Source: Candidatus Kapaibacterium sp.
GTDB taxonomy: Bacteria > Bacteroidota > Ignavibacteria > Kapaibacteriales > UBA4661
DNA length: 64,000 nucleotides
Direction of reading: 5' to 3'
NCBI GenBank assembly: GCA_025455065.1
Contig: JALONG010000021.1
Location: forward strand, 62,001 to 126,000
Below are positions 1 through 64,000 of the stretch, in pieces (the first letter of the stretch is position 1; each line of letters opens with the position of its first letter). The notes beneath the pieces are model-generated. The model made no database searches, was not told the DNA's origin, and saw only the letters and a program-made list of their open reading frames with translations. A program made the position numbers and the translations under genes.

Positions 1-3000
1 GACGCTATTTGCGGCAAGGTGCGTTGCCGCATTACCTGTAAAGCTGATAGTACCAACGTTTGCAGAAGTTTTGGTGATAACCATTGTCAAGCCCGGAGGA
101 ACGTTCACAACTGTGTAATCCGCTCCGGCTGTCAAAGTGCCGCCAATTGGCACGGCAGTTCGCCATTCCTCGCCTGCAAGGGTGATGGTGTTGGTCATTG
201 TTACCGAACCGTTATTCACTCCCGCTTCGGTGAACACCGTACCGCCGTAGGTACCGCCTGCACCAGGGTCGTTAAAATCGACAGACAGCATTTGTAAGTT
301 TAAGCCCGTAACGCCAACAGCCGAGCCGCTTTGCATTGCAGCATTGAGAAAAGAGAACTCCACATTTGCCACATCATTCGCATTGGCATGAGCCGTAGCA
401 GCACCTGTAAACGAGATTGTTCCTACTCCGGCGGATGTTTTCGTAACAACTGCCGTCAAACCCGGCGGAACATTGACAACGTTGTAATGGGTACCTGCCA
501 CAAGGTTTCCACCAATCGCAACCCCATTCGTCCACTGCTCACCCATGAGCGTAATAGTGCGGGTTTGCGTAACCGTACCGTTATTTGCTCCGGCTTCGGG
601 GAAGGTTGTTCCGCTGTATGTTGCCGAACCGGCACCGCCATATGTTACCGAAAGCATCTGACTGTTTAAGCCCGTCACCCCTGTAACAGAACCGCTTGCA
701 AGGGCAGCATCAAGAAAGGCAAACTCCATATTGGTAATACTGTTTGCGGGAAGGTGCGCTGTTGCATTGCCCGTCAAGCTAATAGTCGCAACATTTGCCG
801 ACGTTTTCGTTACAACTGCCGTCAAGCCCGCCGGAACGTTTACCACGTTGTAATGCACACCCACCATGAGATTTGCACCAATCGCAACGCCCGTTGTCCA
901 AAGTTCGTTGGTAAGAGTGATCGTGCGAGTTTGCGTGATAGAACCGTCATTGGCTGCCGCTTCGGGGAAATCTGTCCCTGAATACGCAGCAGAACCCGGG
1001 TTGTTAAAATTGATAGCATGATTGACAGCGTTTAAGCCCGTCGCAATACTTCCACTCTGGATTGCAGCACCGGTAAAGTTAAACTGCACATTGGGAACAC
1101 TATTTGCTGCGGCGTGGGCTGCGGCATTGCCTGTGAAACTTATGTCGGCGGTATTTGCAGCCGTTTTCGTTACAACAGCCGTTAAACCCAGCGGTACGTT
1201 TACCACGCTGTAATGCACACCACCGCCTGTGAGCGGTGTGCCAATCGCTACACCTGTTGTCCACTGCTCACCGGTGAGGGTGATGGTGCGCGTCTGTGTG
1301 ACGGAGCCGTCATTAGCAGCCGCTTCAGGAAAGGTTGTGCCAGAATATGCCGCAGTGCCGGGATCAAGGAATTGAATCGGAAGCGCTGTGCCGTTTAATC
1401 CCGTAACACTTGCGGCAACTGCGCCTGCCTCCATAGCAGCATTGGCAAAGACAAGGTTAAACGATACATTGTTTGCCATTGTGTGTGCGGTAGCTGTTCC
1501 TGTGAGTGCGATTGTTGCGGTGTTTGCACCTGTTTTGGTCACAACGAGCGTCATTCCTGCGGGAATCGGTCCTCCGGCAACAGTGTAATGCGTACCGCCT
1601 GCGGTGAGAACAGTGCCGTTGGCAATACCTGCATTAAAGGTAACGTTCGTGAGAGTGATAGTGCGCACGGTTGTTATCGTCCCGTTATTTGCAGCGTCTT
1701 CGGGGAAGGTTGTGCCGGAATACATCGCCGTTCCCGGGTCGCGGAAATCCACAATCCAATCAAGCGGATTGCCCGTTGTGGGGTCGTTATTCAAATTTTC
1801 CACACCAACGGCGTTATTCCCAAGCAGCGCGGCATTTTGCCACGTGATGCGCATATTGTTCACATCGTTGATATTGGCGTGATTCGTAGCCGTTCCTGTT
1901 AGAGTAACAGTTGCAATTTTATTGGTGGTTTTGACGATATTCACTGTCATGCCCGGCGGCACGTTAGCAACAGTGTAATGTGTGCCGAGTGTGAAGGTTC
2001 CACCCATTGCCACCGAAGCCGTCCATTCTTCAAAGTCATCGGGAGCGGTCGGTGCTGCGGGACCGAGTTGAATAGTCAAAGCGGTCGTAGTGGTGCCGTC
2101 GTTAGCAGGCACTTCCACAAATGTTCTGGAGGCTGCAAACGCCGAGGAAGCATAGAAAAAGCGTGCAAGACGATTACGATTTGGCGTGGGATTGTTAAAC
2201 GCCGTAAACTGACCACCAACGACCAATTTTCTATCGGCTTGAACCATGACTTTAATAACACCACCGGTAAAGCCCGTACCGGGGTTAAACCGAAAATCCG
2301 TTGTGCCTGCCGGAAGGATACGAACGATATTATTGCGAGCCGCGCCGTTGTAGGTAGAAAAACCGCCACCAACGATGATATTCTGTGTCGTCGGCTCCAT
2401 AGCTATCGTATTGACCGTATTATTAAAGCCCGCTCCCGGATTAAATCCGACATCTAATGCACCAGCAGCCGTCAAACGCGCAATACGATTCCGTGCTGTA
2501 CCATTAAACGTCGTAAAATCCCCTCCAATCATAATTCGACTCATCGCATCAAGGGCGATTGTAAAAATCATATTGTTTGAGCCGGTACCAATGGTGAACG
2601 TTCCGTCATTGGTGCCTGTACTGGTCAGTCGTACAATGCCCGAACGCGCCGTGCCGTTGAACAGCGTAAAATTGCCTCCAATCAAAATACGGTTCGACCC
2701 GTCAATCAAGACAGATTGTGCGCCAAGCGATGTACCAGTCAAACCAGTGCCAATATTCGTATTAAACGTAGCATCCAAAGCTCCGGTATTTGTAAAGCGA
2801 ATAACACGGCTTGTCGGAGTGGTAAAATCACCAACGGCTACCACGTTTCCGCTTGCATCCACAGCGACAGCATTGACGGCACCCCCCAGAGCAGTATTTT
2901 GGACGAATGCTCCATCAATTGTGCCATCAGCATTTAAGCGTGCCACACGTCGGGTGTTCGCCACATTGAACGCACCGCCGATGATGAGTTGCCCGCCACC

Positions 3001-3405
3001 AGTGAGCTGGACAGAATTGACAACGTTGGTATAGGCTGCGGGCAAGGAAGTAAACGTTCCATCAAGCGTACCGTCCGCATTCAAGCGAGCAACACGATTT
3101 GCGGGCGCACCACGATAATTTTCAAAGTCTCCGACAACGATAAGTTGCCCACTGCCAAGTTGCAGCACGTCGCGGACTTCGCCGTCGAAGCCTAAATCTG
3201 CACCCGTTTGGAAAGTAAAGGTTGGCGGGTTTTCTAATACCTGTGCTTGCGCGAAAGGATGCCCCAGTAACATAAGCATCAGCATAACAAAGGGAAGAGC
3301 GAGGTTTTTACTGCTTTGTACAACACTCCAAAGGGCTTGTAAATCAAAGCATACACGAGAAGAGCGCAGTGTCTGCCTACTGCACAGAGAGGTAAACGTA
3401 TGCAT
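1..3405 (-). CDS. Giant secreted surface protein with delta-60 repeats and ~115-aa beta-sandwich-like modules (3' end cut by window)
   Basis: The minus-strand frame is open from an ATG at 3405 to the window edge (1135 codons), so the C-terminus is missing. Residues ~1-45 look like a signal peptide: an Arg/Lys-containing start, then a hydrophobic run rich in Leu/Met, then AQAQ. Residues ~45-415 hold about seven delta-60 repeats (pattern RLNADGTLDGTF ... GGxF), known from large secreted bacterial proteins and probably forming a propeller-like fold. From ~415 on there are five complete modules of ~115 residues and part of a sixth (YSGTTFPEAxANDGT ... NVPxGLT ... FTGxAxxH ... DFxDPG). The same module occurs in the protein at 41796-48614. 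The gene lies 224 bases downstream of a NarL-type regulator on the same strand. By analogy with its relatives a type IX secretion tail is expected beyond the edge, but this is not visible. No ligand or enzymatic activity can be named. Confidence 0.85.
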   Translation of the reverse strand, partial: MHTFTSLCSRQTLRSSRVCFDLQALWSVVQSSKNLALPFVMLMLMLLGHPFAQAQVLENPPTFTFQTGADLGFDGEVRDVLQLGSGQLIVVGDFENYRGAPANRVARLNADGTLDGTFTSLPAAYTNVVNSVQLTGGGQLIIGGAFNVANTRRVARLNADGTIDGAFVQNTALGGAVNAVAVDASGNVVAVGDFTTPTSRVIRFTNTGALDATFNTNIGTGLTGTSLGAQSVLIDGSNRILIGGNFTLFNGTARSGIVRLTSTGTNDGTFTIGTGSNNMIFTIALDAMSRIMIGGDFTTFNGTARNRIARLTAAGALDVGFNPGAGFNNTVNTIAMEPTTQNIIVGGGFSTYNGAARNNIVRILPAGTTDFRFNPGTGFTGGVIKVMVQADRKLVVGGQFTAFNNPTPNRNRLARFFYASSAFAASRTFVEVPANDGTTTTALTIQLGPAAPTAPDDFEEWTASVAMGGTFTLGTHYTVANVPPGMTVNIVKTTNKIATVTLTGTATNHANINDVNNMRITWQNAALLGNNAVGVENLNNDPTTGNPLDWIVDFRDPGTAMYSGTTFPEDAANNGTITTVRTITLTNVTFNAGIANGTVLTAGGTHYTVAGGPIPAGMTLVVTKTGANTATIALTGTATAHTMANNVSFNLVFANAAMEAGAVAASVTGLNGTALPIQFLDPGTAAYSGTTFPEAAANDGSVTQTRTITLTGEQWTTGVAIGTPLTGGGVHYSVVNVPLGLTAVVTKTAANTADISFTGNAAAHAAANSVPNVQFNFTGAAIQSGSIATGLNAVNHAINFNNPGSAAYSGTDFPEAAANDGSITQTRTITLTNELWTTGVAIGANLMVGVHYNVVNVPAGLTAVVTKTSANVATISLTGNATAHLPANSITNMEFAFLDAALASGSVTGVTGLNSQMLSVTYGGAGSATYSGTTFPEAGANNGTVTQTRTITLMGEQWTNGVAIGGNLVAGTHYNVVNVPPGLTAVVTKTSAGVGTISFTGAATAHANANDVANVEFSFLNAAMQSGSAVGVTGLNLQMLSVDFNDPGAGGTYGGTVFTEAGVNNGSVTMTNTITLAGEEWRTAVPIGGTLTAGADYTVVNVPPGLTMVITKTSANVGTISFTGNAATHLAANSV

Positions 3406-3629
3406 AATGTGGATAAAATAAACGTGAAGCATTGAGGATGTAAATAACTACCAAGTTTAGCGTAGAACCAAGCGTAATAGCATTCAAAAGAATTGTTCTT
3501 GAGCATTGTTGTACTCAATGCAAATCTACGGAAAAGAAATGCTCTAAAATAGTGAGGAGGGTGCAGCGATTTTTGAGGTTTTTGTCATTTTTTCGATTGT
3601 GGGTAGCAATCGAAGCGCTTTTACCATCA

Positions 3630-4259
3630 TTACCTTGCATCAGGTGAAGGATTCAGCAGCAGCACGTTGTGTGCTAAATCGGCAAGTTCGGCACGAATGG
3701 TCGTTCCTGTCTTCTGGTACACCACCGTAAACAGGTTGCGTACAGTTCCTTCCGAGAGACCAAGCGCACTCGCAATGTCCAAATTCGGAAGATGAGCCAA
3801 ACGCAAAACATTCATTTCGCTTTGCGTAAAATCGTATTTGCGCATATTTGCTACGGCATTCAGAATTTTGTCCTGTAAAAGCGGACTTACCCATTTGCCT
3901 TTGGACAAATCCCATTCTAACGCTTGCCGAATCACTTGCGGGTGGTCTTCTTTCAACATACACCCATCAGCACCCGCATCTAAAGCAGCTTTAGCGTATG
4001 CCGGCTTTGCGGACATAGCAAATATGCGGAGTTTGGGGAAATCTACCCGCAAATGCTGAATAATACTCACTCCGTCCATGTCGTGCAGCATCATGTCTTG
4101 TACCAGCACATCCGGCTGATACTTGCGCACAGCTTCCAATGTGGCTTTGCCGTTTGTTGGCGTAGCAACAACTTCCACATCCAGCCCCAACTGTTGGAAC
4201 CAGATTTTGAACATCATCGAAAGCATTGAGTGGTCGTCAGATATGACAATTCGTTGCAT
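3630..4259 (-). CDS. NarL/FixJ-type response regulator
   Basis: This is a 209-residue two-domain regulator. The receiver domain (~1-120) has the acidic pair D8/D9 (ISDDH), a probable phospho-acceptor at D55 (VLVQDMM) and the conserved lysine in CMLKEDH. Residues ~145-205 contain a LuxR-type helix-turn-helix (FTQSEMNVLRLA ... IASALGLSEGTVRN). The ATG at 4259 was preferred over an in-frame TTG at 4271 because the protein then starts directly at the first receiver strand. No kinase gene is adjacent, so it is an orphan. It lies between two giant surface-protein genes on the same strand (gaps of 145 and 224 bases), which suggests, but does not prove, that it controls one of them. The soluble kinase at 13310-14296 is a possible partner. 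Confidence 0.9.
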   Translation of the reverse strand: MQRIVISDDHSMLSMMFKIWFQQLGLDVEVVATPTNGKATLEAVRKYQPDVLVQDMMLHDMDGVSIIQHLRVDFPKLRIFAMSAKPAYAKAALDAGADGCMLKEDHPQVIRQALEWDLSKGKWVSPLLQDKILNAVANMRKYDFTQSEMNVLRLAHLPNLDIASALGLSEGTVRNLFTVVYQKTGTTIRAELADLAHNVLLLNPSPDAR

Positions 4260-4404
4260 ACACACGCGCAAATAAAGGCAACTGTTGAAAAGGCAAATAA
4301 CTCTGCATCGCTAAACTACAATACAGACCTTACACTCCCAAAATATATTTTGACCAGACTGCAAATATCCCACAAACAACAGACGAACTGCTGTATAACA
4401 ACAT

Positions 4405-7400
4405 CTACCGTACAATTTCCACGCGACGCGCCACTTCCTCACTCCCTGCCCGAATAGAGAGCATATACGCCCCACTCGAAAGCCCGTGAACACTTGCTTG
4501 CCACTGATATTCTCCCGCCGATTGCAACTCAGAAACGTATCGGGAAATAACAGAACCACGAGAGTCAAGAAGCACAATTTCGACAGGTGCTTCCTGCAAT
4601 AGCGTGTACGTCATCTGTGCATCATCGCGGGCAGGGTTTTGACCCATTCTCACCGAAGCCAAAATTTTTCCACCTGCACTGCCGATAAGCCTCTTCCCGC
4701 CTGCATTGGAAGTCTGCAATCGAAATGCTCCCGTAAACACATCACTCAGTTGAACAGCGCCATTGCTCCATTGCAACTGCTCTATGACAAGCGGAGTGAC
4801 ATCCGTGCTTCCCGCAACCGCTCGGCACGGCACACGCAAAAGCACCGAATCACGACCGTTCCAGAACGTTGTAGGAATGGAATACGTCTGCATCGTGCTG
4901 CGAATCGCACTTGTGCGAACAGCCCGCAAAAGCGCATTACCACTTGCATCGGGAACAAGCACTTGGCGATGAAATCGCACCGAAGCTGTGAAAAACGGCA
5001 CTGATGCTCTAAAAAGCGCATCGCGGTCTTCGGTGTTCATGCCCGTAAGGTATAATTCCAGCATGACTGCCGCTCCCGGAGGCGCTTGCGGCGGAATGGT
5101 GCGAAGACCAATTCCTGCAACAACATCACCTGTGCGCCTTGTGCGCCCGAATTGCGTCAAAGGTGCTGTAACGGTGTCCACGTCTGCCTGGCAAAGAATC
5201 ATTTCTTGCGAAGCAGCACCAGTGCGCTCTGCAACAAATTTCAGCAGCACCGCCGTCGTATCGCCAACGCCAATCGGCTTTGCACCGTCCACATCGGCGC
5301 GGTAGGTGTATTCACGCGCTCCGCGAACCAAACTCACCCGAAGCAGTTCCGCTTCGCGGTCGCCGACATTCACCACTTGCACGGCAAACAGTTTTATCAT
5401 ACCGATAAGGCTCGTGTCAATCGCCGGAGGAATCAGTTTTAATGCGCCCCCGCGCCCCAAAAGGCGGCTTGTGAGCGTTTGTGATTGCACTTGCGGCTGC
5501 GGCATCTGTGCAGAATTTTCGGGAAGAAAACGAAGCGTCAGAGAAGCAATAACGTCGTTTAGGGTTGTAGGAATAAAGCGCACTCTGAGCGGCAAACTTT
5601 CCCCTGCGGCAAGTTCTCGTCCACGCAGACTTTCGCAGACAAACGCCGGAAGGCTCGTTGTTGCGTCATCCACAAAGCGGATGCGTACATTGGACAAATT
5701 CCGCACGGTCAGAATGGCAAACGCCGTATCATAGCGCGGCACTTTGCCGAAATCCAGTTGCTGTGCGCCCAGCGTGCTGTTTGGTGCTGTCGTAAAATTG
5801 CTTACCGCCCACACGCCGCCTCCACGCACATTTTCCGCCCGAACTCGCCAAAAATAGCGCACTTCGGGCTGAAGCGGAAAGCCGTTCAAAAACCGCGTAT
5901 CTACTTCGATGCGCCCCGTTACAAGCGCTGTTGTCGTTTGTACGACCGTTACCATTGTCAGTAGCGAGGCGAAATCTTCTGTGCGCGAAAACTCCATGCG
6001 GTACTGCGCCGCGCCGCGCACGGATGTCCATTGCAAAAGCGGCAATGTGGGAACATCTATCTCTCCGCGCTGCGGTGCAATAATGACAACTGCGCCCGGA
6101 ACATCATTCGGCAAAACCGCCCGAACACGCACCGTTGCTGTCGAAACGGTCAAAAGCGGAAGCCGTGTGTTCGTAATTTCGCAACGGTACAAGCCTGAAT
6201 CCGCCGCCGCAAACGCCGCAAACTCCAGCACATCCCCCGAAGCCGCTTGTGAACGAATTTCACTGCCATTTCGCACCCACCGAAAACGGTTGAACGCGCC
6301 TTCAAGCGGCGCACGAAGAACAAAAGGAGCATCAATAACAGCAATCGTATCATTCAAAAGAGGCGGAGTGATGCGCTGCGGAGCATAGTCAAACGACGGC
6401 ACACCCGCAAGCCGCTCCAAATCTGCAAGCAGCAGACGATTCCCGCGAACATCCAGTCGGGTAAGACGTGGCGCGGTGCGTGCGAGATTTGGAATTGCTG
6501 TAAAACTGTTTCCTGCTATAGTCATTGTCTGCAAACCTGTGATATTTCCCAGCGCCTCCGGCACTGCGCCCGCAAACGCATTGCTGTCCAGCGCCAATTC
6601 TCTCAGTGCAGTGAGATTTCCAAGTTCCTGCGGAAGCGTTCCCGTGAATAAATTCCTGCTAATATCCAAGCGCTGCAAACCCTGAACAGCACTTGTTTGC
6701 GCAAGTTTGTTGCTTCCATGCAATAACGCATTTTGCCCGACATTTTGCCCAATCGCCGACGGCAATGAGCCGGAAAGCCTGTTACCACGCAGATTCAACG
6801 ATTGCATTTGCGGCATCTGCACAAGAAAACTCGGAAAGCCGCCAATAAACTGATTTCCACTTGCATCAAAATCCTGCAACGCCGTGATTTGGCGGAGACA
6901 ATCGGAAATGAACCCCGTTAAACGGTTGTTGCTGATATTCAACTGTTGCAGTCCCGCAGGCAAGCAACAAAGCGCCTCCACGCCACCTTCAAAACGATTC
7001 CCCGATAAATCTAGCGTTTGCAAAGCGGTCATCGAACAGATATTGTGTGCAATGCTACCGCCCAGCACGTTACCCGCAATGCGTAAGGTGCGAAGTGCCG
7101 TTAGTTGTGCTAATGCTACCCAAGGCAGCGTAGAATCAAGGTTGTTCGCTGGAAGACTAATTTCGACAACCCGCCCGCGCTCCACTTTCACACCAAAGCG
7201 CAGTGCAACAGGAAAGCCATTCGTCCAATTCGTCGAAGTTGTCCACGAAGCACCTTTTGTTACGGCGTAGAGGGCATTCAGCGCCAAAGAATCACTTGGT
7301 AAAACAGGCTCGGCATCAAAAAGCGGGTTAAACGTAAACGAAGCCGTTGTCGTCATCAAGCCGCTTCCCGTCTGAATTGACAGAGCGCCCGATTGCACAC

Positions 7401-10400
7401 GCCCCACTTGAAGCCGAATTTGCGTCGGCGAAAGAACGGTAAAGGAATGCACAGGCAGACCACCGATGAACACCGCTTGAATACTGCTCCGCGTGGAAAT
7501 GCCAAAATTCACGCCCGACACAATAACCGTCGCAGAAGAACCGCCAACGGTCGGCGAAAACCCCAGAATACCGGGCGCATCCGGCGCAAGAATCTTGATG
7601 GGAAGCGCTGTTTGGGCTGTTTGAGCGCCACTTGAAAAATTTGCCTCTGCAATAACCGTCGCCAGCGTGGAGGTCATATTCTGCGGAATCAAGCCTGAAG
7701 GCGTGATAAAACGGACTTCGGCAGGGGTATTACCCACTGTTCCCGTGCTTGCTTGCCGAATATTTGCCAAGACACCAACGCTCGCGAAACGGCTCTGCAA
7801 GCGCACGACAGCCGTGTTTGGCACATTCACACCCGACACAAGGACTTCCTGCCCTTCTAAAACTTCCGCCGGAGTGAAGGCGGTAAGCGTCATCACAGGG
7901 TCAGGGGCTTGGCGGAGCAGCACTTGACGGCTGAAAATAGCAGTACCGGAGCGGGTTGTAACGCTCACAGTCGCTTGACTTGTCGGCGTGGAAATAAACG
8001 GCGCAATAGCAGTGATGCTTGTGGGCGAATGAGCAACAAATGTCGTCAAAATGCCGCCGATACTGACGCTTTGGGTGTTAATATAGTTTGTTCCCGTTAT
8101 CGTCAGAGCATCGCCGACTAGCGCGGAAAGAGGCGTAACGGCACTGATGGTGGGCGGTGGAATAACGACAATCGCCGATGACGACAGCACCGTTCCCGCA
8201 GGCGTGGTGATGACGAGCGGCGCATTGGCGCTCTGCGGTGCTACAACACTGATTTGTGTCGGAGAATTAACCGTTGCGGGAACTTGCACACCGCCGATAC
8301 TAACTTGTGTAAGGTTCGGTACAAAATTGCTGCCGGAAATCGTGAACACCGCTCCGGGCAAGGGCTGAAGCGTCGAAACGGTACTGATACGCGGCGGCGC
8401 AAGCACCGTAAAGGGCTGCTGCCACGAAACCGTTCCGCCGCTTGCCACAATCGTCAAAATACCCGCCGTTGCTTGCGTGAAAACCACACGCAATTCCGTC
8501 AGCGAAGCCGCCGTTACCGATGCAGCGCCCAAACCGCCGATAGTTACAAACGGCGTAGTGTGGTATTCCGTGCCGCGAATGGTCAGCACCTGCCCAAGAG
8601 TGAGCAGTTGCGGTGTAACAGATGAAATTGTCGGCTGCCCTGTCCACGTAAAAGGAAGCGGCGCAACAGCAGTTCCAAGCGGGCTTTGTACTGTTAGCGC
8701 TCCTGTCGCACCGCTATTACCCACTACGGCGGTAATTTGCGTCGGAGAAACAATCGTGAAACTTGCTGCCGGAATACCGCCAAAACTTACGCCCGTAACG
8801 CTTGCCAAAAACTGCCCCGTGATAGTTATCGTCTGCCCCGGACGCGCTACACGCGGCGTAAAACTGATGATGGACGGCACTGCTCCGGCGAGCGAAAAAT
8901 ACGTGCCGCCGTTGCTGACGCTAGCCGCTTGGGGCAAGGAAGAACGCGGCTGCGAGACATCATCCGCACCAATGTCGCCGTAGGGGCCATTTTGCGCTGC
9001 CGCCGTGGCAACCCGCAGACCGCTTGGAATCGGGCTTTGCGGCGTACTTGTTTGAAATGTTCCCGTGAGAAAATTCCCCGAAAGCGTCTGCGCAAGCCAA
9101 TTTTGCGGCTGCCCTGCGGTTAAGGGTTGCGACCACGAAGCAGCGCCGCTTGCGAAGGATTGTCCTTGAACGACAGGCTGCACACCGCCTGTGCGCACGT
9201 TTGCCAGCGTAAAGGGGCGGTACACATTATCGCCGACGGGAAAGGCGTACGATAGCCCATCAGAGGTGATTCCTGCTTGCATCGTGCGGCGGAGTGCGCC
9301 TTGAATGTAGCTGTTTACGCTTCCGCCGGAAATTGCTGACGGAGACGAATTGCCAAGAGTCAAGGTATTCGGCTGCGCAACAGCAAGGATACCACTTTGT
9401 AGCGTAAGCGTACCAAGGATGTTCACCTGTCCCGAAAGCGCGGGAATAGGCGCTCCGGCATGATTCAGCGTGAGCGAGTTCAACGTTCCAAAACCACTTT
9501 CCAGCACCAAACCGCCTTGCAAAGCGCCGTTCAGTGTTAGTGCCGAAAGTGTTGCACCGCGCAATGCACCGCCTGAGCTCGTATTCATGCCGTTTATGGT
9601 CAAATTGTAATCATTCAGCGCAAGTTTTCCGCCGGAACTAAGCGTGAGCGGCATTTGCAGCGTTTTGTTACTGTTCAGCGAAACAACCGTCGCATTGGAA
9701 ACCCAGACGGGTACAGGCATTGAGATTGGTAAAATTTCGTCATCCGTTGTAAACGTCCCACCTCCGGTGTAGGACAGCATCGAAGCACCGGAGTATATCA
9801 TTCGCGTAGAGCCAGCAATATTGCCGCTTCCCGTGCCACCGCCGCCATTCGGACCGACCATCGTGAAAAACGCATTTTCGACAATAATATCCGCTCCGTC
9901 GCCAGTGAAAATTGAGCCGTTGTTCCACAGTTCCGCGCCGTCTCTCACCAAGAGCGTACATCGGGGAAATGGGAAAGGGAATACTATTTGCGAATTGAGT
10001 GCGCTGTGCAGCGTTGTTCGCCCTTTGATGATAACTTCTCCGCTCTGAGCAATAGAGATGTTCGAGTTTAAGCGCCGTGTTCCGGCACTTGCCCCAATGT
10101 ACAAACCAAGCATTTGGAAAATACTGTTTTTCCCACCTTGCTGGCGAAAATTCATATCGCGCTCTGCTCCGGGGCTTGCGGACGTAAATTCATATGAGCC
10201 TTGTGGGTCGTAGTTTGCGGATGCCGTCTGCACCGCGCCACCACTTACGCTTGCGCCGTTGATGCCGTCGTCGCGCATGGTCGCTAAAAGTCCGTTAGCG
10301 TCAAGTCGGAAAATGCCCGCGCCAATAACGGCGCTGTGTTGCGTTTGCAATGTACCTTGCACCAAGCAGCGACTTCCCGCCGCAATATCTAACGCAATAT

Positions 10401-12117
10401 TCGTCGCCGGAGCGCCTAAATCCAGCGTTCCGCCGCTTTCAATGACAACGCCGTCGGGCATTGCCGTTGTAGTGAGCCAATTTGTCGGATTCGAGGCGGA
10501 AAAAGTAACAGTTGCGCCATTTTGAATGGTAAGTTTGGCTATGGTTTGGTGCGGAATGTTCGTCGGTGTGTGTGTTCCGGCAGGAAAGATGAGTTCATCG
10601 GTAACGGCGGGATTGTTCCGTGCGGGCGACCACGAGGAAGGCGCTTGCCAGTTTGCGCCGAGAGCGCCTGCCCAGATGTAGGGCGGTGTGGGCATACCGG
10701 TCAATCCAAGCCATTGCGTAAACATGGTAAAAGGGAGATTTATCGTTTCAACGAACTGACCAATGCTCACATTCATCGTACCAAGCGAAGAATATGCCGA
10801 AAGCGGCAGTTGTGCATTTGCTGATGCCACACTCGCCCCCGCGACAGCCAAAGACGACGAATACAAGCGTAAACCTGCGCTCGCCGACATCAACATTCCT
10901 GCTGCTCGATTATAGACAACTTGCGTGGAAGTAATCGGCGCGGAAGGGGTGACATCTAGGGCAAAAGCCATTAAATACGCCGGTCCCGTCGTGGAAAATG
11001 TTGGATTCACCGCAGCATATCCCAAATACCCCGCCGCAGTGCCGACGGGCATCAAATAGACACCTCCGGGCGTTCCATTTGGAATCTCGCGCCGCAAAAA
11101 TCCTGTACCATTGGTGATAACGTAAGAATCAGCATTACCGCCCACAATGGCTGTGGGAGCGGTGTTGAAGACCATAAGAAGGGCATTGTTTGTCGCACAA
11201 TCTATTTTCCCAGCACTGAGGTTGAGAGTATTATTCACGGTCATTGCGTGTCCCGCGACAAGCGTAGCCCCCATGCGATTCATCGTCAAATCAGCAAATA
11301 CGCCGCTTGTGGGAAAATTCCACGTACCTGTGACAGCGCCGGCACCGCCAATAGTCAAATTCCCATTAAACCCCCGAAACTCCGTCATTGCCGAGAGGAT
11401 ATTAACTGCGCCGTTGAAAACGAGTGAATTGCCGTTAAGATTAAATGCGCCTTGCTGAAAAGTAAATGTGCCGTTGATAGTTACGTTGGCTTGCATACGC
11501 AGGTCAATCGTCGTCGCCATATCAAAAATCACGTTTCCGTCCATCATGGCGGGCAGTTCAGCGCCTTCCTGCTGTGTCGCAATGCCGCCAAATTGATAAT
11601 GCAACGTAGAATTGATGCTGTATTGGAGGTCAGACCCTTGCACGACGGCGGCGGCGGTATTTCCAAGTACGAGAATAGTTCCGTTTACCGTAAAACTGCC
11701 TCCCAAATTCGTTACTTTGGGTGCAGTGCCGCCTGATAATGCTAGGGTTACGCCCATTGCAACATTGCCTGTACCAATGACATCAACAGCGGTATTATTT
11801 GCAATAGTGAGGTCACTTAAAACATTAAAGGAAGTGTTAGTAATAATAGTACCTGCACCGTTCAACGTTGTCATTCCGGTAGCATTGATGGTAAAATTAT
11901 TGAGCGTCATGGAAGGAACGTTCATAATATTCAAGTTCGTACTTCCCGAAATAATAACATCCCCACCGGGCGACGGCGCTATGCCTCCGAACCAATTCGC
12001 CGCAATAGACCAATCATTGTTTAATGCCCCTGTCCACACTGCTTGAGCAAACAAAGGTTGTCCGCAGAAAACCAGCGCCAAAGCGCATAACAAGGAGCGT
12101 ATTCCCCGATAAAACAT
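4405..12117 (-). CDS. Giant multidomain surface protein (beta-helix-like, IPT/TIG, LRR, Ig, Fn3) with T9SS sorting tail
   Basis: The protein has 2570 residues. A signal peptide (~1-25, ending LFAQA) is followed by two long Gly/Asn/Thr-rich blocks (~26-490 and ~490-1075). Each opens with a similar WxGALxxxW motif and they look like parallel beta-helix. Residues ~1080-1600 carry about six IPT/TIG domains (for example ISFTPRVARPGQTITITG). Residues ~1610-1915 are bacterial leucine-rich repeats preceded by the usual LNALYxxTKGASW cap. Ig-like (~1922-2000), fibronectin III-like (~2005-2112) and ASH-like (~2112-2240) domains follow. The last ~90 residues (QNPARDDAQMTYTLL ... LSSGAYMLSIRAG) fit a type A T9SS sorting domain, so export and surface attachment through the Por system is expected. 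It lies 143 bases downstream of a LytTR regulator on the same strand. The likely role is adhesion or surface-layer structure, by inference only. Confidence 0.9.
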   Translation of the reverse strand: MFYRGIRSLLCALALVFCGQPLFAQAVWTGALNNDWSIAANWFGGIAPSPGGDVIISGSTNLNIMNVPSMTLNNFTINATGMTTLNGAGTIITNTSFNVLSDLTIANNTAVDVIGTGNVAMGVTLALSGGTAPKVTNLGGSFTVNGTILVLGNTAAAVVQGSDLQYSINSTLHYQFGGIATQQEGAELPAMMDGNVIFDMATTIDLRMQANVTINGTFTFQQGAFNLNGNSLVFNGAVNILSAMTEFRGFNGNLTIGGAGAVTGTWNFPTSGVFADLTMNRMGATLVAGHAMTVNNTLNLSAGKIDCATNNALLMVFNTAPTAIVGGNADSYVITNGTGFLRREIPNGTPGGVYLMPVGTAAGYLGYAAVNPTFSTTGPAYLMAFALDVTPSAPITSTQVVYNRAAGMLMSASAGLRLYSSSLAVAGASVASANAQLPLSAYSSLGTMNVSIGQFVETINLPFTMFTQWLGLTGMPTPPYIWAGALGANWQAPSSWSPARNNPAVTDELIFPAGTHTPTNIPHQTIAKLTIQNGATVTFSASNPTNWLTTTAMPDGVVIESGGTLDLGAPATNIALDIAAGSRCLVQGTLQTQHSAVIGAGIFRLDANGLLATMRDDGINGASVSGGAVQTASANYDPQGSYEFTSASPGAERDMNFRQQGGKNSIFQMLGLYIGASAGTRRLNSNISIAQSGEVIIKGRTTLHSALNSQIVFPFPFPRCTLLVRDGAELWNNGSIFTGDGADIIVENAFFTMVGPNGGGGTGSGNIAGSTRMIYSGASMLSYTGGGTFTTDDEILPISMPVPVWVSNATVVSLNSNKTLQMPLTLSSGGKLALNDYNLTINGMNTSSGGALRGATLSALTLNGALQGGLVLESGFGTLNSLTLNHAGAPIPALSGQVNILGTLTLQSGILAVAQPNTLTLGNSSPSAISGGSVNSYIQGALRRTMQAGITSDGLSYAFPVGDNVYRPFTLANVRTGGVQPVVQGQSFASGAASWSQPLTAGQPQNWLAQTLSGNFLTGTFQTSTPQSPIPSGLRVATAAAQNGPYGDIGADDVSQPRSSLPQAASVSNGGTYFSLAGAVPSIISFTPRVARPGQTITITGQFLASVTGVSFGGIPAASFTIVSPTQITAVVGNSGATGALTVQSPLGTAVAPLPFTWTGQPTISSVTPQLLTLGQVLTIRGTEYHTTPFVTIGGLGAASVTAASLTELRVVFTQATAGILTIVASGGTVSWQQPFTVLAPPRISTVSTLQPLPGAVFTISGSNFVPNLTQVSIGGVQVPATVNSPTQISVVAPQSANAPLVITTPAGTVLSSSAIVVIPPPTISAVTPLSALVGDALTITGTNYINTQSVSIGGILTTFVAHSPTSITAIAPFISTPTSQATVSVTTRSGTAIFSRQVLLRQAPDPVMTLTAFTPAEVLEGQEVLVSGVNVPNTAVVRLQSRFASVGVLANIRQASTGTVGNTPAEVRFITPSGLIPQNMTSTLATVIAEANFSSGAQTAQTALPIKILAPDAPGILGFSPTVGGSSATVIVSGVNFGISTRSSIQAVFIGGLPVHSFTVLSPTQIRLQVGRVQSGALSIQTGSGLMTTTASFTFNPLFDAEPVLPSDSLALNALYAVTKGASWTTSTNWTNGFPVALRFGVKVERGRVVEISLPANNLDSTLPWVALAQLTALRTLRIAGNVLGGSIAHNICSMTALQTLDLSGNRFEGGVEALCCLPAGLQQLNISNNRLTGFISDCLRQITALQDFDASGNQFIGGFPSFLVQMPQMQSLNLRGNRLSGSLPSAIGQNVGQNALLHGSNKLAQTSAVQGLQRLDISRNLFTGTLPQELGNLTALRELALDSNAFAGAVPEALGNITGLQTMTIAGNSFTAIPNLARTAPRLTRLDVRGNRLLLADLERLAGVPSFDYAPQRITPPLLNDTIAVIDAPFVLRAPLEGAFNRFRWVRNGSEIRSQAASGDVLEFAAFAAADSGLYRCEITNTRLPLLTVSTATVRVRAVLPNDVPGAVVIIAPQRGEIDVPTLPLLQWTSVRGAAQYRMEFSRTEDFASLLTMVTVVQTTTALVTGRIEVDTRFLNGFPLQPEVRYFWRVRAENVRGGGVWAVSNFTTAPNSTLGAQQLDFGKVPRYDTAFAILTVRNLSNVRIRFVDDATTSLPAFVCESLRGRELAAGESLPLRVRFIPTTLNDVIASLTLRFLPENSAQMPQPQVQSQTLTSRLLGRGGALKLIPPAIDTSLIGMIKLFAVQVVNVGDREAELLRVSLVRGAREYTYRADVDGAKPIGVGDTTAVLLKFVAERTGAASQEMILCQADVDTVTAPLTQFGRTRRTGDVVAGIGLRTIPPQAPPGAAVMLELYLTGMNTEDRDALFRASVPFFTASVRFHRQVLVPDASGNALLRAVRTSAIRSTMQTYSIPTTFWNGRDSVLLRVPCRAVAGSTDVTPLVIEQLQWSNGAVQLSDVFTGAFRLQTSNAGGKRLIGSAGGKILASVRMGQNPARDDAQMTYTLLQEAPVEIVLLDSRGSVISRYVSELQSAGEYQWQASVHGLSSGAYMLSIRAGSEEVARRVEIVR

Positions 12118-12260
12118 AATTGTAAACTATAGAGAGGTGGAACAAACGGAGTCTGTTAGGAAACCACCAAAGTACAGAAAAAATATGCTATTCTGAAGTA
12201 CTTTGGGGCGAAATGACCGCTATTTGGGGCGGAATGCACAAAACCTCCTCCAAAACACCA

Positions 12261-13058
12261 CTACACTATCAAACCCCGTATTTGTGCCGTGTACGAGCGG
12301 CTCACTTTCACTTTTGCACCGTTTGTCATTGTGAGTGTCAAATTCCCGTTGGCATCGCTTTCAGCGTGTTTGATGCACTGCACATTTACTATCGCCGATC
12401 GGTGAACACGCATAAATACTTGCCCGTCGAGCCGTTTTTCTAATTCCCCGATGCCCGTGCTTGCCGTAAATTTCCCTTCCGCCGTGTGCAAAAGAGCATA
12501 ATCTTCCGCCGCTTCTATCCACACAATACTCTCCGCAAGCAAAGGAATGATGCGGTTCCCGGAGCGTACCATGAGACGGGAGAGAGGAGCTTGGTTACTT
12601 GGGACTTGGTTACTTGGGGCTTGGTTACTTGAAGAAATTGCTTGGGGAAATGTAGTCAGGAGGCGCGATAATGCTTCCAGATGTGAAAGGTTTGCTGAAG
12701 CAGTATTGACGCGCTCTTGCAGTTTTCCGATTGCTTTTTGGAAACGCTCTTTGGTATAGGGTTTCAGCAAATAATCTACCGCATTTTCCTCAAATGCTCT
12801 CACGGCAAACTCATTATACGCCGTCGAAAAAATCACGTGCGGCACGGTTTCAAGCCGTTCTAAGACCTCAAAGCCCGTCAATTCCGGCATTTCCACATCC
12901 AATATCACCGCATCGGGCTTGTGTTCGTTGATAAGCCGCACAGCATCTGTGCCGTTTTCTGCTTCGGCAATCAGCACAATATCCTGCATACCGCTCAAAT
13001 ACTCGCGGAGCAACATTCGTGCCGGTGGTTCGTCATCTGCAATGATGAGGCGTATCAT
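12261..13058 (-). CDS. LytTR-family response regulator
   Basis: This is a 265-residue regulator. The receiver domain (~1-120) has D8/D9 (IIADDE), the phospho-acceptor D54 (VILDVEMPE) and the lysine of YLLKPY. The C-terminal LytTR DNA-binding domain (~165-265) shows VWIEAAEDYALLHT and FMRVHRSAIVN. An in-frame upstream extension exists, but the ATG at 13058 places the start exactly at the receiver domain. The linker contains a run of SNQAP/SNQVP pentapeptides encoded by a 15-base tandem repeat. The cognate kinase is probably the LytS-like protein at 14366-15430. Unusually, the two genes are separated by an oppositely oriented kinase gene. The gene immediately precedes the giant surface-protein gene ending at 4405, a plausible target. 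Confidence 0.92.
   Translation of the reverse strand: MIRLIIADDEPPARMLLREYLSGMQDIVLIAEAENGTDAVRLINEHKPDAVILDVEMPELTGFEVLERLETVPHVIFSTAYNEFAVRAFEENAVDYLLKPYTKERFQKAIGKLQERVNTASANLSHLEALSRLLTTFPQAISSSNQAPSNQVPSNQAPLSRLMVRSGNRIIPLLAESIVWIEAAEDYALLHTAEGKFTASTGIGELEKRLDGQVFMRVHRSAIVNVQCIKHAESDANGNLTLTMTNGAKVKVSRSYTAQIRGLIV
12589..12633 (-). repeat. 15-bp coding tandem repeat (3 units) in response-regulator linker
   Basis: Three 15-base units run head to tail on the plus strand (g/a-cttggttacttg-gg/aa). They differ at only a few bases and keep the reading frame. On the coding strand they give the pentapeptides SNQAP, SNQVP, SNQAP in the linker between the receiver and LytTR domains. A fourth, degenerate unit may follow. 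Such in-frame repeats tend to vary in copy number and would change linker length without disrupting either domain. Confidence 0.85.
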
Positions 13059-13309
13059 AAAGGTAATGTTGTGGTTACTACAAAATTTATTTGAATACTG
13101 AAAGTACAATTGTGCAGAAAAAATATCATCATGAAAACTAAAATTCCATATTCTGTGTTTAAGGGTGTGGACAGCAATAGATTCCACAAAATCTCTCGCC
13201 AGACTTCGGCTAAAGATTGTACCAGACCACAGACAAAAGCCACCCTCAACATTTTGAAACAACAACTGCCCGCAACACCTTATATCCACAACTTTATTAT
13301 CGGAATACT

Positions 13310-14296
13310 ATGGATCAGCGATATTTTTCACTCGCACCGACAAATCTGCCGAATAAACGCCTCCAACGTTATGACGGCAAGGGTTTCAGCGTCTCTATAG
13401 ATGATTTTACGCCACAAGACAGGGCGACAGTTACAACCATTTACCAAAATATCAAAGCTGTGTACGATTTGTGGCTGTACATGAAGGAAGCCCCGAACTA
13501 TGCGATTCTGGAAGAAAGCGTTCAATGGCTGATGTCGGACGCATTTGTCACCATCGGTAAAGATTTGGGTACAGAGGCAGACTATAATTCGCAGGATATC
13601 AAGAAAGTTATCCATGATGTTCGCGGTGGTGCGCTTATGTCAATGGTCAGTTACGCAACACGCATAGCAACACTGAATTTATATCACAAAGTTGATGTGA
13701 TGCGGAGTTTTGTTTTTCTTGCACGCGACCAAGCGAAGATGATGAGAAACGCCATTTACGATATTGATGTCCCGACACGCACTGCCGATGAGCGCTTACG
13801 TATCCACTCCATTTATGATTACATCAAAAAATGGGGTGATTTTGAGTATCATCACAATCAACGCATTATCAAAGTGAACGTCCAATGCCTGTTTGAAGGT
13901 AATGTTACAACCTGTTGCTTGGAGGCATCGGCGCTTGACCGCGTGTTGTATAACCTGATGAATAATGCCTTGCGATTTGCCGACGGAGAGATGATTACCC
14001 TGACTATTTTCCCCGTTGGCGATATTCTGCGGTGGGTCATTGAAAACACCGTGCGTCCTGAAGCTGTAGAATGGTTACAGACAACCGTCGGTGAGGATAT
14101 GTCATCTCTTTTCAGGGGCGGTATCACTGACGGCGGCAATGGTATAGGGCTTTCTAATTGCGCAGAAATTGTTGGAGCAAGTTTTGGTATTTCGGCTGTC
14201 GAAGCAATTACGAGCGGCTACATCACGGCAAAACTTATTGACCGTACATTCTATGCGTGTTTTCACTGGAATATTGTGCGACCGGACGACCATTAA
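13310..14296 (+). CDS. Soluble sensor-less histidine kinase
   Basis: This 328-residue protein has no signal peptide or membrane segment, so it is probably cytoplasmic. A helical region with a probable phospho-acceptor H102 (VIHDVRGGAL, resembling the HDxRG type of H-box) is followed by a GHKL ATPase domain. That domain has an N-box around residues 213-222 (LYNLMNNALR) and a glycine-rich lid motif GGNGIGLSN at ~275-283. The start chosen is the ATG at 13310; an upstream in-frame start would add a weakly protein-like stretch. The gene lies on the plus strand between a LytTR regulator and its likely LytS kinase, both on the minus strand. It is separated from the regulator by a 251-base divergent spacer. 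No dedicated sensor domain is recognisable. It may phosphorylate the orphan NarL-type regulator at 3630-4259; that pairing is inference. Confidence 0.8.
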   Translation: MDQRYFSLAPTNLPNKRLQRYDGKGFSVSIDDFTPQDRATVTTIYQNIKAVYDLWLYMKEAPNYAILEESVQWLMSDAFVTIGKDLGTEADYNSQDIKKVIHDVRGGALMSMVSYATRIATLNLYHKVDVMRSFVFLARDQAKMMRNAIYDIDVPTRTADERLRIHSIYDYIKKWGDFEYHHNQRIIKVNVQCLFEGNVTTCCLEASALDRVLYNLMNNALRFADGEMITLTIFPVGDILRWVIENTVRPEAVEWLQTTVGEDMSSLFRGGITDGGNGIGLSNCAEIVGASFGISAVEAITSGYITAKLIDRTFYACFHWNIVRPDDH

Positions 14297-14308
14297 CAGG
14301 ACTGCGGC

Positions 14309-14338
14309 AAGTTCATGACGCACAGCATGAACTTTTAT
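14309..14338 (+). terminator. Hairpin after the soluble kinase gene
   Basis: A perfect 9-base stem (aagttcatg / catgaactt, 14309-14317 and 14326-14334) with an 8-base loop lies 13 bases after the kinase stop codon and ends in a short T stretch. It sits in the gap between two convergent genes and probably ends plus-strand transcription. Confidence 0.55.
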
Positions 14339-14365
14339 GCAGTATTCAACCACAGTCTGCCAAAG

Positions 14366-15430
14366 TTATTTTACTAAATGCTTATCATACCTTGGCGTAA
14401 CGGCAATAGAAAATCTCACCGTTACGCCATTTTCCGTGCTTTTGATGTGCAGAGCCGATTCCGTACCATAGAGTTTTTGCAATCGTGCATCTACATTAGA
14501 CAAACCAATGCCTGTGGAATGAGTGTTTACGCCATTCTTGAACCCCACGCCGTTATCACGCACCTCCACTACAAGCCGTTTCAATGCTTCATCGTGCGAC
14601 AACCTCACCGAGACCTCACCACCACTTGCTTTTGGGGCAATACCGTGTTTGACGGCATTCTCCACGAGCGGTTGCAAAAGCATCGGCGGAATAGCCACAT
14701 CCAGCAGCGATTCATCAGCATCAATGCGGGTTTGGAGACGTTTTCCGAAACGCTCCTGCTCAATAGCGCAGTATTTCCGTACGAAGTCTAATTCCTCACG
14801 AAGCGGCACAAATTCTCGCTTGTCACTCTCCAACGTGTACCGTAGCAAATCTGCCAACATCTCCAACACACGCCGCGCTTGCTCCGGGTGTGCGCCCACA
14901 AGCGCGTTCACTGCGTTGAGCGCATTAAAAAGAAAGTGCGGATTCAGTTGAGCGCGGAGCGCAGCGAGTTCCATTTGGGTATTGAGGTAGCGTAACTCGC
15001 GCTCGCGTTCCTCACGCTGCTTGATTTCACGCCGATACTGCGCCACAACAAAGCCCGCAATGATGAGCGCATTTTCCAGCACATTTTGCAGAAAAATCCA
15101 ATGTTTGTTGCCCCAAATGCTCGTAAATGCTGCATTCTTGACCCACGCCCAGACTACAACAAGATTCGCACCAATAAGTATCACAGAAGTCAGCGCAACC
15201 CACAACACGTACACAGCCACTTGTCGCCACATCTGCCAATCGGACATAATGCGTCGTGCAAACAGCACCATTGCTATCACGGAGGCAAAGCGGAGGTTTT
15301 CCGAAATGAGATTATAGATAAACACGCCCCAAAACGGCGCAGAACCTGAACGCGCCACAAGCAAGGCTTGGAGAGCCGCATAGAGCATGAGTCCAAGCCA
15401 GAAGAGCGTAAGTGTGCGGGGTTTCAGCAT
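14366..15430 (-). CDS. LytS-type sensor histidine kinase
   Basis: This is a 354-residue membrane kinase. Four hydrophobic segments (~9-27, 43-61, 71-97, 110-131) form the N-terminal membrane domain. A short coiled linker rich in Glu/Arg (~132-150) leads to the His_kinase domain. The phospho-acceptor His is at ~164 in LNPHFLFNALN, the N-box is LVENAVKHGI at ~253-262, and the G-box motifs are VRDNGVGF and GIGLSNVDARL. This architecture is the partner type of LytTR regulators, so it most likely acts on the product of 12261-13058 although a plus-strand gene separates them. The upstream gap to 15614 is a divergent promoter region shared with the epimerase gene. The signal sensed is not evident, because there is no periplasmic domain of useful size. 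Confidence 0.92.
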   Translation of the reverse strand: MLKPRTLTLFWLGLMLYAALQALLVARSGSAPFWGVFIYNLISENLRFASVIAMVLFARRIMSDWQMWRQVAVYVLWVALTSVILIGANLVVVWAWVKNAAFTSIWGNKHWIFLQNVLENALIIAGFVVAQYRREIKQREERERELRYLNTQMELAALRAQLNPHFLFNALNAVNALVGAHPEQARRVLEMLADLLRYTLESDKREFVPLREELDFVRKYCAIEQERFGKRLQTRIDADESLLDVAIPPMLLQPLVENAVKHGIAPKASGGEVSVRLSHDEALKRLVVEVRDNGVGFKNGVNTHSTGIGLSNVDARLQKLYGTESALHIKSTENGVTVRFSIAVTPRYDKHLVK

Positions 15431-15613
15431 AATTGTTTTGGGACAAAAGGTAAAATAATTGCGTAAAATACGGATAAAATAAATTCCGTAGTACTACTGA
15501 TGAATTTGATACGGGTGCAGCCTATTTTTGCAACCTTCGATACAACACATATCATTCAACGTTGTATAATCCTTGTAGAATCCTTGTAAAATCAACATTT
15601 CCCAACGTCCACC

Positions 15614-16660
15614 ATGAAGATATTTCTCACCGGCGGTACAGGATTTATCGGGCAGCATATTGCGAAAGCCCTGCTACAACGCGGCTGGAGCGTTCAAGCA
15701 CTTGTCCGAACAACAAACAGCCCACAAGCCCACTATCTTCGGCACTTAGGCGCAGAAATCGTGCCGGGCGATATACTGAACCCTGCATCTATGCGCCCTT
15801 CCATCGAAAAAGCCGATGTGGTCTTGCATAATGCGGGCTGGTATGAATACGGTGTTACCAAGCAAGAAGCGCGGAAAATGGCGACTGTGAACGTACAAGG
15901 GACAAAAAATGTGCTTGAACTTGCGCACCAATGCGGTAATAAAAAAACGCTCTACGTCTCGTCAGTTCTTGCTTTTGGCGATTCAGGCAGGGTAACACGC
16001 GATGAGACATTTAGGCGACAATCCGAGTTCCGCTCCGTCTATGAACAATCCAAAACCGATGGACACAGCGTTGCAGAAGGCTTCCGTCAGAGGGGATTAC
16101 CGCTTATTATCGCCTGCCCCAATGCGGTTATCGGGGTGAATGACCATTCGGCATGGGGATATTTTCAGCGAATGTACGTGAACGGTATCATGCCGCCTCT
16201 CGCGTGGTCGCCCGATGTACTCTTTGGTTGCGTCAGTGTAGAAGATGTCGCTGAAGGAATAGCACTTGCCATTGAGAAAGAACAATATGGCGAAATGTAC
16301 CATTTTAACGGCGAAATCCGCACATTTCGGGAAATCCTCTCCGAGTGGAAACACCAAAAAGGCGGATTTGCACCACGTGTTTGGTTGCCGACGACGCTTG
16401 CCGCGCTTACATTCGCACCGATGGCTCCTTTGTTGCGGATGATGGGACTTCCGGCATTTATTTCCCGCGAAACAGTGATTGCATCGGGTTCACTCAATTT
16501 TGCATATTCCAGCGACAAAGCCAAACGGGAACTTGGCTGGAAGCCCGTTTCTGCCGGAGAACTCTGGTCAAAAACCTTTGCAGCAGAACAGGAATTGCTC
16601 ACCGCTCGCAAGCGCCAAAAGCAAAATATTCTTCAGCGTTTGAAGCCGTTTGTAGAATAA
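15614..16660 (+). CDS. NAD(P)-dependent epimerase/dehydratase-family (extended SDR) protein
   Basis: This 348-residue protein has the Rossmann signature TGGTGFIG at residues 6-13 and a catalytic Ser region (YVSSVLAFG, S116/S117). Its catalytic YxxxK motif is Y143/K147 (YEQSK). It is closest in appearance to dihydroflavonol-4-reductase-like or HpnA-like extended SDRs, which act on sugars, sterol-like or isoprenoid lipids. The exact substrate cannot be read from the sequence. The start ATG at 15614 directly precedes MKIFLTGG. A UGT-like glycosyltransferase follows 59 bases downstream on the same strand. Together they suggest modification of a lipid or small hydrophobic acceptor. Confidence 0.88.
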   Translation: MKIFLTGGTGFIGQHIAKALLQRGWSVQALVRTTNSPQAHYLRHLGAEIVPGDILNPASMRPSIEKADVVLHNAGWYEYGVTKQEARKMATVNVQGTKNVLELAHQCGNKKTLYVSSVLAFGDSGRVTRDETFRRQSEFRSVYEQSKTDGHSVAEGFRQRGLPLIIACPNAVIGVNDHSAWGYFQRMYVNGIMPPLAWSPDVLFGCVSVEDVAEGIALAIEKEQYGEMYHFNGEIRTFREILSEWKHQKGGFAPRVWLPTTLAALTFAPMAPLLRMMGLPAFISRETVIASGSLNFAYSSDKAKRELGWKPVSAGELWSKTFAAEQELLTARKRQKQNILQRLKPFVE

Positions 16661-16719
16661 TTTTCTTGAACTACATATATCAACAGAATTTTTTACTTTT
16701 TTTGGGAACTCATCTAACC

Positions 16720-18012
16720 ATGAACATTAGCTTTGTTACTATCGGAACACGCGGTGATGTACAGCCATTTCTTGCATTGGCGTTGCACTTGCAACAACGG
16801 GGACATTCGCCGACAATTTGCTCGAATATCAACATGAAAACAATGGTGGAACAAGGAGGCATCCGCTTTGTGCCAATTCACGTTGATACGCAAGTGCTGT
16901 ACGCTTCGGAAGAAGGGAAAAACTTTTTGCGCACAGGGAATTTTGCCGAACTCTTAAAAGCCGGAAACGCATGGTTTCGCAAAGAGTTACACGAACTCAC
17001 CAACGGCATTATCAACGGCTGCAAAGGCGCAGACCTGATTATTTCAGGCTTTTTGGTGGATGAAATTGCGATTGCGATTGCGGAACGGGATAAGATTCCA
17101 TTTATCGCGTCAAATTTTGCGCCATTTGTGCCGTCGAGCAGTGTTCCGGGTATTCTTGTTACAAGAAAAAATCTAGGGTTTTCCTTCCTCAATACTGCAA
17201 CGCAAGCGATACAAGAGCTTGTGAATTGGAACGGCAAAAAAGACGATATTAACGGTGTTCGGCGGTCGTTGGGCTTGCCGGAAGTGCGTTCATCGCTCTT
17301 TAAGCGGATTCAAACACAATCTATTCCGTTTTTGGGTGCTTGGAGTCCGCAACTTTTCCCGCAGCCCGGCGATTGGGGTTCGGAAAAACTTGTTACGGGC
17401 GCATGGCGGCTGCCTGAGAGCGTCAGAACATCCATCGGCGACCACGAAGCCCCACCCAAACTTGTCCAATGGCTTGATGCGGGTGACGCTCCGTTTTTCT
17501 TTAGTTTTGGCAGTATGCCTCTGCTTGACCCCGAAAATGTTGTCCAAGCCTGCCTTGAAATAACGCGCAAACACAAGGTTCGGATTATTTTCGGTGCAGG
17601 GTGGAACGATATTCGGGCTTTTCGGCACACGTACTCCGATGCAATCTATTTTCTTTCGGAAGCGGTCAATCACGAGTGGCTTTTTGAGCGGTGTGCAGGG
17701 GTGCTGCATCACGGCGGCTCAGGTTCTACCGCCACAAGTGCGACTGCCGGTTGCCCGACATGGGTATTTTCGCTGTTTTTAGACCAACCTTTTTGGGGGT
17801 CGCGTGTCCAAAACCTTGGAATTGGCGGACACACTCCTTACACCAAGTTCAGTGCTGAAACATTGGAGAAAGCAGTCTTGCATCTCCAAAAGCCGCACGT
17901 TATCAAGCAGGCGAAAGAACTTGGGAAAAGCATTTCACGCGAAAAAGGAACGGAAAATGCCACCCGCTTTATCGAAGAGTGGTATCGTAAAAGACCTATT
18001 CCCACATCATAA
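16720..18012 (+). CDS. UGT/sterol-glucosyltransferase-like glycosyltransferase (GT1/GT28-like)
   Basis: The protein has 430 residues. The N-terminal acceptor half begins with the diagnostic ITIGTRGDVQPF-like motif (here VTIGTRGDVQPF, ~4-15), typical of sterol 3-beta-glucosyltransferases and related MGT enzymes. The C-terminal half has the nucleotide-sugar motif HHGGSGSTATS followed by GCPTWVFSLFLDQPFWG. The ATG at 16720 gives a start exactly at the first Rossmann strand; the frame is open further upstream inside the preceding gene, but that part has no similarity. It transfers a sugar from a nucleotide donor to a lipid-like or aglycone acceptor. It is probably co-transcribed with the epimerase gene upstream, and a terminator-like hairpin follows at 18044. 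Confidence 0.88.
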   Translation: MNISFVTIGTRGDVQPFLALALHLQQRGHSPTICSNINMKTMVEQGGIRFVPIHVDTQVLYASEEGKNFLRTGNFAELLKAGNAWFRKELHELTNGIINGCKGADLIISGFLVDEIAIAIAERDKIPFIASNFAPFVPSSSVPGILVTRKNLGFSFLNTATQAIQELVNWNGKKDDINGVRRSLGLPEVRSSLFKRIQTQSIPFLGAWSPQLFPQPGDWGSEKLVTGAWRLPESVRTSIGDHEAPPKLVQWLDAGDAPFFFSFGSMPLLDPENVVQACLEITRKHKVRIIFGAGWNDIRAFRHTYSDAIYFLSEAVNHEWLFERCAGVLHHGGSGSTATSATAGCPTWVFSLFLDQPFWGSRVQNLGIGGHTPYTKFSAETLEKAVLHLQKPHVIKQAKELGKSISREKGTENATRFIEEWYRKRPIPTS

Positions 18013-18043
18013 AAAACACATTTACCAACGCACCTTTGCAGAA

Positions 18044-18086
18044 AAAAACCTTGTACAGCAGACTAAGTAAGGCGTACAGGGTTTTT
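18044..18086 (+). terminator. Rho-independent-type terminator after glycosyltransferase
   Basis: Arms aaaaaccttgtac (18044-18056) and gtacagggttttt (18074-18086) pair with one mismatch around an 18-base loop and end in a T run. It starts 31 bases after the glycosyltransferase stop codon. Confidence 0.6.
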
Positions 18087-18219
18087 GCATCAGAAGGGCA
18101 GTTTCGCAAAAAATGCCTTTGAAGCAAGACGTAATATGGGTTTGAGGGCAGTCAAAGTATCCGAATCTGTCAGCCAATCCAGCAACAGCATTCCACACCA
18201 CTTTTTTGATACTAAACCA

Positions 18220-18771
18220 ATGCAACAGCACATTATCCGCTTTTTAACCCACGGTCGCACAAGTGTTGTGCTTTTGGGGGTGTATCTTTTTATGGCGTTG
18301 GTTGTTATGAACTACGGCTCAAACACCATGAACGCCCTGGCAGGCAAGACAATACAACCCTTAGACCTGCATTTTTCCTACACTTCTGAACAAGTCCACG
18401 CCTTGTTTACGGAACTGAATGAAAAAGGAAGAGCATTTTACGCCCTCTTTGAATTGGCAGCCGACACCGCCTACCCCGTTGTGTACACGCTGTTTATGTG
18501 TTCTCTTATCGGGTTTGGATGGAAAAAAGTCATTCTTGCTCAACCGCCTCAATACTGGCTTCTGCTCTTGCCTTTGACCACGTTTATTTTTGATTTGTTG
18601 GAAAATATCTGCATCGTTGTTTTGCTCAGGAATTATCCGGTAATGCCTGACAATATCGTTGTTTGGGGAAGTTTGTTCACGTCGCTCAAATGGACAAGTG
18701 CAGGAATTGTTGGACTGACTGCACTTGCAGGGCTGCTCAAAAGGTTAATTGCGGCTTATACCAAGGAATAA
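18220..18771 (+). CDS. Small polytopic membrane protein of unknown function
   Basis: This 183-residue protein has four probable membrane helices: ~12-32 (VVLLGVYLFMALVV), ~70-100, ~107-130 (WLLLLPLTTFIFDLL) and ~148-172. A soluble loop of ~35 residues lies between the first two. No domain was recognised. The ATG at 18220 is preferred because the longer frame from 18085 runs through the terminator region and has no membrane-protein character. It is convergent with the Omp85-like gene, 75 bases away. Confidence 0.7.
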   Translation: MQQHIIRFLTHGRTSVVLLGVYLFMALVVMNYGSNTMNALAGKTIQPLDLHFSYTSEQVHALFTELNEKGRAFYALFELAADTAYPVVYTLFMCSLIGFGWKKVILAQPPQYWLLLLPLTTFIFDLLENICIVVLLRNYPVMPDNIVVWGSLFTSLKWTSAGIVGLTALAGLLKRLIAAYTKE

Positions 18772-18846
18772 AATCAGGACTTGAGTTTACGGGTATAAAA
18801 CTATGGAAATATATGCCTTTTGCTTATGGCTTGAATTCAAGTGGCA

Positions 18847-20034
18847 TCAAAACGCCTCACCAAACGTAAAATAGAAACGCGGCAGCCCGCCCAAAGCAGT
18901 CGGAACACCAATATCCATGCGGATTCCCAGCCGTTCATTCGGGTCGAAAAAGAACCGAATACCGCCGCCTACTATTGCCTGCAAGCCTTTTGTGGTCAGC
19001 GTTTCAAGGTTGGGGCTGCTTGCGCCTGCTCCCACAAAAGCAACGGCTTCAAATACCTCCAAAAATGGAACACGATATTCTGCCTGAACAAAAGCAGTGG
19101 TGCGGTCTGCGAACTGTCCAATCAAAATACCGCGTAAAGGCGATAACGACGGAAGCGCGTAAAATGGTGCGTTGAGAGCAGAATTGCTGCTGCCGATTCT
19201 CTCATCAATAACCGTCAAACCGCCTTGCAGCGCGAGAATATGCGTTATAGAAAAAAGGCTCAAAGGCTGAAAATACCGTGCATCCAGGCTGTGCCGCACA
19301 AACGAAAACGACGACCCCACAAGTGGCGAAAACACTGTGCTTTGCGCTTCAATATACGCACCGCTCCACGATGAAAAGACGTTATCTCGCGTGTCCAAGA
19401 CGAGAAAACCGCCTGCACCGCTCATCACGCCGCCATTTGCACCCTCGATATCCTCACTTTCCAACATTCCTTGCGCCACGCGGCTCAGAATGCGGTCTGC
19501 ACGGACTTCATACCGTACACCTGCGCTCAAACCCGCACCTTGCGGCGTACTCAGGAGACGATATGCTGCATTCACGCTGCCACGCCATGTTTCGGGTGTA
19601 TAGCGTTCACTGGGGCTATTGAGCGATTGCACACCGATACCAAAAAAATCCAACGGGAACCGCTCAAAACCTACATTTCCAAAGATTCGCCACGTGAAAT
19701 TATTGAAATAGAGGTCGTATTGTGCGCCGACGCGCCATTGCCCACGAAGGCTCACAAGCCCCGTCAGTGCTACGCTTGAGGGGCGTTCGGAATCGGGCTG
19801 CAAAATCGGTCGCCAAAAGTGCGTTGCCTGTGCGCCCAGAATCAGACTTGTTTCCGGCGACGAGGAAATAAAGGGTGCCCAGCGTGTTCCGGCGAGGACT
19901 TTGTTTTCAGGTGCGTCGCCGGAAATGCTGGTAGAATCTGCCTCAGCATACGATTGGATGCTGTTGAAAGCTATCGTCATAGTGAGGAGAAAAAACAATG
20001 CGCAACGAGAAGCGAGTGATGATGCGACTTTCAT
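18847..20034 (-). CDS. Omp85/BamA-like outer membrane beta-barrel protein (surface antigen type)
   Basis: This 395-residue protein has a signal peptide (MKVASSLASRCALFFLL ... SYAEA) and a beta-barrel showing the VLDTRDNVFSSWSG motif characteristic of the Omp85/D15 barrel. It ends in an aromatic C-terminal strand (FYFTFGEAF). It is much shorter than BamA and has no obvious POTRA repeats, so it is a BamA/TamA-family barrel rather than BamA itself. The start at 20034 is supported by AAGGAG about 7 bases upstream; an in-frame upstream ATG would add seven residues. The TPR protein gene lies 27 bases upstream on the same strand, so the two are probably one operon. The likely location is the outer membrane; the substrate is unknown. 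Confidence 0.8.
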   Translation of the reverse strand: MKVASSLASRCALFFLLTMTIAFNSIQSYAEADSTSISGDAPENKVLAGTRWAPFISSSPETSLILGAQATHFWRPILQPDSERPSSVALTGLVSLRGQWRVGAQYDLYFNNFTWRIFGNVGFERFPLDFFGIGVQSLNSPSERYTPETWRGSVNAAYRLLSTPQGAGLSAGVRYEVRADRILSRVAQGMLESEDIEGANGGVMSGAGGFLVLDTRDNVFSSWSGAYIEAQSTVFSPLVGSSFSFVRHSLDARYFQPLSLFSITHILALQGGLTVIDERIGSSNSALNAPFYALPSLSPLRGILIGQFADRTTAFVQAEYRVPFLEVFEAVAFVGAGASSPNLETLTTKGLQAIVGGGIRFFFDPNERLGIRMDIGVPTALGGLPRFYFTFGEAF

Positions 20035-20061
20035 GGTTATACTCCTTTTGTGCATACATTC

Positions 20062-20832
20062 TTATTTTGCGCTCAGTTTCGGAAGCAAGACATATTTTAC
20101 CCAAGCGTAATTCGGTTGAAGTTGCAAGGCACGCTCATATGCGGCTTTGGCGTTATCGGTGTCGGCTTCGTCGCTTTTTGCAAACATCACGCCTTTCCAT
20201 GCAAAAACGTCGGCGTGTCCCCAATCGGGCATGGTTGCTTCTTTTGCAGCACACGCGCCTTTTTCAGCAAGGTCGCAAGCGCGTTGGAGATTGCCGAGTG
20301 CTTTTTGTTTGTCGCCACCCCACATTGCGGGTTTGAAAAAGAGCGACACGCCTTCAAGCAAGAGAATACGCGGGTTTTTGGGTTGAAGCGTGATAGCGCG
20401 TTCCATCGTAACGGCGGATTTTTGCCCGTATTTCATGCCAGCCATCATGCCGCCCGCAGCCTTTTGCCCGTAGAGACTTCCCAAAAGCGCGTGTGCATCA
20501 GCAAAAGCAGGTTCGAGTTTGACAGCCTCTTCCAGTGCAGCAATTCCTGCATCGGCATTCTGCTCGCTTGATGATTTCTCGCTTGGGAGGTTTACAAGGC
20601 TATAATTTGCATAGCCGACGAAGTAGAGCGCATGAGCTTTTTTACTTGACTGTGTTGCTTGTGAGACAGCCACCAACGCAAGATCTCGTGCTGCTTTGAG
20701 GGCGTTTGCATCGCCTGAAACGGCAGCTTCTTGGACGGTGGACTTTGCTTTTAGCACCGCTTCATCGTTTTGAGCGAACAAAACAAATGCTGAACACAGC
20801 ATCAATACGAGGGTTGTGAGGGAAATACGCAT
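20062..20832 (-). CDS. Secreted tetratricopeptide-repeat protein
   Basis: This 256-residue protein has a clear signal peptide (MRISLTTLVLMLCSAFVLFAQ) and several TPR-like helix pairs, for example AGIAALEEAVKLEPAFADAH and AKAAYERALQLQPNYAWVK. The ATG at 20832 follows CGGAG on the coding strand, which supports this start over a longer frame. It is probably periplasmic or attached to the outer-membrane side. It is co-directional with and 27 bases upstream of the Omp85-like gene, which suggests a scaffold or partner role for that barrel. The divergent MNT gene starts about 90 bases away. Confidence 0.8.
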   Translation of the reverse strand: MRISLTTLVLMLCSAFVLFAQNDEAVLKAKSTVQEAAVSGDANALKAARDLALVAVSQATQSSKKAHALYFVGYANYSLVNLPSEKSSSEQNADAGIAALEEAVKLEPAFADAHALLGSLYGQKAAGGMMAGMKYGQKSAVTMERAITLQPKNPRILLLEGVSLFFKPAMWGGDKQKALGNLQRACDLAEKGACAAKEATMPDWGHADVFAWKGVMFAKSDEADTDNAKAAYERALQLQPNYAWVKYVLLPKLSAK

Positions 20833-20924
20833 TGGTAAAACTCCGAAAAATGGTAAAAAATGGTTTGAAAATTTCAACGAAAAACATGATTGATTGCCAG
20901 ATGAAAAATCAGTATTTTGGTGGT

Positions 20925-21239
20925 ATGAGCTACGATAAAACCATAACCGATTTCCTTCGCATACAGCTTCAAGCCTCATTTGGTGAGCGTTTGAAGAAGG
21001 TGATTCTTTTTGGTTCTCGTGCGCGGGGCGATGCGGACGAGGATTCGGATTATGATGTGCTGGTTTTGCTTGAGAATTGTACGAAAGCAGATAATGAAAC
21101 GCTCATAGATATTGCTGTTGCCGGGCTTTTAGAGTTTGAAGTCGCTTTATCTCTCTTCTCTTTTGCGGCGGATAGCCTTGAACGCTACCCATTTGAGCCG
21201 ATGTTTATGAACATTCGGAGAGAAGGAATTGAACTGTGA
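20925..21239 (+). CDS. MNT-type minimal nucleotidyltransferase (antitoxin of HEPN/MNT pair)
   Basis: This is a 104-residue nucleotidyltransferase with the pol-beta motif LFGSRARGDADEDSDYDVLV at ~27-46 (GSx8-9 then SDxD). In type VII toxin-antitoxin systems such proteins inactivate the partner HEPN ribonuclease by AMPylation. That role is family knowledge, not shown here. The ATG at 20925 is preferred; an ATG at 20901 would add eight residues. Its stop codon overlaps the GTG start of the HEPN gene by four bases, which means tight translational coupling. Confidence 0.88.
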   Translation: MSYDKTITDFLRIQLQASFGERLKKVILFGSRARGDADEDSDYDVLVLLENCTKADNETLIDIAVAGLLEFEVALSLFSFAADSLERYPFEPMFMNIRREGIEL

Positions 21240-21670
21240 ACACTCTATCCAACACACCGGAGCATCTACTACTCATTCTCGAAAAAGCTGATAAATCCTT
21301 GATTGGTTCAGCTAATCTCATAGATGATGGCTTGTTTGAATTTGCGGTCTCAAGAGCTTATTATGCGGCTTTCTATGCCATTGAAGCAGCACTAATTACA
21401 CGAGACATCACAACCGTTTCGCATAAATCAATTATTGTGCTGTTTAATCGTGAATTTATTCATACAGGAATTATGCCGCCGGGATTGAATCGGTCTCTAA
21501 ACCGACTATTCAAAGAACGCCAGAATGCTGATTATTCCTATCTTGCAAACTATACACGCGAAGATTGTGAGCTACAATTACAAGAAGCAAAACTCCTTGT
21601 GGCTGAAGTTCGCAAGTACCTCACCGACGGCAATTTTCTCCCAAACCCGCACAAAACCAAAAACCAATGA
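21236..21670 (+). CDS. HEPN-domain protein (toxin of HEPN/MNT pair)
   Basis: This 144-residue all-alpha protein has typical HEPN features: SRAYYAAFYAIEAAL at ~36-50, SHKSIIVLFNREF at ~62-74, and the conserved KERQNADYSY at ~92-101 near the C-terminal helix. It starts with GTG in a four-base overlap (GTGA) with the MNT gene. HEPN/MNT pairs act as toxin-antitoxin systems in which the HEPN protein is an RNase. The canonical R-x4-6-H motif is not clear here, so nuclease activity is uncertain. It is convergent with the TonB-receptor gene, only nine bases apart. Confidence 0.85.
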   Translation: MNTLSNTPEHLLLILEKADKSLIGSANLIDDGLFEFAVSRAYYAAFYAIEAALITRDITTVSHKSIIVLFNREFIHTGIMPPGLNRSLNRLFKERQNADYSYLANYTREDCELQLQEAKLLVAEVRKYLTDGNFLPNPHKTKNQ

Positions 21671-21679
21671 CCGACAAAC

Positions 21680-23938
21680 CTACATCCTCACCGTCGCCGT
21701 CGCACCAATAAAAATAAACTGCCTATTCAAACTCACATTTGGTTCTCGCTGTGAATAATCGGCGGAATACGTGTAACCAAGCACGTTTGCGCGTCCGGTG
21801 GCATTGGAAAGTGAGGCAAAAATGACGATAAAGGCTTTGTCATTCAAGGGGAGAAAATACGACACATCCACATCGAAACGCATTTGGTCGGGAAGCCGCT
21901 CTGCGCCTACGTTTCCGTCAAGTGGCTCATACCAAGAATACATCCCTTCCCGCCTCAAAGCACCGCCCACAATCGGCGTAAGCGCTCGCCCCGTCGAATA
22001 CCGCGCCGTTGTGCCAATGCTCAAGCCTTCCCAAACACGAACTTTTCCCACAAGCACGATATTATGCCGAATGTCGAAGGGTGTTGCGCCTTCTTCGTAG
22101 ATGATACCTTGCTCTGTGCGCCGTGCTTGCAGGCGATTCGTCTCCAAAAACGAGTAGGAAAGCCAGCCGTTGAAATCGGTTTTGAGATACTCGCCATATT
22201 TCGCAAAGAAGTCCAGACCACGCGCATAGCCGTAACCAAGGTTTTGCGGTATGCCGGAAGTAGTCGGTAGAATCAGGTTTGCGTATGTTTTGTTGTATGC
22301 TTCGGCGCGAATTTGCGCGTCGCCTTCGTTGTATTCCGCACCCAAAATATAGTGCGTTGCCTGTTGTGCTTTCAAATCAGGATTGCCTCCGAGAGCTGTA
22401 TTTAGCTGCTCTGGGCGACCGAATTGGTGAAAAATGCCCCACGCAGCACGGACGTTGAAACTTGGCGTAAAGACGTACTTCAAGGAAATGCGCGGGTCGA
22501 AAACTAATTCACGGGAAAGCGTGTGGTAATCGGCTCTTGCGCCGATTCCTGCCAAAAGATTGCGTGTCATTTTCCACTCCGTTTCCGCATACCCACCCAC
22601 ACGTAAACCGTCGCCACGCGAGGAAAATCGTAGGTTCTGCCCACCTTCGCTGACAAGTTTTGATGCCGTGAGGTCGTCGTATTCCGCTTCCACACCCGCT
22701 AAAACACGCACCCAATCGGAGAGGTCTTTTTCAGCATCGGTGCGGGTTTTGAGGTTGAGTTGTTCTGAAATAATGGCAAACTCTGCTTCGGAAAATTCTG
22801 AGCGCACACTGTTGGCGGAAATGCTGGATTTTATCACCCAATCTTGCCAAACGTCGGTGAGTTGGAGGTTGTGAACGGAATTACGCTGCTTTGTCGCAAA
22901 GGTATTTTGCTGATTGCCAAAGCCGTAAAAGGTCTGCAAACCGTTCTCTGAGCCGTAATTGAAGAACTTGATTTTGCCTGTGGCGGAATATTTCCACACA
23001 AGGCTTACATTTGCATCCACCGACACGGGCGGCTGAATAAAACGCTCACGCAAGCCGTTCAGACGAAATAAAATATCGGTATTCGAGTAATTCCCCGAAG
23101 CACGAATGCCGAGCGTTCCCGGAACAAGTTCCGATGCGCCTCCCAGCGAAATTCCACCGGTGGAAAGCGTTGCGTTGAATTGGTTTCCCTGCGGCATATT
23201 TTGGCTTTCCAGCGCAACTACGCCCGAAAGCGCATTGCCGTAGCGGGCAGGCATACCGCCGCTTGAGAAGAATGTGCCGCTCACAAAAAAAGGCGGAATA
23301 AAGCCAAAGGTGCCACCATTCGGTGCTTGAGCGCGGTAGGGTGCAGCAACGCTTGCTTGGTCAATCAGCGTAACGGTTTCGGTAATATCGCCGCCTCGTA
23401 CAATCAGCCCTGAGCCTTCATCCGGCGACGTTACGCCCGGAAAGGTCTGCAAAGCGCGGAAAATATCTGCTGCCGCGCCGGGCGTGGTCAAGATTTCAAG
23501 CGGTTTCAGCGTAACGCCTTCCACTTCGCCCGACGTAAATGCGCTTGCCGAGACGGTTGCGCCTTTCAAATTCACGACTTTAGTCAAAAGCTGAATCGTG
23601 ATGCGGGTTGTATCGCCTTCGAGGGTGATTTCTTGCTCAAACGGCTCATACGCGAGATTCTTCACGGCAAGCGTTACAGCGTGATTTTGTGCGCCTTTCA
23701 GCGTTGTTGCAATGGTAAAAACACCGCGTGAGTTTGTTACTCCGCCATCCTTTGACCCTTTGATTTTAACGCTGATGTAGCCGAGCGAATCGCCGCGCTC
23801 ATTCAGAACAACGCCGAGGATAGTTTTTAGTTTTTGGTTATTGGTTTTTAGTTGTTCTGAACTTGGGGCTTGGGCGCGGAGGAACATATTTGTGCCAAAA
23901 AGCATTGCAAGTGTGAAAAGTGGAATCGCTGCTCGCAT
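21680..23938 (-). CDS. TonB-dependent outer membrane receptor with carboxypeptidase-regulatory-like N-domain
   Basis: The protein has 752 residues. A signal peptide (MRAAIPLFTLAMLFGTNMFLRAQ) is followed by a CarboxypepD_reg-like beta domain (~45-130, ILGVVLNERGDSLGYISV). A plug domain (~150-260) contains GLIVRGGDITETVTLIDQ and PARYGNALSGVVALES, and a ~490-residue beta-barrel ends near FIFIGATATVRM. The ATG at 23938 has GGAG about eight bases upstream; a longer open frame reaches upstream but reads through the divergent promoter region. The ligand is unknown. No SusD-like or binding-protein partner gene is adjacent, so a SusCD system is unlikely. Confidence 0.88.
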   Translation of the reverse strand: MRAAIPLFTLAMLFGTNMFLRAQAPSSEQLKTNNQKLKTILGVVLNERGDSLGYISVKIKGSKDGGVTNSRGVFTIATTLKGAQNHAVTLAVKNLAYEPFEQEITLEGDTTRITIQLLTKVVNLKGATVSASAFTSGEVEGVTLKPLEILTTPGAAADIFRALQTFPGVTSPDEGSGLIVRGGDITETVTLIDQASVAAPYRAQAPNGGTFGFIPPFFVSGTFFSSGGMPARYGNALSGVVALESQNMPQGNQFNATLSTGGISLGGASELVPGTLGIRASGNYSNTDILFRLNGLRERFIQPPVSVDANVSLVWKYSATGKIKFFNYGSENGLQTFYGFGNQQNTFATKQRNSVHNLQLTDVWQDWVIKSSISANSVRSEFSEAEFAIISEQLNLKTRTDAEKDLSDWVRVLAGVEAEYDDLTASKLVSEGGQNLRFSSRGDGLRVGGYAETEWKMTRNLLAGIGARADYHTLSRELVFDPRISLKYVFTPSFNVRAAWGIFHQFGRPEQLNTALGGNPDLKAQQATHYILGAEYNEGDAQIRAEAYNKTYANLILPTTSGIPQNLGYGYARGLDFFAKYGEYLKTDFNGWLSYSFLETNRLQARRTEQGIIYEEGATPFDIRHNIVLVGKVRVWEGLSIGTTARYSTGRALTPIVGGALRREGMYSWYEPLDGNVGAERLPDQMRFDVDVSYFLPLNDKAFIVIFASLSNATGRANVLGYTYSADYSQREPNVSLNRQFIFIGATATVRM

Positions 23939-24143
23939 GAATATTCTCCAAAAGCGTTGTTGTGGTATTGCCTGTACGCAAGATACGGCGAGGCTTTTGA
24001 AGGTGTTGCACCCGTTTCGACGAGTTGCGGAAACGGGCGGTGAATGGCGGAAATGTGGGGGTGAGCGGAGGGAAAAGGATTTTGATAGCAGCGTTCCAAA
24101 ATGTAGATTTGCAAGTGTTTTTCTCCACTTTTTTCGCAAAACT

Positions 24144-25460
24144 ATGATTTCGCAATTTCGATTAGAGGATGTTGTCCCCGGCTTAAACTTCGATGTAGAA
24201 CTTGAGCCAAACAAGCGTGTGTATTGCTTTATCGGGAAAAATGGTGTTGGGAAAACGAAGATGTTGGAGGGATTGGGGCAGTCGTTGTTGCTGTGCCATA
24301 CGCTTTTTAGCCCAAAAGAAAATCCGCATCGCAATTTTTGGGCTGGTGCAGCAGTGCAGTTAAAACTAAAAGATAAAGATTTGGGAGTTCCGCCAGGAAT
24401 TACCCTTGAAAGTACGAACATCAAAAACAAAAAAAGCGAAACAGAGGCATGGGGCGTTACACAACTGGACAGAATTGCTCGACACCAATATTACAAACAA
24501 CATAAAATTTCACAACCGCTTGTCTATATCAGCGCGAAAAACCGAGGCTATCTTCAAACACCAAACAAAGACCAATTACGCTTGCTTGGTAATGTTGATG
24601 AACGCTTTGTACAAAATTTTGAAATGTTACTCACAGGTCTCAAAAGTCAAGCTGTTGAAAGCACTTCCGTAGCACAATGGTTTATCGAACGTTTGCTTAT
24701 CAATCCTGCTTTCGTCATTGGTAATGCTGTGCGTGGGAGCGAGGTTGCAACTGTTTTGGAACTCCTTGAAAATCTTGAGCCTTCACTTAAACTTGTGCAG
24801 AGAAAAGAGAATCATCTGACACTCAGCATTATTTACAACGAAGGTAAAATCTTGCTTCAGGGCATAGCTTTTGAACATCTCTCCACCGGATACGCTTCTA
24901 TCCTTAAAATCTTTCAAGAGATTGTTGCCGGATACGGTGCGTGGACGAATGCTGACGACCTCCGCAACGTCGAAGGCATCGTTTTCATAGACGAGATAGA
25001 ATCACACCTCCACGCCGAATGGCAATCGAAAATTATCCCAATTCTCAAAAAATCGTTTCCCAAAACAACGTTTTTTATTGCCACGCACTCGCCGCTTATT
25101 GTCTCGACAACAGAGCAAGACGAGGCATACCAACTTGTTCCCGAAGTGCGCGAGGACGGGACGTTTGTCGTAGCAAAAAAACTCGGCAATCCGCGTAATT
25201 GGTATCTTGCGGATGTCTATGAAAAGGGCTTTGACGTGGATATTACCGGCATTATGAAAAACGGCACAGATGGTACAAAAGAGCCTACGGTGCTTGATAT
25301 GATGCAGGATTTCAGTTTTAAGGTCAAGGAATATCAAGCAGAACAGCGCCCCGAACTGCGCGAAGAAATTTTTGCGCTCTACAACAACATTGTACCAAGC
25401 GTTCCCGACACAGACCCGCGCCGCCGCTCGTTGGATTTGCTGAAAGGTTTGGTGGCATGA
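24144..25460 (+). CDS. AAA-family ATPase, PtuA-like (Septu-type defence)
   Basis: This is a 438-residue ABC/RecF-like AAA ATPase. Walker A is GKNGVGKT at 31-38, an LSTGYASILK signature-like motif lies around 250, and Walker B is IVFIDEIESHLHAEW at ~278-292. A switch histidine follows in IATHSPLIVSTT at ~312-323. Its gene overlaps the downstream HNH nuclease gene by four bases (ATGA). An ATPase of this class coupled to a small HNH nuclease is the layout of the Septu anti-phage system (PtuA/PtuB); the same pair also occurs in some retrons, but no reverse transcriptase is present here. The ATG at 24144 is chosen because the longer frame overlaps the divergent TonB-receptor gene. OLD-like or other RecF-like ATPases are the alternative. 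Confidence 0.8.
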   Translation: MISQFRLEDVVPGLNFDVELEPNKRVYCFIGKNGVGKTKMLEGLGQSLLLCHTLFSPKENPHRNFWAGAAVQLKLKDKDLGVPPGITLESTNIKNKKSETEAWGVTQLDRIARHQYYKQHKISQPLVYISAKNRGYLQTPNKDQLRLLGNVDERFVQNFEMLLTGLKSQAVESTSVAQWFIERLLINPAFVIGNAVRGSEVATVLELLENLEPSLKLVQRKENHLTLSIIYNEGKILLQGIAFEHLSTGYASILKIFQEIVAGYGAWTNADDLRNVEGIVFIDEIESHLHAEWQSKIIPILKKSFPKTTFFIATHSPLIVSTTEQDEAYQLVPEVREDGTFVVAKKLGNPRNWYLADVYEKGFDVDITGIMKNGTDGTKEPTVLDMMQDFSFKVKEYQAEQRPELREEIFALYNNIVPSVPDTDPRRRSLDLLKGLVA

Positions 25461-26086
25461 GAACATTGAAGCGTCCGCCTGCACCTTCACTGAAAAAAGA
25501 TTGGCGAGAGACTTTGTTCACCATGAGCGGCGGGCTTTGCGCTTACTGCACCGTGCGCTTAGAACAAGGCTGGGAAGCAGACCATTACTTACCTCAAGAA
25601 TCTTTTCCCGAACTCCAAGACTGTTGGTATAACCTGTTGCCGTCGTGTAAGCCATGTAATCGCGCAAAATGGGATTTTGTGCCGGAAGCACTGCGGGACA
25701 AAACAATCATTCCACCCGAAGCAAACACTACCACGCCGCATGACTTCGTCCTTGATGCGCGGTATCTGCCCCACAAAGCAGCATCAGAGAGGATTCTGGA
25801 ACCAACATTTGACAACGCCGAAGAACATCTTGAATTTGTGCCGAGTTCGTGTGAATTCAAGCACACATCGCTGATAGGTGCTTGCACGGTGAAGGAGATA
25901 TTCGCGCATCGTGAAATGACGGAGGAACTCACAAAGACGAGTCTAACGATGTACAATCTGGCACGAGACCGCTCGCCCAATGATACAGTACAATCGGTGA
26001 TAGCACTATCAAAATTCCCCGTTCTTGCGGAAATACTCTTGCAATATTGGCAGGAATTTTTCCCGCCAAAGAGTTCCACAGAGTGA
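25457..26086 (+). CDS. HNH endonuclease, PtuB-like (Septu-type defence)
   Basis: This 209-residue protein has an HNH nuclease core: the zinc pairs CAYC (C28, C31) and CKPC (C64, C67), the catalytic DH at 42-43, N59, and the CN motif at 67-68. The C-terminal ~110 residues have no recognisable domain. Its ATG overlaps the ATPase stop codon (ATGA), so the two proteins are translationally coupled. In Septu systems the ATPase and HNH nuclease form a complex that degrades DNA during phage infection. That function is assigned by architecture only and the pair has not been compared with a database here. Confidence 0.8.
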   Translation: MRTLKRPPAPSLKKDWRETLFTMSGGLCAYCTVRLEQGWEADHYLPQESFPELQDCWYNLLPSCKPCNRAKWDFVPEALRDKTIIPPEANTTTPHDFVLDARYLPHKAASERILEPTFDNAEEHLEFVPSSCEFKHTSLIGACTVKEIFAHREMTEELTKTSLTMYNLARDRSPNDTVQSVIALSKFPVLAEILLQYWQEFFPPKSSTE

Positions 26087-26300
26087 ATATTAACGGTGAA
26101 GCAAAAACCACCGCCACACCGACAACGAAAATTTCTTCTCTCCAAAATCCCCAAAAGTCGTATCTTGCTCCCTTCTGCACGGTCATCGGAAACGAACAGT
26201 TGATGACCTTTGTTATTGTTGATGATGTTTTGTTCATCCGCTCAAAAGGTGCATCGCACAGCGCATCGCGCCTTGATTTCTGCGTAGATTTCTGCACATT

Positions 26301-28520
26301 ATGAAAAAACTTTCCCTTGCCGAATTTCCCCTCAAACCCCGCACACTTTTTCGCGCAATCCTTTTTGGTTTGGCGGGGATTGCCCTTTTTCTTGTCATCT
26401 TCAGCATTTACGTCCTTTCCGAAGGTTTGCCCTCGCTGGAAGAATTGGAAAACCCCAAGCCGGAACTCGCCACACGCATCCTTTCGGCGGACGGCGAGGT
26501 GATTGACGAGTTTTACCTCAAACGCCGAACGTATATGCCGTTTGACAGCATTCCCAAATCCTTCATCAACGGGCTTATTGCCACTGAAGACCGCGAATTT
26601 TACAACCATTGGGGCATTCACGCGGTGCGGATTGTCAAAGCGGTGGTGAAAAATATCCTGCGTGGACGGCTCAGTCAGGGCGCTTCGACAATTACGCAGC
26701 AGTTGGCGCGGAATCTTTACACCAACATCGGTTTGGAACGCACTTTGAGCCGAAAAATCCGTGAGGCAGTGACCGCGATTCAGATTGAGCGTACCTACAC
26801 AAAAAACGAAATTTTGGAACTGTACATCAACACCGTTTACTTCGGGCGCGGCGCACACGGCTTGCAGGTTGCCGCCGAGATGTATTTCAACAAATCCCCA
26901 CAAGAACTCAGTTTGCCTGAATCCGCATTTTTGGTGGGCATTTTGCAGCGTCCGGCGCTCCATGAAAATTTGAAATACTACCAAGCCTCAATGAACCGCC
27001 GCAACGTGGTATTGTATTCGATGATGGAGGAAGGTTTTATCAGCGACGCGCAGTACAACAGCTTCAAAGGAACGCCCATTGTGCTGACGCAACCCGAAGA
27101 AGCCACCATTGAACGGAGCATTGCACCACATTTTGTGGAAATGATTCGTCAGCAACTCACCCGCGAAGACAATAAAGCATTAGCCGTAGTGCGGCGTTTC
27201 GACCTTTTCCGTGACGGCTTGGTGATTTACACCACCCTCAACGCACGGATGCAAGGCTACGCCAACCAAGCCACCGAAGACCATTTGAAGCAGTTTCAGA
27301 AGGATTTTCTGCGCTCGTGGCGCTGGGAAGGCAAAGAAAGTTTGCTCAATGAACTCGTAGAAAAAGCCGTGAAAAATCGCCCCAGCTACCTTGCGGCAAG
27401 TCCCGCAGACCGCAAAACCATCATGGCAAAACTCAAGAAAAATGCTGAGTTTGTGGATTCCGTCAAACAAGAAGCCACAAGGATTCAAGTTGGTTTTTCC
27501 GCGATTGAAGCCGGCACGGGCGAAATCCGTGCGATGGTCGGGTCGTCTATTTTCGGCAAACAATCCCGCTACACCCTCAACCGCGTCACACAAATTCACC
27601 GTCAGCCCGGCTCGTCCTTCAAACCCTTTGTGTATGCTTCTGCGCTCGACAAAGGGCTTTCGCCCTACTCCAGTGTGGAAAGCGGTTGGTTATCGCACAA
27701 ACTCCCGACGGGCAAAACATGGGATGTTGTCGGCAGCAAAACGGGCGGTCCGATGTCCTTGGCAACAGCACTAAAATTCTCCATTAACACCGTCGCTGCG
27801 CGGCTTATCATTGATTTCACCACACCAAACGAAGTTATCCGCCTTGCCAAGCGATGCGGCATCAAATCAGGGCTTATGGCAGTACCGTCGCTGGCGCTGG
27901 GTTCGGGCGAAGTCTCTCCAATGGAGATGATTTCTGCCTTCACGGTTTTTCCCAACGAAGGGATGTCGGTTGAACCCTACGCGATTGAGCGCATCGAAGA
28001 CCGCTTTGGCAATGTTCTTTACGACCACGCAAAACAAGGCTTAACCATCAGCGACGCGATGAATCCTCGCGTTGCAAAGCAGATGACAGGCATGATGCGG
28101 AATGTGGTCAATGGCGGCACGGCTTCGCGGGTGCGGAATTGGTTTCCTTACGAAGCAGCCGGAAAAACGGGTACAACCAACGATTTCGCCGATGCGTGGT
28201 TTGTAGGCTTCACGCCGCAACTTGTCGCGGGAGTGTGGACAGGTTTCGACGACCAGCGCGTGAAATTTACAGGGTGGTATGGGCAAGGCGGTAGCGCAGC
28301 AGCGCCAATTTGGGGACGATTTATGCAAAAAGTCTATAAAGACCCGCTTTTGCAATACGACTCCAAGCGCCGTTTCAAAGGCGTGGAAAATATCGGTGCA
28401 GGAAGCATGAGTCAAGAAGGAGAAGAAGGTGAGTTGGAAGGCGGTGTACCACTTGAAAATGTTGCCCCCTCAAGTCCCCCGCCGGATTCAACGAAAACAC
28501 CGGAGCGCCCGAAGCCCTGA
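26301..28520 (+). CDS. mrcA: Penicillin-binding protein 1A (bifunctional glycosyltransferase/transpeptidase)
   Basis: This 739-residue inner-membrane protein builds peptidoglycan. One N-terminal membrane helix (~17-37) is followed by the GT51 glycosyltransferase domain with the catalytic Glu in ATEDREFYNHWG (~93-104) and GASTITQQLARN. The transpeptidase domain has SxxK in GSSFKPF (~436), SxN in FSINTVAAR (~494) and KTGTTND (~618). The C-terminal tail is Gly/Glu/Pro-rich (EGELEGG ... PPDSTKTPERP). All catalytic motifs are intact. The 214-base upstream gap separates it from the HNH gene and shows no clear feature. Confidence 0.93.
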   Translation: MKKLSLAEFPLKPRTLFRAILFGLAGIALFLVIFSIYVLSEGLPSLEELENPKPELATRILSADGEVIDEFYLKRRTYMPFDSIPKSFINGLIATEDREFYNHWGIHAVRIVKAVVKNILRGRLSQGASTITQQLARNLYTNIGLERTLSRKIREAVTAIQIERTYTKNEILELYINTVYFGRGAHGLQVAAEMYFNKSPQELSLPESAFLVGILQRPALHENLKYYQASMNRRNVVLYSMMEEGFISDAQYNSFKGTPIVLTQPEEATIERSIAPHFVEMIRQQLTREDNKALAVVRRFDLFRDGLVIYTTLNARMQGYANQATEDHLKQFQKDFLRSWRWEGKESLLNELVEKAVKNRPSYLAASPADRKTIMAKLKKNAEFVDSVKQEATRIQVGFSAIEAGTGEIRAMVGSSIFGKQSRYTLNRVTQIHRQPGSSFKPFVYASALDKGLSPYSSVESGWLSHKLPTGKTWDVVGSKTGGPMSLATALKFSINTVAARLIIDFTTPNEVIRLAKRCGIKSGLMAVPSLALGSGEVSPMEMISAFTVFPNEGMSVEPYAIERIEDRFGNVLYDHAKQGLTISDAMNPRVAKQMTGMMRNVVNGGTASRVRNWFPYEAAGKTGTTNDFADAWFVGFTPQLVAGVWTGFDDQRVKFTGWYGQGGSAAAPIWGRFMQKVYKDPLLQYDSKRRFKGVENIGAGSMSQEGEEGELEGGVPLENVAPSSPPPDSTKTPERPKP

Positions 28521-28601
28521 CGATGCGCCACAAAAATTTTGTCGTGCCGGGTAATACCAATTTGAGTTGATAACTGTGCAAAAAAAAATCCGGCTTCAGT
28601 G

Positions 28602-28623
28602 GCACGGACATTCTTGTCTGTGC
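28602..28623. repeat. Short palindromic repeat (copy of gcac-r-gacattcttgtctgtgc family)
   Basis: The sequence from gcacgga to tctgtgc is a near-perfect palindrome. It matches the arms of the inverted-repeat element at 59424-59553, so it is a dispersed repeat family with at least three copies in the window. Confidence 0.6.
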
Positions 28624-28638
28624 GAGTATTTATGCTGC

Positions 28639-28720
28639 TTCCAGAGAAAAGTATTGAAAAAATAATGCACAATCCTCAATTCCAGAGAAAAGTATTGAAA
28701 AAATAATGCACAATCCTCAA
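28639..28720 (+). repeat. Perfect 41-bp tandem duplication
   Basis: Two identical 41-base copies (28639-28679 and 28680-28720) begin ttccagagaaaagtattg and end gcacaatcctcaa. They abut without spacer, which indicates a recent duplication. Confidence 0.95.
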
Positions 28721-28742
28721 CGTAAATTGGTATAATGTAACG

Positions 28743-28847
28743 CCGGATAACCCGTTCTACGCCTACGAAGGCGTAGGACGGGGAGTAAAAAAAACCGTCC
28801 TACCGCTTCGCCACGTCTTCGGGGCGGCGGTAGAACGGGTTACCCGG
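28743..28847. repeat. Large imperfect inverted repeat (~105 bp)
   Basis: An outer stem pairs ataacccgttctacgcc with ggcggtagaacgggttac. An inner stem pairs cgtaggacgg with ccgtcctaccg around an A-rich loop. The structure is GC-rich, lies just downstream of the E1 gene (minus strand) and could act as its terminator or be a REP/MITE-like element. Confidence 0.65.
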
Positions 28848-28867
28848 AAAAGTTCCGAACAAAAACC

Positions 28868-30973
28868 TCAAAACGCTATCAACCCCTTCAATCGCTCCGC
28901 AATAACGGCAACCGACGGCACAACGCCGTCAATCAAATGCGGGCTGTAGGGTATCGGGCAGTCTGCCGTTGAAAGCCGCATCACGGGCGCATCCAAGTGC
29001 GTAAAACATTCCTGCGCCACAAATGCCGCAATTTCCCCGCCAAATCCCGCCGTATGCGTGTCTTCGTGCAGCACCAAACAGCGTCCTGTTTTTCGCACCG
29101 ATGCAATAACGGCGTTTTTGTCCCAAGGAATGATGGTACGTAAATCCAACACTTCCACATTCCCGCCAAGTTCCTGTGCTGCTTCCAGCGCTCTATACAC
29201 CATTTCGCCCCATGTTACAATCGTTGCTTTTTCGCCGCTTGCCACCACATTCGCCACACCAAACGGGAGCGAAAACCCGCTATCAAGCGGATATGCGGCT
29301 CTGCCTTGTGCGGTGTCCAGCAACGCGCGGTGTTCCAAAAAAAACGTCGGGTCATCGCCCCTGAGCGCCGTTCTGAGCAGCCCCGCAGCGTCTCGCGCAT
29401 TGGAGGGAAACGCAATCCGCCAACCAACCGAATGCGCAAACACCGCTTCGCCGCTGACGCTGTGCCAAGGGTCGCCCGTGCGCTTGCCGTAGCCCACGGG
29501 AATCCGCACCACCATTGGCGCGGCGTAATCCCCATTAGTGCGCCAGCGCAACGTTCCACAATCGTTCAACTGCTCCGTTGCGGGGTCGGCATATTTGCGG
29601 AATTGTATCTCCGGCACCGGAACCAAGCCCGCAAGCGCCATGCCGACTGCTCGCCCGATGATGCCCTCTTCCGAAAGCGACGTGTCGAACACGCGCTGAA
29701 CGCCGTATTTACGCTGCAAATCCACCGTTGCACCATGCACCCCGCCCTTCACGCCGACATCCTCCCCAAAAACCACCAAACGGTTGTTCGTTTCCAATTC
29801 TTCATCCAAAACCCGTTTGACGGCTTCAATCAAATTCACACGCGGCTCCGGCTGAGAGGAATCACCTTGTGAAGAATTTGCGGAATTTGCCCTTTGCAAG
29901 GCTTCTGCTGCGTTTTTTTGCTCAACCCCTGAACTTATACCCTCTGCTCTCATTCCGCCGCGCAGAGGCGTTTTACCGTCGAAAAATGCGTAACGCTGTG
30001 CATCAGTAGGATTCGGGTCAGCGTCGGCGAGCGCTTGCGCGAGTTCTTCCCTCACGCGGCGCTCCACATCTTGCTCCAACGCCGCCCACTCGGTTTTGGA
30101 GAGTATCTTCTTTTTCGCTAAAAACGCCTGCAATTTCGGCAAGGGGTCGCGTGATTCCTCGCTTTGGCGCTCTTCGGGCGATTTGTAGGATTGATTGTCC
30201 GCGCCCGAATGACCACATAGACGCGGCACGGTCAATCGCAACAGCACAGGTTTTTTGCGCTTCCGCACCGATTCCAGTGCTTGTTCTGCTAACTTTACTG
30301 TTTCTTCGGGATTCGTCCCGTCACCGTCCAGCACGAGTAAATTGCCGAAACTTGCCAAATTCGCCGCGATGTTCCGCCCGGGCGTTTGATAGACCGACGG
30401 CACGGAAATGCCATAGCCATTGTCTTCCACACAAAAAATCATCGGTAAATTTTGCGTCGTCGCTATCACGAGTGCCGCCCAAAAGCCGCTTGTCGCCGTT
30501 GCGCCTTCGCCCGAAAATGCCACCGCACACGCTCCTTTCCACGCGGTTTCCTTCATTACTTCCGCCCGGTACACCGCCGCTTGCGCCCAGCCCACAGCAG
30601 GGGTGAATTGCGCACCCACATCGCCGCTTGCGGGCAAGACCGCCAAACCGTGCTTTCCTGCGGGGAGATGATGCACCACACCAATATCACGCCCTGCGCT
30701 GCGCCCTGTGGCTTTGCCAAGCGGTCCCGCAAATGCCTGACGAATACTCATCCCCGCGCCCACGACAAAAGGACGGGAGCGGTAGTAAACCGTTGCGCCG
30801 TCGTGCGGGTGATTCAGCAACGCGGAAAATACCGCCTGTGGGAGTTCATGCCCTTTGGCGGAAAATTGATACGTGATTTTTCCTGCCGGAACAAGTTCTG
30901 TTTCTTCTATCGTGTCAATCCGCCGCGAAACAAGCGCTGTTTCGGCGACGTGCAGCCATTGGTGGTTGGTCAT
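28868..30973 (-). CDS. Fused alpha-beta E1 component of branched-chain 2-oxoacid (or pyruvate-like) dehydrogenase
   Basis: The protein has 701 residues. The N-terminal ~340 residues are the thiamine-diphosphate-dependent E1 alpha subunit, with the TPP motif starting GEGATATSGFW and ending in EDNGYGIS at ~154-190. A variable Ser/Gln/Glu-rich linker (~340-385) joins it to the E1 beta subunit (~385-701; GEDVGVKGGVHGAT, FDTSLSEEGIIG, LHEDTHTAGFGGEIA). The enzyme decarboxylates a 2-oxoacid and hands the acyl group to an E2 lipoyl protein. No E2 or E3 gene is in the window. Fused E1 proteins of this length are common in Bacteroidota and usually annotated as 2-oxoisovalerate dehydrogenase; the substrate is not certain from motifs alone. 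The start ATG at 30973 agrees with the family. Confidence 0.88.
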   Translation of the reverse strand: MTNHQWLHVAETALVSRRIDTIEETELVPAGKITYQFSAKGHELPQAVFSALLNHPHDGATVYYRSRPFVVGAGMSIRQAFAGPLGKATGRSAGRDIGVVHHLPAGKHGLAVLPASGDVGAQFTPAVGWAQAAVYRAEVMKETAWKGACAVAFSGEGATATSGFWAALVIATTQNLPMIFCVEDNGYGISVPSVYQTPGRNIAANLASFGNLLVLDGDGTNPEETVKLAEQALESVRKRKKPVLLRLTVPRLCGHSGADNQSYKSPEERQSEESRDPLPKLQAFLAKKKILSKTEWAALEQDVERRVREELAQALADADPNPTDAQRYAFFDGKTPLRGGMRAEGISSGVEQKNAAEALQRANSANSSQGDSSQPEPRVNLIEAVKRVLDEELETNNRLVVFGEDVGVKGGVHGATVDLQRKYGVQRVFDTSLSEEGIIGRAVGMALAGLVPVPEIQFRKYADPATEQLNDCGTLRWRTNGDYAAPMVVRIPVGYGKRTGDPWHSVSGEAVFAHSVGWRIAFPSNARDAAGLLRTALRGDDPTFFLEHRALLDTAQGRAAYPLDSGFSLPFGVANVVASGEKATIVTWGEMVYRALEAAQELGGNVEVLDLRTIIPWDKNAVIASVRKTGRCLVLHEDTHTAGFGGEIAAFVAQECFTHLDAPVMRLSTADCPIPYSPHLIDGVVPSVAVIAERLKGLIAF

Positions 30974-31066
30974 GGGAAATAACGAAGAAATGTATGAAGT
31001 ATAAATGATGAACTATGAAAGAACGGCACAAAAATACGCTCTTAGCGAAAACCTTGCTACAAAAAA

Positions 31067-31098
31067 AACGCCGCCCGTTCCGAAGAACGAGCGGCGTT
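31067..31098 (-). terminator. Strong Rho-independent terminator of the 3082-aa surface protein gene
   Basis: A 14-base stem (aacgccgcccgttc / gaacgagcggcgtt, one mismatch) with a cgaa tetraloop lies 71 bases past the stop codon. On the minus strand it is followed by eight T. Confidence 0.85.
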
Positions 31099-31168
31099 TG
31101 TTTGAAATACCGTCTAATTGAGCGACCAAGCGAGGCAAAGCCTCAGCAAAGCCTCACTTGCTTACCAA

Positions 31169-34100
31169 TTAGTTCTTAACAATTTTCTCAACCGAGCGGC
31201 GAGCGCCGTCGGTGATTTCAACCATATACGCGCCAGTCGGCAAGTTGCCAATGTTGAGGTTGCGGCTGAAGAATCCAGCTGCTGCATTATGCTCCTCAAC
31301 AATCACACGCTGACCGAGCGAGTTTGTTACCGTGATAACAACTTTCGCTGCACGCTCAATGTTCGCGTTCACTGTTACCAACTCTACAACGGGGTTCGGA
31401 TAAACACGAACACCTGCGAGAGGTTCAGAAGAAACGCTTGAACGACGGAACGTGTAAAGCTGAGTAGCTGACTGACCGTCAGGATTGGTTACTACCAACG
31501 TGTAAGTGCCTTCAGCCAAAGTGGTCGGAACACCTACCACGATTTGCCCAGCATTTACTGATACAACCGTCAATGGTGTATTACCAAGTGATACACGTGC
31601 GCCTGTTACAAAACCGCTACCAAGAATGGTAAGGTTGTTTTCAACACCTGTAACACGTGTGATCGCCGGAGCAGGTGTTGTCGAGTTCGGGTTGATGGTG
31701 AGCATCAAAGCGTTCGACGAAACACCGGACGGATTCACAACTTGAACAGCGTACACAGTCGGTGTAAGACCAGTTGAGTTAAGCGTACCCGGAACAGTCG
31801 CGGTGAGGCGAGTGTCGCTGGTGCTTGTAACCGTAACAGCCTGACCACCAACAAACACGCGCGGTGCGCCTGCAAAACCGGTACCGTTAATGGTAATGGT
31901 GAATGCAGAACCTGTAGCAGTTGTTGTGCTCGGTGTAAGACCAATACCGGGGCGGGTATCCAAGCTAACTGCACCCGGAGCGCCTGTCGAGATCGGCAAG
32001 CGATAACCAATGGACTGACCGTCAGGGTTAGTAACGGTGAGAACAGCGAGGTCAGGGTTTACGAGCAATGCAGCCGGAATGGTAACAGTAATCACGGAAT
32101 CACCCATGAGAACAGCACCGGAAAGCGGCTGACCGCTAAAGGTCACCGAAGCACCCGGGATGAGGAAGCGACCACGAATGGTAACGACTACATCGGGTGA
32201 ACCCGGCGGAACGATAGGCGGATTAACGCTGGTAATAACCGGACGCGGAAGAGCGTTCACTTGGAACGGCAAGGAAGCGGTTTGACCATTGATGTTGGTA
32301 ACGGTGAGGTTACCTGTTTGAACACCAACAGGAGCTTCTACGCGAGCCGTAAGCGTACCGTCAGCATTTTGAGTTACACCCAAAACGCGGAGGCGTGCTG
32401 TACCCAAGGTGAAAGCAGATTGAGCCGAGAAGTTGCTACCGCGAACTTCGATGGCAAACGGATTCAAGTTTCCGGTCGTTGAAGACGGTGAGAGACTGTT
32501 AAGTGCAATCGCCGGAGCAACGATGATGGTAACGTTTGTTGAAACAGGCAAGCGCTCGACACTTGTAATGGTGAGTTGCAAGGTGCCGGGGTTGCGGACA
32601 ACTTCAGCCGGTACATTGACCGTGATAGAAGTCTGCGAGCTTGCCGTCGGAACCAATGTTGCTGTCAAACCATTACCAACTGCCACAACGCGCGGTGTGT
32701 TTGTACCGAAAGCCGCACCGGTGATTGTGGTGATAACATCACCAATACCTGCCGGAACCGGACTCGGGAGTACACGGAAGATGGTCGGCTGTTGAGCAGG
32801 AGCGCCAAGCATCGTGAATGTGCCCAATGTGCTATTGCCACCCACTTGGGTAACAACAACATCACCGGAAACTGCGTTTGACGGAACAACAACAACCAAC
32901 GTATCAGCAACACCTGCGGAAGAACCTGCACGAAGCGTAATGTTCGCGGCAGGAACGTTCACACCACCCAAGCTAACTGCTGCACCCGAAACAAAGCGGT
33001 TACCGATAATACGAATCGTATTACCCGAAGACTGCGCTGTCGGAGTGAAGGACAAGATAGCAGGACGCGGCTGCGAAGTAACAAGCACCGGAGTACCGTT
33101 CAAAGCCGTTGCTGATTGTGTCAGCGTTACAGCCGAGCGGAAGTAGTTTGCAAACGACGGGTCGGTAATAGCCGTAGCTGCCGGTGAGGAAACCGGAGTA
33201 GCCGGATATGCTGTTGTTACAGCGATAGTGCGGTTAAAGCCCGGACCTTCTTGCGTTGCAAGCCACGACGGAGCAATAGTAACGGAAGAACCTGCGACAA
33301 TGTTGTTTACTTGCGTAACGTTCCATTGTTGGTTCACGATAGACATACGGAGCGTTGTGCTACCGGTTGCCAATGCGGGAACCTGTGCAACTGCTGCCAA
33401 CGCACGGATACCGAAGGTAGCCGGCGTACCGTTATTGGTAATGGTTGCAGGAGTAAACGTTGTTGCACTCGGACCGATGAAGTAGCTGGAGCTACCAACA
33501 TTTGCCAAACGCAATTCGCCTGTACCGTTTGTGATAAAGAACTGTGTTGCGCTTTGGTTACGGATGGTTCCGTTTACCGTCATGTTATTAGCAGCAAGAA
33601 TAAGGTCATTACCGTTACCGGTAAAGTCGAATACACCGTTGTTACCGATGGTAAGCGGGTTGCTCAAAGTGAGTGTGCCACCCGGAACAGCAGGGCTGTT
33701 TGCACCTGCGGGCTGACCGAGGGACTGAGGATTGTTTACACCACCAAGACTCAATGTTGCTTGCAAGCCATTCTCAAAACCAGTACCATTGATGAAGCCG
33801 CCGTTGAAGCCAGCTCCGAGGTTAATGGTTGATGTAGCACCTGTACCTTGAATCCAAGCGTTGTTACCAACAGTAGGATTGAAGATATAAGAGTTTGCAC
33901 CTTGGTTGAGCAAGTTCAATGTTGAGTTAGCTTGAACGGTCAAATCACCACCTAAGAAAGGCAGATCCAACGCGCTGGTTGTACCGATTGTTACGGCAAC
34001 ACCATTGATGATACCATTGCCCTCAAAACGCAAGAGACCGGTAAATGCCGGAACACCAGCAACTGAAGCAGCACGAATGCTACCAATTACCGGAGTTGTC

Positions 34101-37100
34101 GCAGAAATTGCGTTACCTGCGTTGCGTGTACCTTGACCAATTGCAAGGACAGATTGCGTTGTACCAAAGCCTGTTGTACCTTGAATGTAACCACGGCTCA
34201 CCGGAGCAACCGTAGGAGCAGCCGTAAAGCCTTGGAGTACGCGCAAGGTTGAGCTAGCCGGAATGTGGATACCACCGCCCAAGTTGGTGAAGTTCAAATC
34301 TTGGTTGATGGTCAAGTTTGCCGGCGTTGTTGCCGAACCGCTTGCACCGCTCAAGGTCAAGAACGGACCACCGTTGATTTCGAGAAGTGCTGTTTGTGCA
34401 GCCGTCGGAACGGTTGGATTACCAAATGCATTCGGAACACCCGTTGCGCTACCCAATTGATTGACAGGCAAGATGCTGTTGTTGAACTCAGCACCAAGGC
34501 GAACAGTCGCTACACCAACAGCATTCGTCGGGTTTGCCAAGAGCAAGCCTGTTGAACCTACTGTGCGACGGAAGCTGTTTGCACCAACCTGATTCATCAC
34601 CAATGTGTGCGTTTCCGGAACGATAAAGTCGCCACCCATTTCCAACGCGCCTGTTGTGCGAGCGCCTGTGCCGTTACCAATGGTAAGCGTTACCGGAGCT
34701 GTGCCGAACAAGGTGGTTGTACCTGTGGAGGTGAAGATAGCACCCAAGAACGGTGAGTTGAAGAGCGCACGGCTTTGGTTAACACGTGCCGAAGTGCCAA
34801 TGTTGTTCGGCGCAGTTTCAAAGCCGGGATGCAAGATGACACGTGATGTTGAGTCAATACCTGCCAACAAGCCTGTTGCGACTGTTGCCGATGTGTTACC
34901 GATACCGCCTGTTAATGTGCGGAGGTCGAGCGTAGCGCCTGCTGCAACGGTGTACAATGATGTACCTGCTGCTGCTGCTGCGATAATACGACCAGTTGTA
35001 CCGGAACCATCACCCAAGCGCAGAAGACCTGTTTGGGTCATGTTGCTTTGGTAGATGATAGAACCTAAGTAGTTCTGCGCAAAGTTTGCACCCGGAACAA
35101 TACCACCATTGGCAAACGTAGCCGCGTCAGCCGGACCGAACGATACGATAGCATTTGTTACCGTAGCGCGAATTGCACCGATACCACTCAAAGCATTTGC
35201 ATGCTGGCTATTAATACCGACGCGCATTGCATTGTTCAAGACAATCTCTGCTGTCGTTGATGCAGTACCTGTACCACCAATAACCAAAGAGCCACCGTTG
35301 TTGAATGAAATGTAGTTAGCGTTCGACACCGATACCGAAGAGTTCGGAGTGATGATTGTACCGTAAACACCGATAGTGTTCCAATGCGAAGTCACAGGCA
35401 ATGTTGTTGCAGCAAGACCTGTTGCAGCAACTGTACCGGTGGTTGCTTTGTGCAATGGCAAGATACCCGCCAATGAACCCGTACCAAAGATCCAGCGTGA
35501 GTTACGACCATTTGCATTACCGCCTGTTTCACCTTTCGGGTAAATAGCACCGCCACCAGGCAATGTTTGTTCTACCGGAAGTGTGTTGTTGATGGTAAGT
35601 GTTGCTTCTGTACCTGTAACCGTACCGCCTGTTGAAGCAGCAAGGTACAATGTAGCACCGGAAACGTTCAAGAAACCGTTCGATGTACCAACACCACCGA
35701 GTGTCAAACCACCGTAGAGGTGATAACCCACTGTGCTTGCGCCAGGACCGGCAGCAATAGATTCTAAGGAAACACGACCATTGTAGGGGCTTGCAAAAAC
35801 TGCGCCCGGTACAACGTTACCGTTTGCACCGATAGCATTCGTGCCTGTGTGTGATTCTGCCAAGAAGCGAACAACGGCGTTACCGTCTGCACCTTGGATA
35901 GGACCTGTACCACGAAGCGCTTCTAATGATGTGTTATGAACACTCAGCGTAATACCGCTATTGATGTTAATCGGAGAGAATGCGTGCAAATAACCGTTTT
36001 GAGCGCCAGGAGTGTTACGAAGAGCGCTAGTCGGATCATTTGTAAGGCGCAAATCAGCACCAAGCGTAAATGCAGCTGAACCGGTTGTAACAATCAAACG
36101 ACCGATAAACGGATTTTGCAACTGAGCAGCAGGAACAATATTTGCCAACGCATTCGGACCCAAGATGATTGAGCCAAAGTTTGTCGTAGCAGAAATAATA
36201 CCTGTACCCGGCAATACCGCCGCAATCGGAGATGTATTGTTGATGGTCAAGCTACTGTTGTTACCAACTGGAACGAATGTCGGGCTGTTGGTCACACCTG
36301 CTGTACCGTCCAAACGACTGAGTTCCAAAATACCGTTTGCAGAGCCGGGAGCGCCGAGAACGATGTTACCAACAACCGAAGCTGTACCGCTCGTGTTGAA
36401 TACCAAACGACCAACAAACGGTGAAGTAATATTTGCAGCAGTGACGGTCATAGAGCGAGCAGCTACAACTTGCGGATTCGGAGCGCCACCTGTTCCAGGA
36501 TTCGGGGCACCGTGTGTACCGTTGAATTGCAAACGGGAATTATTGGTAGCACCTTGAATTTTACCCGCACCTTGCAATGCAAGACCTGTACCAGCGAATT
36601 GTGCTGTTGCTGTTGTACCAAGGCTGAGGGTAATACCGTCAGCAATGGTCAAAACACCATTACCCGATGAACCACCCAAGTCCAAAATACCGTAGTTAAG
36701 AGGTTTCACACCGGGCGCAGCAGCAGCAATATATGATGCTGCGAGCATCGTTAAATTGCTTGCCAAGCTAAGGTTACCGGAAGCAGGCAAACGTAAACGA
36801 CCGGAGAAACCGTATTGGTCACCAAATTGGGTACCTTGGATAGTACCGCCATTAAAGCCTGTACCCAAAAGAACCGTACCACCAGTGGTGAGGGTTGTTT
36901 CGTTACCAGCTGTAAAATACAATGCAGCCGTACCAACGGATGACTGAATAAAGCTACCGGTTGTTGAGGTAATCAACGAACCTGCACCCGTGTTATTCAA
37001 GACAAGAACGGGCAAACCGTTGCTACCAGTGTTAAGAATCGGAAGGTTTGCTGCCGTGACATACAACGGGCTAACAAGGCTCAATGAACCTGTCTGTCCG

Positions 37101-40100
37101 ATGGTGAGTGTACCGGTTGTCATAAAGAAACGGCTGCGACCACCGGAAGCAGTGCCTGTACCGATGGAGAAACCAAGGGTCAAACGACCGTTAAACGGTG
37201 AGGCAAAGTTATCACCACGGATGTGTGAACGCGTTGGTGTCTGGAATGTCGGGTCAAACGCCAAACCACCGGTAGCATTGCCACCGTTATAGGAGCGGTT
37301 ATACATGGCAGCAAAACCATCACCAAGACGAATTTCACCGCCTACAGCAGCATCCAAATTACCAGCTGTTGATACAGTAAAGAACCGCTCACCAAATGAG
37401 AAGGTAAGAGGATTATAGACAACAAACGGATTCGCTGTAGCATTTGATACCGTCAAAACTGAACCTGCACCGACGGTAAGTTTACCGCCTAATGCAAGGA
37501 ACGGTGAAGATACGTGGAAACCGTTTGTACCGTTTACACGACCATCACGTTGTGCGCCCATTTGCAAGAAGCCGTTCAAGGTCATAGCGCCAACCGTTGC
37601 GATTGTGCCATAGAACGGGCTTTGGAAACGTGCAGCAGGAAGAATACCAGCGTTGGCGTTAGCACCCAAAACGATGGTGTTACCCGTACCGGCTTGCATA
37701 TCGCCAAGACCAGTGATAGAGTTTGCACCTTGGTTCAAGAGTGTTAGTGTGATGCCGTTAAGTTCGCGATCACCACCACCAACCGGAGCAGCACCTGTGT
37801 AATACGGCGGAGCATTACGGATAGTAGCTTCCGTCATGATAAGCGTACCACCCAAAACGAGTTGGGAATTTACACCAACCGTAGCATCGGTAGCAAGGTA
37901 AGCAAAGCTATCAAACTCCAAGGAACCGTTAAACGGCGAAGCAAGGAATGTAGCATTTGTTGTGATAGCATAGACGTTATTGTTGCTACCGTGACCTGAA
38001 CCGATGATAAGACGTGACGTAATATTTGTACCCTGAATGGTGTTTACCGGAGAGACACCGGGGCGTGTCGCCGTAGCACCAAACACTGTTCCAACCGCAG
38101 TACCGTTCAAACGAAGCGAGGAGTTCGGATTGATGGTAAGACGGGTTGTGCTTGTCGTTGTAATACGTGTTAAGACGTTATTAATAGTAACGTCAGTATT
38201 CAATGATTGATTGAAGTTCAAGTATGCCAAACCACCCGGAATACCAAGCGTCAAGTCACCTTGAATGCTGATGTTACCAGCGGAGGAGACGCAAAGGTTA
38301 CTTTGAAGTGGATTTGCAAAACGGGCAGCAGGAACAATAGCACCGTTAAAACCAGGACCAATCTCAATAATTGAGCCGTGTGCCGTGATTTGAGCAGCAA
38401 CGTTTGTATTGGTCGGCGCCCATGAACGACGCGTCGGTGAATTACCCTGAATAAAGCCTGTACCGATAACAGAGTTAGAGCCTGTGTTGTACAATTGCAA
38501 TGCACGATTGGCACCTACTGTGTAATTACCACCTTTCATATCCAAAATACCCGATGCACCAAAGCGTACATCGCGATTAAAATTAATGGAGCCTTCAAGA
38601 ATAAGGCGACCATTAAATCCTTCGATGGTGCTGGTTGTAGTATTAAAGAATGGAAGCGGCAAGAACGGGTTTACACCAACGTTTGTAGCAGCAGCAAGCG
38701 TACTACCGTTAGCATTGTAATCACCGGAAGGAGCGTTACCACCGTTAAAACCTGCACCAAGACGCAGAACAGATGTCGGTGATAGACCTTGGAAATATGA
38801 GCTATAGACAATACCAGGACCACCAGCCGTCGTCATTGCCGGCAAGCCGACAACTGCACCAGGCAAGGTACGGCCAAGCTGAAGCTCAGAATTTGCTTGA
38901 ATCGTAAGAACTGATCCATGATTAGCAAATGCCCAAGGACCTGAACTTGCACTCATTACGAGCGTATCAACTAATTTGAATGCGCTATTGACAACAAAAC
39001 CACCATCCCACGGATTTGCGAATACGCGACCGGGAATAACACCATTATTTGCGTTCGGAAGGAACTGGAAAAATGTGTTCAAACCTTGAGCAGAAATACG
39101 CGCACCATTCCGTGCGTTAAGACTGTTTGGAGCAGTGGGCGTAAACCTAAATGTACCTGCACCAATAAGTGCCAAGTTACCACCGATATCCAATGTACCG
39201 GTAGTTGAGAACGCATCAATATTGCCCGTTACGTTCCACTGAAGAGCGCCTTCAGTACGGAGGGTTCCGGCAATCGTAGCAAAACGTGCGGGAACGGTAC
39301 CGGCATTAAATCCTGGGCCAAGAACAATCGTGCCACCAGCTGCGGCAGTCAAAAGACTTGTAACAGCACCACCTTGCAATGAGTTTGCAATACTACCGTT
39401 CAATGTCAAGGTAACACCAGCAGGAACGGTGATCGTTGATGTAGCACCAACAATGTTCATTGTACCTTGCTGCGATGTAGTACCATTCGCCACCCCAAGT
39501 GTCATGCTTGAGTTAATCGTCGAGTTATTGTTTGCGCCTGTATATTGGATTTGCCCAATAAACGGACTAGCAAAACGCGCACCAGGGGTAATACCTGCAT
39601 TAAAACCAACGTTTAACGCAACAATACCACCGACTTGACTTTGAATTACACCATTACCAATAAGGCTGTTCGGTGAGGTCGGGTTCAATGTCATAGTAAC
39701 ACCTGCTGTTACCGTCAAGGTACCGCTCACCAAGTTCAACGGAGCAACGTTTTGACCTGCCGGGTTGACCGCAGGACGATTAAATACGTCGTTTACAACA
39801 AAATTGCCATTAACTTGAATTTCACCCGGGTAGTTGTTAATAAACGCACCCGCTAAACCTGTCGGGAAAATACCATTATTGAAGCCGTTTTCGATAACAA
39901 GGAAGCTATTCGCAGAACCTTGAGCAACTGTACCAGCGGCAATAACTGTACCACCTTCAACAATCTGCACATTGGGCGCACCAGCACCTTTTCGCAATGT
40001 CAAAGTACCACCAGCCAAAACAACAATTGTACTACCAGCAGCACCATCAATAATACTATCAACGACGACATTAAGACCAGGTCCAATTGTCAAAGCTGAA

Positions 40101-40417
40101 GCAGTATTAAGGTTAAGAGCGCCGATAACAAGAGTACCTGTACCATTCAGTGTAACACCAAATGCAGTCTCAAGTACAAGTTGTTTTACGCGGAATTGAA
40201 CAGCAGAGTTATTTATTGTTACAGCTGCTGTCGGGCGCAATGTAGCGACAGAATTGTCATTTAACCGACCGGGCCAGTAATTGGGAATCCCCCACTGAAG
40301 CGGGTCTTGCCAATCCACTGGTCCTGCGCCACCAACATATGTTTGCGCACTCAGGTTACCGACGAGTGTCAGCGCCCCAAGCAAGCAAGCAAACAGTATG
40401 GAAGAAAGTCTTTTCAT
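31169..40417 (-). CDS. Giant repetitive secreted surface protein (beta-helix-like repeats, IPT/TIG) with T9SS sorting tail
   Basis: The protein has 3082 residues. A signal peptide (MKRLSSILFACLLGALTLVGNLSAQ) is followed by ~2300 residues of Gly/Asn/Thr-rich sequence. It is built from at least twelve divergent units of ~100-150 residues, each with a motif like GxGFNGGxxPxxxFxxPFxGxL (for example ARFASPFIGQI, DNFASPFNGRL, ALFNSPFLGAI) and short strands typical of a parallel beta-helix. Residues ~2450-2990 hold about six IPT/TIG-like domains (RPAILSFTPTAQSSGNTI, RPVITSVNPPIVPPGSP). The last ~85 residues (VRVYPNPVVELVTV ... LPTGAYMVEITDGA) are a type A T9SS sorting domain. There is no cysteine-rich or catalytic region. 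The likely role is a long surface fibre or adhesin, by inference. A 1.4-kb non-coding region precedes it and a strong terminator follows. Confidence 0.9.
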   Translation of the reverse strand: MKRLSSILFACLLGALTLVGNLSAQTYVGGAGPVDWQDPLQWGIPNYWPGRLNDNSVATLRPTAAVTINNSAVQFRVKQLVLETAFGVTLNGTGTLVIGALNLNTASALTIGPGLNVVVDSIIDGAAGSTIVVLAGGTLTLRKGAGAPNVQIVEGGTVIAAGTVAQGSANSFLVIENGFNNGIFPTGLAGAFINNYPGEIQVNGNFVVNDVFNRPAVNPAGQNVAPLNLVSGTLTVTAGVTMTLNPTSPNSLIGNGVIQSQVGGIVALNVGFNAGITPGARFASPFIGQIQYTGANNNSTINSSMTLGVANGTTSQQGTMNIVGATSTITVPAGVTLTLNGSIANSLQGGAVTSLLTAAAGGTIVLGPGFNAGTVPARFATIAGTLRTEGALQWNVTGNIDAFSTTGTLDIGGNLALIGAGTFRFTPTAPNSLNARNGARISAQGLNTFFQFLPNANNGVIPGRVFANPWDGGFVVNSAFKLVDTLVMSASSGPWAFANHGSVLTIQANSELQLGRTLPGAVVGLPAMTTAGGPGIVYSSYFQGLSPTSVLRLGAGFNGGNAPSGDYNANGSTLAAATNVGVNPFLPLPFFNTTTSTIEGFNGRLILEGSINFNRDVRFGASGILDMKGGNYTVGANRALQLYNTGSNSVIGTGFIQGNSPTRRSWAPTNTNVAAQITAHGSIIEIGPGFNGAIVPAARFANPLQSNLCVSSAGNISIQGDLTLGIPGGLAYLNFNQSLNTDVTINNVLTRITTTSTTRLTINPNSSLRLNGTAVGTVFGATATRPGVSPVNTIQGTNITSRLIIGSGHGSNNNVYAITTNATFLASPFNGSLEFDSFAYLATDATVGVNSQLVLGGTLIMTEATIRNAPPYYTGAAPVGGGDRELNGITLTLLNQGANSITGLGDMQAGTGNTIVLGANANAGILPAARFQSPFYGTIATVGAMTLNGFLQMGAQRDGRVNGTNGFHVSSPFLALGGKLTVGAGSVLTVSNATANPFVVYNPLTFSFGERFFTVSTAGNLDAAVGGEIRLGDGFAAMYNRSYNGGNATGGLAFDPTFQTPTRSHIRGDNFASPFNGRLTLGFSIGTGTASGGRSRFFMTTGTLTIGQTGSLSLVSPLYVTAANLPILNTGSNGLPVLVLNNTGAGSLITSTTGSFIQSSVGTAALYFTAGNETTLTTGGTVLLGTGFNGGTIQGTQFGDQYGFSGRLRLPASGNLSLASNLTMLAASYIAAAAPGVKPLNYGILDLGGSSGNGVLTIADGITLSLGTTATAQFAGTGLALQGAGKIQGATNNSRLQFNGTHGAPNPGTGGAPNPQVVAARSMTVTAANITSPFVGRLVFNTSGTASVVGNIVLGAPGSANGILELSRLDGTAGVTNSPTFVPVGNNSSLTINNTSPIAAVLPGTGIISATTNFGSIILGPNALANIVPAAQLQNPFIGRLIVTTGSAAFTLGADLRLTNDPTSALRNTPGAQNGYLHAFSPININSGITLSVHNTSLEALRGTGPIQGADGNAVVRFLAESHTGTNAIGANGNVVPGAVFASPYNGRVSLESIAAGPGASTVGYHLYGGLTLGGVGTSNGFLNVSGATLYLAASTGGTVTGTEATLTINNTLPVEQTLPGGGAIYPKGETGGNANGRNSRWIFGTGSLAGILPLHKATTGTVAATGLAATTLPVTSHWNTIGVYGTIITPNSSVSVSNANYISFNNGGSLVIGGTGTASTTAEIVLNNAMRVGINSQHANALSGIGAIRATVTNAIVSFGPADAATFANGGIVPGANFAQNYLGSIIYQSNMTQTGLLRLGDGSGTTGRIIAAAAAGTSLYTVAAGATLDLRTLTGGIGNTSATVATGLLAGIDSTSRVILHPGFETAPNNIGTSARVNQSRALFNSPFLGAIFTSTGTTTLFGTAPVTLTIGNGTGARTTGALEMGGDFIVPETHTLVMNQVGANSFRRTVGSTGLLLANPTNAVGVATVRLGAEFNNSILPVNQLGSATGVPNAFGNPTVPTAAQTALLEINGGPFLTLSGASGSATTPANLTINQDLNFTNLGGGIHIPASSTLRVLQGFTAAPTVAPVSRGYIQGTTGFGTTQSVLAIGQGTRNAGNAISATTPVIGSIRAASVAGVPAFTGLLRFEGNGIINGVAVTIGTTSALDLPFLGGDLTVQANSTLNLLNQGANSYIFNPTVGNNAWIQGTGATSTINLGAGFNGGFINGTGFENGLQATLSLGGVNNPQSLGQPAGANSPAVPGGTLTLSNPLTIGNNGVFDFTGNGNDLILAANNMTVNGTIRNQSATQFFITNGTGELRLANVGSSSYFIGPSATTFTPATITNNGTPATFGIRALAAVAQVPALATGSTTLRMSIVNQQWNVTQVNNIVAGSSVTIAPSWLATQEGPGFNRTIAVTTAYPATPVSSPAATAITDPSFANYFRSAVTLTQSATALNGTPVLVTSQPRPAILSFTPTAQSSGNTIRIIGNRFVSGAAVSLGGVNVPAANITLRAGSSAGVADTLVVVVPSNAVSGDVVVTQVGGNSTLGTFTMLGAPAQQPTIFRVLPSPVPAGIGDVITTITGAAFGTNTPRVVAVGNGLTATLVPTASSQTSITVNVPAEVVRNPGTLQLTITSVERLPVSTNVTIIVAPAIALNSLSPSSTTGNLNPFAIEVRGSNFSAQSAFTLGTARLRVLGVTQNADGTLTARVEAPVGVQTGNLTVTNINGQTASLPFQVNALPRPVITSVNPPIVPPGSPDVVVTIRGRFLIPGASVTFSGQPLSGAVLMGDSVITVTIPAALLVNPDLAVLTVTNPDGQSIGYRLPISTGAPGAVSLDTRPGIGLTPSTTTATGSAFTITINGTGFAGAPRVFVGGQAVTVTSTSDTRLTATVPGTLNSTGLTPTVYAVQVVNPSGVSSNALMLTINPNSTTPAPAITRVTGVENNLTILGSGFVTGARVSLGNTPLTVVSVNAGQIVVGVPTTLAEGTYTLVVTNPDGQSATQLYTFRRSSVSSEPLAGVRVYPNPVVELVTVNANIERAAKVVITVTNSLGQRVIVEEHNAAAGFFSRNLNIGNLPTGAYMVEITDGARRSVEKIVKN

Positions 40418-40745
40418 AGAAACCTTTGAATTATGAAGTAAAATGGTTTGTGATTTGTAACCATTGTAAAAAAATAACCGAAGCGGAGTTGCAGGGTATG
40501 ACGGGTTGTTCTTGCGGTTAGCGGTATTGATGCATAACGTATAATTTTATGCACAACATGTAACCAAATGGGGGGTATTCATGTTATTCAAGAACTTTGG
40601 TCAAAGAACGTGCAACAGTGGACAGCGAAGCGTGCAGGATAACGAAGGGGGTCGTTATGGGAGTGTTGTCATGCTTGTATATCCTGCGCTGACATTATGT
40701 GCGTGAACCTCGTGCGCTTCGTTCATCAAGGGGCTTTTTTGCGTG

Positions 40746-41433
40746 TGCTTGCTTGTCTATAGGGTCTCGTCTATGGGGTTTTGCCGCAAAAGCCGCGATG
40801 TGAGCGCTGTACAACGGGGTTACATACAACCTCCCAGAAATTTGTGAATAAACATTTGTTTGTGAATTAAATGCTTGCTGTTATGGGGTCTGTTGATACG
40901 ATTGTGCCATCTGGGGCGTAGATTGTACGCAAGAAAACACAATAAAGTCTCGCAAATTACAAAAAGACTTCGACATACAAAAAAGGATTTTTTGTTGTTA
41001 CTCTCTATTTCCTCACAAATCGTGAAGTTTTGCAAGGCAAGTGTGCTATGTTTTTGTAGTTGCTTGAAATACTGAACGAATAACTCTGGGAACAAAAATG
41101 ATAAAAAATTGAATAAAGCGGTAGTGCCTGAAAGTATGTTTTTTTAATGACGAAAAGTCATTGAGTTTAGGGTATTGATTGAGTTGGCAAAGATAAAGAT
41201 ACAATCAAAAAAAGCGGGAAAAATCATGGGTAGGTGCGTGTTCGGAGCAAAATATGGGCACAAAATCTTGCAACGAAACTTCCGCACAAAGAACAATGCC
41301 TTTTGTGGAACGTATTGATAATGTTAATGTTGTTATGCTTGTAATAACCGCTTGTATCAAGGAAAAGATCTCAAAAGTACAAGAAACGCAAGTCAGATGC
41401 TTGCGGTGAATAATGCTTGCTTGTATGGGGTGT
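40746..41433 (+). repeat. Three dispersed copies of a ~20-bp TGCTTGCT..TATRGGGTST motif
   Basis: Copies lie at 40746-40767, 40872-40891 and 41414-41433. They differ by one or two small gaps and a few bases. A partial copy (gtctatggggt) follows the first directly. The spacing is irregular. Confidence 0.5.
41147..41161. promoter_or_regulatory. Palindromic site ATGACGAAAAGTCAT (copy 1)
   Basis: Inverted arms ATGAC/GTCAT with a five-base spacer. An almost identical copy lies 358 bases further on. A paired palindrome in a long leader suggests a protein-binding site; no binding protein can be named. Confidence 0.4.
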
Positions 41434-41504
41434 TGTTCATTAGGGTAGCGCAAATATACACTTTGTTTGGATTCCTGCAAAGTTACCGAAAGTAATTTTG
41501 TTCC

Positions 41505-41519
41505 ATGACCAAAAGTCAT
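41505..41519. promoter_or_regulatory. Palindromic site ATGACCAAAAGTCAT (copy 2)
   Basis: It differs from copy 1 (41147-41161) by one base in the spacer and keeps both ATGAC/GTCAT arms. Confidence 0.4.
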
Positions 41520-41603
41520 AGTGAGAGGAGTAAATGCTTGATTTTTCTAGCAATCAGCAAAGGGGGCGCTTCATTATCCAATAAAGTTTATTCAAGAAAA
41601 AAT

Positions 41604-41623
41604 AGGACTTTCGCAAAAGTCCT
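41604..41623 (-). terminator. Distal terminator hairpin downstream of NHL/IPT gene
   Basis: Perfect stem aggacttt/aaagtcct with a cgca loop. On the minus strand it is followed by a T-rich run. It is the second of two hairpins after the gene ending at 41796. Confidence 0.6.
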
Positions 41624-41691
41624 AAAAAAATTGAAGATTTCTTCGCAGCACAGACTGAGCGCGGTGAACAGGCTGGGCAATAAAGAAAAAG

Positions 41692-41734
41692 AAAGCCCTG
41701 CAGCCAGCACGAATGCTTGCTTGCAGGGCTTTTT
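41692..41734 (-). terminator. Proximal terminator hairpin downstream of NHL/IPT gene
   Basis: Arms aaagccctgca (41692-41702) and tgcagggcttt flank a ~20-base loop, with T-rich sequence on both strands, so it may work in both directions. It lies about 60 bases past the stop codon at 41796. Confidence 0.7.
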
Positions 41735-41795
41735 AGCACAACACCAAGAGAAGGAAGAACCCAACGAAGGAGACCCGGGGCTGATTATGCCCCTA

Positions 41796-44700
41796 TCATT
41801 GTTTCATCAAACGAACTGTTTGCCGCACAGTACCATCGCTCAAAACAGCCGTGTAGCTGCCTGTTGCCAATGTCCGCACATCCAATCGCGCTTGAACAGT
41901 ACCGTGAAGAGCAGGCTGCGAAAGGCGCATCACCACTTGCCCCAAGGCATTGAGTACAGTGATATTCACCTCGCGGCTCTCACCAAACCCCGTCGCTCTC
42001 AGCGTTGCCGCTTCGATTGCAGGATTCGGATACACGCCCAACGACAGTGATTCTTGTAATTCTGCACTCTCAGCCACAAACGCCGACGGTACAGCGCTCT
42101 GGAATGAAGTCAGGTTTGCCGAGCCGCGTTCAAATGCAATCAATGTGGTGATAAGCGTAAAGCCGGGGCGCATTGCCACACCATTCGGCGTAACGACACG
42201 AATCACACCCGAAGCCGCATTGGACGGCACTTCGACGGTAATTCTGCCCGAATGATGCACCGTGAACGGCACCGACGCACTGCCCATAAAGACCGCAGTT
42301 GCACCCGTGAAATATGTGCCGAAAATCGTTACAGTCTGCCCCACCGATGCCGAAGCAGGTGAGAACGACGTAATTGTCGGAAGCGGACGCAGCAGGTAGG
42401 TGAACCCTGCTTTGGTTGCCGTGCCGCTTGGCGTAGTAACGCTCACATTGCCCGATGCACCCGCGCCAACAACAGCCGTAATGCGGCTTGCATTCACCAC
42501 CGTAAATGACTGCGCTGCCGTGCCACCGAAGCTGACTTGCGTTGCTGCGGTGAAGTTGCTGCCGTTAATCGTTATCACCGTGCCGCTTGTAGCAATAGCG
42601 GGCGTGAAGGACGTAATCACCGGAGCCGGAGGCGGTGTCGGGAAAGTGAAATTGCTTGCCGATGTAGCCGTGCCACCATTTGCGACAACCGTTACTCTGC
42701 CTGTCGCGCCGGAACCAACAACCGCGCTAATCTGCGTCGGGGAATCCACCGTGTAGGATGCCACTGCCACGCCACCGATGCGCACTGCCGTAACACCGTT
42801 GAAACTTGTTCCCAAAATCGTTACCGTCGTCCCTGCGCCGCCTGTTGTGGGCGAAAATGCCGTGATGGTCGGCGGGGGGAAGTAGGTAAAGGTCTGGGTT
42901 GATGTGGTTACACCAGCCGGAGTATAAACACGAATCAAACCTGTTGCACCTCCATTCACCCGCACCACAAGGCGCGTTGAGGTCATGGATTGGATGATTG
43001 CCGTGCGCGGTCCGTCGGGCGCGTCACCGATGCGTACTGCCGTTGTGAACCAATCAGCGCCTTGGAAATTGAAGCCGTTAATCGTTACCACTGTGCCGTC
43101 CGGTCCTTCGGTCGGGCTGAAGGATGTGATAATTGGCGGATTCGGGCGACCTGCGCCCGGAGCGTAGTAAATGAACTTCGAGCGCGAACCAACGCCGCCC
43201 GGACCAATTACGCTGACAGCGCCTGTTTTACCGTTACCGACAACAGCCGTAATGCGGGTTGGCGAGACAACCGTGTAGGAGGCAGCAACCGTATCGCCAA
43301 ATTTTACGCCTGTTGCTCCCGTGAAATTGATACCGTCAATCGTGATAACGTCACCGTTTGTACCGCCGGAAAGCCAGAAACCGTAGATAACAGGCGCAGG
43401 GATGAAAGTGAATGTGCCTAAATCATCGGTACACTGCGGCGTTGTAACGCTGATGTTGCCTGTTTCAGGAGTGTTTGCCGCAGCAAATGCGCGAATTTCC
43501 GTGTCGGAAATGACCGTAAACGATGCCGCAGCGCGCCCGTTAAAACGAACAGCCGTTGCGCCCGTAAAGTTGCTTCCGGTGATAACGACTTGCGTTCCCG
43601 TGCTGGCGCTTGTAGGAGCAAATGCCGTGATAATCGGAGCCATGTAGCAGAAGCCATTGCGAACACCAACATTGCCCGGAAGCGTTTCCACGCGGACAGC
43701 GCCCGTTGCACCTGCGCCAACGGTTGCTTGGATTTGTGTTGCGGAAATCACCGTAAACGATGTCGCCGGAGTGCCGCCAAAATACACGCTGGTTGTTGTC
43801 CAATTCGTGCCGTTCAGCGCCGTTCCTTTGAAGTTCGCACCATTAATAGTGACAACTTGTCCCGCATTGCCGCTTGTGGGCGTGAAAGACGAAATCGTCG
43901 GACGCGGAACGTAGGTGAAACCGGGCAGAATACCCAAACCGTTTGCCGTAACAAGCGTTACATCACCCGTTGAGCCATTCTCCACAACCGCCGTTACAAC
44001 CGAATCCGACACAACGGTAAAACTTGAAGCCGGAGTGCCACCAAAGAGAACATTTTGTGCGCCTGTGAAGCCGAAACCGCTAACAGTAACGACTGTTCCC
44101 GTCGTGCCGACTTGCGGCGTAAAGCCAAGAATATTCGGCGATGAAGGCGGCGGTGTGTTCGGACTCATAAAATCAAGCATCATCACTCGCGGCGTAAGGT
44201 CTAAGACCGCCGAAGGATTCCCGCTTGCCAATGCCGCCGGAAGAATATTGAGCGTGAAAGAAACATCATCTGCGTTGGTGTGTGATACCGCCGTACCTGT
44301 GAAGTACATTTGGGCTGTTGTTGCGGAAGTTTTTTGTAGAACAAACGTTAAACCCGCAGGAACGCCCGTTGCCTGAAAATGGACACCGGAGGTAAGAATT
44401 CCGCTCCCCATAAGCGTATCGCCGCCAACGATAGTGAGCGTCCGAATTGTCGGGACTGTACCGTCATTCGCAGGTGCTTCCACGAAGGTTGTTCCCGAAT
44501 ACACAGCAGAATACGGCGGGAGAAAATCAATCGCCAAACGACGCGGCGTAAGACCGACCACATTTGCAGCCGAACCTACCGATAATGCTGCATTGAGGAA
44601 ACTCAAATTGATGTTCAAAGCATCGTTCACGTGTGCTGCCGCCGTGCCGGTGAAAGCAAGACGAGCAACAGTGGGCGAAACTTTGGTCACGGTTAGTGTC

Positions 44701-47700
44701 AGTCCCGCAGGAACGCCGGAAACGTTGAAGTGCGTTCCTTGAACAAACGTGGTTGCGGTTGTTGTAAAGGTTGTTCCTGTAAGAGTAATGGTGCGGGTTG
44801 TCGGGACTGTACCGTCATTGGCGATTGCTTCGGTGAAGAGCGTATCGGAATAGGTTGCAGTATAAGGGTCGAGGAAGTTTACGCGAAGCGGTCTGGGCGA
44901 AAGATTCGTAATGATGCCAACATTACCAACTTGAATTGCCGCAGGAAGGAACGTAAGAAGAGCATCGGTACTGTTTGCCGCAGTGTGCGCCGAAGCCGTG
45001 CCGCTAAATCCAAGTCGTACCTGTGTTGCAGAAAGGCGCGTAACCGTCAGCGTCAAGCCTGCGGGAACATTACTTGCGGTGAAGTGTGTACCATTTGTCA
45101 ATGCACCGGAAACAAAACTTGCTCCTGTCAAAGTAACTGTGCGCGTAGTGGTGATTTGCCCTGCATTAGCGGTGGTCTCGGTGAAGAGTGTGTCGCTGTA
45201 CAGCGCAAACGCGCCCTGTGGCGGGTCGTTGAAATCAACGGTTAATACTTTGGGAGACAAACCCAGAACTGCCGAAACATTACCACCGCTTACAGCAGCA
45301 TTGGTAAAGGTCAGTGTAAGCATTGCATCGTTGATATTGGCATGATTGGTCGCAACGCCTGTAAAGAACATCTGTGCAGTCGTCGGCGATATTGGTACAA
45401 GATTGAACGATAATCCGGGCGGAACATTCGTAATAGTGTAATCAATACCTGCTCTAAAAACATTCGCACTCAAAACAGCCTGCGACCATGATGTACCACC
45501 AAGTGTAATTGTATGCGTTGAAGTAGCAATAGTGCCGTTATTGGCGGCAGCTTCACGGAAAATGGTATTGTTGTACTCTGCCGCTCCGGCTATCGAACCA
45601 CCGCCACCGCAAACATTGATGCTGCGAATCCTATAATTCAAGCGGTCTGTAACGTACATCGTGCCGTTTGTATCAAGGGCAATATGCAAAGGATAGTTGA
45701 AGGAGGCTTGATTTGCAATCCCATCAACCCAACCTAACGACCCTGACCCTGCAACAGTCGAAACCATGCCGTCGGTACTGATTTTGCGGATATATCCGCC
45801 GACATAATCAACAACATAGATATTACCCGATGCATCCAACGTAAGCCCGACTGGTTCATTAAATTGTGCTTGTGCAGCATTGCCGTCATTATGCCCCGCA
45901 ATACCGGTCCCGGCAACGACAGACAATGTGCCATTTGTTGAGACTTTATAGACTCTATGCCTGTTGTAACCACCAACATAAACATTACCAACGGCATCAA
46001 CAGCAATGCCTGAAGCCACTACCGGTTCGTTATTCACTCTGCTCACGCCACCATCAGGCATAATTTTGTAAATCCAATTTTCGCCATCGGTGAAATAGAT
46101 TCTGCCGAAAGCATCCACAGCAATATCACTTCCCGATCTCATTGATACGCCGGGAATAGGGATATTGGTCACGGTGCCGTTAGGCGTAACCTTCTTAATT
46201 TCTGTCAGTTCAATGGTGTAGAGATTACCGGAAAAATCAATCGCCACGCCGTTAATGGAGCCAAACCCACCGTTTTGTCCGGCAATGGTAGTTACTACGC
46301 CACCCGGAGTAATTTTCCGCAATCTGCCCTCATCGCCGATATAGACATTACCTTGTTTATCGGTGGTTACAGAGTACGGTGAACCGAAGGACGCTTCTGT
46401 TCCGATACCGTCGTCGAGTCCGCTTGTGCCATTGCCTGCAAATGTTGTCACCTCGTTACAAACAATATCCCTAAAATCAATATGAAGATTTTTTGGGCTT
46501 AATCCCTGAACAGATGCAGGATTCACGCCATTCAAAGCAGCAGCAGTAAAGGCGAGAAGAAGTGTTGCATCATTCGCATTTTGATGGAGTTGTGCAACGC
46601 CTGTCAATGACAGTTCCGCCATTGTCGGTGTAAGGCGTGTTATCACTAGCGTGAGACCTTGCGGAACACCTATCGCTGTGAAATGCGTTCCTTGCACAAA
46701 TGTCCCCACATTTGTAAAAGAGACATCTGTGAGTGTCAATGTACGCTTAATGCTGATTGTTCCGTTGTTAATCGGCGCTTCGGTAAAGACCGAATCGGAA
46801 TACTGCGCTGCACCGACAATCGGTGTATCATCAAAATCAATAGCAAGCGATTTTGGTGTCAAACCCAGAACTGCTCCTGCATTGCCGGAAGCAAGTGCTG
46901 CATTGAGAAACGTCAGCGTAACATTTGCATCATTAGCGCTTTCGTGAGCCGCAGCAGTTCCCGTAAACCCAATTTCCGCCGAGGTCTGCGAAGCACGGGT
47001 AACGGTCATCGTCAAACCAGTCGGAACGCCGCTTGCGGTAAAGTGTACGCCTTGAACAAATGCACCCGTCGGCACAAAGGTATCAAAAGCAAGGGTGATA
47101 GTGCGTTTTGTGGTGATTGTACCATTGTTTGCAGTAGCTTCCGGGAATGTTGTGCCGGAATAGATTGCTCTTGGGTTGTCCAAGAAGGTAATAGCGAGGT
47201 TCGTGCCGTTTAGTCCTGTAACACTTGCCGCCGGAGTACCGTTTAATGCGGCATCGGTGAAAGTCAGTTGGACATTGGCTACATTGTTTGAGGCTTGGTG
47301 CTGGAGAGCATTGCCTGTGAAGCTGATCTGAACTTGTGAATCGGACAATTTTGTCATCACAAGAGTCAAACCTGACGGCACGTTTGCTGCCAAGAAGTGT
47401 GCGCCTGGAGTCAGTGTTGCTCCATTCGACACAGAAGAAGTCCACGATGCGTCGCTTAATGTGATAATATTCGTGGAAAGCACACCACCATTGTTCGCAG
47501 CACTCTCATTAAATCCTGTACCGGAAATGGCAGCAGAAGGTATCAAAACTTGAATCGGCGAAATTCGACGAATGCGGTGATTGCCAGTATCAACCACATA
47601 GACATTCCCCTGTGAATCCACAGCTACAGAATACGGCTGGTTGAACAAAGCATTGGTACCATCTTGATAACCAAGGACAGAACCGGCAATCGTTGTTACG

Positions 47701-48614
47701 TCACCATTTGGCATAATCTTACGAATTCGGTTATTACCTCGGTCTGCAACATAAACGGTACCACCAAAATCTACATCAAGCCCGGTAGGTAGTGAAAACC
47801 TTGCCGATGTTCCGTTACCATCCCGATTGCCATTAATACCCCCGGCATGTGTTGTTACCGACCCCGAAGGCGTGATTTTTCTTATACAATTGTTTTCATA
47901 ATCTGCAACGTAAATAAATCCACTTCCATCAATAGCAATACCAACCGGTCTATTAAACGATGCAGACACACTATGACCATTTGTAAAACCGGAAGCACCA
48001 CTCCCTGCCAATGTTGTAACTTCTCCTAAGGGCGTTATCTTTCTAATCCGATTATTGAAGTCATCGGCAACATAAACGTTGCCTAGTGCATCCACAGCAA
48101 CATCGCTTGGACGATTAAATCTGGCAGACGTTCCGATACCATCGGCAAATCCGGGTACACCGTACGTCCCAGCAAAAGTGGTTACATCACCCGCAGGGGT
48201 TATCTTTCTAATAAGTTGATTCATCCTGTCAGCAACATAGATGTTACCTGTTGTAGGATCAATAGCTAATCCATTTGGATATTGAAACCTAACATTTAAT
48301 CCATTCCCATCCTGATAACCCGGGAAACCCGAACCAGCTAGAGTTTGAACATTTGCCCCGCTTGCAACAGAGCGAATTCTACAATTCATCCAATCACCGA
48401 TATATAATACACCCGAATTGTTAGTGGTAATACCTGTTGGGAAATTAAATTGTGCCAGTGCACCTATCCCATCTACCGACCCTTGCACACCACCTGCTAT
48501 TGTTGTAACCTGATAACTTTGAGCATTACCTTGGACGAAATCCAAAGCTATCAACAGCATGATGACAAATAACCTAGCAATCCGCAATCGTACTAATTGC
48601 ATACTTATTGCCAT
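41796..48614 (-). CDS. Giant secreted NHL-repeat, ~115-aa-module and IPT/TIG protein with T9SS sorting tail
   Basis: The protein has 2272 residues. A signal peptide (ending FVQGNAQ) is followed by NHL repeats ~35-360 (units such as GNVYVADDFNNRIRKITPLG). Next come three ~115-residue modules (~360-727), a second NHL block (~727-1007) and four more modules (~1007-1487). Eight IPT/TIG domains (~1487-2170; for example PTITAFSPTTGGAGTTVTI) precede a type A T9SS sorting domain (~2190-2272; VYPNPAIEAATL ... LATGSYTAVLSDG). The ~115-residue module is shared with the protein at 1-3405. The ATG at 48614 is chosen over a TTG at 48620 because GAGGAG then lies about nine bases upstream. The regulator gene 48869-49609 and the Kelch kinase gene lie directly upstream on the same strand, which makes this protein a candidate target. 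Its ligand is unknown. Confidence 0.9.
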   Translation of the reverse strand: MAISMQLVRLRIARLFVIMLLIALDFVQGNAQSYQVTTIAGGVQGSVDGIGALAQFNFPTGITTNNSGVLYIGDWMNCRIRSVASGANVQTLAGSGFPGYQDGNGLNVRFQYPNGLAIDPTTGNIYVADRMNQLIRKITPAGDVTTFAGTYGVPGFADGIGTSARFNRPSDVAVDALGNVYVADDFNNRIRKITPLGEVTTLAGSGASGFTNGHSVSASFNRPVGIAIDGSGFIYVADYENNCIRKITPSGSVTTHAGGINGNRDGNGTSARFSLPTGLDVDFGGTVYVADRGNNRIRKIMPNGDVTTIAGSVLGYQDGTNALFNQPYSVAVDSQGNVYVVDTGNHRIRRISPIQVLIPSAAISGTGFNESAANNGGVLSTNIITLSDASWTSSVSNGATLTPGAHFLAANVPSGLTLVMTKLSDSQVQISFTGNALQHQASNNVANVQLTFTDAALNGTPAASVTGLNGTNLAITFLDNPRAIYSGTTFPEATANNGTITTKRTITLAFDTFVPTGAFVQGVHFTASGVPTGLTMTVTRASQTSAEIGFTGTAAAHESANDANVTLTFLNAALASGNAGAVLGLTPKSLAIDFDDTPIVGAAQYSDSVFTEAPINNGTISIKRTLTLTDVSFTNVGTFVQGTHFTAIGVPQGLTLVITRLTPTMAELSLTGVAQLHQNANDATLLLAFTAAALNGVNPASVQGLSPKNLHIDFRDIVCNEVTTFAGNGTSGLDDGIGTEASFGSPYSVTTDKQGNVYIGDEGRLRKITPGGVVTTIAGQNGGFGSINGVAIDFSGNLYTIELTEIKKVTPNGTVTNIPIPGVSMRSGSDIAVDAFGRIYFTDGENWIYKIMPDGGVSRVNNEPVVASGIAVDAVGNVYVGGYNRHRVYKVSTNGTLSVVAGTGIAGHNDGNAAQAQFNEPVGLTLDASGNIYVVDYVGGYIRKISTDGMVSTVAGSGSLGWVDGIANQASFNYPLHIALDTNGTMYVTDRLNYRIRSINVCGGGGSIAGAAEYNNTIFREAAANNGTIATSTHTITLGGTSWSQAVLSANVFRAGIDYTITNVPPGLSFNLVPISPTTAQMFFTGVATNHANINDAMLTLTFTNAAVSGGNVSAVLGLSPKVLTVDFNDPPQGAFALYSDTLFTETTANAGQITTTRTVTLTGASFVSGALTNGTHFTASNVPAGLTLTVTRLSATQVRLGFSGTASAHTAANSTDALLTFLPAAIQVGNVGIITNLSPRPLRVNFLDPYTATYSDTLFTEAIANDGTVPTTRTITLTGTTFTTTATTFVQGTHFNVSGVPAGLTLTVTKVSPTVARLAFTGTAAAHVNDALNINLSFLNAALSVGSAANVVGLTPRRLAIDFLPPYSAVYSGTTFVEAPANDGTVPTIRTLTIVGGDTLMGSGILTSGVHFQATGVPAGLTFVLQKTSATTAQMYFTGTAVSHTNADDVSFTLNILPAALASGNPSAVLDLTPRVMMLDFMSPNTPPPSSPNILGFTPQVGTTGTVVTVSGFGFTGAQNVLFGGTPASSFTVVSDSVVTAVVENGSTGDVTLVTANGLGILPGFTYVPRPTISSFTPTSGNAGQVVTINGANFKGTALNGTNWTTTSVYFGGTPATSFTVISATQIQATVGAGATGAVRVETLPGNVGVRNGFCYMAPIITAFAPTSASTGTQVVITGSNFTGATAVRFNGRAAASFTVISDTEIRAFAAANTPETGNISVTTPQCTDDLGTFTFIPAPVIYGFWLSGGTNGDVITIDGINFTGATGVKFGDTVAASYTVVSPTRITAVVGNGKTGAVSVIGPGGVGSRSKFIYYAPGAGRPNPPIITSFSPTEGPDGTVVTINGFNFQGADWFTTAVRIGDAPDGPRTAIIQSMTSTRLVVRVNGGATGLIRVYTPAGVTTSTQTFTYFPPPTITAFSPTTGGAGTTVTILGTSFNGVTAVRIGGVAVASYTVDSPTQISAVVGSGATGRVTVVANGGTATSASNFTFPTPPPAPVITSFTPAIATSGTVITINGSNFTAATQVSFGGTAAQSFTVVNASRITAVVGAGASGNVSVTTPSGTATKAGFTYLLRPLPTITSFSPASASVGQTVTIFGTYFTGATAVFMGSASVPFTVHHSGRITVEVPSNAASGVIRVVTPNGVAMRPGFTLITTLIAFERGSANLTSFQSAVPSAFVAESAELQESLSLGVYPNPAIEAATLRATGFGESREVNITVLNALGQVVMRLSQPALHGTVQARLDVRTLATGSYTAVLSDGTVRQTVRLMKQ

Positions 48615-48720
48615 AATCAATAACTCCTCTAAACATTTTGGAAAGTAACGTATTTGAAATTAAAAATTTCACTTCAAAACTATTTCTAATTATCCAAACA
48701 AAAAACACTCTGCCCCCCAA

Positions 48721-48760
48721 AAAGCGCTGAACGGGACATATAAAGCGCTGAGCGGGACAT
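48721..48760. promoter_or_regulatory. 19-bp direct repeat with 21-bp period upstream of the NHL/IPT gene
   Basis: aaagcgctgaacgggacat (48721-48739) and aaagcgctgagcgggacat (48742-48760) differ by one base and start 21 bases apart, two helical turns. LytTR regulators are known to bind paired direct repeats with about this spacing. The site lies ~110-150 bases upstream of the giant gene's start and next to a LytTR regulator gene, so it may be its operator. This is inference from position and geometry, as the repeat does not obviously match a published LytTR consensus. Confidence 0.45.
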
Positions 48761-48791
48761 TTCTCTCAAAAATGAGAGAGAAATGCCCCGC
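48752..48791. other. Long hairpin overlapping the direct repeat
   Basis: Arms gcgggacatttctctc (48752-48767) and gagagaaatgccccgc (48776-48791) pair with one mismatch around an eight-base loop. The left arm overlaps the second direct repeat. On the minus strand there is no T run, so it is not a typical terminator of the regulator gene. It could be a 3' stabilising structure or attenuator. Confidence 0.5.
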
Positions 48792-48868
48792 TTTTGAAGG
48801 TGTAAATGAAAAGAATTTGCTTGAAGGAGGTCGCTGTTTTTTGCAATAATCGTTTGTTACATCAAGAC

Positions 48869-49609
48869 TTACGCACCTAAAATGCCTAATTTTCTACTCA
48901 TAATTGCAACAAACGTAGGTTTCATGCGCTTTGACACGGAGAAACGCTCCCCATTTTTCATAATCGCAACTGCTCCTCGACCATTTGGTTCCCAACCTAT
49001 ACAGTAGGCACAATTGATAACCGTTCCGCGTTCAATCTCTATTCCGCCAACTTTTTGGAGGGATTCCGCACATTCTGACAGAGTGTTTTGTATGAGATAG
49101 GAAGTGTTATCTTCCAATGCTACTTTCACATAGCCGTTAAAGGCTTCGCAATACACAATACTCTGCGTTTCAATAGCAACTACGCCCCCTTCTCGCATTC
49201 GTGCAGAAAGATAATTCGATGTTATTTGCCCATTACTACCAGCATATCTTGCTTTGAACACCCTTTCGACGGCATCTTTCAAATCTTGCGGCTCCACCGG
49301 CTTCAAAATATAATCAATAGCTTCATACCGAAATGCTTTTGCGCCAAATTCCGGATAGCTGGTAACAAAAATCACCTCAAAATCAATCTCCTCGAAAGCA
49401 TCCAAAACATCAAATCCCGTCCCGCCAATCAATTCAATGTCCAGAAAGACAATATCGGGATTCTGCTCGTTAATAACAGCAATGGCTGTATCTACAGAAA
49501 ACGCCTCGCCGACAATAGCAATGCGCTCAGGGAAACTTTCCCCAATTTTCCGCTTGAGAATTGAACGTTGCGCGGTTTCATCATCAACCACAACTGCTCG
49601 TAAGACCAT
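48869..49609 (-). CDS. LytTR-family response regulator of the Kelch kinase system
   Basis: This 246-residue protein has a receiver domain (~1-120) with D9/D10 (VVDDE), phospho-acceptor D57 (VFLDIEL) and the lysine in YILKPVEP. A LytTR DNA-binding domain follows (~140-246; IVYCEAFNGYVKVALED, IERGTVINCAYC). The domain is somewhat divergent: the usual FxRxHRSxxVN motif reads IEIERGTVINCAYCIG. The start at 49609 has GAGGT upstream. The Kelch kinase gene ends 17 bases upstream on the same strand, so they are one operon and a two-component pair. Downstream lie a direct repeat and the NHL/IPT surface-protein gene. Confidence 0.92.
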   Translation of the reverse strand: MVLRAVVVDDETAQRSILKRKIGESFPERIAIVGEAFSVDTAIAVINEQNPDIVFLDIELIGGTGFDVLDAFEEIDFEVIFVTSYPEFGAKAFRYEAIDYILKPVEPQDLKDAVERVFKARYAGSNGQITSNYLSARMREGGVVAIETQSIVYCEAFNGYVKVALEDNTSYLIQNTLSECAESLQKVGGIEIERGTVINCAYCIGWEPNGRGAVAIMKNGERFSVSKRMKPTFVAIMSRKLGILGA

Positions 49610-49626
49610 TTCAGTACCTCCCTAGA

Positions 49627-51729
49627 TTATTCGTGATGTTGCTGTACAAAAAGGGGAATGTGGAGAATAACTCTTGTCCCAACGGGAACACCATTATCAT
49701 CGTGCAAATCAACATACTGAACATTCTGTATTTGCAAATGGAGCTTTGAAAGAAGCGACAAACGCTCCTCATTAACGCGGGTAGAACGTGATAAACCTTG
49801 GTAGAAAGTGCTTTTTGAATACACCGCTTTTGCTTTGACACGCCCGACACCGTTATCTTCGACCACACACAAAAGAAATTCCTTCCCTTCAATCTGCGTG
49901 ATGGAAAAATCAACCAGCAACCTTCCCTGCCTTCTTCTGTCAGGATTCATTGCATTAAAATCCTGCAAAAGCCCCAGACCGTATTTGACCGAGTTCTCAA
50001 TGTAAGGCTGAATCAGCATAGAAGGGATGTACAACTGAATTTGGCTTGTCGAAAGGCTATGCGTGATGTCGTAATCAAACGTGTAATCCATTCTCAGTTG
50101 TTCAAGCGCAATATACACTTTGAGAAATTCAATTGCATCAAGAATTTTTACCGTACTGTGGTCGCTATGCTCCAAGACGATTCTGAACAGTTTCGCCAGA
50201 ATGCGGATGTAGTAAGAAGCCTGTTCCACTTTATTGTCCATCACTAAGGATTCCACCGCCGCAAGGGAATTATAGACAAAGTGCGGCTTCATTTGTAATT
50301 GCAAGGTTTGTAAGCGCAAGGTTGCAATTTGTGCATCCAGCGATTTTTTTTCCTGCTCCGTGCGCACATACTCTTGCTCACGCTGAAGTTGTACGCGCAG
50401 TGTCCGTACCAGATACAGCAATGCTAAAACGAAGCAGCCCACAGTACCGGCGGTGATGGAGAGGACAATCGGAAACGTTACCAGAGGCGAATAGCGGCTA
50501 AAAAAAAGTATTTCGTTGGCATCAACGTTGGAAGCAACGGGAATAATTTCCCGTAATATTTCTACGGTCGTATTTGGCGAATTATCACCGTTTTTACCAC
50601 CCAAAATCACCAAACATTTCTCCGCCAACGTACCGGATTCCGAAAAAACAGGCAACGCCAGCACGAGCGGCTCTTTGCGCGGGGAAGCAAGCACGGGACC
50701 TTGTGTATGCTTTTGTGACAGCATATCTATCCATACCGTTGCCGAATCGCACTGCCCGTGGTTATTAACACCGCCAACAACAAGCAGTGTATCATTATTC
50801 CATTGTCCGACACCAAAAGCTGTTCGCTCAAGAGCAATGCCGGAAACAGGGCGATATCCGGTAAAATTCTCAATAAACACATTCGGCGCTGAACTCAGCG
50901 AATCAGTAGGCTTATGGTTGCCCCAAACGACGGTGCGCTGGTCATAAAGACGTAAGTACCGAAGCGCGTCTAAGCGTGGAAGAACAGCATCAGGGCTTTC
51001 CCAAGACTTTTTTTTCTCATTGTACGCATAGATAAGGCATTTTCCATTGGGATTCCCGCACTCCGAAGCGATAATCACGGGTTTAGGAAATTGAAAAACC
51101 GTCGAGACAAAACAAATTGCATTCAAAACAGGCGAAGGTAATGGAGCAACCATCGTACTCTGACCTGTCTTGATATTCAGGACTTCACAGGAAGCAATAG
51201 CCGCACCGTCGGGATTGTTGCCTCCGCAAATAAGTATTTCTTCATTGCTGATAAATGTAGCAAGCGGCTTAATGCGGGGAACACGTATTTTCCCGATTTG
51301 CCGCCACGAGCGGTAAAATCGGTCATAATACTCACAAATGTCCGTTGGTTTATTGCCACTGCTGACACCGCCAATAACAACGAGGTTTGAATCACCGTTT
51401 TGCACCAGTGCCGCCTCTGCATGAGGAACGTTCAGTGGCAATGCACTCTGAACCGTATGCTGCTTGACATCAATAACTTCGCAGTGTTGTATCGGCACGG
51501 CGCGACCGAGCGAATCGTGATGATAACCGCCAATAACAAGCACTTGATGAGCATTGATAATTGCTACATTTCCGCGAAGATGATGAAATTTCATTTGCCC
51601 GACAGCCTCCCATCGGCGCTGTTGCTGGAGTAAGTCTTGCTGTGCATTACCACAGAGATAAGCACTGTGTAGAACCATTGTAGCGACAATGAACACAATG
51701 CTTCTGGAGAATAAGGTGTTGTTGGGCAT
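49627..51729 (-). CDS. Kelch-propeller LytS-type sensor histidine kinase
   Basis: The protein has 700 residues. A signal peptide (~1-29) is followed by a periplasmic Kelch beta-propeller (~40-395) with repeats such as VLVIGGYHHDSLGR, LVVIGGVSSGN and ILICGGNNPDG. A membrane helix (~415-440, LSITAGTVGCFVLALLYLV) and a coiled linker rich in Glu/Gln lead to a His_kinase domain. Its phospho-acceptor His is at ~482 (MKPHFVYNSLAAVE), the N-box is IENSVKYGL (~575) and the G-box is VEDNGVGR (~620). The propeller should sense an extracytoplasmic ligand and signal to the LytTR regulator 17 bases downstream. The usual input domain of this kinase class in Bacteroidota is a Reg_prop propeller, and the Kelch version is less common. 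Two adjacent genes encode similar Kelch sensors without the kinase. Confidence 0.9.
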   Translation of the reverse strand: MPNNTLFSRSIVFIVATMVLHSAYLCGNAQQDLLQQQRRWEAVGQMKFHHLRGNVAIINAHQVLVIGGYHHDSLGRAVPIQHCEVIDVKQHTVQSALPLNVPHAEAALVQNGDSNLVVIGGVSSGNKPTDICEYYDRFYRSWRQIGKIRVPRIKPLATFISNEEILICGGNNPDGAAIASCEVLNIKTGQSTMVAPLPSPVLNAICFVSTVFQFPKPVIIASECGNPNGKCLIYAYNEKKKSWESPDAVLPRLDALRYLRLYDQRTVVWGNHKPTDSLSSAPNVFIENFTGYRPVSGIALERTAFGVGQWNNDTLLVVGGVNNHGQCDSATVWIDMLSQKHTQGPVLASPRKEPLVLALPVFSESGTLAEKCLVILGGKNGDNSPNTTVEILREIIPVASNVDANEILFFSRYSPLVTFPIVLSITAGTVGCFVLALLYLVRTLRVQLQREQEYVRTEQEKKSLDAQIATLRLQTLQLQMKPHFVYNSLAAVESLVMDNKVEQASYYIRILAKLFRIVLEHSDHSTVKILDAIEFLKVYIALEQLRMDYTFDYDITHSLSTSQIQLYIPSMLIQPYIENSVKYGLGLLQDFNAMNPDRRRQGRLLVDFSITQIEGKEFLLCVVEDNGVGRVKAKAVYSKSTFYQGLSRSTRVNEERLSLLSKLHLQIQNVQYVDLHDDNGVPVGTRVILHIPLFVQQHHE

Positions 51730-51766
51730 TGCAATAATCCGATTGGGAAAGAAAAGCGCTTGAAAC

Positions 51767-53158
51767 TTAGTTTCGGAGTATGTTTCGTGATTTTCTTCGT
51801 ATCTGTACGACTTGGTACAAGAGATATATCAACGAAAGTATCAGCGCAATAATAAATGCTGAAAGGATACCGATAAACTGCGCCGACGAAAAAATCTTTT
51901 TCCAGCGCAACACGGAAATTTCTTCGCTTGGAGTTTGGACAAACGTTGGGTTATTTGCCTCTAATATCTCAATGCTTCCGAGAGTTACGTCATTAGCGCC
52001 AAGTCCACCCAACACCACAGCACAGGCGCTCACCTGTTTGCCATGTTTGTCATAACGGGGAAATGAATGGAGAGCCATAGTACGCCGCGCCTCTCGCAAA
52101 GGCGGACCATATGAACACATACCCGTTCTTCTGTCGAACCATTCGGTTTGGTTATATACTTCATAATTATCAGTACCGCCGACAATCAACGATATTTCAC
52201 TATTCCACGACTGTACACCGCAATTCGTACGCGCAATCAATGAATTCCCCGCGACAACCATCCCTTGCTCTGTTTCAAGGCAAATTGCTTTTAAGGTATT
52301 ATTTCTTGGGTAATTGTTTGTTTGAAAATAATACGATCTGCCACCGCCAACAGAAAGCGTAGCTTGATTGTCCAATAACGTGCATACACCAAATCCATGC
52401 GACGCTATCGGCATTTCACCTTCATATTTCCATTGATTTGACAAGTTGTCAAACGAGTACACTCCTGAAAGCCTGTATGCACCGCCGCCGCCGGTACGCC
52501 CACCGAGAAACAAGTGTTTGCCTTTTTTCCAAACCTTACTTTCTACGGTAATCCCGCCAGAAATCTTTACGGGAAAATCTTGTACAACTTTACTTTTACC
52601 TGTACGGATATTAAAAATTTCTGCCTCAGCAGTTATCGCACCATAGTTTACCTCAGCATATCCACCAACAACAAGGATTTTGTCAGAATCGAGAAGTGCA
52701 ACACTATGATCATGGCGACCTATTTGTAACGAGCCAATTTCTTTCCATGTACGAGATTTTCTATCATACATTTCACACACTCGAGTTGTGGTGCTGTCAG
52801 TATTTAAGCCGCTTACAACAATAATATTTGAATCCGCAGTTTGTATATAAGCAGTCTTGGCACACGGCACATTCAAACTTCCGGTTTTATATACTTGGCG
52901 TTTTTTCACATCAATGATTTCACAAGTTTGAAGAACGCTGCCCCTGCGACGACTGGACTGCTCCCCTAATTGCTCTCCAAACCCACCAAACACCAATACC
53001 TTTTCATCTCCAATAACCGCCGACCGAAAAAGAAAACGCTTTTCCAGTAAATGCCCCATAATCTTCCATTGCAATTCTTCAGAACGAAGCGGCAATGAAC
53101 ACAGCAGCAGCATAGATATTACTGCTATCGGCAGCCATTTAGATGTGCAGTGCGACAT
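51767..53158 (-). CDS. Kinase-less Kelch membrane receptor (paralogue 1)
   Basis: This 463-residue protein has a signal peptide (~1-25, ending LPLRS) and a Kelch propeller (~30-405; VLVFGGFGEQ, IIVVSGLNTDS, ILVVGGYAEVN). A membrane helix (~428-452, FIGILSAFIIALILSLIYLLY) is followed by only ~10 basic residues. The propeller resembles the sensor part of the kinase at 49627-51729 (shared CEVIDVK/CEIIDVK, LNVPxA, YDRxxRSW/YDRKSRTW motifs), but the kinase part is absent. The gene is intact and ends in an in-frame stop, so it is not a simple frameshift remnant. It is the first of two tandem copies (unit 1520 bases). It lies 37 bases upstream of the Kelch kinase gene, so it is probably in the same operon. 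The function may be ligand capture or modulation of the kinase, by inference. Confidence 0.8.
   Translation of the reverse strand: MSHCTSKWLPIAVISMLLLCSLPLRSEELQWKIMGHLLEKRFLFRSAVIGDEKVLVFGGFGEQLGEQSSRRRGSVLQTCEIIDVKKRQVYKTGSLNVPCAKTAYIQTADSNIIVVSGLNTDSTTTRVCEMYDRKSRTWKEIGSLQIGRHDHSVALLDSDKILVVGGYAEVNYGAITAEAEIFNIRTGKSKVVQDFPVKISGGITVESKVWKKGKHLFLGGRTGGGGAYRLSGVYSFDNLSNQWKYEGEMPIASHGFGVCTLLDNQATLSVGGGRSYYFQTNNYPRNNTLKAICLETEQGMVVAGNSLIARTNCGVQSWNSEISLIVGGTDNYEVYNQTEWFDRRTGMCSYGPPLREARRTMALHSFPRYDKHGKQVSACAVVLGGLGANDVTLGSIEILEANNPTFVQTPSEEISVLRWKKIFSSAQFIGILSAFIIALILSLIYLLYQVVQIRRKSRNILRN
51784..51937 (-). repeat. 154-bp near-identical 3' segment of the tandem Kelch genes (copy 1)
   Basis: It matches 53304-53457 with two differences in 154 bases. 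It encodes the transmembrane anchor and the segment before it. The copies lie exactly 1520 bases apart. Confidence 0.95.
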
Positions 53159-53271
53159 AGCATTTACTTGTAAGAGGATACGTTAATAATTGACAAAACC
53201 GTACCACAAAGCCTCTGTAACAAGGCATAAAATCTTGTTTTTTCGGTGCTTTGACTTCAGCTCCGCTTCGG

Positions 53272-54678
53272 TCAAATACCGTTACTCAAAGGCAATGATG
53301 TTTTTCGTGATTTTCTTCGTATCTGTATGACTTGGTACAAGAGATATATCAACGAAAGTATCAGCGCAATAATAAATGCTGAAAGGATACCGATAAACTG
53401 CGCTGACGAAAAAATCTTTTTCCAGCGCAACACGGAAATTTCTTCGCTTGGAGTTTGAATAAACGTCGGATTACTTGCTTCCAATATCTCAATGCTTCCG
53501 AGATCTATGTCATTAGCTCCAATCCCGCCTATAACCACAATGCGGACACCCGATTGCTTGCCAAATTTATCATAATTGTAGAATGAGTACGCCTCCATTT
53601 TTCTACGTGCTTCATTCAAAGCGGGTCCGACGCAACCCAGTCCCGCTCTTGTGTCAAACCACTCCGTTTGATAAAAAGTATCATAGCCGTTCCCACCTCC
53701 TATAATCAAACATACCTCTTCATTCCAAGGTTGCACTTTTGCTTGATAACGCCCTATGAGCATTTTCCCAATGCTCAAAAATCCATCTTCTGTTTCAATA
53801 CTTATATCTCTTGAAATAAAATGTTCTCTAGAATTCGTAATCGCATAATTCAATTTTCCTCTACCGCCAACACATACCATTGCATTGCTCCTTGGAAACA
53901 AACCAATGCCCATAGCATGAACAGCAGTTGGCATTTCTCCTTCATATTTCCATTGGTAGGAGATAATATCAAAAGAATAAATACGGGAAAGCATATGAGT
54001 TCCCTGACCATCTGTACGCCCACTCATGAGGAGTTGCTGCTTAGGCTTCCAAATATTGCTTTGAAATGCGATTCCATCTACTATTGTACATGGAAAATTA
54101 TTAACAAATGTACTTTGTCCGGTACGAATATCAAAAATTTCCGCCTCTGCTGTTATCGCACCATAGTTTGCCTCAGCATATCCGCCAACAACGAGAATTT
54201 TATCCGAACCAAGTAGCAAAACAATATGATCATGGCGGCCTATTTGCAGTGAACCAATTTTTTTCCATGTATGAGATTTTCTGTCATACAGTTCACACAA
54301 TCGAGTCGTGGTACTGTCAGTATTTAATCCACTTACAACAATAATATTGGAGTCTGGAGTTTGTACAAAAGCGGTCATAGCACGTGGTACATTCAAACTT
54401 CCGGTTTTATACACTTGGCGTTTTTTTACATCAACGATTTCGCAAGTAGAAAGAACACTACCTCTACGGCGGTGCAACTGCTCCCCTAATTGACCAGAAA
54501 AACCACCAAAAACCAATATCTTCTCATCTCCAATCACTGCTGACTGAAAAAGAAAGCGCTTTTCCAACAAATGCCCCATAATCTTCCATTGCAATTCTTC
54601 AGAACGAAGCGGCAATGAACTCAACAAAAAAATATTTATTGCCGCTATCAGCAGCCATTCAAGTATGTGGCGCAGCAT
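53272..54678 (-). CDS. Kinase-less Kelch membrane receptor (paralogue 2)
   Basis: This 468-residue tandem paralogue of 51767-53158 has the same layout: signal peptide (ending LPLRS), Kelch propeller (~30-400; ILVFGGFSGQ, IIVVSGLNTDS, VCLIIGGGNGY) and one C-terminal membrane helix (FIGILSAFIIALILSLIYLLY). A basic cytoplasmic tail of ~15 residues follows. The ATG at 54678 places the signal peptide directly at the start; the open frame upstream to 54816 has no such feature. The middle of the propeller has diverged much more than the two ends. It probably arose by tandem duplication. No kinase domain and no partner domain is visible. Confidence 0.8.
   Translation of the reverse strand: MLRHILEWLLIAAINIFLLSSLPLRSEELQWKIMGHLLEKRFLFQSAVIGDEKILVFGGFSGQLGEQLHRRRGSVLSTCEIVDVKKRQVYKTGSLNVPRAMTAFVQTPDSNIIVVSGLNTDSTTTRLCELYDRKSHTWKKIGSLQIGRHDHIVLLLGSDKILVVGGYAEANYGAITAEAEIFDIRTGQSTFVNNFPCTIVDGIAFQSNIWKPKQQLLMSGRTDGQGTHMLSRIYSFDIISYQWKYEGEMPTAVHAMGIGLFPRSNAMVCVGGRGKLNYAITNSREHFISRDISIETEDGFLSIGKMLIGRYQAKVQPWNEEVCLIIGGGNGYDTFYQTEWFDTRAGLGCVGPALNEARRKMEAYSFYNYDKFGKQSGVRIVVIGGIGANDIDLGSIEILEASNPTFIQTPSEEISVLRWKKIFSSAQFIGILSAFIIALILSLIYLLYQVIQIRRKSRKTSLPLSNGI
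53304..53457 (-). repeat. 154-bp near-identical 3' segment of the tandem Kelch genes (copy 2)
   Basis: Partner of 51784-51937. The 5' ends of the genes also share an identical 51-base stretch (53050-53100 and 54570-54620), again 1520 bases apart. Confidence 0.95.
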
Positions 54679-54816
54679 AATGTTTGCCCATAAAAAGAAA
54701 AAGACTTCAATAATTGACAAAACCGTACCACAAAGCCCCTGCAACAAGGTACAAAACCTTGCTTTTTGGAATCTTGTGATACGGTCTGTTTCATTTCTTC
54801 TATTTGGCGCAATCAA

Positions 54817-56316
54817 TTAATACGCCACCGCAAACAACACACGCTGCTTCGAGGGTTTGCCCGAATAAATACACTTCCCGTCTTCTTCAGCAGAATCAAA
54901 CGGGATGCAGCGAATCGTGGCTTTGGTTTCTTCTTTGATTTTCAGTTCCGTTTCGGTTGTGCCGTCCCAATGCGCCAGCGCAAAGCCGCCTTTTTGCTCC
55001 ATCATCGCTTTGAAGTCATCGTAAGAATCTACGGTGCGTGTGTTTGCTGTGCGGAAATTCAGTGCTTTGTTGTACATATTCTGTTGGATTTCTTCCAAGA
55101 GCCCATGAACAGTGTTTTCGATGCCATCAATCTGTGCAACGGTCTTTGCACCATCTTCACCACGCTCTTTGTCGCGGCGCGAAACCTCAATCGTACCGTT
55201 TTGCAAATCTCGCTCACCCAGCGCCAAGCGCACCGGAACGCCGCGCATTTCCCAATCCGCAAACTTAAAGCCCGGTGTGAGACTGTCGCGCAAATCGTAC
55301 TTCACCGATATTCCCTTGCTGCGAAGCGCTTTTTGAATTTCTTCTACCTTTACAGAAATTGCCTTTAGCTGTTCCTCGTTTTTGTAAATCGGCACAATGA
55401 CCGCTTGAATCGGCGCAAGGCGCGGCGGCAGCACCAAGCCGTTATCGTCGGAATGCGCCATAATGAGCGCTCCCATAAGGCGCGTACTTACGCCCCATGA
55501 CGTTCCCCAGACGTATTCGAGCTTGTTTTCTTTATTGGAGAACTGCACATCAAACGCCTTCGCAAAATTCTGTCCCAAAAAGTGCGACGTTCCCGCTTGA
55601 AGCGCCTTCCCGTCTTGCATCATCGCTTCGATGCAAAGGGTTTCTTCGGCTCCGGCAAAGCGCTCATTCGCTGTTTTTGCGCCTTTGATAACAGGTACAG
55701 CCATAACATTTTCAGCAAATTCTGCATAAACTTCCAACATTTGTTTGGTTTCTGCCATTGCCTCCTCAGCACTTGCGTGGGCGGTATGCCCTTCTTGCCA
55801 GAGAAATTCCGTTGTGCGCAAAAAGAGGCGCGTCCGCATTTCCCAGCGCACGACATTTGCCCATTGGTTGATAAGAAGCGGCAAATCACGGTAGGACTGA
55901 ATCCAATTTTTGTACGTGTTCCAAATCACGGCTTCCGATGTCGGACGCACGATGAGTTCTTCTTCCAAGCGGGATTCGGGATCTACGATAAGCGCACCTT
56001 TTTTATTCGGGTCAGTTTTTAAGCGGTAATGCGTTACCACCGCACATTCTTTTGCAAACCCTTCGGCATGACCTTCTTCTTTTTCCAAAAAACTTTTCGG
56101 AACAAAGAGCGGGAAATATGCGTTAGTGTGTCCGGTGTCTTTGAACATTTTGTCCAGCGATTGCTGCATTTTTTCCCAAATCGAATAGCCGTAAGGCTTA
56201 ATGACCATGCAACCGCGCACGGCGGAGTTTTCTGCTAAATCGGCGCGTTTCACAAGGTCGTTGTACCATTCGGAGTAGTTTTCACTGCGTTTGGGAAGGG
56301 CGGCTTTGTTGCTCAT
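54817..56316 (-). CDS. proS: Prolyl-tRNA synthetase, archaeal/eukaryote-like short form
   Basis: This 499-residue class II aminoacyl-tRNA synthetase charges tRNA-Pro. Visible landmarks are RPTSEAVIW, the motif-2 region ([21 protein letters not shown]), the EGHTAH loop and the motif-3 region ([16 protein letters not shown]). An anticodon-binding domain follows (~290-400). The C-terminal zinc-type domain ends in the tyrosine typical of this subclass (VLFAVAY), and there is no inserted editing domain as in the E. coli type. The ATG at 56316 fits the family. It is a housekeeping gene with no evident operon partner. Confidence 0.95.
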
Positions 56317-56428
56317 GGAGGAGGTCTTAGGTTATGGGTTAGAGGTTATAGTTTTTTTTTCGTTTGAGAACAATGTCATTGAGTGTAGGTTTTATGCGGC
56401 TGCGAGAGTGATAAGGGTATAAAATATC

Positions 56429-56734
56429 TCATGCACGCCCGACAAGTTTTCGGTATTGATTGAGAAGTTTGTTGTATTCTTCGTGAGTGCCAATCCAAAA
56501 CCAAACAATCACCTTTTTCTCCACCATTTTACCAAGAGTTCGGTGCGTTCTGCCAATCTCAGCACTCCAAATGTTCCCGAATTTGTTCTCAAAGTTCGTG
56601 GTAGGATTAAACGGTTCAGCAGACCAGAGTTTGTAGTTTGCGCGGGCTTGCTTTTGCTTGGCGGGTGGCAATTTTGCAAAACATTTACGAAAATTTGCAG
56701 AGACGTGGGATTCAATACTATGGGATTCAATCAC
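56429..56734 (-). CDS. RelE/ParE-like type II toxin
   Basis: This 101-residue protein has the pattern of RelE/ParE-superfamily toxins: an N-terminal helix pair (FRKCFAKLPPAKQKQARANYKLW), a strand region (FENKFGNIWSAEIGRTHRTLG) and the ending VIVWFWIGTHEEYNKLL. The GTG at 56734 is chosen because it overlaps the end of the upstream antitoxin-like gene by eight bases (GTGATTGA), a usual toxin-antitoxin arrangement. The first residues (VIESHSIESH) are encoded by a short direct repeat of ATTGAATCCCA. Whether it cleaves mRNA or acts on gyrase cannot be told. Confidence 0.75.
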   Translation of the reverse strand: MIESHSIESHVSANFRKCFAKLPPAKQKQARANYKLWSAEPFNPTTNFENKFGNIWSAEIGRTHRTLGKMVEKKVIVWFWIGTHEEYNKLLNQYRKLVGRA

Positions 56735-56981
56735 CCCAGCCTCCTTTGTGCGTCTTCCCTGCACGATACTCGCGTTCAGCTTCGTCGCCAAGCAATGCCA
56801 AAAGCGCAATGGAATCTTCCGACATCAAGGTTTCATCCCATTTGTCAGCATAAGAAGGCTGCTTTTTTGAACGCGCCGAATATTGCAAATCTGATGCCGA
56901 ATCATCGGCAGAAACACCACCCGCACGTTCTGTCTGTGCAAGAGGTGAAGTTTCTATGAGAGAATCGTGCGATGTGAGCAT
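56727..56981 (-). CDS. Candidate antitoxin of the RelE-like toxin
   Basis: This small 84-residue protein has a Ser/Ala/Asp/Gln-rich, probably disordered N-terminus and a C-terminal part (SIALLALLGDEAEREYRAGKTHKGGWGD) that could wrap the toxin. No DNA-binding domain is obvious. Its identity as antitoxin rests on the eight-base overlap with the toxin gene and its size. The ATG at 56981 is one of several possible starts. Confidence 0.55.
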   Translation of the reverse strand: MLTSHDSLIETSPLAQTERAGGVSADDSASDLQYSARSKKQPSYADKWDETLMSEDSIALLALLGDEAEREYRAGKTHKGGWGD

Positions 56982-57086
56982 AATTGCCAAGAAAAAAGAT
57001 GCAGATGAACAGTGATTACACAAACGAAAATTGCAAATATTCTGCGATTTTACCAAGATTTCATCAAAACTTCGCCAGAACATACT

Positions 57087-58148
57087 TCATTGCTTATTCT
57101 CTAGGCGTTTCTTCAAATTCTCCGCAATCGTCTTTGCCGTATCTGCCGCAGAATCCGCAATGCCACTGACTTTCGCGGCAAGCGGGTCGCTCGAATTTGC
57201 TAATTCTTCTTTGTATTTTTTCGCGGCGGATTTGATATTATCCATCACGCTTTCCTGCTTTGCATCCTCAGGCGTGGCGTAATGCGGCGCGTTGAAAGCA
57301 CGTGGTGAAGCGTCATTGCCTTGAGCAAAGCCCCCGCTCAATATGCGGGCGTATTCGCCGGAATCCACCCACTTTTTAAGTTCCACCAAGCGCAACACGG
57401 GAAAAGGATGCGTTTCACCCAGCAAGTTTAAGATTTTATGAACACTATCAACCATAGTTCCACCGGATTCATACTCGTAAGCCTGCGCAAAAAATTCGTT
57501 GATGTTCATTTCCGAAACCTGTCGCCCGCCCGCCAATTTCATCTCCAAGGTATAGCAAACATCGGGGTCTTGCACGACCAGCAAACCCGCACGGTCACAG
57601 GAAAGTTCGCTTTTTCGGTACCATTCCATAAGCGCCATGCGGACAGCCATCACTGCTGCACCTCCAAGCGGAATACTCGACAAAATTGGCATGGTAAAGT
57701 TTGTCAGCAAGACCAAAAGCGTAGAATACAACAAATGTCCCGACAAACAATGCCCCAATTCATGCGCTATCACCGCCAGCAATTCTTCTTCCGAAAGCGT
57801 CTCCAAAAGCGAAGAGTTCAGCATAATAAACGGGCGTTCCATACCGACAGCACGGGCATTGACAAAAGGACTTGCCGAGACGTAGAGTTCCGGCGTTTGC
57901 TTGACATCAAGGATGTGGCAGGCTTCGCGGAAGAGCGTATTCACTTTGGCGAACTGCCGCTCCGAAACGCGCACCGCCGACGACAATGCCACTAAACGCA
58001 AGGAACGTTCTGTGGTTGCACCAATCATTTTTTGCAAAAGTGTGTCCAAGCCCGGAACCGATTGCAACGTGGAAAGTGCCGCACGGTCGGCGGGATGCTC
58101 CCACGCACGGGGGCTGATGTTCGGGAAAATAACTTTGGAACGGCGCAT
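57087..58148 (-). CDS. M48-family zinc metalloprotease
   Basis: This 353-residue protein has the zinc-binding motif HELGHCLSGH at ~130. The third-ligand Glu lies in SELSCDRAGLLV at ~197-208, as in M48 (HtpX/Ste24-like) peptidases. Hydrophobic stretches flank the motif (LLYSTLLVLLTNFTMPIL, MAVRMALMEW), so the enzyme is probably membrane-associated. The C-terminal ~80 residues are Lys/Ala/Glu-rich helical sequence. It probably acts in membrane-protein quality control; its substrate is unknown. Confidence 0.85.
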   Translation of the reverse strand: MRRSKVIFPNISPRAWEHPADRAALSTLQSVPGLDTLLQKMIGATTERSLRLVALSSAVRVSERQFAKVNTLFREACHILDVKQTPELYVSASPFVNARAVGMERPFIMLNSSLLETLSEEELLAVIAHELGHCLSGHLLYSTLLVLLTNFTMPILSSIPLGGAAVMAVRMALMEWYRKSELSCDRAGLLVVQDPDVCYTLEMKLAGGRQVSEMNINEFFAQAYEYESGGTMVDSVHKILNLLGETHPFPVLRLVELKKWVDSGEYARILSGGFAQGNDASPRAFNAPHYATPEDAKQESVMDNIKSAAKKYKEELANSSDPLAAKVSGIADSAADTAKTIAENLKKRLENKQ

Positions 58149-58215
58149 AGCGGTTGTAGCAAAAAATGGGAAAAAACGAAATTACAAAAAATCCGTGCAT
58201 TGCCTCTGCATACCT

Positions 58216-58255
58216 AAAAAAAACGTAGAGACACTGCACTTGCAATGTCTCTACG
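58216..58255 (-). terminator. Terminator of the desaturase gene
   Basis: Arms cgtagagacactgca (58224-58238) and tgcaatgtctctacg (58241-58255) pair with one mismatch. On the minus strand the stem is followed by eight T. It begins about 70 bases after the stop codon. Confidence 0.75.
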
Positions 58256-58326
58256 CAATACAAACACAAAATGTTACGATACGTCAGCGAAATCATACGT
58301 CTCAAAAATCAGGACGGATAGCAACC

Positions 58327-59262
58327 TTAGGAAGCGACACTCATTTCCATCGGCTTTACGGTCGTAGTAGCATACTTTTCCGCTTCTTTGCGGTCTAAAC
58401 GCATTGAATGGGTTGCAAAGCGCGGGAATAACGGTGCGAGGAAGTACACACGAACCATGTACCACCAAAAACTACGCTCATTCAGCACGGGGTCAATCTT
58501 TTCCACAATGTTGCGGTGTGCTTCGGGAGTTTGGCTCCAATGGATGTTTGCGCGGTCGTGGTGAATGGTGTGAAAACCATTGTTGAACAGCAATGTATTC
58601 AAGCCCGCTCCTACAAAATTCCGTGAGTGATTCCACTCTGATTCTTCGTCGGCGTGAACGTGCTGGACATAGTTAAAAATCATAATAAAATACAACGCAA
58701 CTTGCTGGGGAATAATAATATACAGCACAGCTTTTTGCCAATCCAAAAACAGCGCTCCGCCTACAAACACGCCCAAAGCGACGTACTGCAAAACCGATTC
58801 CCAGAAGCGTGAAGGATTGCGCTGGCGAAGGTCTTTGAGGTAAGAAAAAATCGCTTGTTGTTGGTAAAAGGCGCTGATAGTCGGGTAAATCACCAACGTA
58901 AAGAGGTTATTACGCTCACTCACACGATAGGTAATGGTGTGGTCGCCTTCGCGGTTGTTTAGTTGGTGGTGATTGCGGTTATGCGTCGGAATCCATGCAA
59001 AGGCAGGAAAGCCGTAAAATAGCGTAATCCAATAGTCAAAAAATGTGTTCATCCCTTTGCTTTTGAACGTCGGGACGTGATTGTGATTGTGCGCAATAAC
59101 AGCAACTGCCGTCGCCATGAACAACGACAAAAGGAACAGCGCAATGTTAAACCCCAACGTCCACTGAAGCACAAGCAGTGCCGTTGTTACCGACATATAG
59201 AACATCGTCCTCAGGTCGGCACTTTGCCGTAAGCCCAAGATATTAGAAAGTGTGGTTGTCAT
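58327..59262 (-). CDS. Membrane fatty acid desaturase
   Basis: This 311-residue integral membrane protein has three histidine clusters typical of membrane fatty acid desaturases: HNHNH (~78-82), HNRNHHQ (~112-118) and HTIHHDRANIH (~235-245). At least three hydrophobic segments are present. It introduces double bonds into acyl chains with a di-iron centre and probably tunes membrane fluidity. The position specificity cannot be read from the sequence. A terminator follows at 58224. Confidence 0.9.
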   Translation of the reverse strand: MTTTLSNILGLRQSADLRTMFYMSVTTALLVLQWTLGFNIALFLLSLFMATAVAVIAHNHNHVPTFKSKGMNTFFDYWITLFYGFPAFAWIPTHNRNHHQLNNREGDHTITYRVSERNNLFTLVIYPTISAFYQQQAIFSYLKDLRQRNPSRFWESVLQYVALGVFVGGALFLDWQKAVLYIIIPQQVALYFIMIFNYVQHVHADEESEWNHSRNFVGAGLNTLLFNNGFHTIHHDRANIHWSQTPEAHRNIVEKIDPVLNERSFWWYMVRVYFLAPLFPRFATHSMRLDRKEAEKYATTTVKPMEMSVAS

Positions 59263-59632
59263 ACTAAACTCTCGAAAAATATAAGAAGAAAAAGAACGCC
59301 GGAAGCCGCATTGTTACAAGGTTATATGCGTTATCATTCCAACGTGTGGTGTGTTACAATGAGTGTGTTACAATATTGAATAGCAATAGACATTATCAAC
59401 GTTAGCGTTATAGACCTCGTCAACGTAGCACAGATATTCTTGTCTGTGTCCGAAATGAGCGAAGCGGATAATCTTCAAATTTTATATTTTTCAGCAATTT
59501 ACGTCATTACGCCTCTCGGCGTTAAGGACACAGACAAGAATGTCTGTGCTACGAAGAAATTCCTTGACTCTTAACTTGGATAAACTCTATTGGTTGAATG
59601 TGCATTTGAACGAAAACGGTTTCTTGAGCAAA
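59263..59632. other. 370-base intergenic spacer between desaturase and Yip1-like genes
   Basis: No gene was recognised. The only clear structure is the inverted-repeat element 59424-59553. The rest (59263-59423) is the desaturase promoter region, with no clear motif visible. Confidence 0.6.
59424..59553. repeat. ~130-bp element with 28-bp terminal inverted repeats (MITE-like)
   Basis: The arms 59424-59451 and 59526-59553 are reverse complements over 28 bases with one mismatch, and each contains the internal palindrome core of acagacattcttgtctgtg. The 74 bases between them have no coding potential. A related single palindrome lies at 28602-28623. Confidence 0.75.
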
Positions 59633-60415
59633 TTATCCCAGAAAACTTGCCATAGCAAACGCAAAACCGCCTGTCAGCATAAGCGTAATAACCAGAGCCG
59701 TTGCACCAATGGCGTATCCTTGCGTTTTCGACATTCCGACGTGCCGCGCTACGACAAATCCGGCAATCAAGTATTCCCAAATCGTAAAGGGATTGATTCG
59801 TCCCAAAAACTGCAACATATAGGGATTTTCGGTAGCATTGATGAACAGCGTCGGCGAAGGCGATGTCGCAATAGAATTTGCGGCATATTGCATAAAAGCC
59901 GTGATGATAAAACCAATAACGCTAATAGAAGCAGTGTAGTTCGTCAGTGCTACAATAACACTGACCGGAGGCGGTTCGCTGTTAAAAAGGCGCTGCAAAA
60001 TCCAGAACAGCAAGCCATAAAGAAACACCGACAAAAGCGTGAAAATTAGGCTCACGCCTAAGGTTTTGGGCAACGAAAATTCTTGTTCTTTGCGAAGTTT
60101 GTCTAACTGTTCTTCGATTTGTCCCTCTGCTACGCCTTGTTTTTGCGCCATTTTCTCGAATCCACGTGCTTGCATTGCGTACATTTGGTCTTGAATGGCA
60201 TCGTTTTTTGAATAGAGAAATTGCACAAATGTTGCCGCAAATGTCGAAAGCAATGCTGCAAACACGATAACTCGTGCCGGATAGACCACGTGCCGCAAAG
60301 CAAGTTCTGCCGGAGCGGTGATAATATCTACAAAGCCCGACAACCAAGATGTTGTTTCCGAAGCCTCATCATTACTTGCTTTGTCTGGGGAAGTTGAGAA
60401 TTGTTCTTCGTTCAT
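59633..60415 (-). CDS. Yip1-like polytopic membrane protein
   Basis: This 260-residue protein has a soluble acidic/Ser-rich N-terminus (~1-30) and about five membrane helices. A helical Gln/Glu/Lys-rich segment (~75-105, MAQKQGVAEGQIEEQLDKLR) lies between the first two. The helix pattern with IITAPAELALR and NPFTIWEYLIAGFVVARH resembles Yip1-domain proteins of bacteria, whose function is not established. The ATG at 60415 starts directly before the soluble N-terminus; the open frame upstream has no protein-like features. Confidence 0.7.
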   Translation of the reverse strand: MNEEQFSTSPDKASNDEASETTSWLSGFVDIITAPAELALRHVVYPARVIVFAALLSTFAATFVQFLYSKNDAIQDQMYAMQARGFEKMAQKQGVAEGQIEEQLDKLRKEQEFSLPKTLGVSLIFTLLSVFLYGLLFWILQRLFNSEPPPVSVIVALTNYTASISVIGFIITAFMQYAANSIATSPSPTLFINATENPYMLQFLGRINPFTIWEYLIAGFVVARHVGMSKTQGYAIGATALVITLMLTGGFAFAMASFLG

Positions 60416-60736
60416 GTATTTGGGAATCAGTAAAAACTTACACAAATTGTGGTCAAAAAAAGTTACTACTATCAAGCTACAAAGATACAAATGTTTAGCA
60501 CCAGAGACAAGAATTTATGACGAGAGGCAAGAATTTATGCGATAGAAAAAAAACTTGTGTGCAAAAAAGAATTTTATGTAGATTTTAATTTTTGTAATGT
60601 AGGTAGAAAAATTGCGAATTAGGCACATATTTTGCCATATTTTTTTATTCAAGCAGCAATAGAAAATTCTGAGCAAGAACAATCCGAAATCAAAACCGTA
60701 AGCATTTTCGTCCTTCAACTATTCATGGGGTTTGCG
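60416..60736. other. 321-base divergent intergenic region before the chemotaxis receptor gene
   Basis: No gene was recognised. It should carry the divergent promoters of the Yip1-like and chemotaxis-receptor genes. The only noted structure is a 17-base imperfect direct repeat (60503-60519 and 60523-60539). Confidence 0.6.
60503..60539 (+). repeat. 17-bp direct repeat with 20-bp period
   Basis: agagacaagaatttatg (60503-60519) and agaggcaagaatttatg (60523-60539) differ at one base and start 20 bases apart. It lies ~200 bases before the chemotaxis-receptor start, so it could be an operator, but the evidence is position only. Confidence 0.45.
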
Positions 60737-63136
60737 ATGAAACGCACCGACACGATAGCCTTCCGTATTTTTGTCCCGATTACCCTTACTATTCTCGTGG
60801 TCATTGCTTTGGTGGTGATTGCATTACGCTTTGCCGTCAGTGAGCGCATTGAGCGCGATGCCAAGCAACAAACCCAAAACGTCATTCAACTCGTAACATC
60901 CGAACTCGGCGTTACCGAATCCCTCATGCTGGAACGTGTGCGCTCCGCAATGACAATGCTTATGTCCGAAGGAAAAAAAATCGGTATGCCGTCGCTGGGT
61001 GAGCCTACACAAGTTGCCACAGAAACCCCGCCAATGCTGCGTTTTGGCTTTCAAGAGCAAAGTAATAATTTCGCGCTGGTGGATTTCGTCAAATCCTACA
61101 TGGGCGGCACAGCAACACTGTTTGTCAAAAGCGGAGACGATTTTGTGCGTGTCAGCACCAATGTCTTAAAACCCGACGGCACACGCGCTATTGGTACAAA
61201 ACTTGACCCCAAAGGTCGCGCTATCGCTGCTATCCGCGAAAACAAGGCGTTTTACGGCGTGGTGGACATTCTCGGTAAAAAGTATATTAGCGGCTACGAA
61301 CCGATGCGTGATTCCGCCGGAACAACCGTTGGCGTATGGTATGTCGGCTTTGCCGTAACAAGTTTGGAGCGGCTTGCAGAGATGATTTCGCAAGAACGCT
61401 TTATGAACGACGGCGCGATTTTGCTTGTGGATAATTATCAAAACCGTAACACCGTCAGTTTTCATTCCGCCAATGCCAATGACGAAACCATGAAAGCGAT
61501 TATGCTTCAAGACAGCATCAATACTGCTGCGGGAAGCATTGTACAAGACGAATTTGTGATTGACAAGGAAAAAATTGATTCATGGCGCTATACCCTTGTT
61601 ACAGCCTATCGCAAGCAGGAAGTAACGGGGCAGTTGCTTCGATTGACCTTACTCACCGCCGGAGCAGGCTTTGTCGTGGTACTGCTGCTGTTAGGCATTA
61701 TCAGCGTCATTGTGCGTAATGGTGTCATTGCTCCTATCCAAGACCTTGCCGAAGCCGCACAAAGACTTGCCAAAGGCGACATCAGCACGACAGTTTCGGT
61801 CAAACGCAATGATGAAATCGGAACACTTGCCAACGCCTTCAACGCAATGATTACTGGCATCCGCGAAGGCATTGAAAAACTTCGTGCCGAAAAAGCCAGC
61901 GTTCAACGCCGTGTGGACGAAGCGGTACATGAATCCGAGCAGCAACGCGAGTACCTTGCGCAAAGCGTCGAAGAAATGCTTTTGGTTGTGCAGCGCTTTG
62001 CCGCAGGAGATTTGACCGTGCGCTTAACCGTCAGAAATAACGATGATATTGGGCGGCTCTATCGTGGCTTTAACGACGCTATTGACAAAATACGTGAACT
62101 CATTGTTCGTGTTGTTCATACGGTCAATTCCACCGCAACCTCAAGCTCGCAAATTCTCGCTAATGCAACAATGATGACGATGGGCATTAACCGCCAATCC
62201 GATGAAACCACGCAGATTGCCGGTGCTATGGAGCAGATGACGAAAACCATTCAAGAAACGACACATCAAGCATCAACGGTATCAAATCAAGCCGAAGAAG
62301 CCAGCAAAGATGCCGTGAGTGGCGGCGATGTCGTGCGCGAGACCATTAGCGGTATGTCGGCGATTGCGGCATCGGTGATGAAGTCTGCTCACACGATTGA
62401 AGCACTTGGCAAATCCAGCGAACAAATCGGTAATGTTATCGCCGTGATTGACGAAATCGCTGACCAAACAAACCTTCTCGCCTTGAATGCAGCCATTGAA
62501 GCTGCCCGTGCAGGTGAATCCGGCAAAGGTTTTGCTGTTGTTGCCGATGAAGTTCGCAAACTCGCCGAGCGCACCCAAAAAGCCACCAAAGAAATTGCCA
62601 CGACGATTGAGCGTATCCAAAACGACACCCGCGATGCTGTCAGCGCCATGAATCAAGGGCGGCAAGAAGTGGAGCGCGGCACAAAAGCCGCTCAACGCGC
62701 ACAACAAGCATTGGAGCGGATTATTGAGCGCTCTTCGTCCGTTTCTTCGATTATCACTCACATTGCCGCCGCCAGTGAAGAACAAGCCGCCACCAGCAGT
62801 GAAATTTCGCAAAACGTTGATACCATCAGCAAAGTGGCAGGTGAAACAGCACAAATGACCAAAGAAATCGAACACGCTATTTACGATTTGAAGCGTCTTA
62901 CAGCGGAATTACAACAACTTGTCGGCACATTCCACATCGCACTGCCAAGCAGTCAAGCACCTCAAACACCGCCCACAGGCACACTTTCCGCACCACAATC
63001 GCCCAAATTACAACAAGCAGCGATTCGTGATGCGCAGTACCAACACGTGGACGTAGCCCCGCAACAGCAGCATATACCTGCCCCGCAGCCGACCAAACCC
63101 TCAGAGCAAAACCCACCAAGTCGCCTACTGCTCTAA
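60737..63136 (+). CDS. Methyl-accepting chemotaxis protein with Cache sensor and two HAMP-like segments
   Basis: This 799-residue membrane receptor starts with a membrane helix (~12-32). A periplasmic Cache-type sensor (~35-300) contains [19 protein letters not shown] and GVWYVGF, the pattern of Cache_3-Cache_2 domains. A second membrane helix (~305-330) leads to a HAMP domain (~332-385, [17 protein letters not shown]) and a second HAMP-like segment (~410-460). The cytoplasmic signalling domain holds the highly conserved hairpin [19 protein letters not shown] at ~574-592. The C-terminus is Gln/Pro-rich. The ligand is unknown, and no che genes lie in the window. The ATG at 60737 or 60725 may be used. 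Confidence 0.92.
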
Positions 63137-63241
63137 GGGTACGCAAGTTTTGGTTTTTGTGGACATACACTAGAATTGCTGCCATTCGTCTATAATTTGC
63201 GCACAAATGTACGCGGAACATTTTTCAACCTTCCCTCAACC

Positions 63242-64000
63242 ATGAGTAAAAATCTGCATCTTTTCGGCATTGGCGCTGCCATTGTTGATATTCAACTCCA
63301 AATCCAAGACCACGAATTTGAGCAATTAGGCTTAGTCAAAGGCACGATGAATCTCGTGGACGCAAAACGTCAAAGCGAGTTATTACGACATTTCTCCCAC
63401 TACGACCCGCACTGGAAAAGTGGCGGCTCGGCGGCAAATACCGTCATTGGTTTTGCACAAATGGGCGGCAAAGCAGCACTTGGTTCTATGCTGGGTAAAG
63501 ACCATTTAGGCGAATTTTACGCGAATGAATTTCGAGAACTCGGCATTGAACTTCACGCACCAATGCTGGAGGACGAAGCGACGGGAACATCGCTTATTGT
63601 CATCACGCCCGACTCTGAACGCACGATGAATACTGCCTTGGCGGTTAATGCCGGATACGACAAACATCACGTACCGGAAGAAGCAATCAAGCGCTCGGAA
63701 TGGCTCTATTTCGAGAGTTTCAAATTCACCGAAGAAACAGGCGTTGCGGCAATCGAAGAAGCAATGTTTTATGCCAAAAAGCACGACACCAAAGTCGCTA
63801 TCAGCTTTTCCGATACATTCGTGATAAACGTTTTCGGCAGCCATGTCCGCAAAGCACTACTCAAAAGCGACCTCATTTTTTGCAATCAAGCCGAAGCACA
63901 GGCATTTGCCGGCACTGACGACCCAGACGAAGCATTTCATTTCCTCCGCAAAGAAGCAAAACACGTCGCTATGACGCTCGGCGGCGACGGTTCACGCATC
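63242..64000 (+). CDS. PfkB-family carbohydrate/adenosine kinase (3' end cut by window)
   Basis: The first 253 residues of a ribokinase-like kinase are visible. The N-terminal GIGAAIVDIQ and the GGSAANTVIGFAQMGGKAAL motif (~61-80) are typical of adenosine-kinase-like PfkB proteins, and SGGSAANT matches the sugar-binding signature. The C-terminal ATP-binding signature (DTxGAGD) lies beyond the edge. It phosphorylates a sugar or nucleoside; the exact substrate cannot be settled from this part. Confidence 0.88.
   Translation, partial: MSKNLHLFGIGAAIVDIQLQIQDHEFEQLGLVKGTMNLVDAKRQSELLRHFSHYDPHWKSGGSAANTVIGFAQMGGKAALGSMLGKDHLGEFYANEFRELGIELHAPMLEDEATGTSLIVITPDSERTMNTALAVNAGYDKHHVPEEAIKRSEWLYFESFKFTEETGVAAIEEAMFYAKKHDTKVAISFSDTFVINVFGSHVRKALLKSDLIFCNQAEAQAFAGTDDPDEAFHFLRKEAKHVAMTLGGDGSRI

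Follow-up and report, generated by a model that had tools for sequence, protein, structure and literature searches.

Five neighbouring genes on the minus strand of the window, the whole 64,000-nucleotide stretch of Candidatus Kapaibacterium sp. DNA that was analysed, probably constitute a two-component module and its target, a giant surface protein activated through a tandem DNA element, with other genes co-activated and kinase-less Kelch membrane proteins (KelTMs) serving as co-receptors or modulators (probability about 0.65). Giant surface proteins exported by type IX secretion (T9SS) must rank among the costliest bacterial products, and to our knowledge little is known of how bacteria time their production. 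Their control becomes testable here, since the analysis offers a defined DNA element, a candidate for the regulator and a set of ten targets spread over four genomes.

The preliminary description of this DNA had listed two Kelch proteins, a kinase, a LytTR regulator and the giant in transcription order, and open reading frame coordinates confirm the places, strand and order of all five genes (Table 1). Gaps of 113, 37, 17 and 254 bp separate successive genes from KelTM1 to the giant, so that the 37 and 17 bases given upstream of the kinase and regulator are exact. The giant gene starts with ATG, and its reading frame opens 6 nt earlier at TTG. The proposed receptor-kinase-regulator operon is supported by this spacing and by the locus of a congener, Kapabacteriales Clear-D13 (G007), in which five Kelch genes, the kinase and the LytTR gene overlap by four bases each; the KelTM, kinase and regulator genes of the window are thus likely to be one transcription unit. 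The giant gene would lie outside the operon proper, because it has a promoter-like region of its own.

Table 1. Genes and control features of the locus, in window positions.
Feature	Position	Strand	Description
KelTM1	53272..54678	-	Signal-peptide-like N-terminus, Kelch propeller, single C-terminal TM, short basic tail
KelTM2	51767..53158	-	KelTM1 paralogue, 67% identity; predicted Kelch propeller (pLDDT 69.6)
Kelch-LytS histidine kinase	49627..51729	-	Kelch propeller, TM ~421-441, helical linker, PF06580, H483
LytTR response regulator	48869..49609	-	Response_reg 6-115, D57; LytTR 143-236
Giant surface protein	41796..48614	-	2272 aa; NHL propellers, TIG/IPT, type IX sorting domain
Inverted repeat	48751..48792	-	17-bp arms, 8-nt loop in fold; overlaps tandem unit 1
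Tandem unit 1, putative LytTR-type operator	48742..48760	-	19 nt
Tandem unit 2, putative LytTR-type operator	48721..48739	-	19 nt, 21 bp from unit 1
-7 box TAGTTTTG	48675..48682	-	Matches Bacteroidota TAnnTTTG; 39 nt past unit 2

All of the earlier domain calls (Kelch, LytS-type kinase, LytTR, NHL and T9SS domain) are supported by Pfam. Kelch repeats occur in KelTM1, KelTM2 and the N-terminal half of the kinase, and a single hydrophobic segment follows each Kelch domain, near residue 428 in the KelTMs and near 421 in the kinase. The Pfam scan detected no kinase family in either KelTM. The kinase carries PF06580 His_kinase at residues 472-548 (62.7 bits against a cut-off of 25.2) and retains the catalytic residues H483 and N579 and the DNGVGR box. 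The regulator matches Response_reg (59.5 bits) and LytTR (42.7 bits) and possesses D57, T83 and K103, the residues expected for catalysis; among NCBIfam models it comes closest to BtsR and LytR, far under the cut-off of each, and an assignment to PorX was rejected, the score of 27 bits falling short of the required 300. Foldseek, run with a KelTM2 model of medium confidence, listed 50 matches, every one a Kelch domain or a designed SAKe propeller (E 2.6e-13 to 1.6e-11; TM by target 0.55-0.73). The kinase model, built from window sequences only, had a mean pLDDT of 53.7 and was not used for any claim. The giant contains NHL (164 bits), eight TIG stretches, repeats of about 125 residues that have no Pfam name and were recognised by eye, and a Por_Secre_tail at residues 2196-2268 (32.9 bits against a cut-off of 27). 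The translocon gene SprA is found in the window's genome (TIGR04189, 805.9 bits, G000:C34) and in all eight genomes of the genus.

Conservation of the gene order indicates an arrangement that is more than chance, although the full order recurs in only one of seven congeners. G007 shares the order KelTM(n)-kinase-LytTR-giant, with orthologues of the kinase, regulator and giant, at identities of 48%, 66% and up to 70%. The order is partly repeated within the window's own genome, where a paralogous KelTM-kinase-LytTR module (G000:C63) has giant reading frames on both sides: a convergent one, in which LRR and a TIG-type domain were found but, at E 0.001, no sorting domain, and a divergent NHL protein truncated where the contig stops. 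Nor did the domain scan find a sorting domain in the non-kinase Kelch protein L002:202-2364. With one kinase each, the loci hold one (C63), two (window) and five (G007) kinase-less Kelch genes, whose products are similar at their ends and divergent in their central blades. The kinase was found in two of the eight genus genomes searched, the window's own included, part of the candidates being scored in some or all genomes in this search, as in the giant-homologue comparison and the element model search below. Across 395 genomes of the phylum, with two candidates scored per genome, no match outside the genus extended over both the Kelch and the kinase part at E 1e-30. A contig scan with two short peptide patterns, from which records close to the window's own genome were possibly excluded, returned the G007 contig and a match in Galbibacter to the kinase domain only.

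The link to the giant lies in the interval between it and the regulator, which contains a tandem repeat, perfect and with a 21-bp period (48721-48760). When this interval was compared with that of G007, the element alone matched significantly on the same strand (71 nt, 87%, E 5e-21; next E 0.19), and its inverted repeat matched on the opposite strand too (E 1e-4). LytTR sites are described as two 9-bp repeats 12 bp apart (PMC6193735); the element fits this 9-12-9 layout, and the ten sites introduced below align without gaps at period 21. If the -7 box is taken as -12 to -5 (PMC9723704), the near repeat centres at about -60, which matches the position of the AgrA repeat at its promoters (PMC4227749). 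The best 9-mer frames against published LytTR repeats (CCCGCTCAG, AGCGCTTTT and ACCGTTCAG) reached shuffle p values of only 0.19-0.27, and this likeness was dropped as evidence because it is not significant. Since no T-run follows the hairpin at 48751-48792 and it overlaps tandem unit 1, it was rejected as a terminator. Autoregulation of the operon was set aside as well, because a search of 53150-54900, which takes in the region ahead of KelTM1 and its gap to KelTM2, found no tandem repeat of 21 bp.

Similar sites precede similar genes elsewhere in the genus. Among 61 genomes, units without mismatch occur solely in the window's genome and G007, and the reversed pattern gave none in any of the 61. 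A model search recovered ten strong sites (E 4.8e-24 to 1.7e-18), which are the model's own training sites, in four of the 61 genomes, all of this genus; the next best match had E 0.003. Besides the window, the window's genome has sites at G000:C88 and G000:C118, and three of the ten belong to G001 and G002. Propeller, TIG or Ig families were found in all ten genes behind the sites, one of them, truncated after 332 aa, with TIG only. Four of these genes are cut by contig ends; the six whose C-terminus is present all have Por_Secre_tail, two of them under the curated cut-off. Orientation relative to the gene is identical in all ten sites. TAnnTTTG lies within 80 nt of the element in eight of ten, compared with 1.16 expected and 0 of 500 shuffles reaching this; the spacing is 38-39 nt in seven and 26 nt in one, with no exact match in two. 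Taken together, the element data support a LytTR-activated regulon that would include the giant.

The earlier proposal that the giant is the natural target is therefore strengthened in part, by an element in the suspected interval that is conserved before the G007 giant orthologue and eight other genes. It is weakened by the presence of the kinase in only two of eight genus genomes, by the sites of G001 and G002, in whose assemblies no kinase, KelTM or regulator orthologue was found, and by G005, where a homologue matches the C-terminal half of the giant at 68% identity and neither an element site nor the Kelch kinase was found.

Because G001 and G002 carry sites without a detected regulator orthologue, another LytTR protein can presumably use the site. 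The window's genome encodes about 31 of them, and the element could be the operator of one of these, the Kelch kinase and its regulator controlling something else and merely adjoining the giant. We consider this unlikely, though it has a real chance. A search by phyletic pattern gave four LytTR proteins, L155 (C93), L179 (C21), L004 (C63:3455) and L178 (C56), each with a reciprocal best hit in G001, G002 and G007, the three other genomes that bear the element. C93 and C21 have no reciprocal best hit among 15 LytTR proteins compared from other congeners, so that their distribution nearly equals that of the element; the comparison took in 10 of G007's 36 LytTR matches and, from G003-G006, 15 of 41. 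Against such a regulator, the element lies directly downstream of the regulator gene in both species that have it, and the units without mismatch are confined to these two genomes. C21 is adjoined by a different 21-bp array of its own. Relatives of the window's regulator, at G000:C95 and G007:C44, also have such arrays beside them, and the C63 module has one in front of its operon. Arrays of this period are only weakly enriched near LytTR genes (six, the window's own among them, in 228 kb, against two in 360 kb of random stretches of the same genome; p 0.043). These counts omit arrays with at least half their length in reading frames of at least 150 aa, a filter that took out one array at G000:C95 and, from the random stretches, six of the eight with period 20-22. 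A lag-21 excess at one set of loci was set aside, since these loci had been picked partly for holding sites.

A chance neighbourhood, in which the giant is no target of the two-component system, is improbable. The window's genome is crowded with giant T9SS proteins, sorting-domain matches above the cut-off numbering at least 138 among the 150 candidates scored out of 184, the window itself holds another giant with a sorting domain, and the G005 homologue stands without kinase or element. However, G007 keeps the same order and an orthologous giant although the genes upstream of its operon differ, and the element is common to both species. It is very improbable that the element is a tract of site-specific recombination or gene conversion, or a leader-RNA structure common to giant genes: conservation of nearly the whole 21-bp unit, beyond the needs of a 9-bp contact, the CTCTC/GAGAG inverted-repeat core at eight of ten sites (the window and seven of nine others) and the strong RNA fold of the window copy (z -6.2) would suit such a reading, but the element is probably not transcribed from the -7 box promoter because it lies upstream at a mostly fixed distance, the window hairpin lacks a T-run, divergent genes flank four of the sites (G000:C118, G007:C109, G002:C399 and G002:C511), G000:C88 has no hairpin, and the uniform orientation and fixed 21-bp period fit an activator site.

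The favoured reading, activation of the giant by the adjacent module, combines computed features (gene order, conserved residues, the element, its period, promoter spacing and the class of downstream genes) with steps that we infer. The Kelch propellers would be placed beyond the inner membrane, most likely in the periplasm, where they would sense a ligand. The kinase would phosphorylate D57 of the regulator through H483, and the phosphorylated regulator, as the presumed binding protein, could occupy the tandem repeat as a head-to-tail dimer. Bound there, it would activate rather than repress the giant's putative sigma-A-type promoter (-7 box 48675-48682), much as AgrA does at its own promoters, and the genes at G000:C88 and G000:C118, with the same element, would be switched on along with it. 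The kinase-less Kelch proteins probably join the kinase as co-receptors or modulators, their similar ends serving assembly and their divergent central blades different ligands. A broader proposal can be made only tentatively and is rather doubtful as a whole: a Kelch-kinase system devoted to giant propeller adhesins, in which one, two or five kinase-less receptors with shared membrane stalks and diversified central blades pass the input of several ligands to one LytS kinase and this kinase acts through a 21-bp tandem operator on a giant surface-protein regulon, as a bacterial counterpart of multi-receptor, single-kinase signalling. A variable number of sensor-only Kelch genes per single kinase would be an unusual way of widening the input of one pathway. 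As speculation, the giants might serve attachment to cyanobacteria, because G007 stems from a Dolichospermum enrichment culture (PMC7714850).

No description of such a system was found in the titles and abstract openings of the literature searched, and several known systems invite comparison. LytTR regulatory systems (LRS; HdrRM and BrsRM) resemble the window in having a LytTR protein and membrane proteins in one operon and 9-12-9 repeats; they pair a LytTR regulator with a membrane inhibitor protein and are distinct from two-component systems (PMC6193735). The window module was not classed as an LRS, since it has a kinase and a receiver domain, and it also differs in that no tandem repeat was found before its operon. 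LytS/LytTR systems such as those of BtsR, LytR and AgrA share the PF06580 kinase, the receiver-LytTR regulator, the adjacency of the two genes and tandem direct repeats of 21-bp period upstream of the target promoter, whereas here the sensor is a Kelch propeller with one TM and kinase-less sensor paralogues lie within the unit. Bacteroidota propeller-sensor LytS kinases (Reg_prop, Y_Y_Y, His_kinase) likewise combine a propeller sensor with a LytS-type kinase, as in the one relative scanned (G005:C39, 1050 aa), but their match to the window kinase covers the kinase part only, with 28-44% kinase-domain identity among the relatives listed. PorXY-SigP is a two-component control of type IX secretion and is alike in its connection to the T9SS; it differs in that the window regulator is not PorX and that the putative target here is cargo rather than the secretion machine.

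The five genes of the locus lie on the minus strand throughout, at the places that a preliminary description had assigned to them. Pfam matches agree with the domains named there: two kinase-less membrane proteins (KelTM1, KelTM2) have Kelch repeats, the kinase has them too in its N-terminal half and also matches PF06580, the regulator combines receiver and LytTR domains, and the giant surface protein carries NHL, TIG and type IX sorting domains. The expected catalytic residues are all intact. One hydrophobic segment follows each Kelch domain, and the KelTMs end soon after it in a short basic tail. For KelTM2, an AlphaFold model based on the three sequences in the window has medium quality (pLDDT 69.6), with Kelch domains and designed Kelch-like propellers as top structural matches; the model of the kinase is poor. 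The gene upstream of the locus is, judging by its sequence, presumably a prolyl-tRNA synthetase.

Coordinates of the locus, its tandem element and related features
Feature	Location	Description
KelTM1	window 53272-54678	Kelch membrane protein
KelTM2	window 51767-53158	Kelch membrane protein
Kinase	window 49627-51729	Kelch-LytS histidine kinase
Regulator	window 48869-49609	LytTR response regulator
Giant	window 41796-48614	2272-aa NHL/TIG surface protein
Tandem element	window 48721-48739 and 48742-48760	two 19-nt units
Inverted repeat	window 48751-48792	extended to 17-bp arms
Upstream gene	window 54817-56316	presumed prolyl-tRNA synthetase
Giant ORF	window 31169-40417	3082 aa, TIG and sorting domains; tandem element absent
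Giant ORF	window 4405-12117	2570 aa, LRR and TIG; tandem element absent; in-frame sorting-domain match below cut-off
G000:C63 array	L001 13569-13620	different 21-bp tandem repeat, 2.5 copies
G000:C95 array	L048 9715-9784	AATGACCGAGACCCCCATTCT type
G000:C21 array	L179 3969-4039	AATGACCGAGACCCCCATTCT type
G000:C61 array	L180 4414-4485	AATGACCGAGACCCCCATTCT type
G007:C44 arrays	L049 (C44:26000-44000)	eight arrays, 2.5-3.5 copies of a 21-bp repeat
Small peptides	L049, about 1100-8400	at least 12, Cys-rich, pinensin-like leader
LytTR gene	L049 8410-9657	adjoins the peptides

Conservation of this gene order was sought in eight genomes of the genus, including the window's own (G000), and holds in part. 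Full-length Kelch-LytS kinases are found twice in G000 and once in G007, the MAG Kapabacteriales bacterium Clear-D13 (PMC7714850). Contig C46 of G007 carries the full order in a single direction: five KelTM genes are followed by a kinase (48% identity), a LytTR regulator (66%) and a giant, after which comes a second giant; every junction from the KelTMs to the LytTR gene is a 4-bp overlap. The first giant (3498 aa) is 70% identical to the window giant within residues 871-2273 of the latter and 56% identical within 16-782. The second module of G000, on contig C63, retains KelTM, kinase (38%) and LytTR (41%); a divergent NHL ORF ending at the contig edge precedes it, and a convergent 2265-aa LRR/TIG ORF follows; a search of the latter at E 0.001 gave no sorting domain. 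In G004 a single KelTM stands at the edge of a contig, close to the prolyl-tRNA synthetase that also lies upstream of the window locus. No kinase of this kind was found in G001, G002, G003, G005 or G006, where matches to the Kelch part are located in other proteins.

KelTM1 and KelTM2 share 84% identity at positions 51-150, 26-54% at 201-350 and 96% at 401-450, which covers the stalk and membrane segment; synonymous differences are 0.11 at 401-450 versus 0.69-0.90 in the middle. One of five computed G007 pairs is similar (98% and 0.17 at 401-450; 52% at 201-300), three show the same trend less clearly (86-94%, 0.34-0.43) and one lacks it (64%, 0.76). Between genomes, stalk identity is 42-60% (two pairs computed). 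The low synonymous divergence at the KelTM ends suggests that recombination or recent exchange, and not selection alone, has made them alike. Common stalks with differing central blades are what one would expect of co-receptors for different ligands; the KelTMs could just as well be decoys or kinase inhibitors. Kelch parts related to the kinase sensor also occur in conserved non-kinase proteins (L002/L003, on G000:C80 and C79; L039, L040, L042, L043), namely a protein of about 720 aa and a giant of about 2900 aa, which adjoin in G007 and G004. The C79 giant has a sorting domain over cut-off; none was found in the C80 protein.

The interval between regulator and giant contains a tandem element, ATGTCCCG[C/T]TCAGCGCTTT repeated at a spacing of 21 bp, with no further copy at up to three mismatches in the 64-kb window (0.04 expected). 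The same tandem precedes the giant orthologue in G007. In a blastn comparison of the two intervals, the element is the one significant same-strand match (71 nt, 87%, E 5e-21; next, E 0.19), and an opposite-strand match (E 1e-4) falls inside its inverted repeat. Among 61 genomes, ten have any match at up to two mismatches, exact units occur in G000 and G007 only, and the reversed pattern matches in none. A sequence-only model trained on ten tandem sites (three in G000, four in G007, one in G001, two in G002) recovers these sites from the 61 genomes with E-values of 4.8e-24 to 1.7e-18, and no other hit is better than 0.003. The sites are its training set and the filters were strict; the result speaks to the lack of further strong sites and to a limitation to four of the 61 genomes, all of one genus. 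A CTCTC/GAGAG inverted repeat immediately precedes the units at eight sites, is degenerate at G002:C399 and is absent at G000:C88.

NHL proteins stand behind six of the ten sites (window; G007:C46 twice; G007:C109; G001:C166; G002:C511). The others precede a roughly 1500-aa protein with a DUF5122 propeller and TIG (G000:C88), a TIG protein that the contig end cuts off after 332 aa (G000:C118) and, at two sites (G007:C83, G002:C399), BNR/sortilin-type proteins that also contain CUB, cohesin and dockerin. All six proteins whose C-terminus is in the assembly have Por_Secre_tail, two of them with scores under the curated cut-off; the remaining four run off their contigs. G000 has 138 sorting-domain matches over cut-off among 150 scored, by our estimate a few percent of the genes for such a genome size, and the six-of-six occurrence is therefore not chance.

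TAnnTTTG, reported as the -7 box that sigma-A recognises in flavobacteria (PMC9723704), is found no more than 80 nt past eight of the ten sites (shuffle mean 1.16; 0 of 500 shuffles reach 8). It starts 38 nt past the second unit in seven sites (39 in the window) and 26 nt past it at G001:C166. Neither G007:C83 nor G002:C399 has an exact box in this range; by eye, the latter has a one-mismatch version at the same place. As the sites are partly kin by descent, the counts do not represent ten independent events. If the box is taken as -12 to -5, the promoter-near 9-mer is centred at about -60, which matches the position published for AgrA (PMC4227749). The published LytTR layout, a pair of 9-bp repeats with 12 bp between them in most cases (PMC6193735), yields a 21-bp period.

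G000 has 31 LytTR matches. Among 101 LytTR proteins compared (29 from G000, 25 from G001, 22 from G002, 10 from G007, 15 from other congeners), the sole close relative of the window regulator is that of G007. Its best relatives in G001 and G002 reach 32% and 35%, so two genomes carry the site although their assemblies lack this regulator. Other G000 LytTR proteins remain rival users of the element: four are reciprocal best hits of proteins in each of G001, G002 and G007, and two of these four, on C93 and C21, have none among the other congeners' compared proteins. In favour of the window regulator as the probable user, regulator and element are adjacent in two species, and units free of mismatches are confined to these two. 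The 9-mer does not decide the choice, since its resemblance to published LytTR repeats is not significant.

Three other regulators have 21-bp arrays nearby (G007:C44, G000:C95 and the C63 module). The C63 array precedes the Kelch operon in the divergent region facing the NHL ORF, with TAGTTTTG about 40 nt beyond, and another family of 21-bp arrays, of the AATGACCGAGACCCCCATTCT type, lies near three other LytTR genes. Noncoding arrays of period 20-22 number six, the window's included, in 228 kb at 30 LytTR loci of G000 versus two in 360 kb of 18 random 20-kb stretches (p 0.043), which lends weak support to an association of such arrays with LytTR loci. At G007:C44, seven listed array ends each lie just ahead of a TAGTTTTG box within the 18-kb stretch. 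Its regulator is 49% identical to the window's, and NF038180 exceeds its cut-off in all four peptides tested; this is possibly a LytTR-controlled multi-precursor RiPP locus.

Observation covers only the anatomy, the element, its spacing and the target class. In the mechanism proposed, a ligand would meet the Kelch propeller outside the inner membrane, the stalk would pass the signal on to the LytS kinase, and phosphotransfer to D57 of the regulator would follow. A regulator dimer would then sit on the tandem element and switch on the giant and the other element-bearing genes; we infer activation because the element lies at -60. The preliminary description knew of no such system, and the literature searched likewise gave no description of a Kelch-sensor LytS kinase or of its sensor-only paralogues, nor of a regulon of the LytTR type that comprises giant T9SS proteins. 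The parts are of known kinds, namely a LytS/LytTR system, a Kelch propeller and T9SS cargo, and a relative combining a Reg_prop propeller with a LytS kinase is confirmed in G005.
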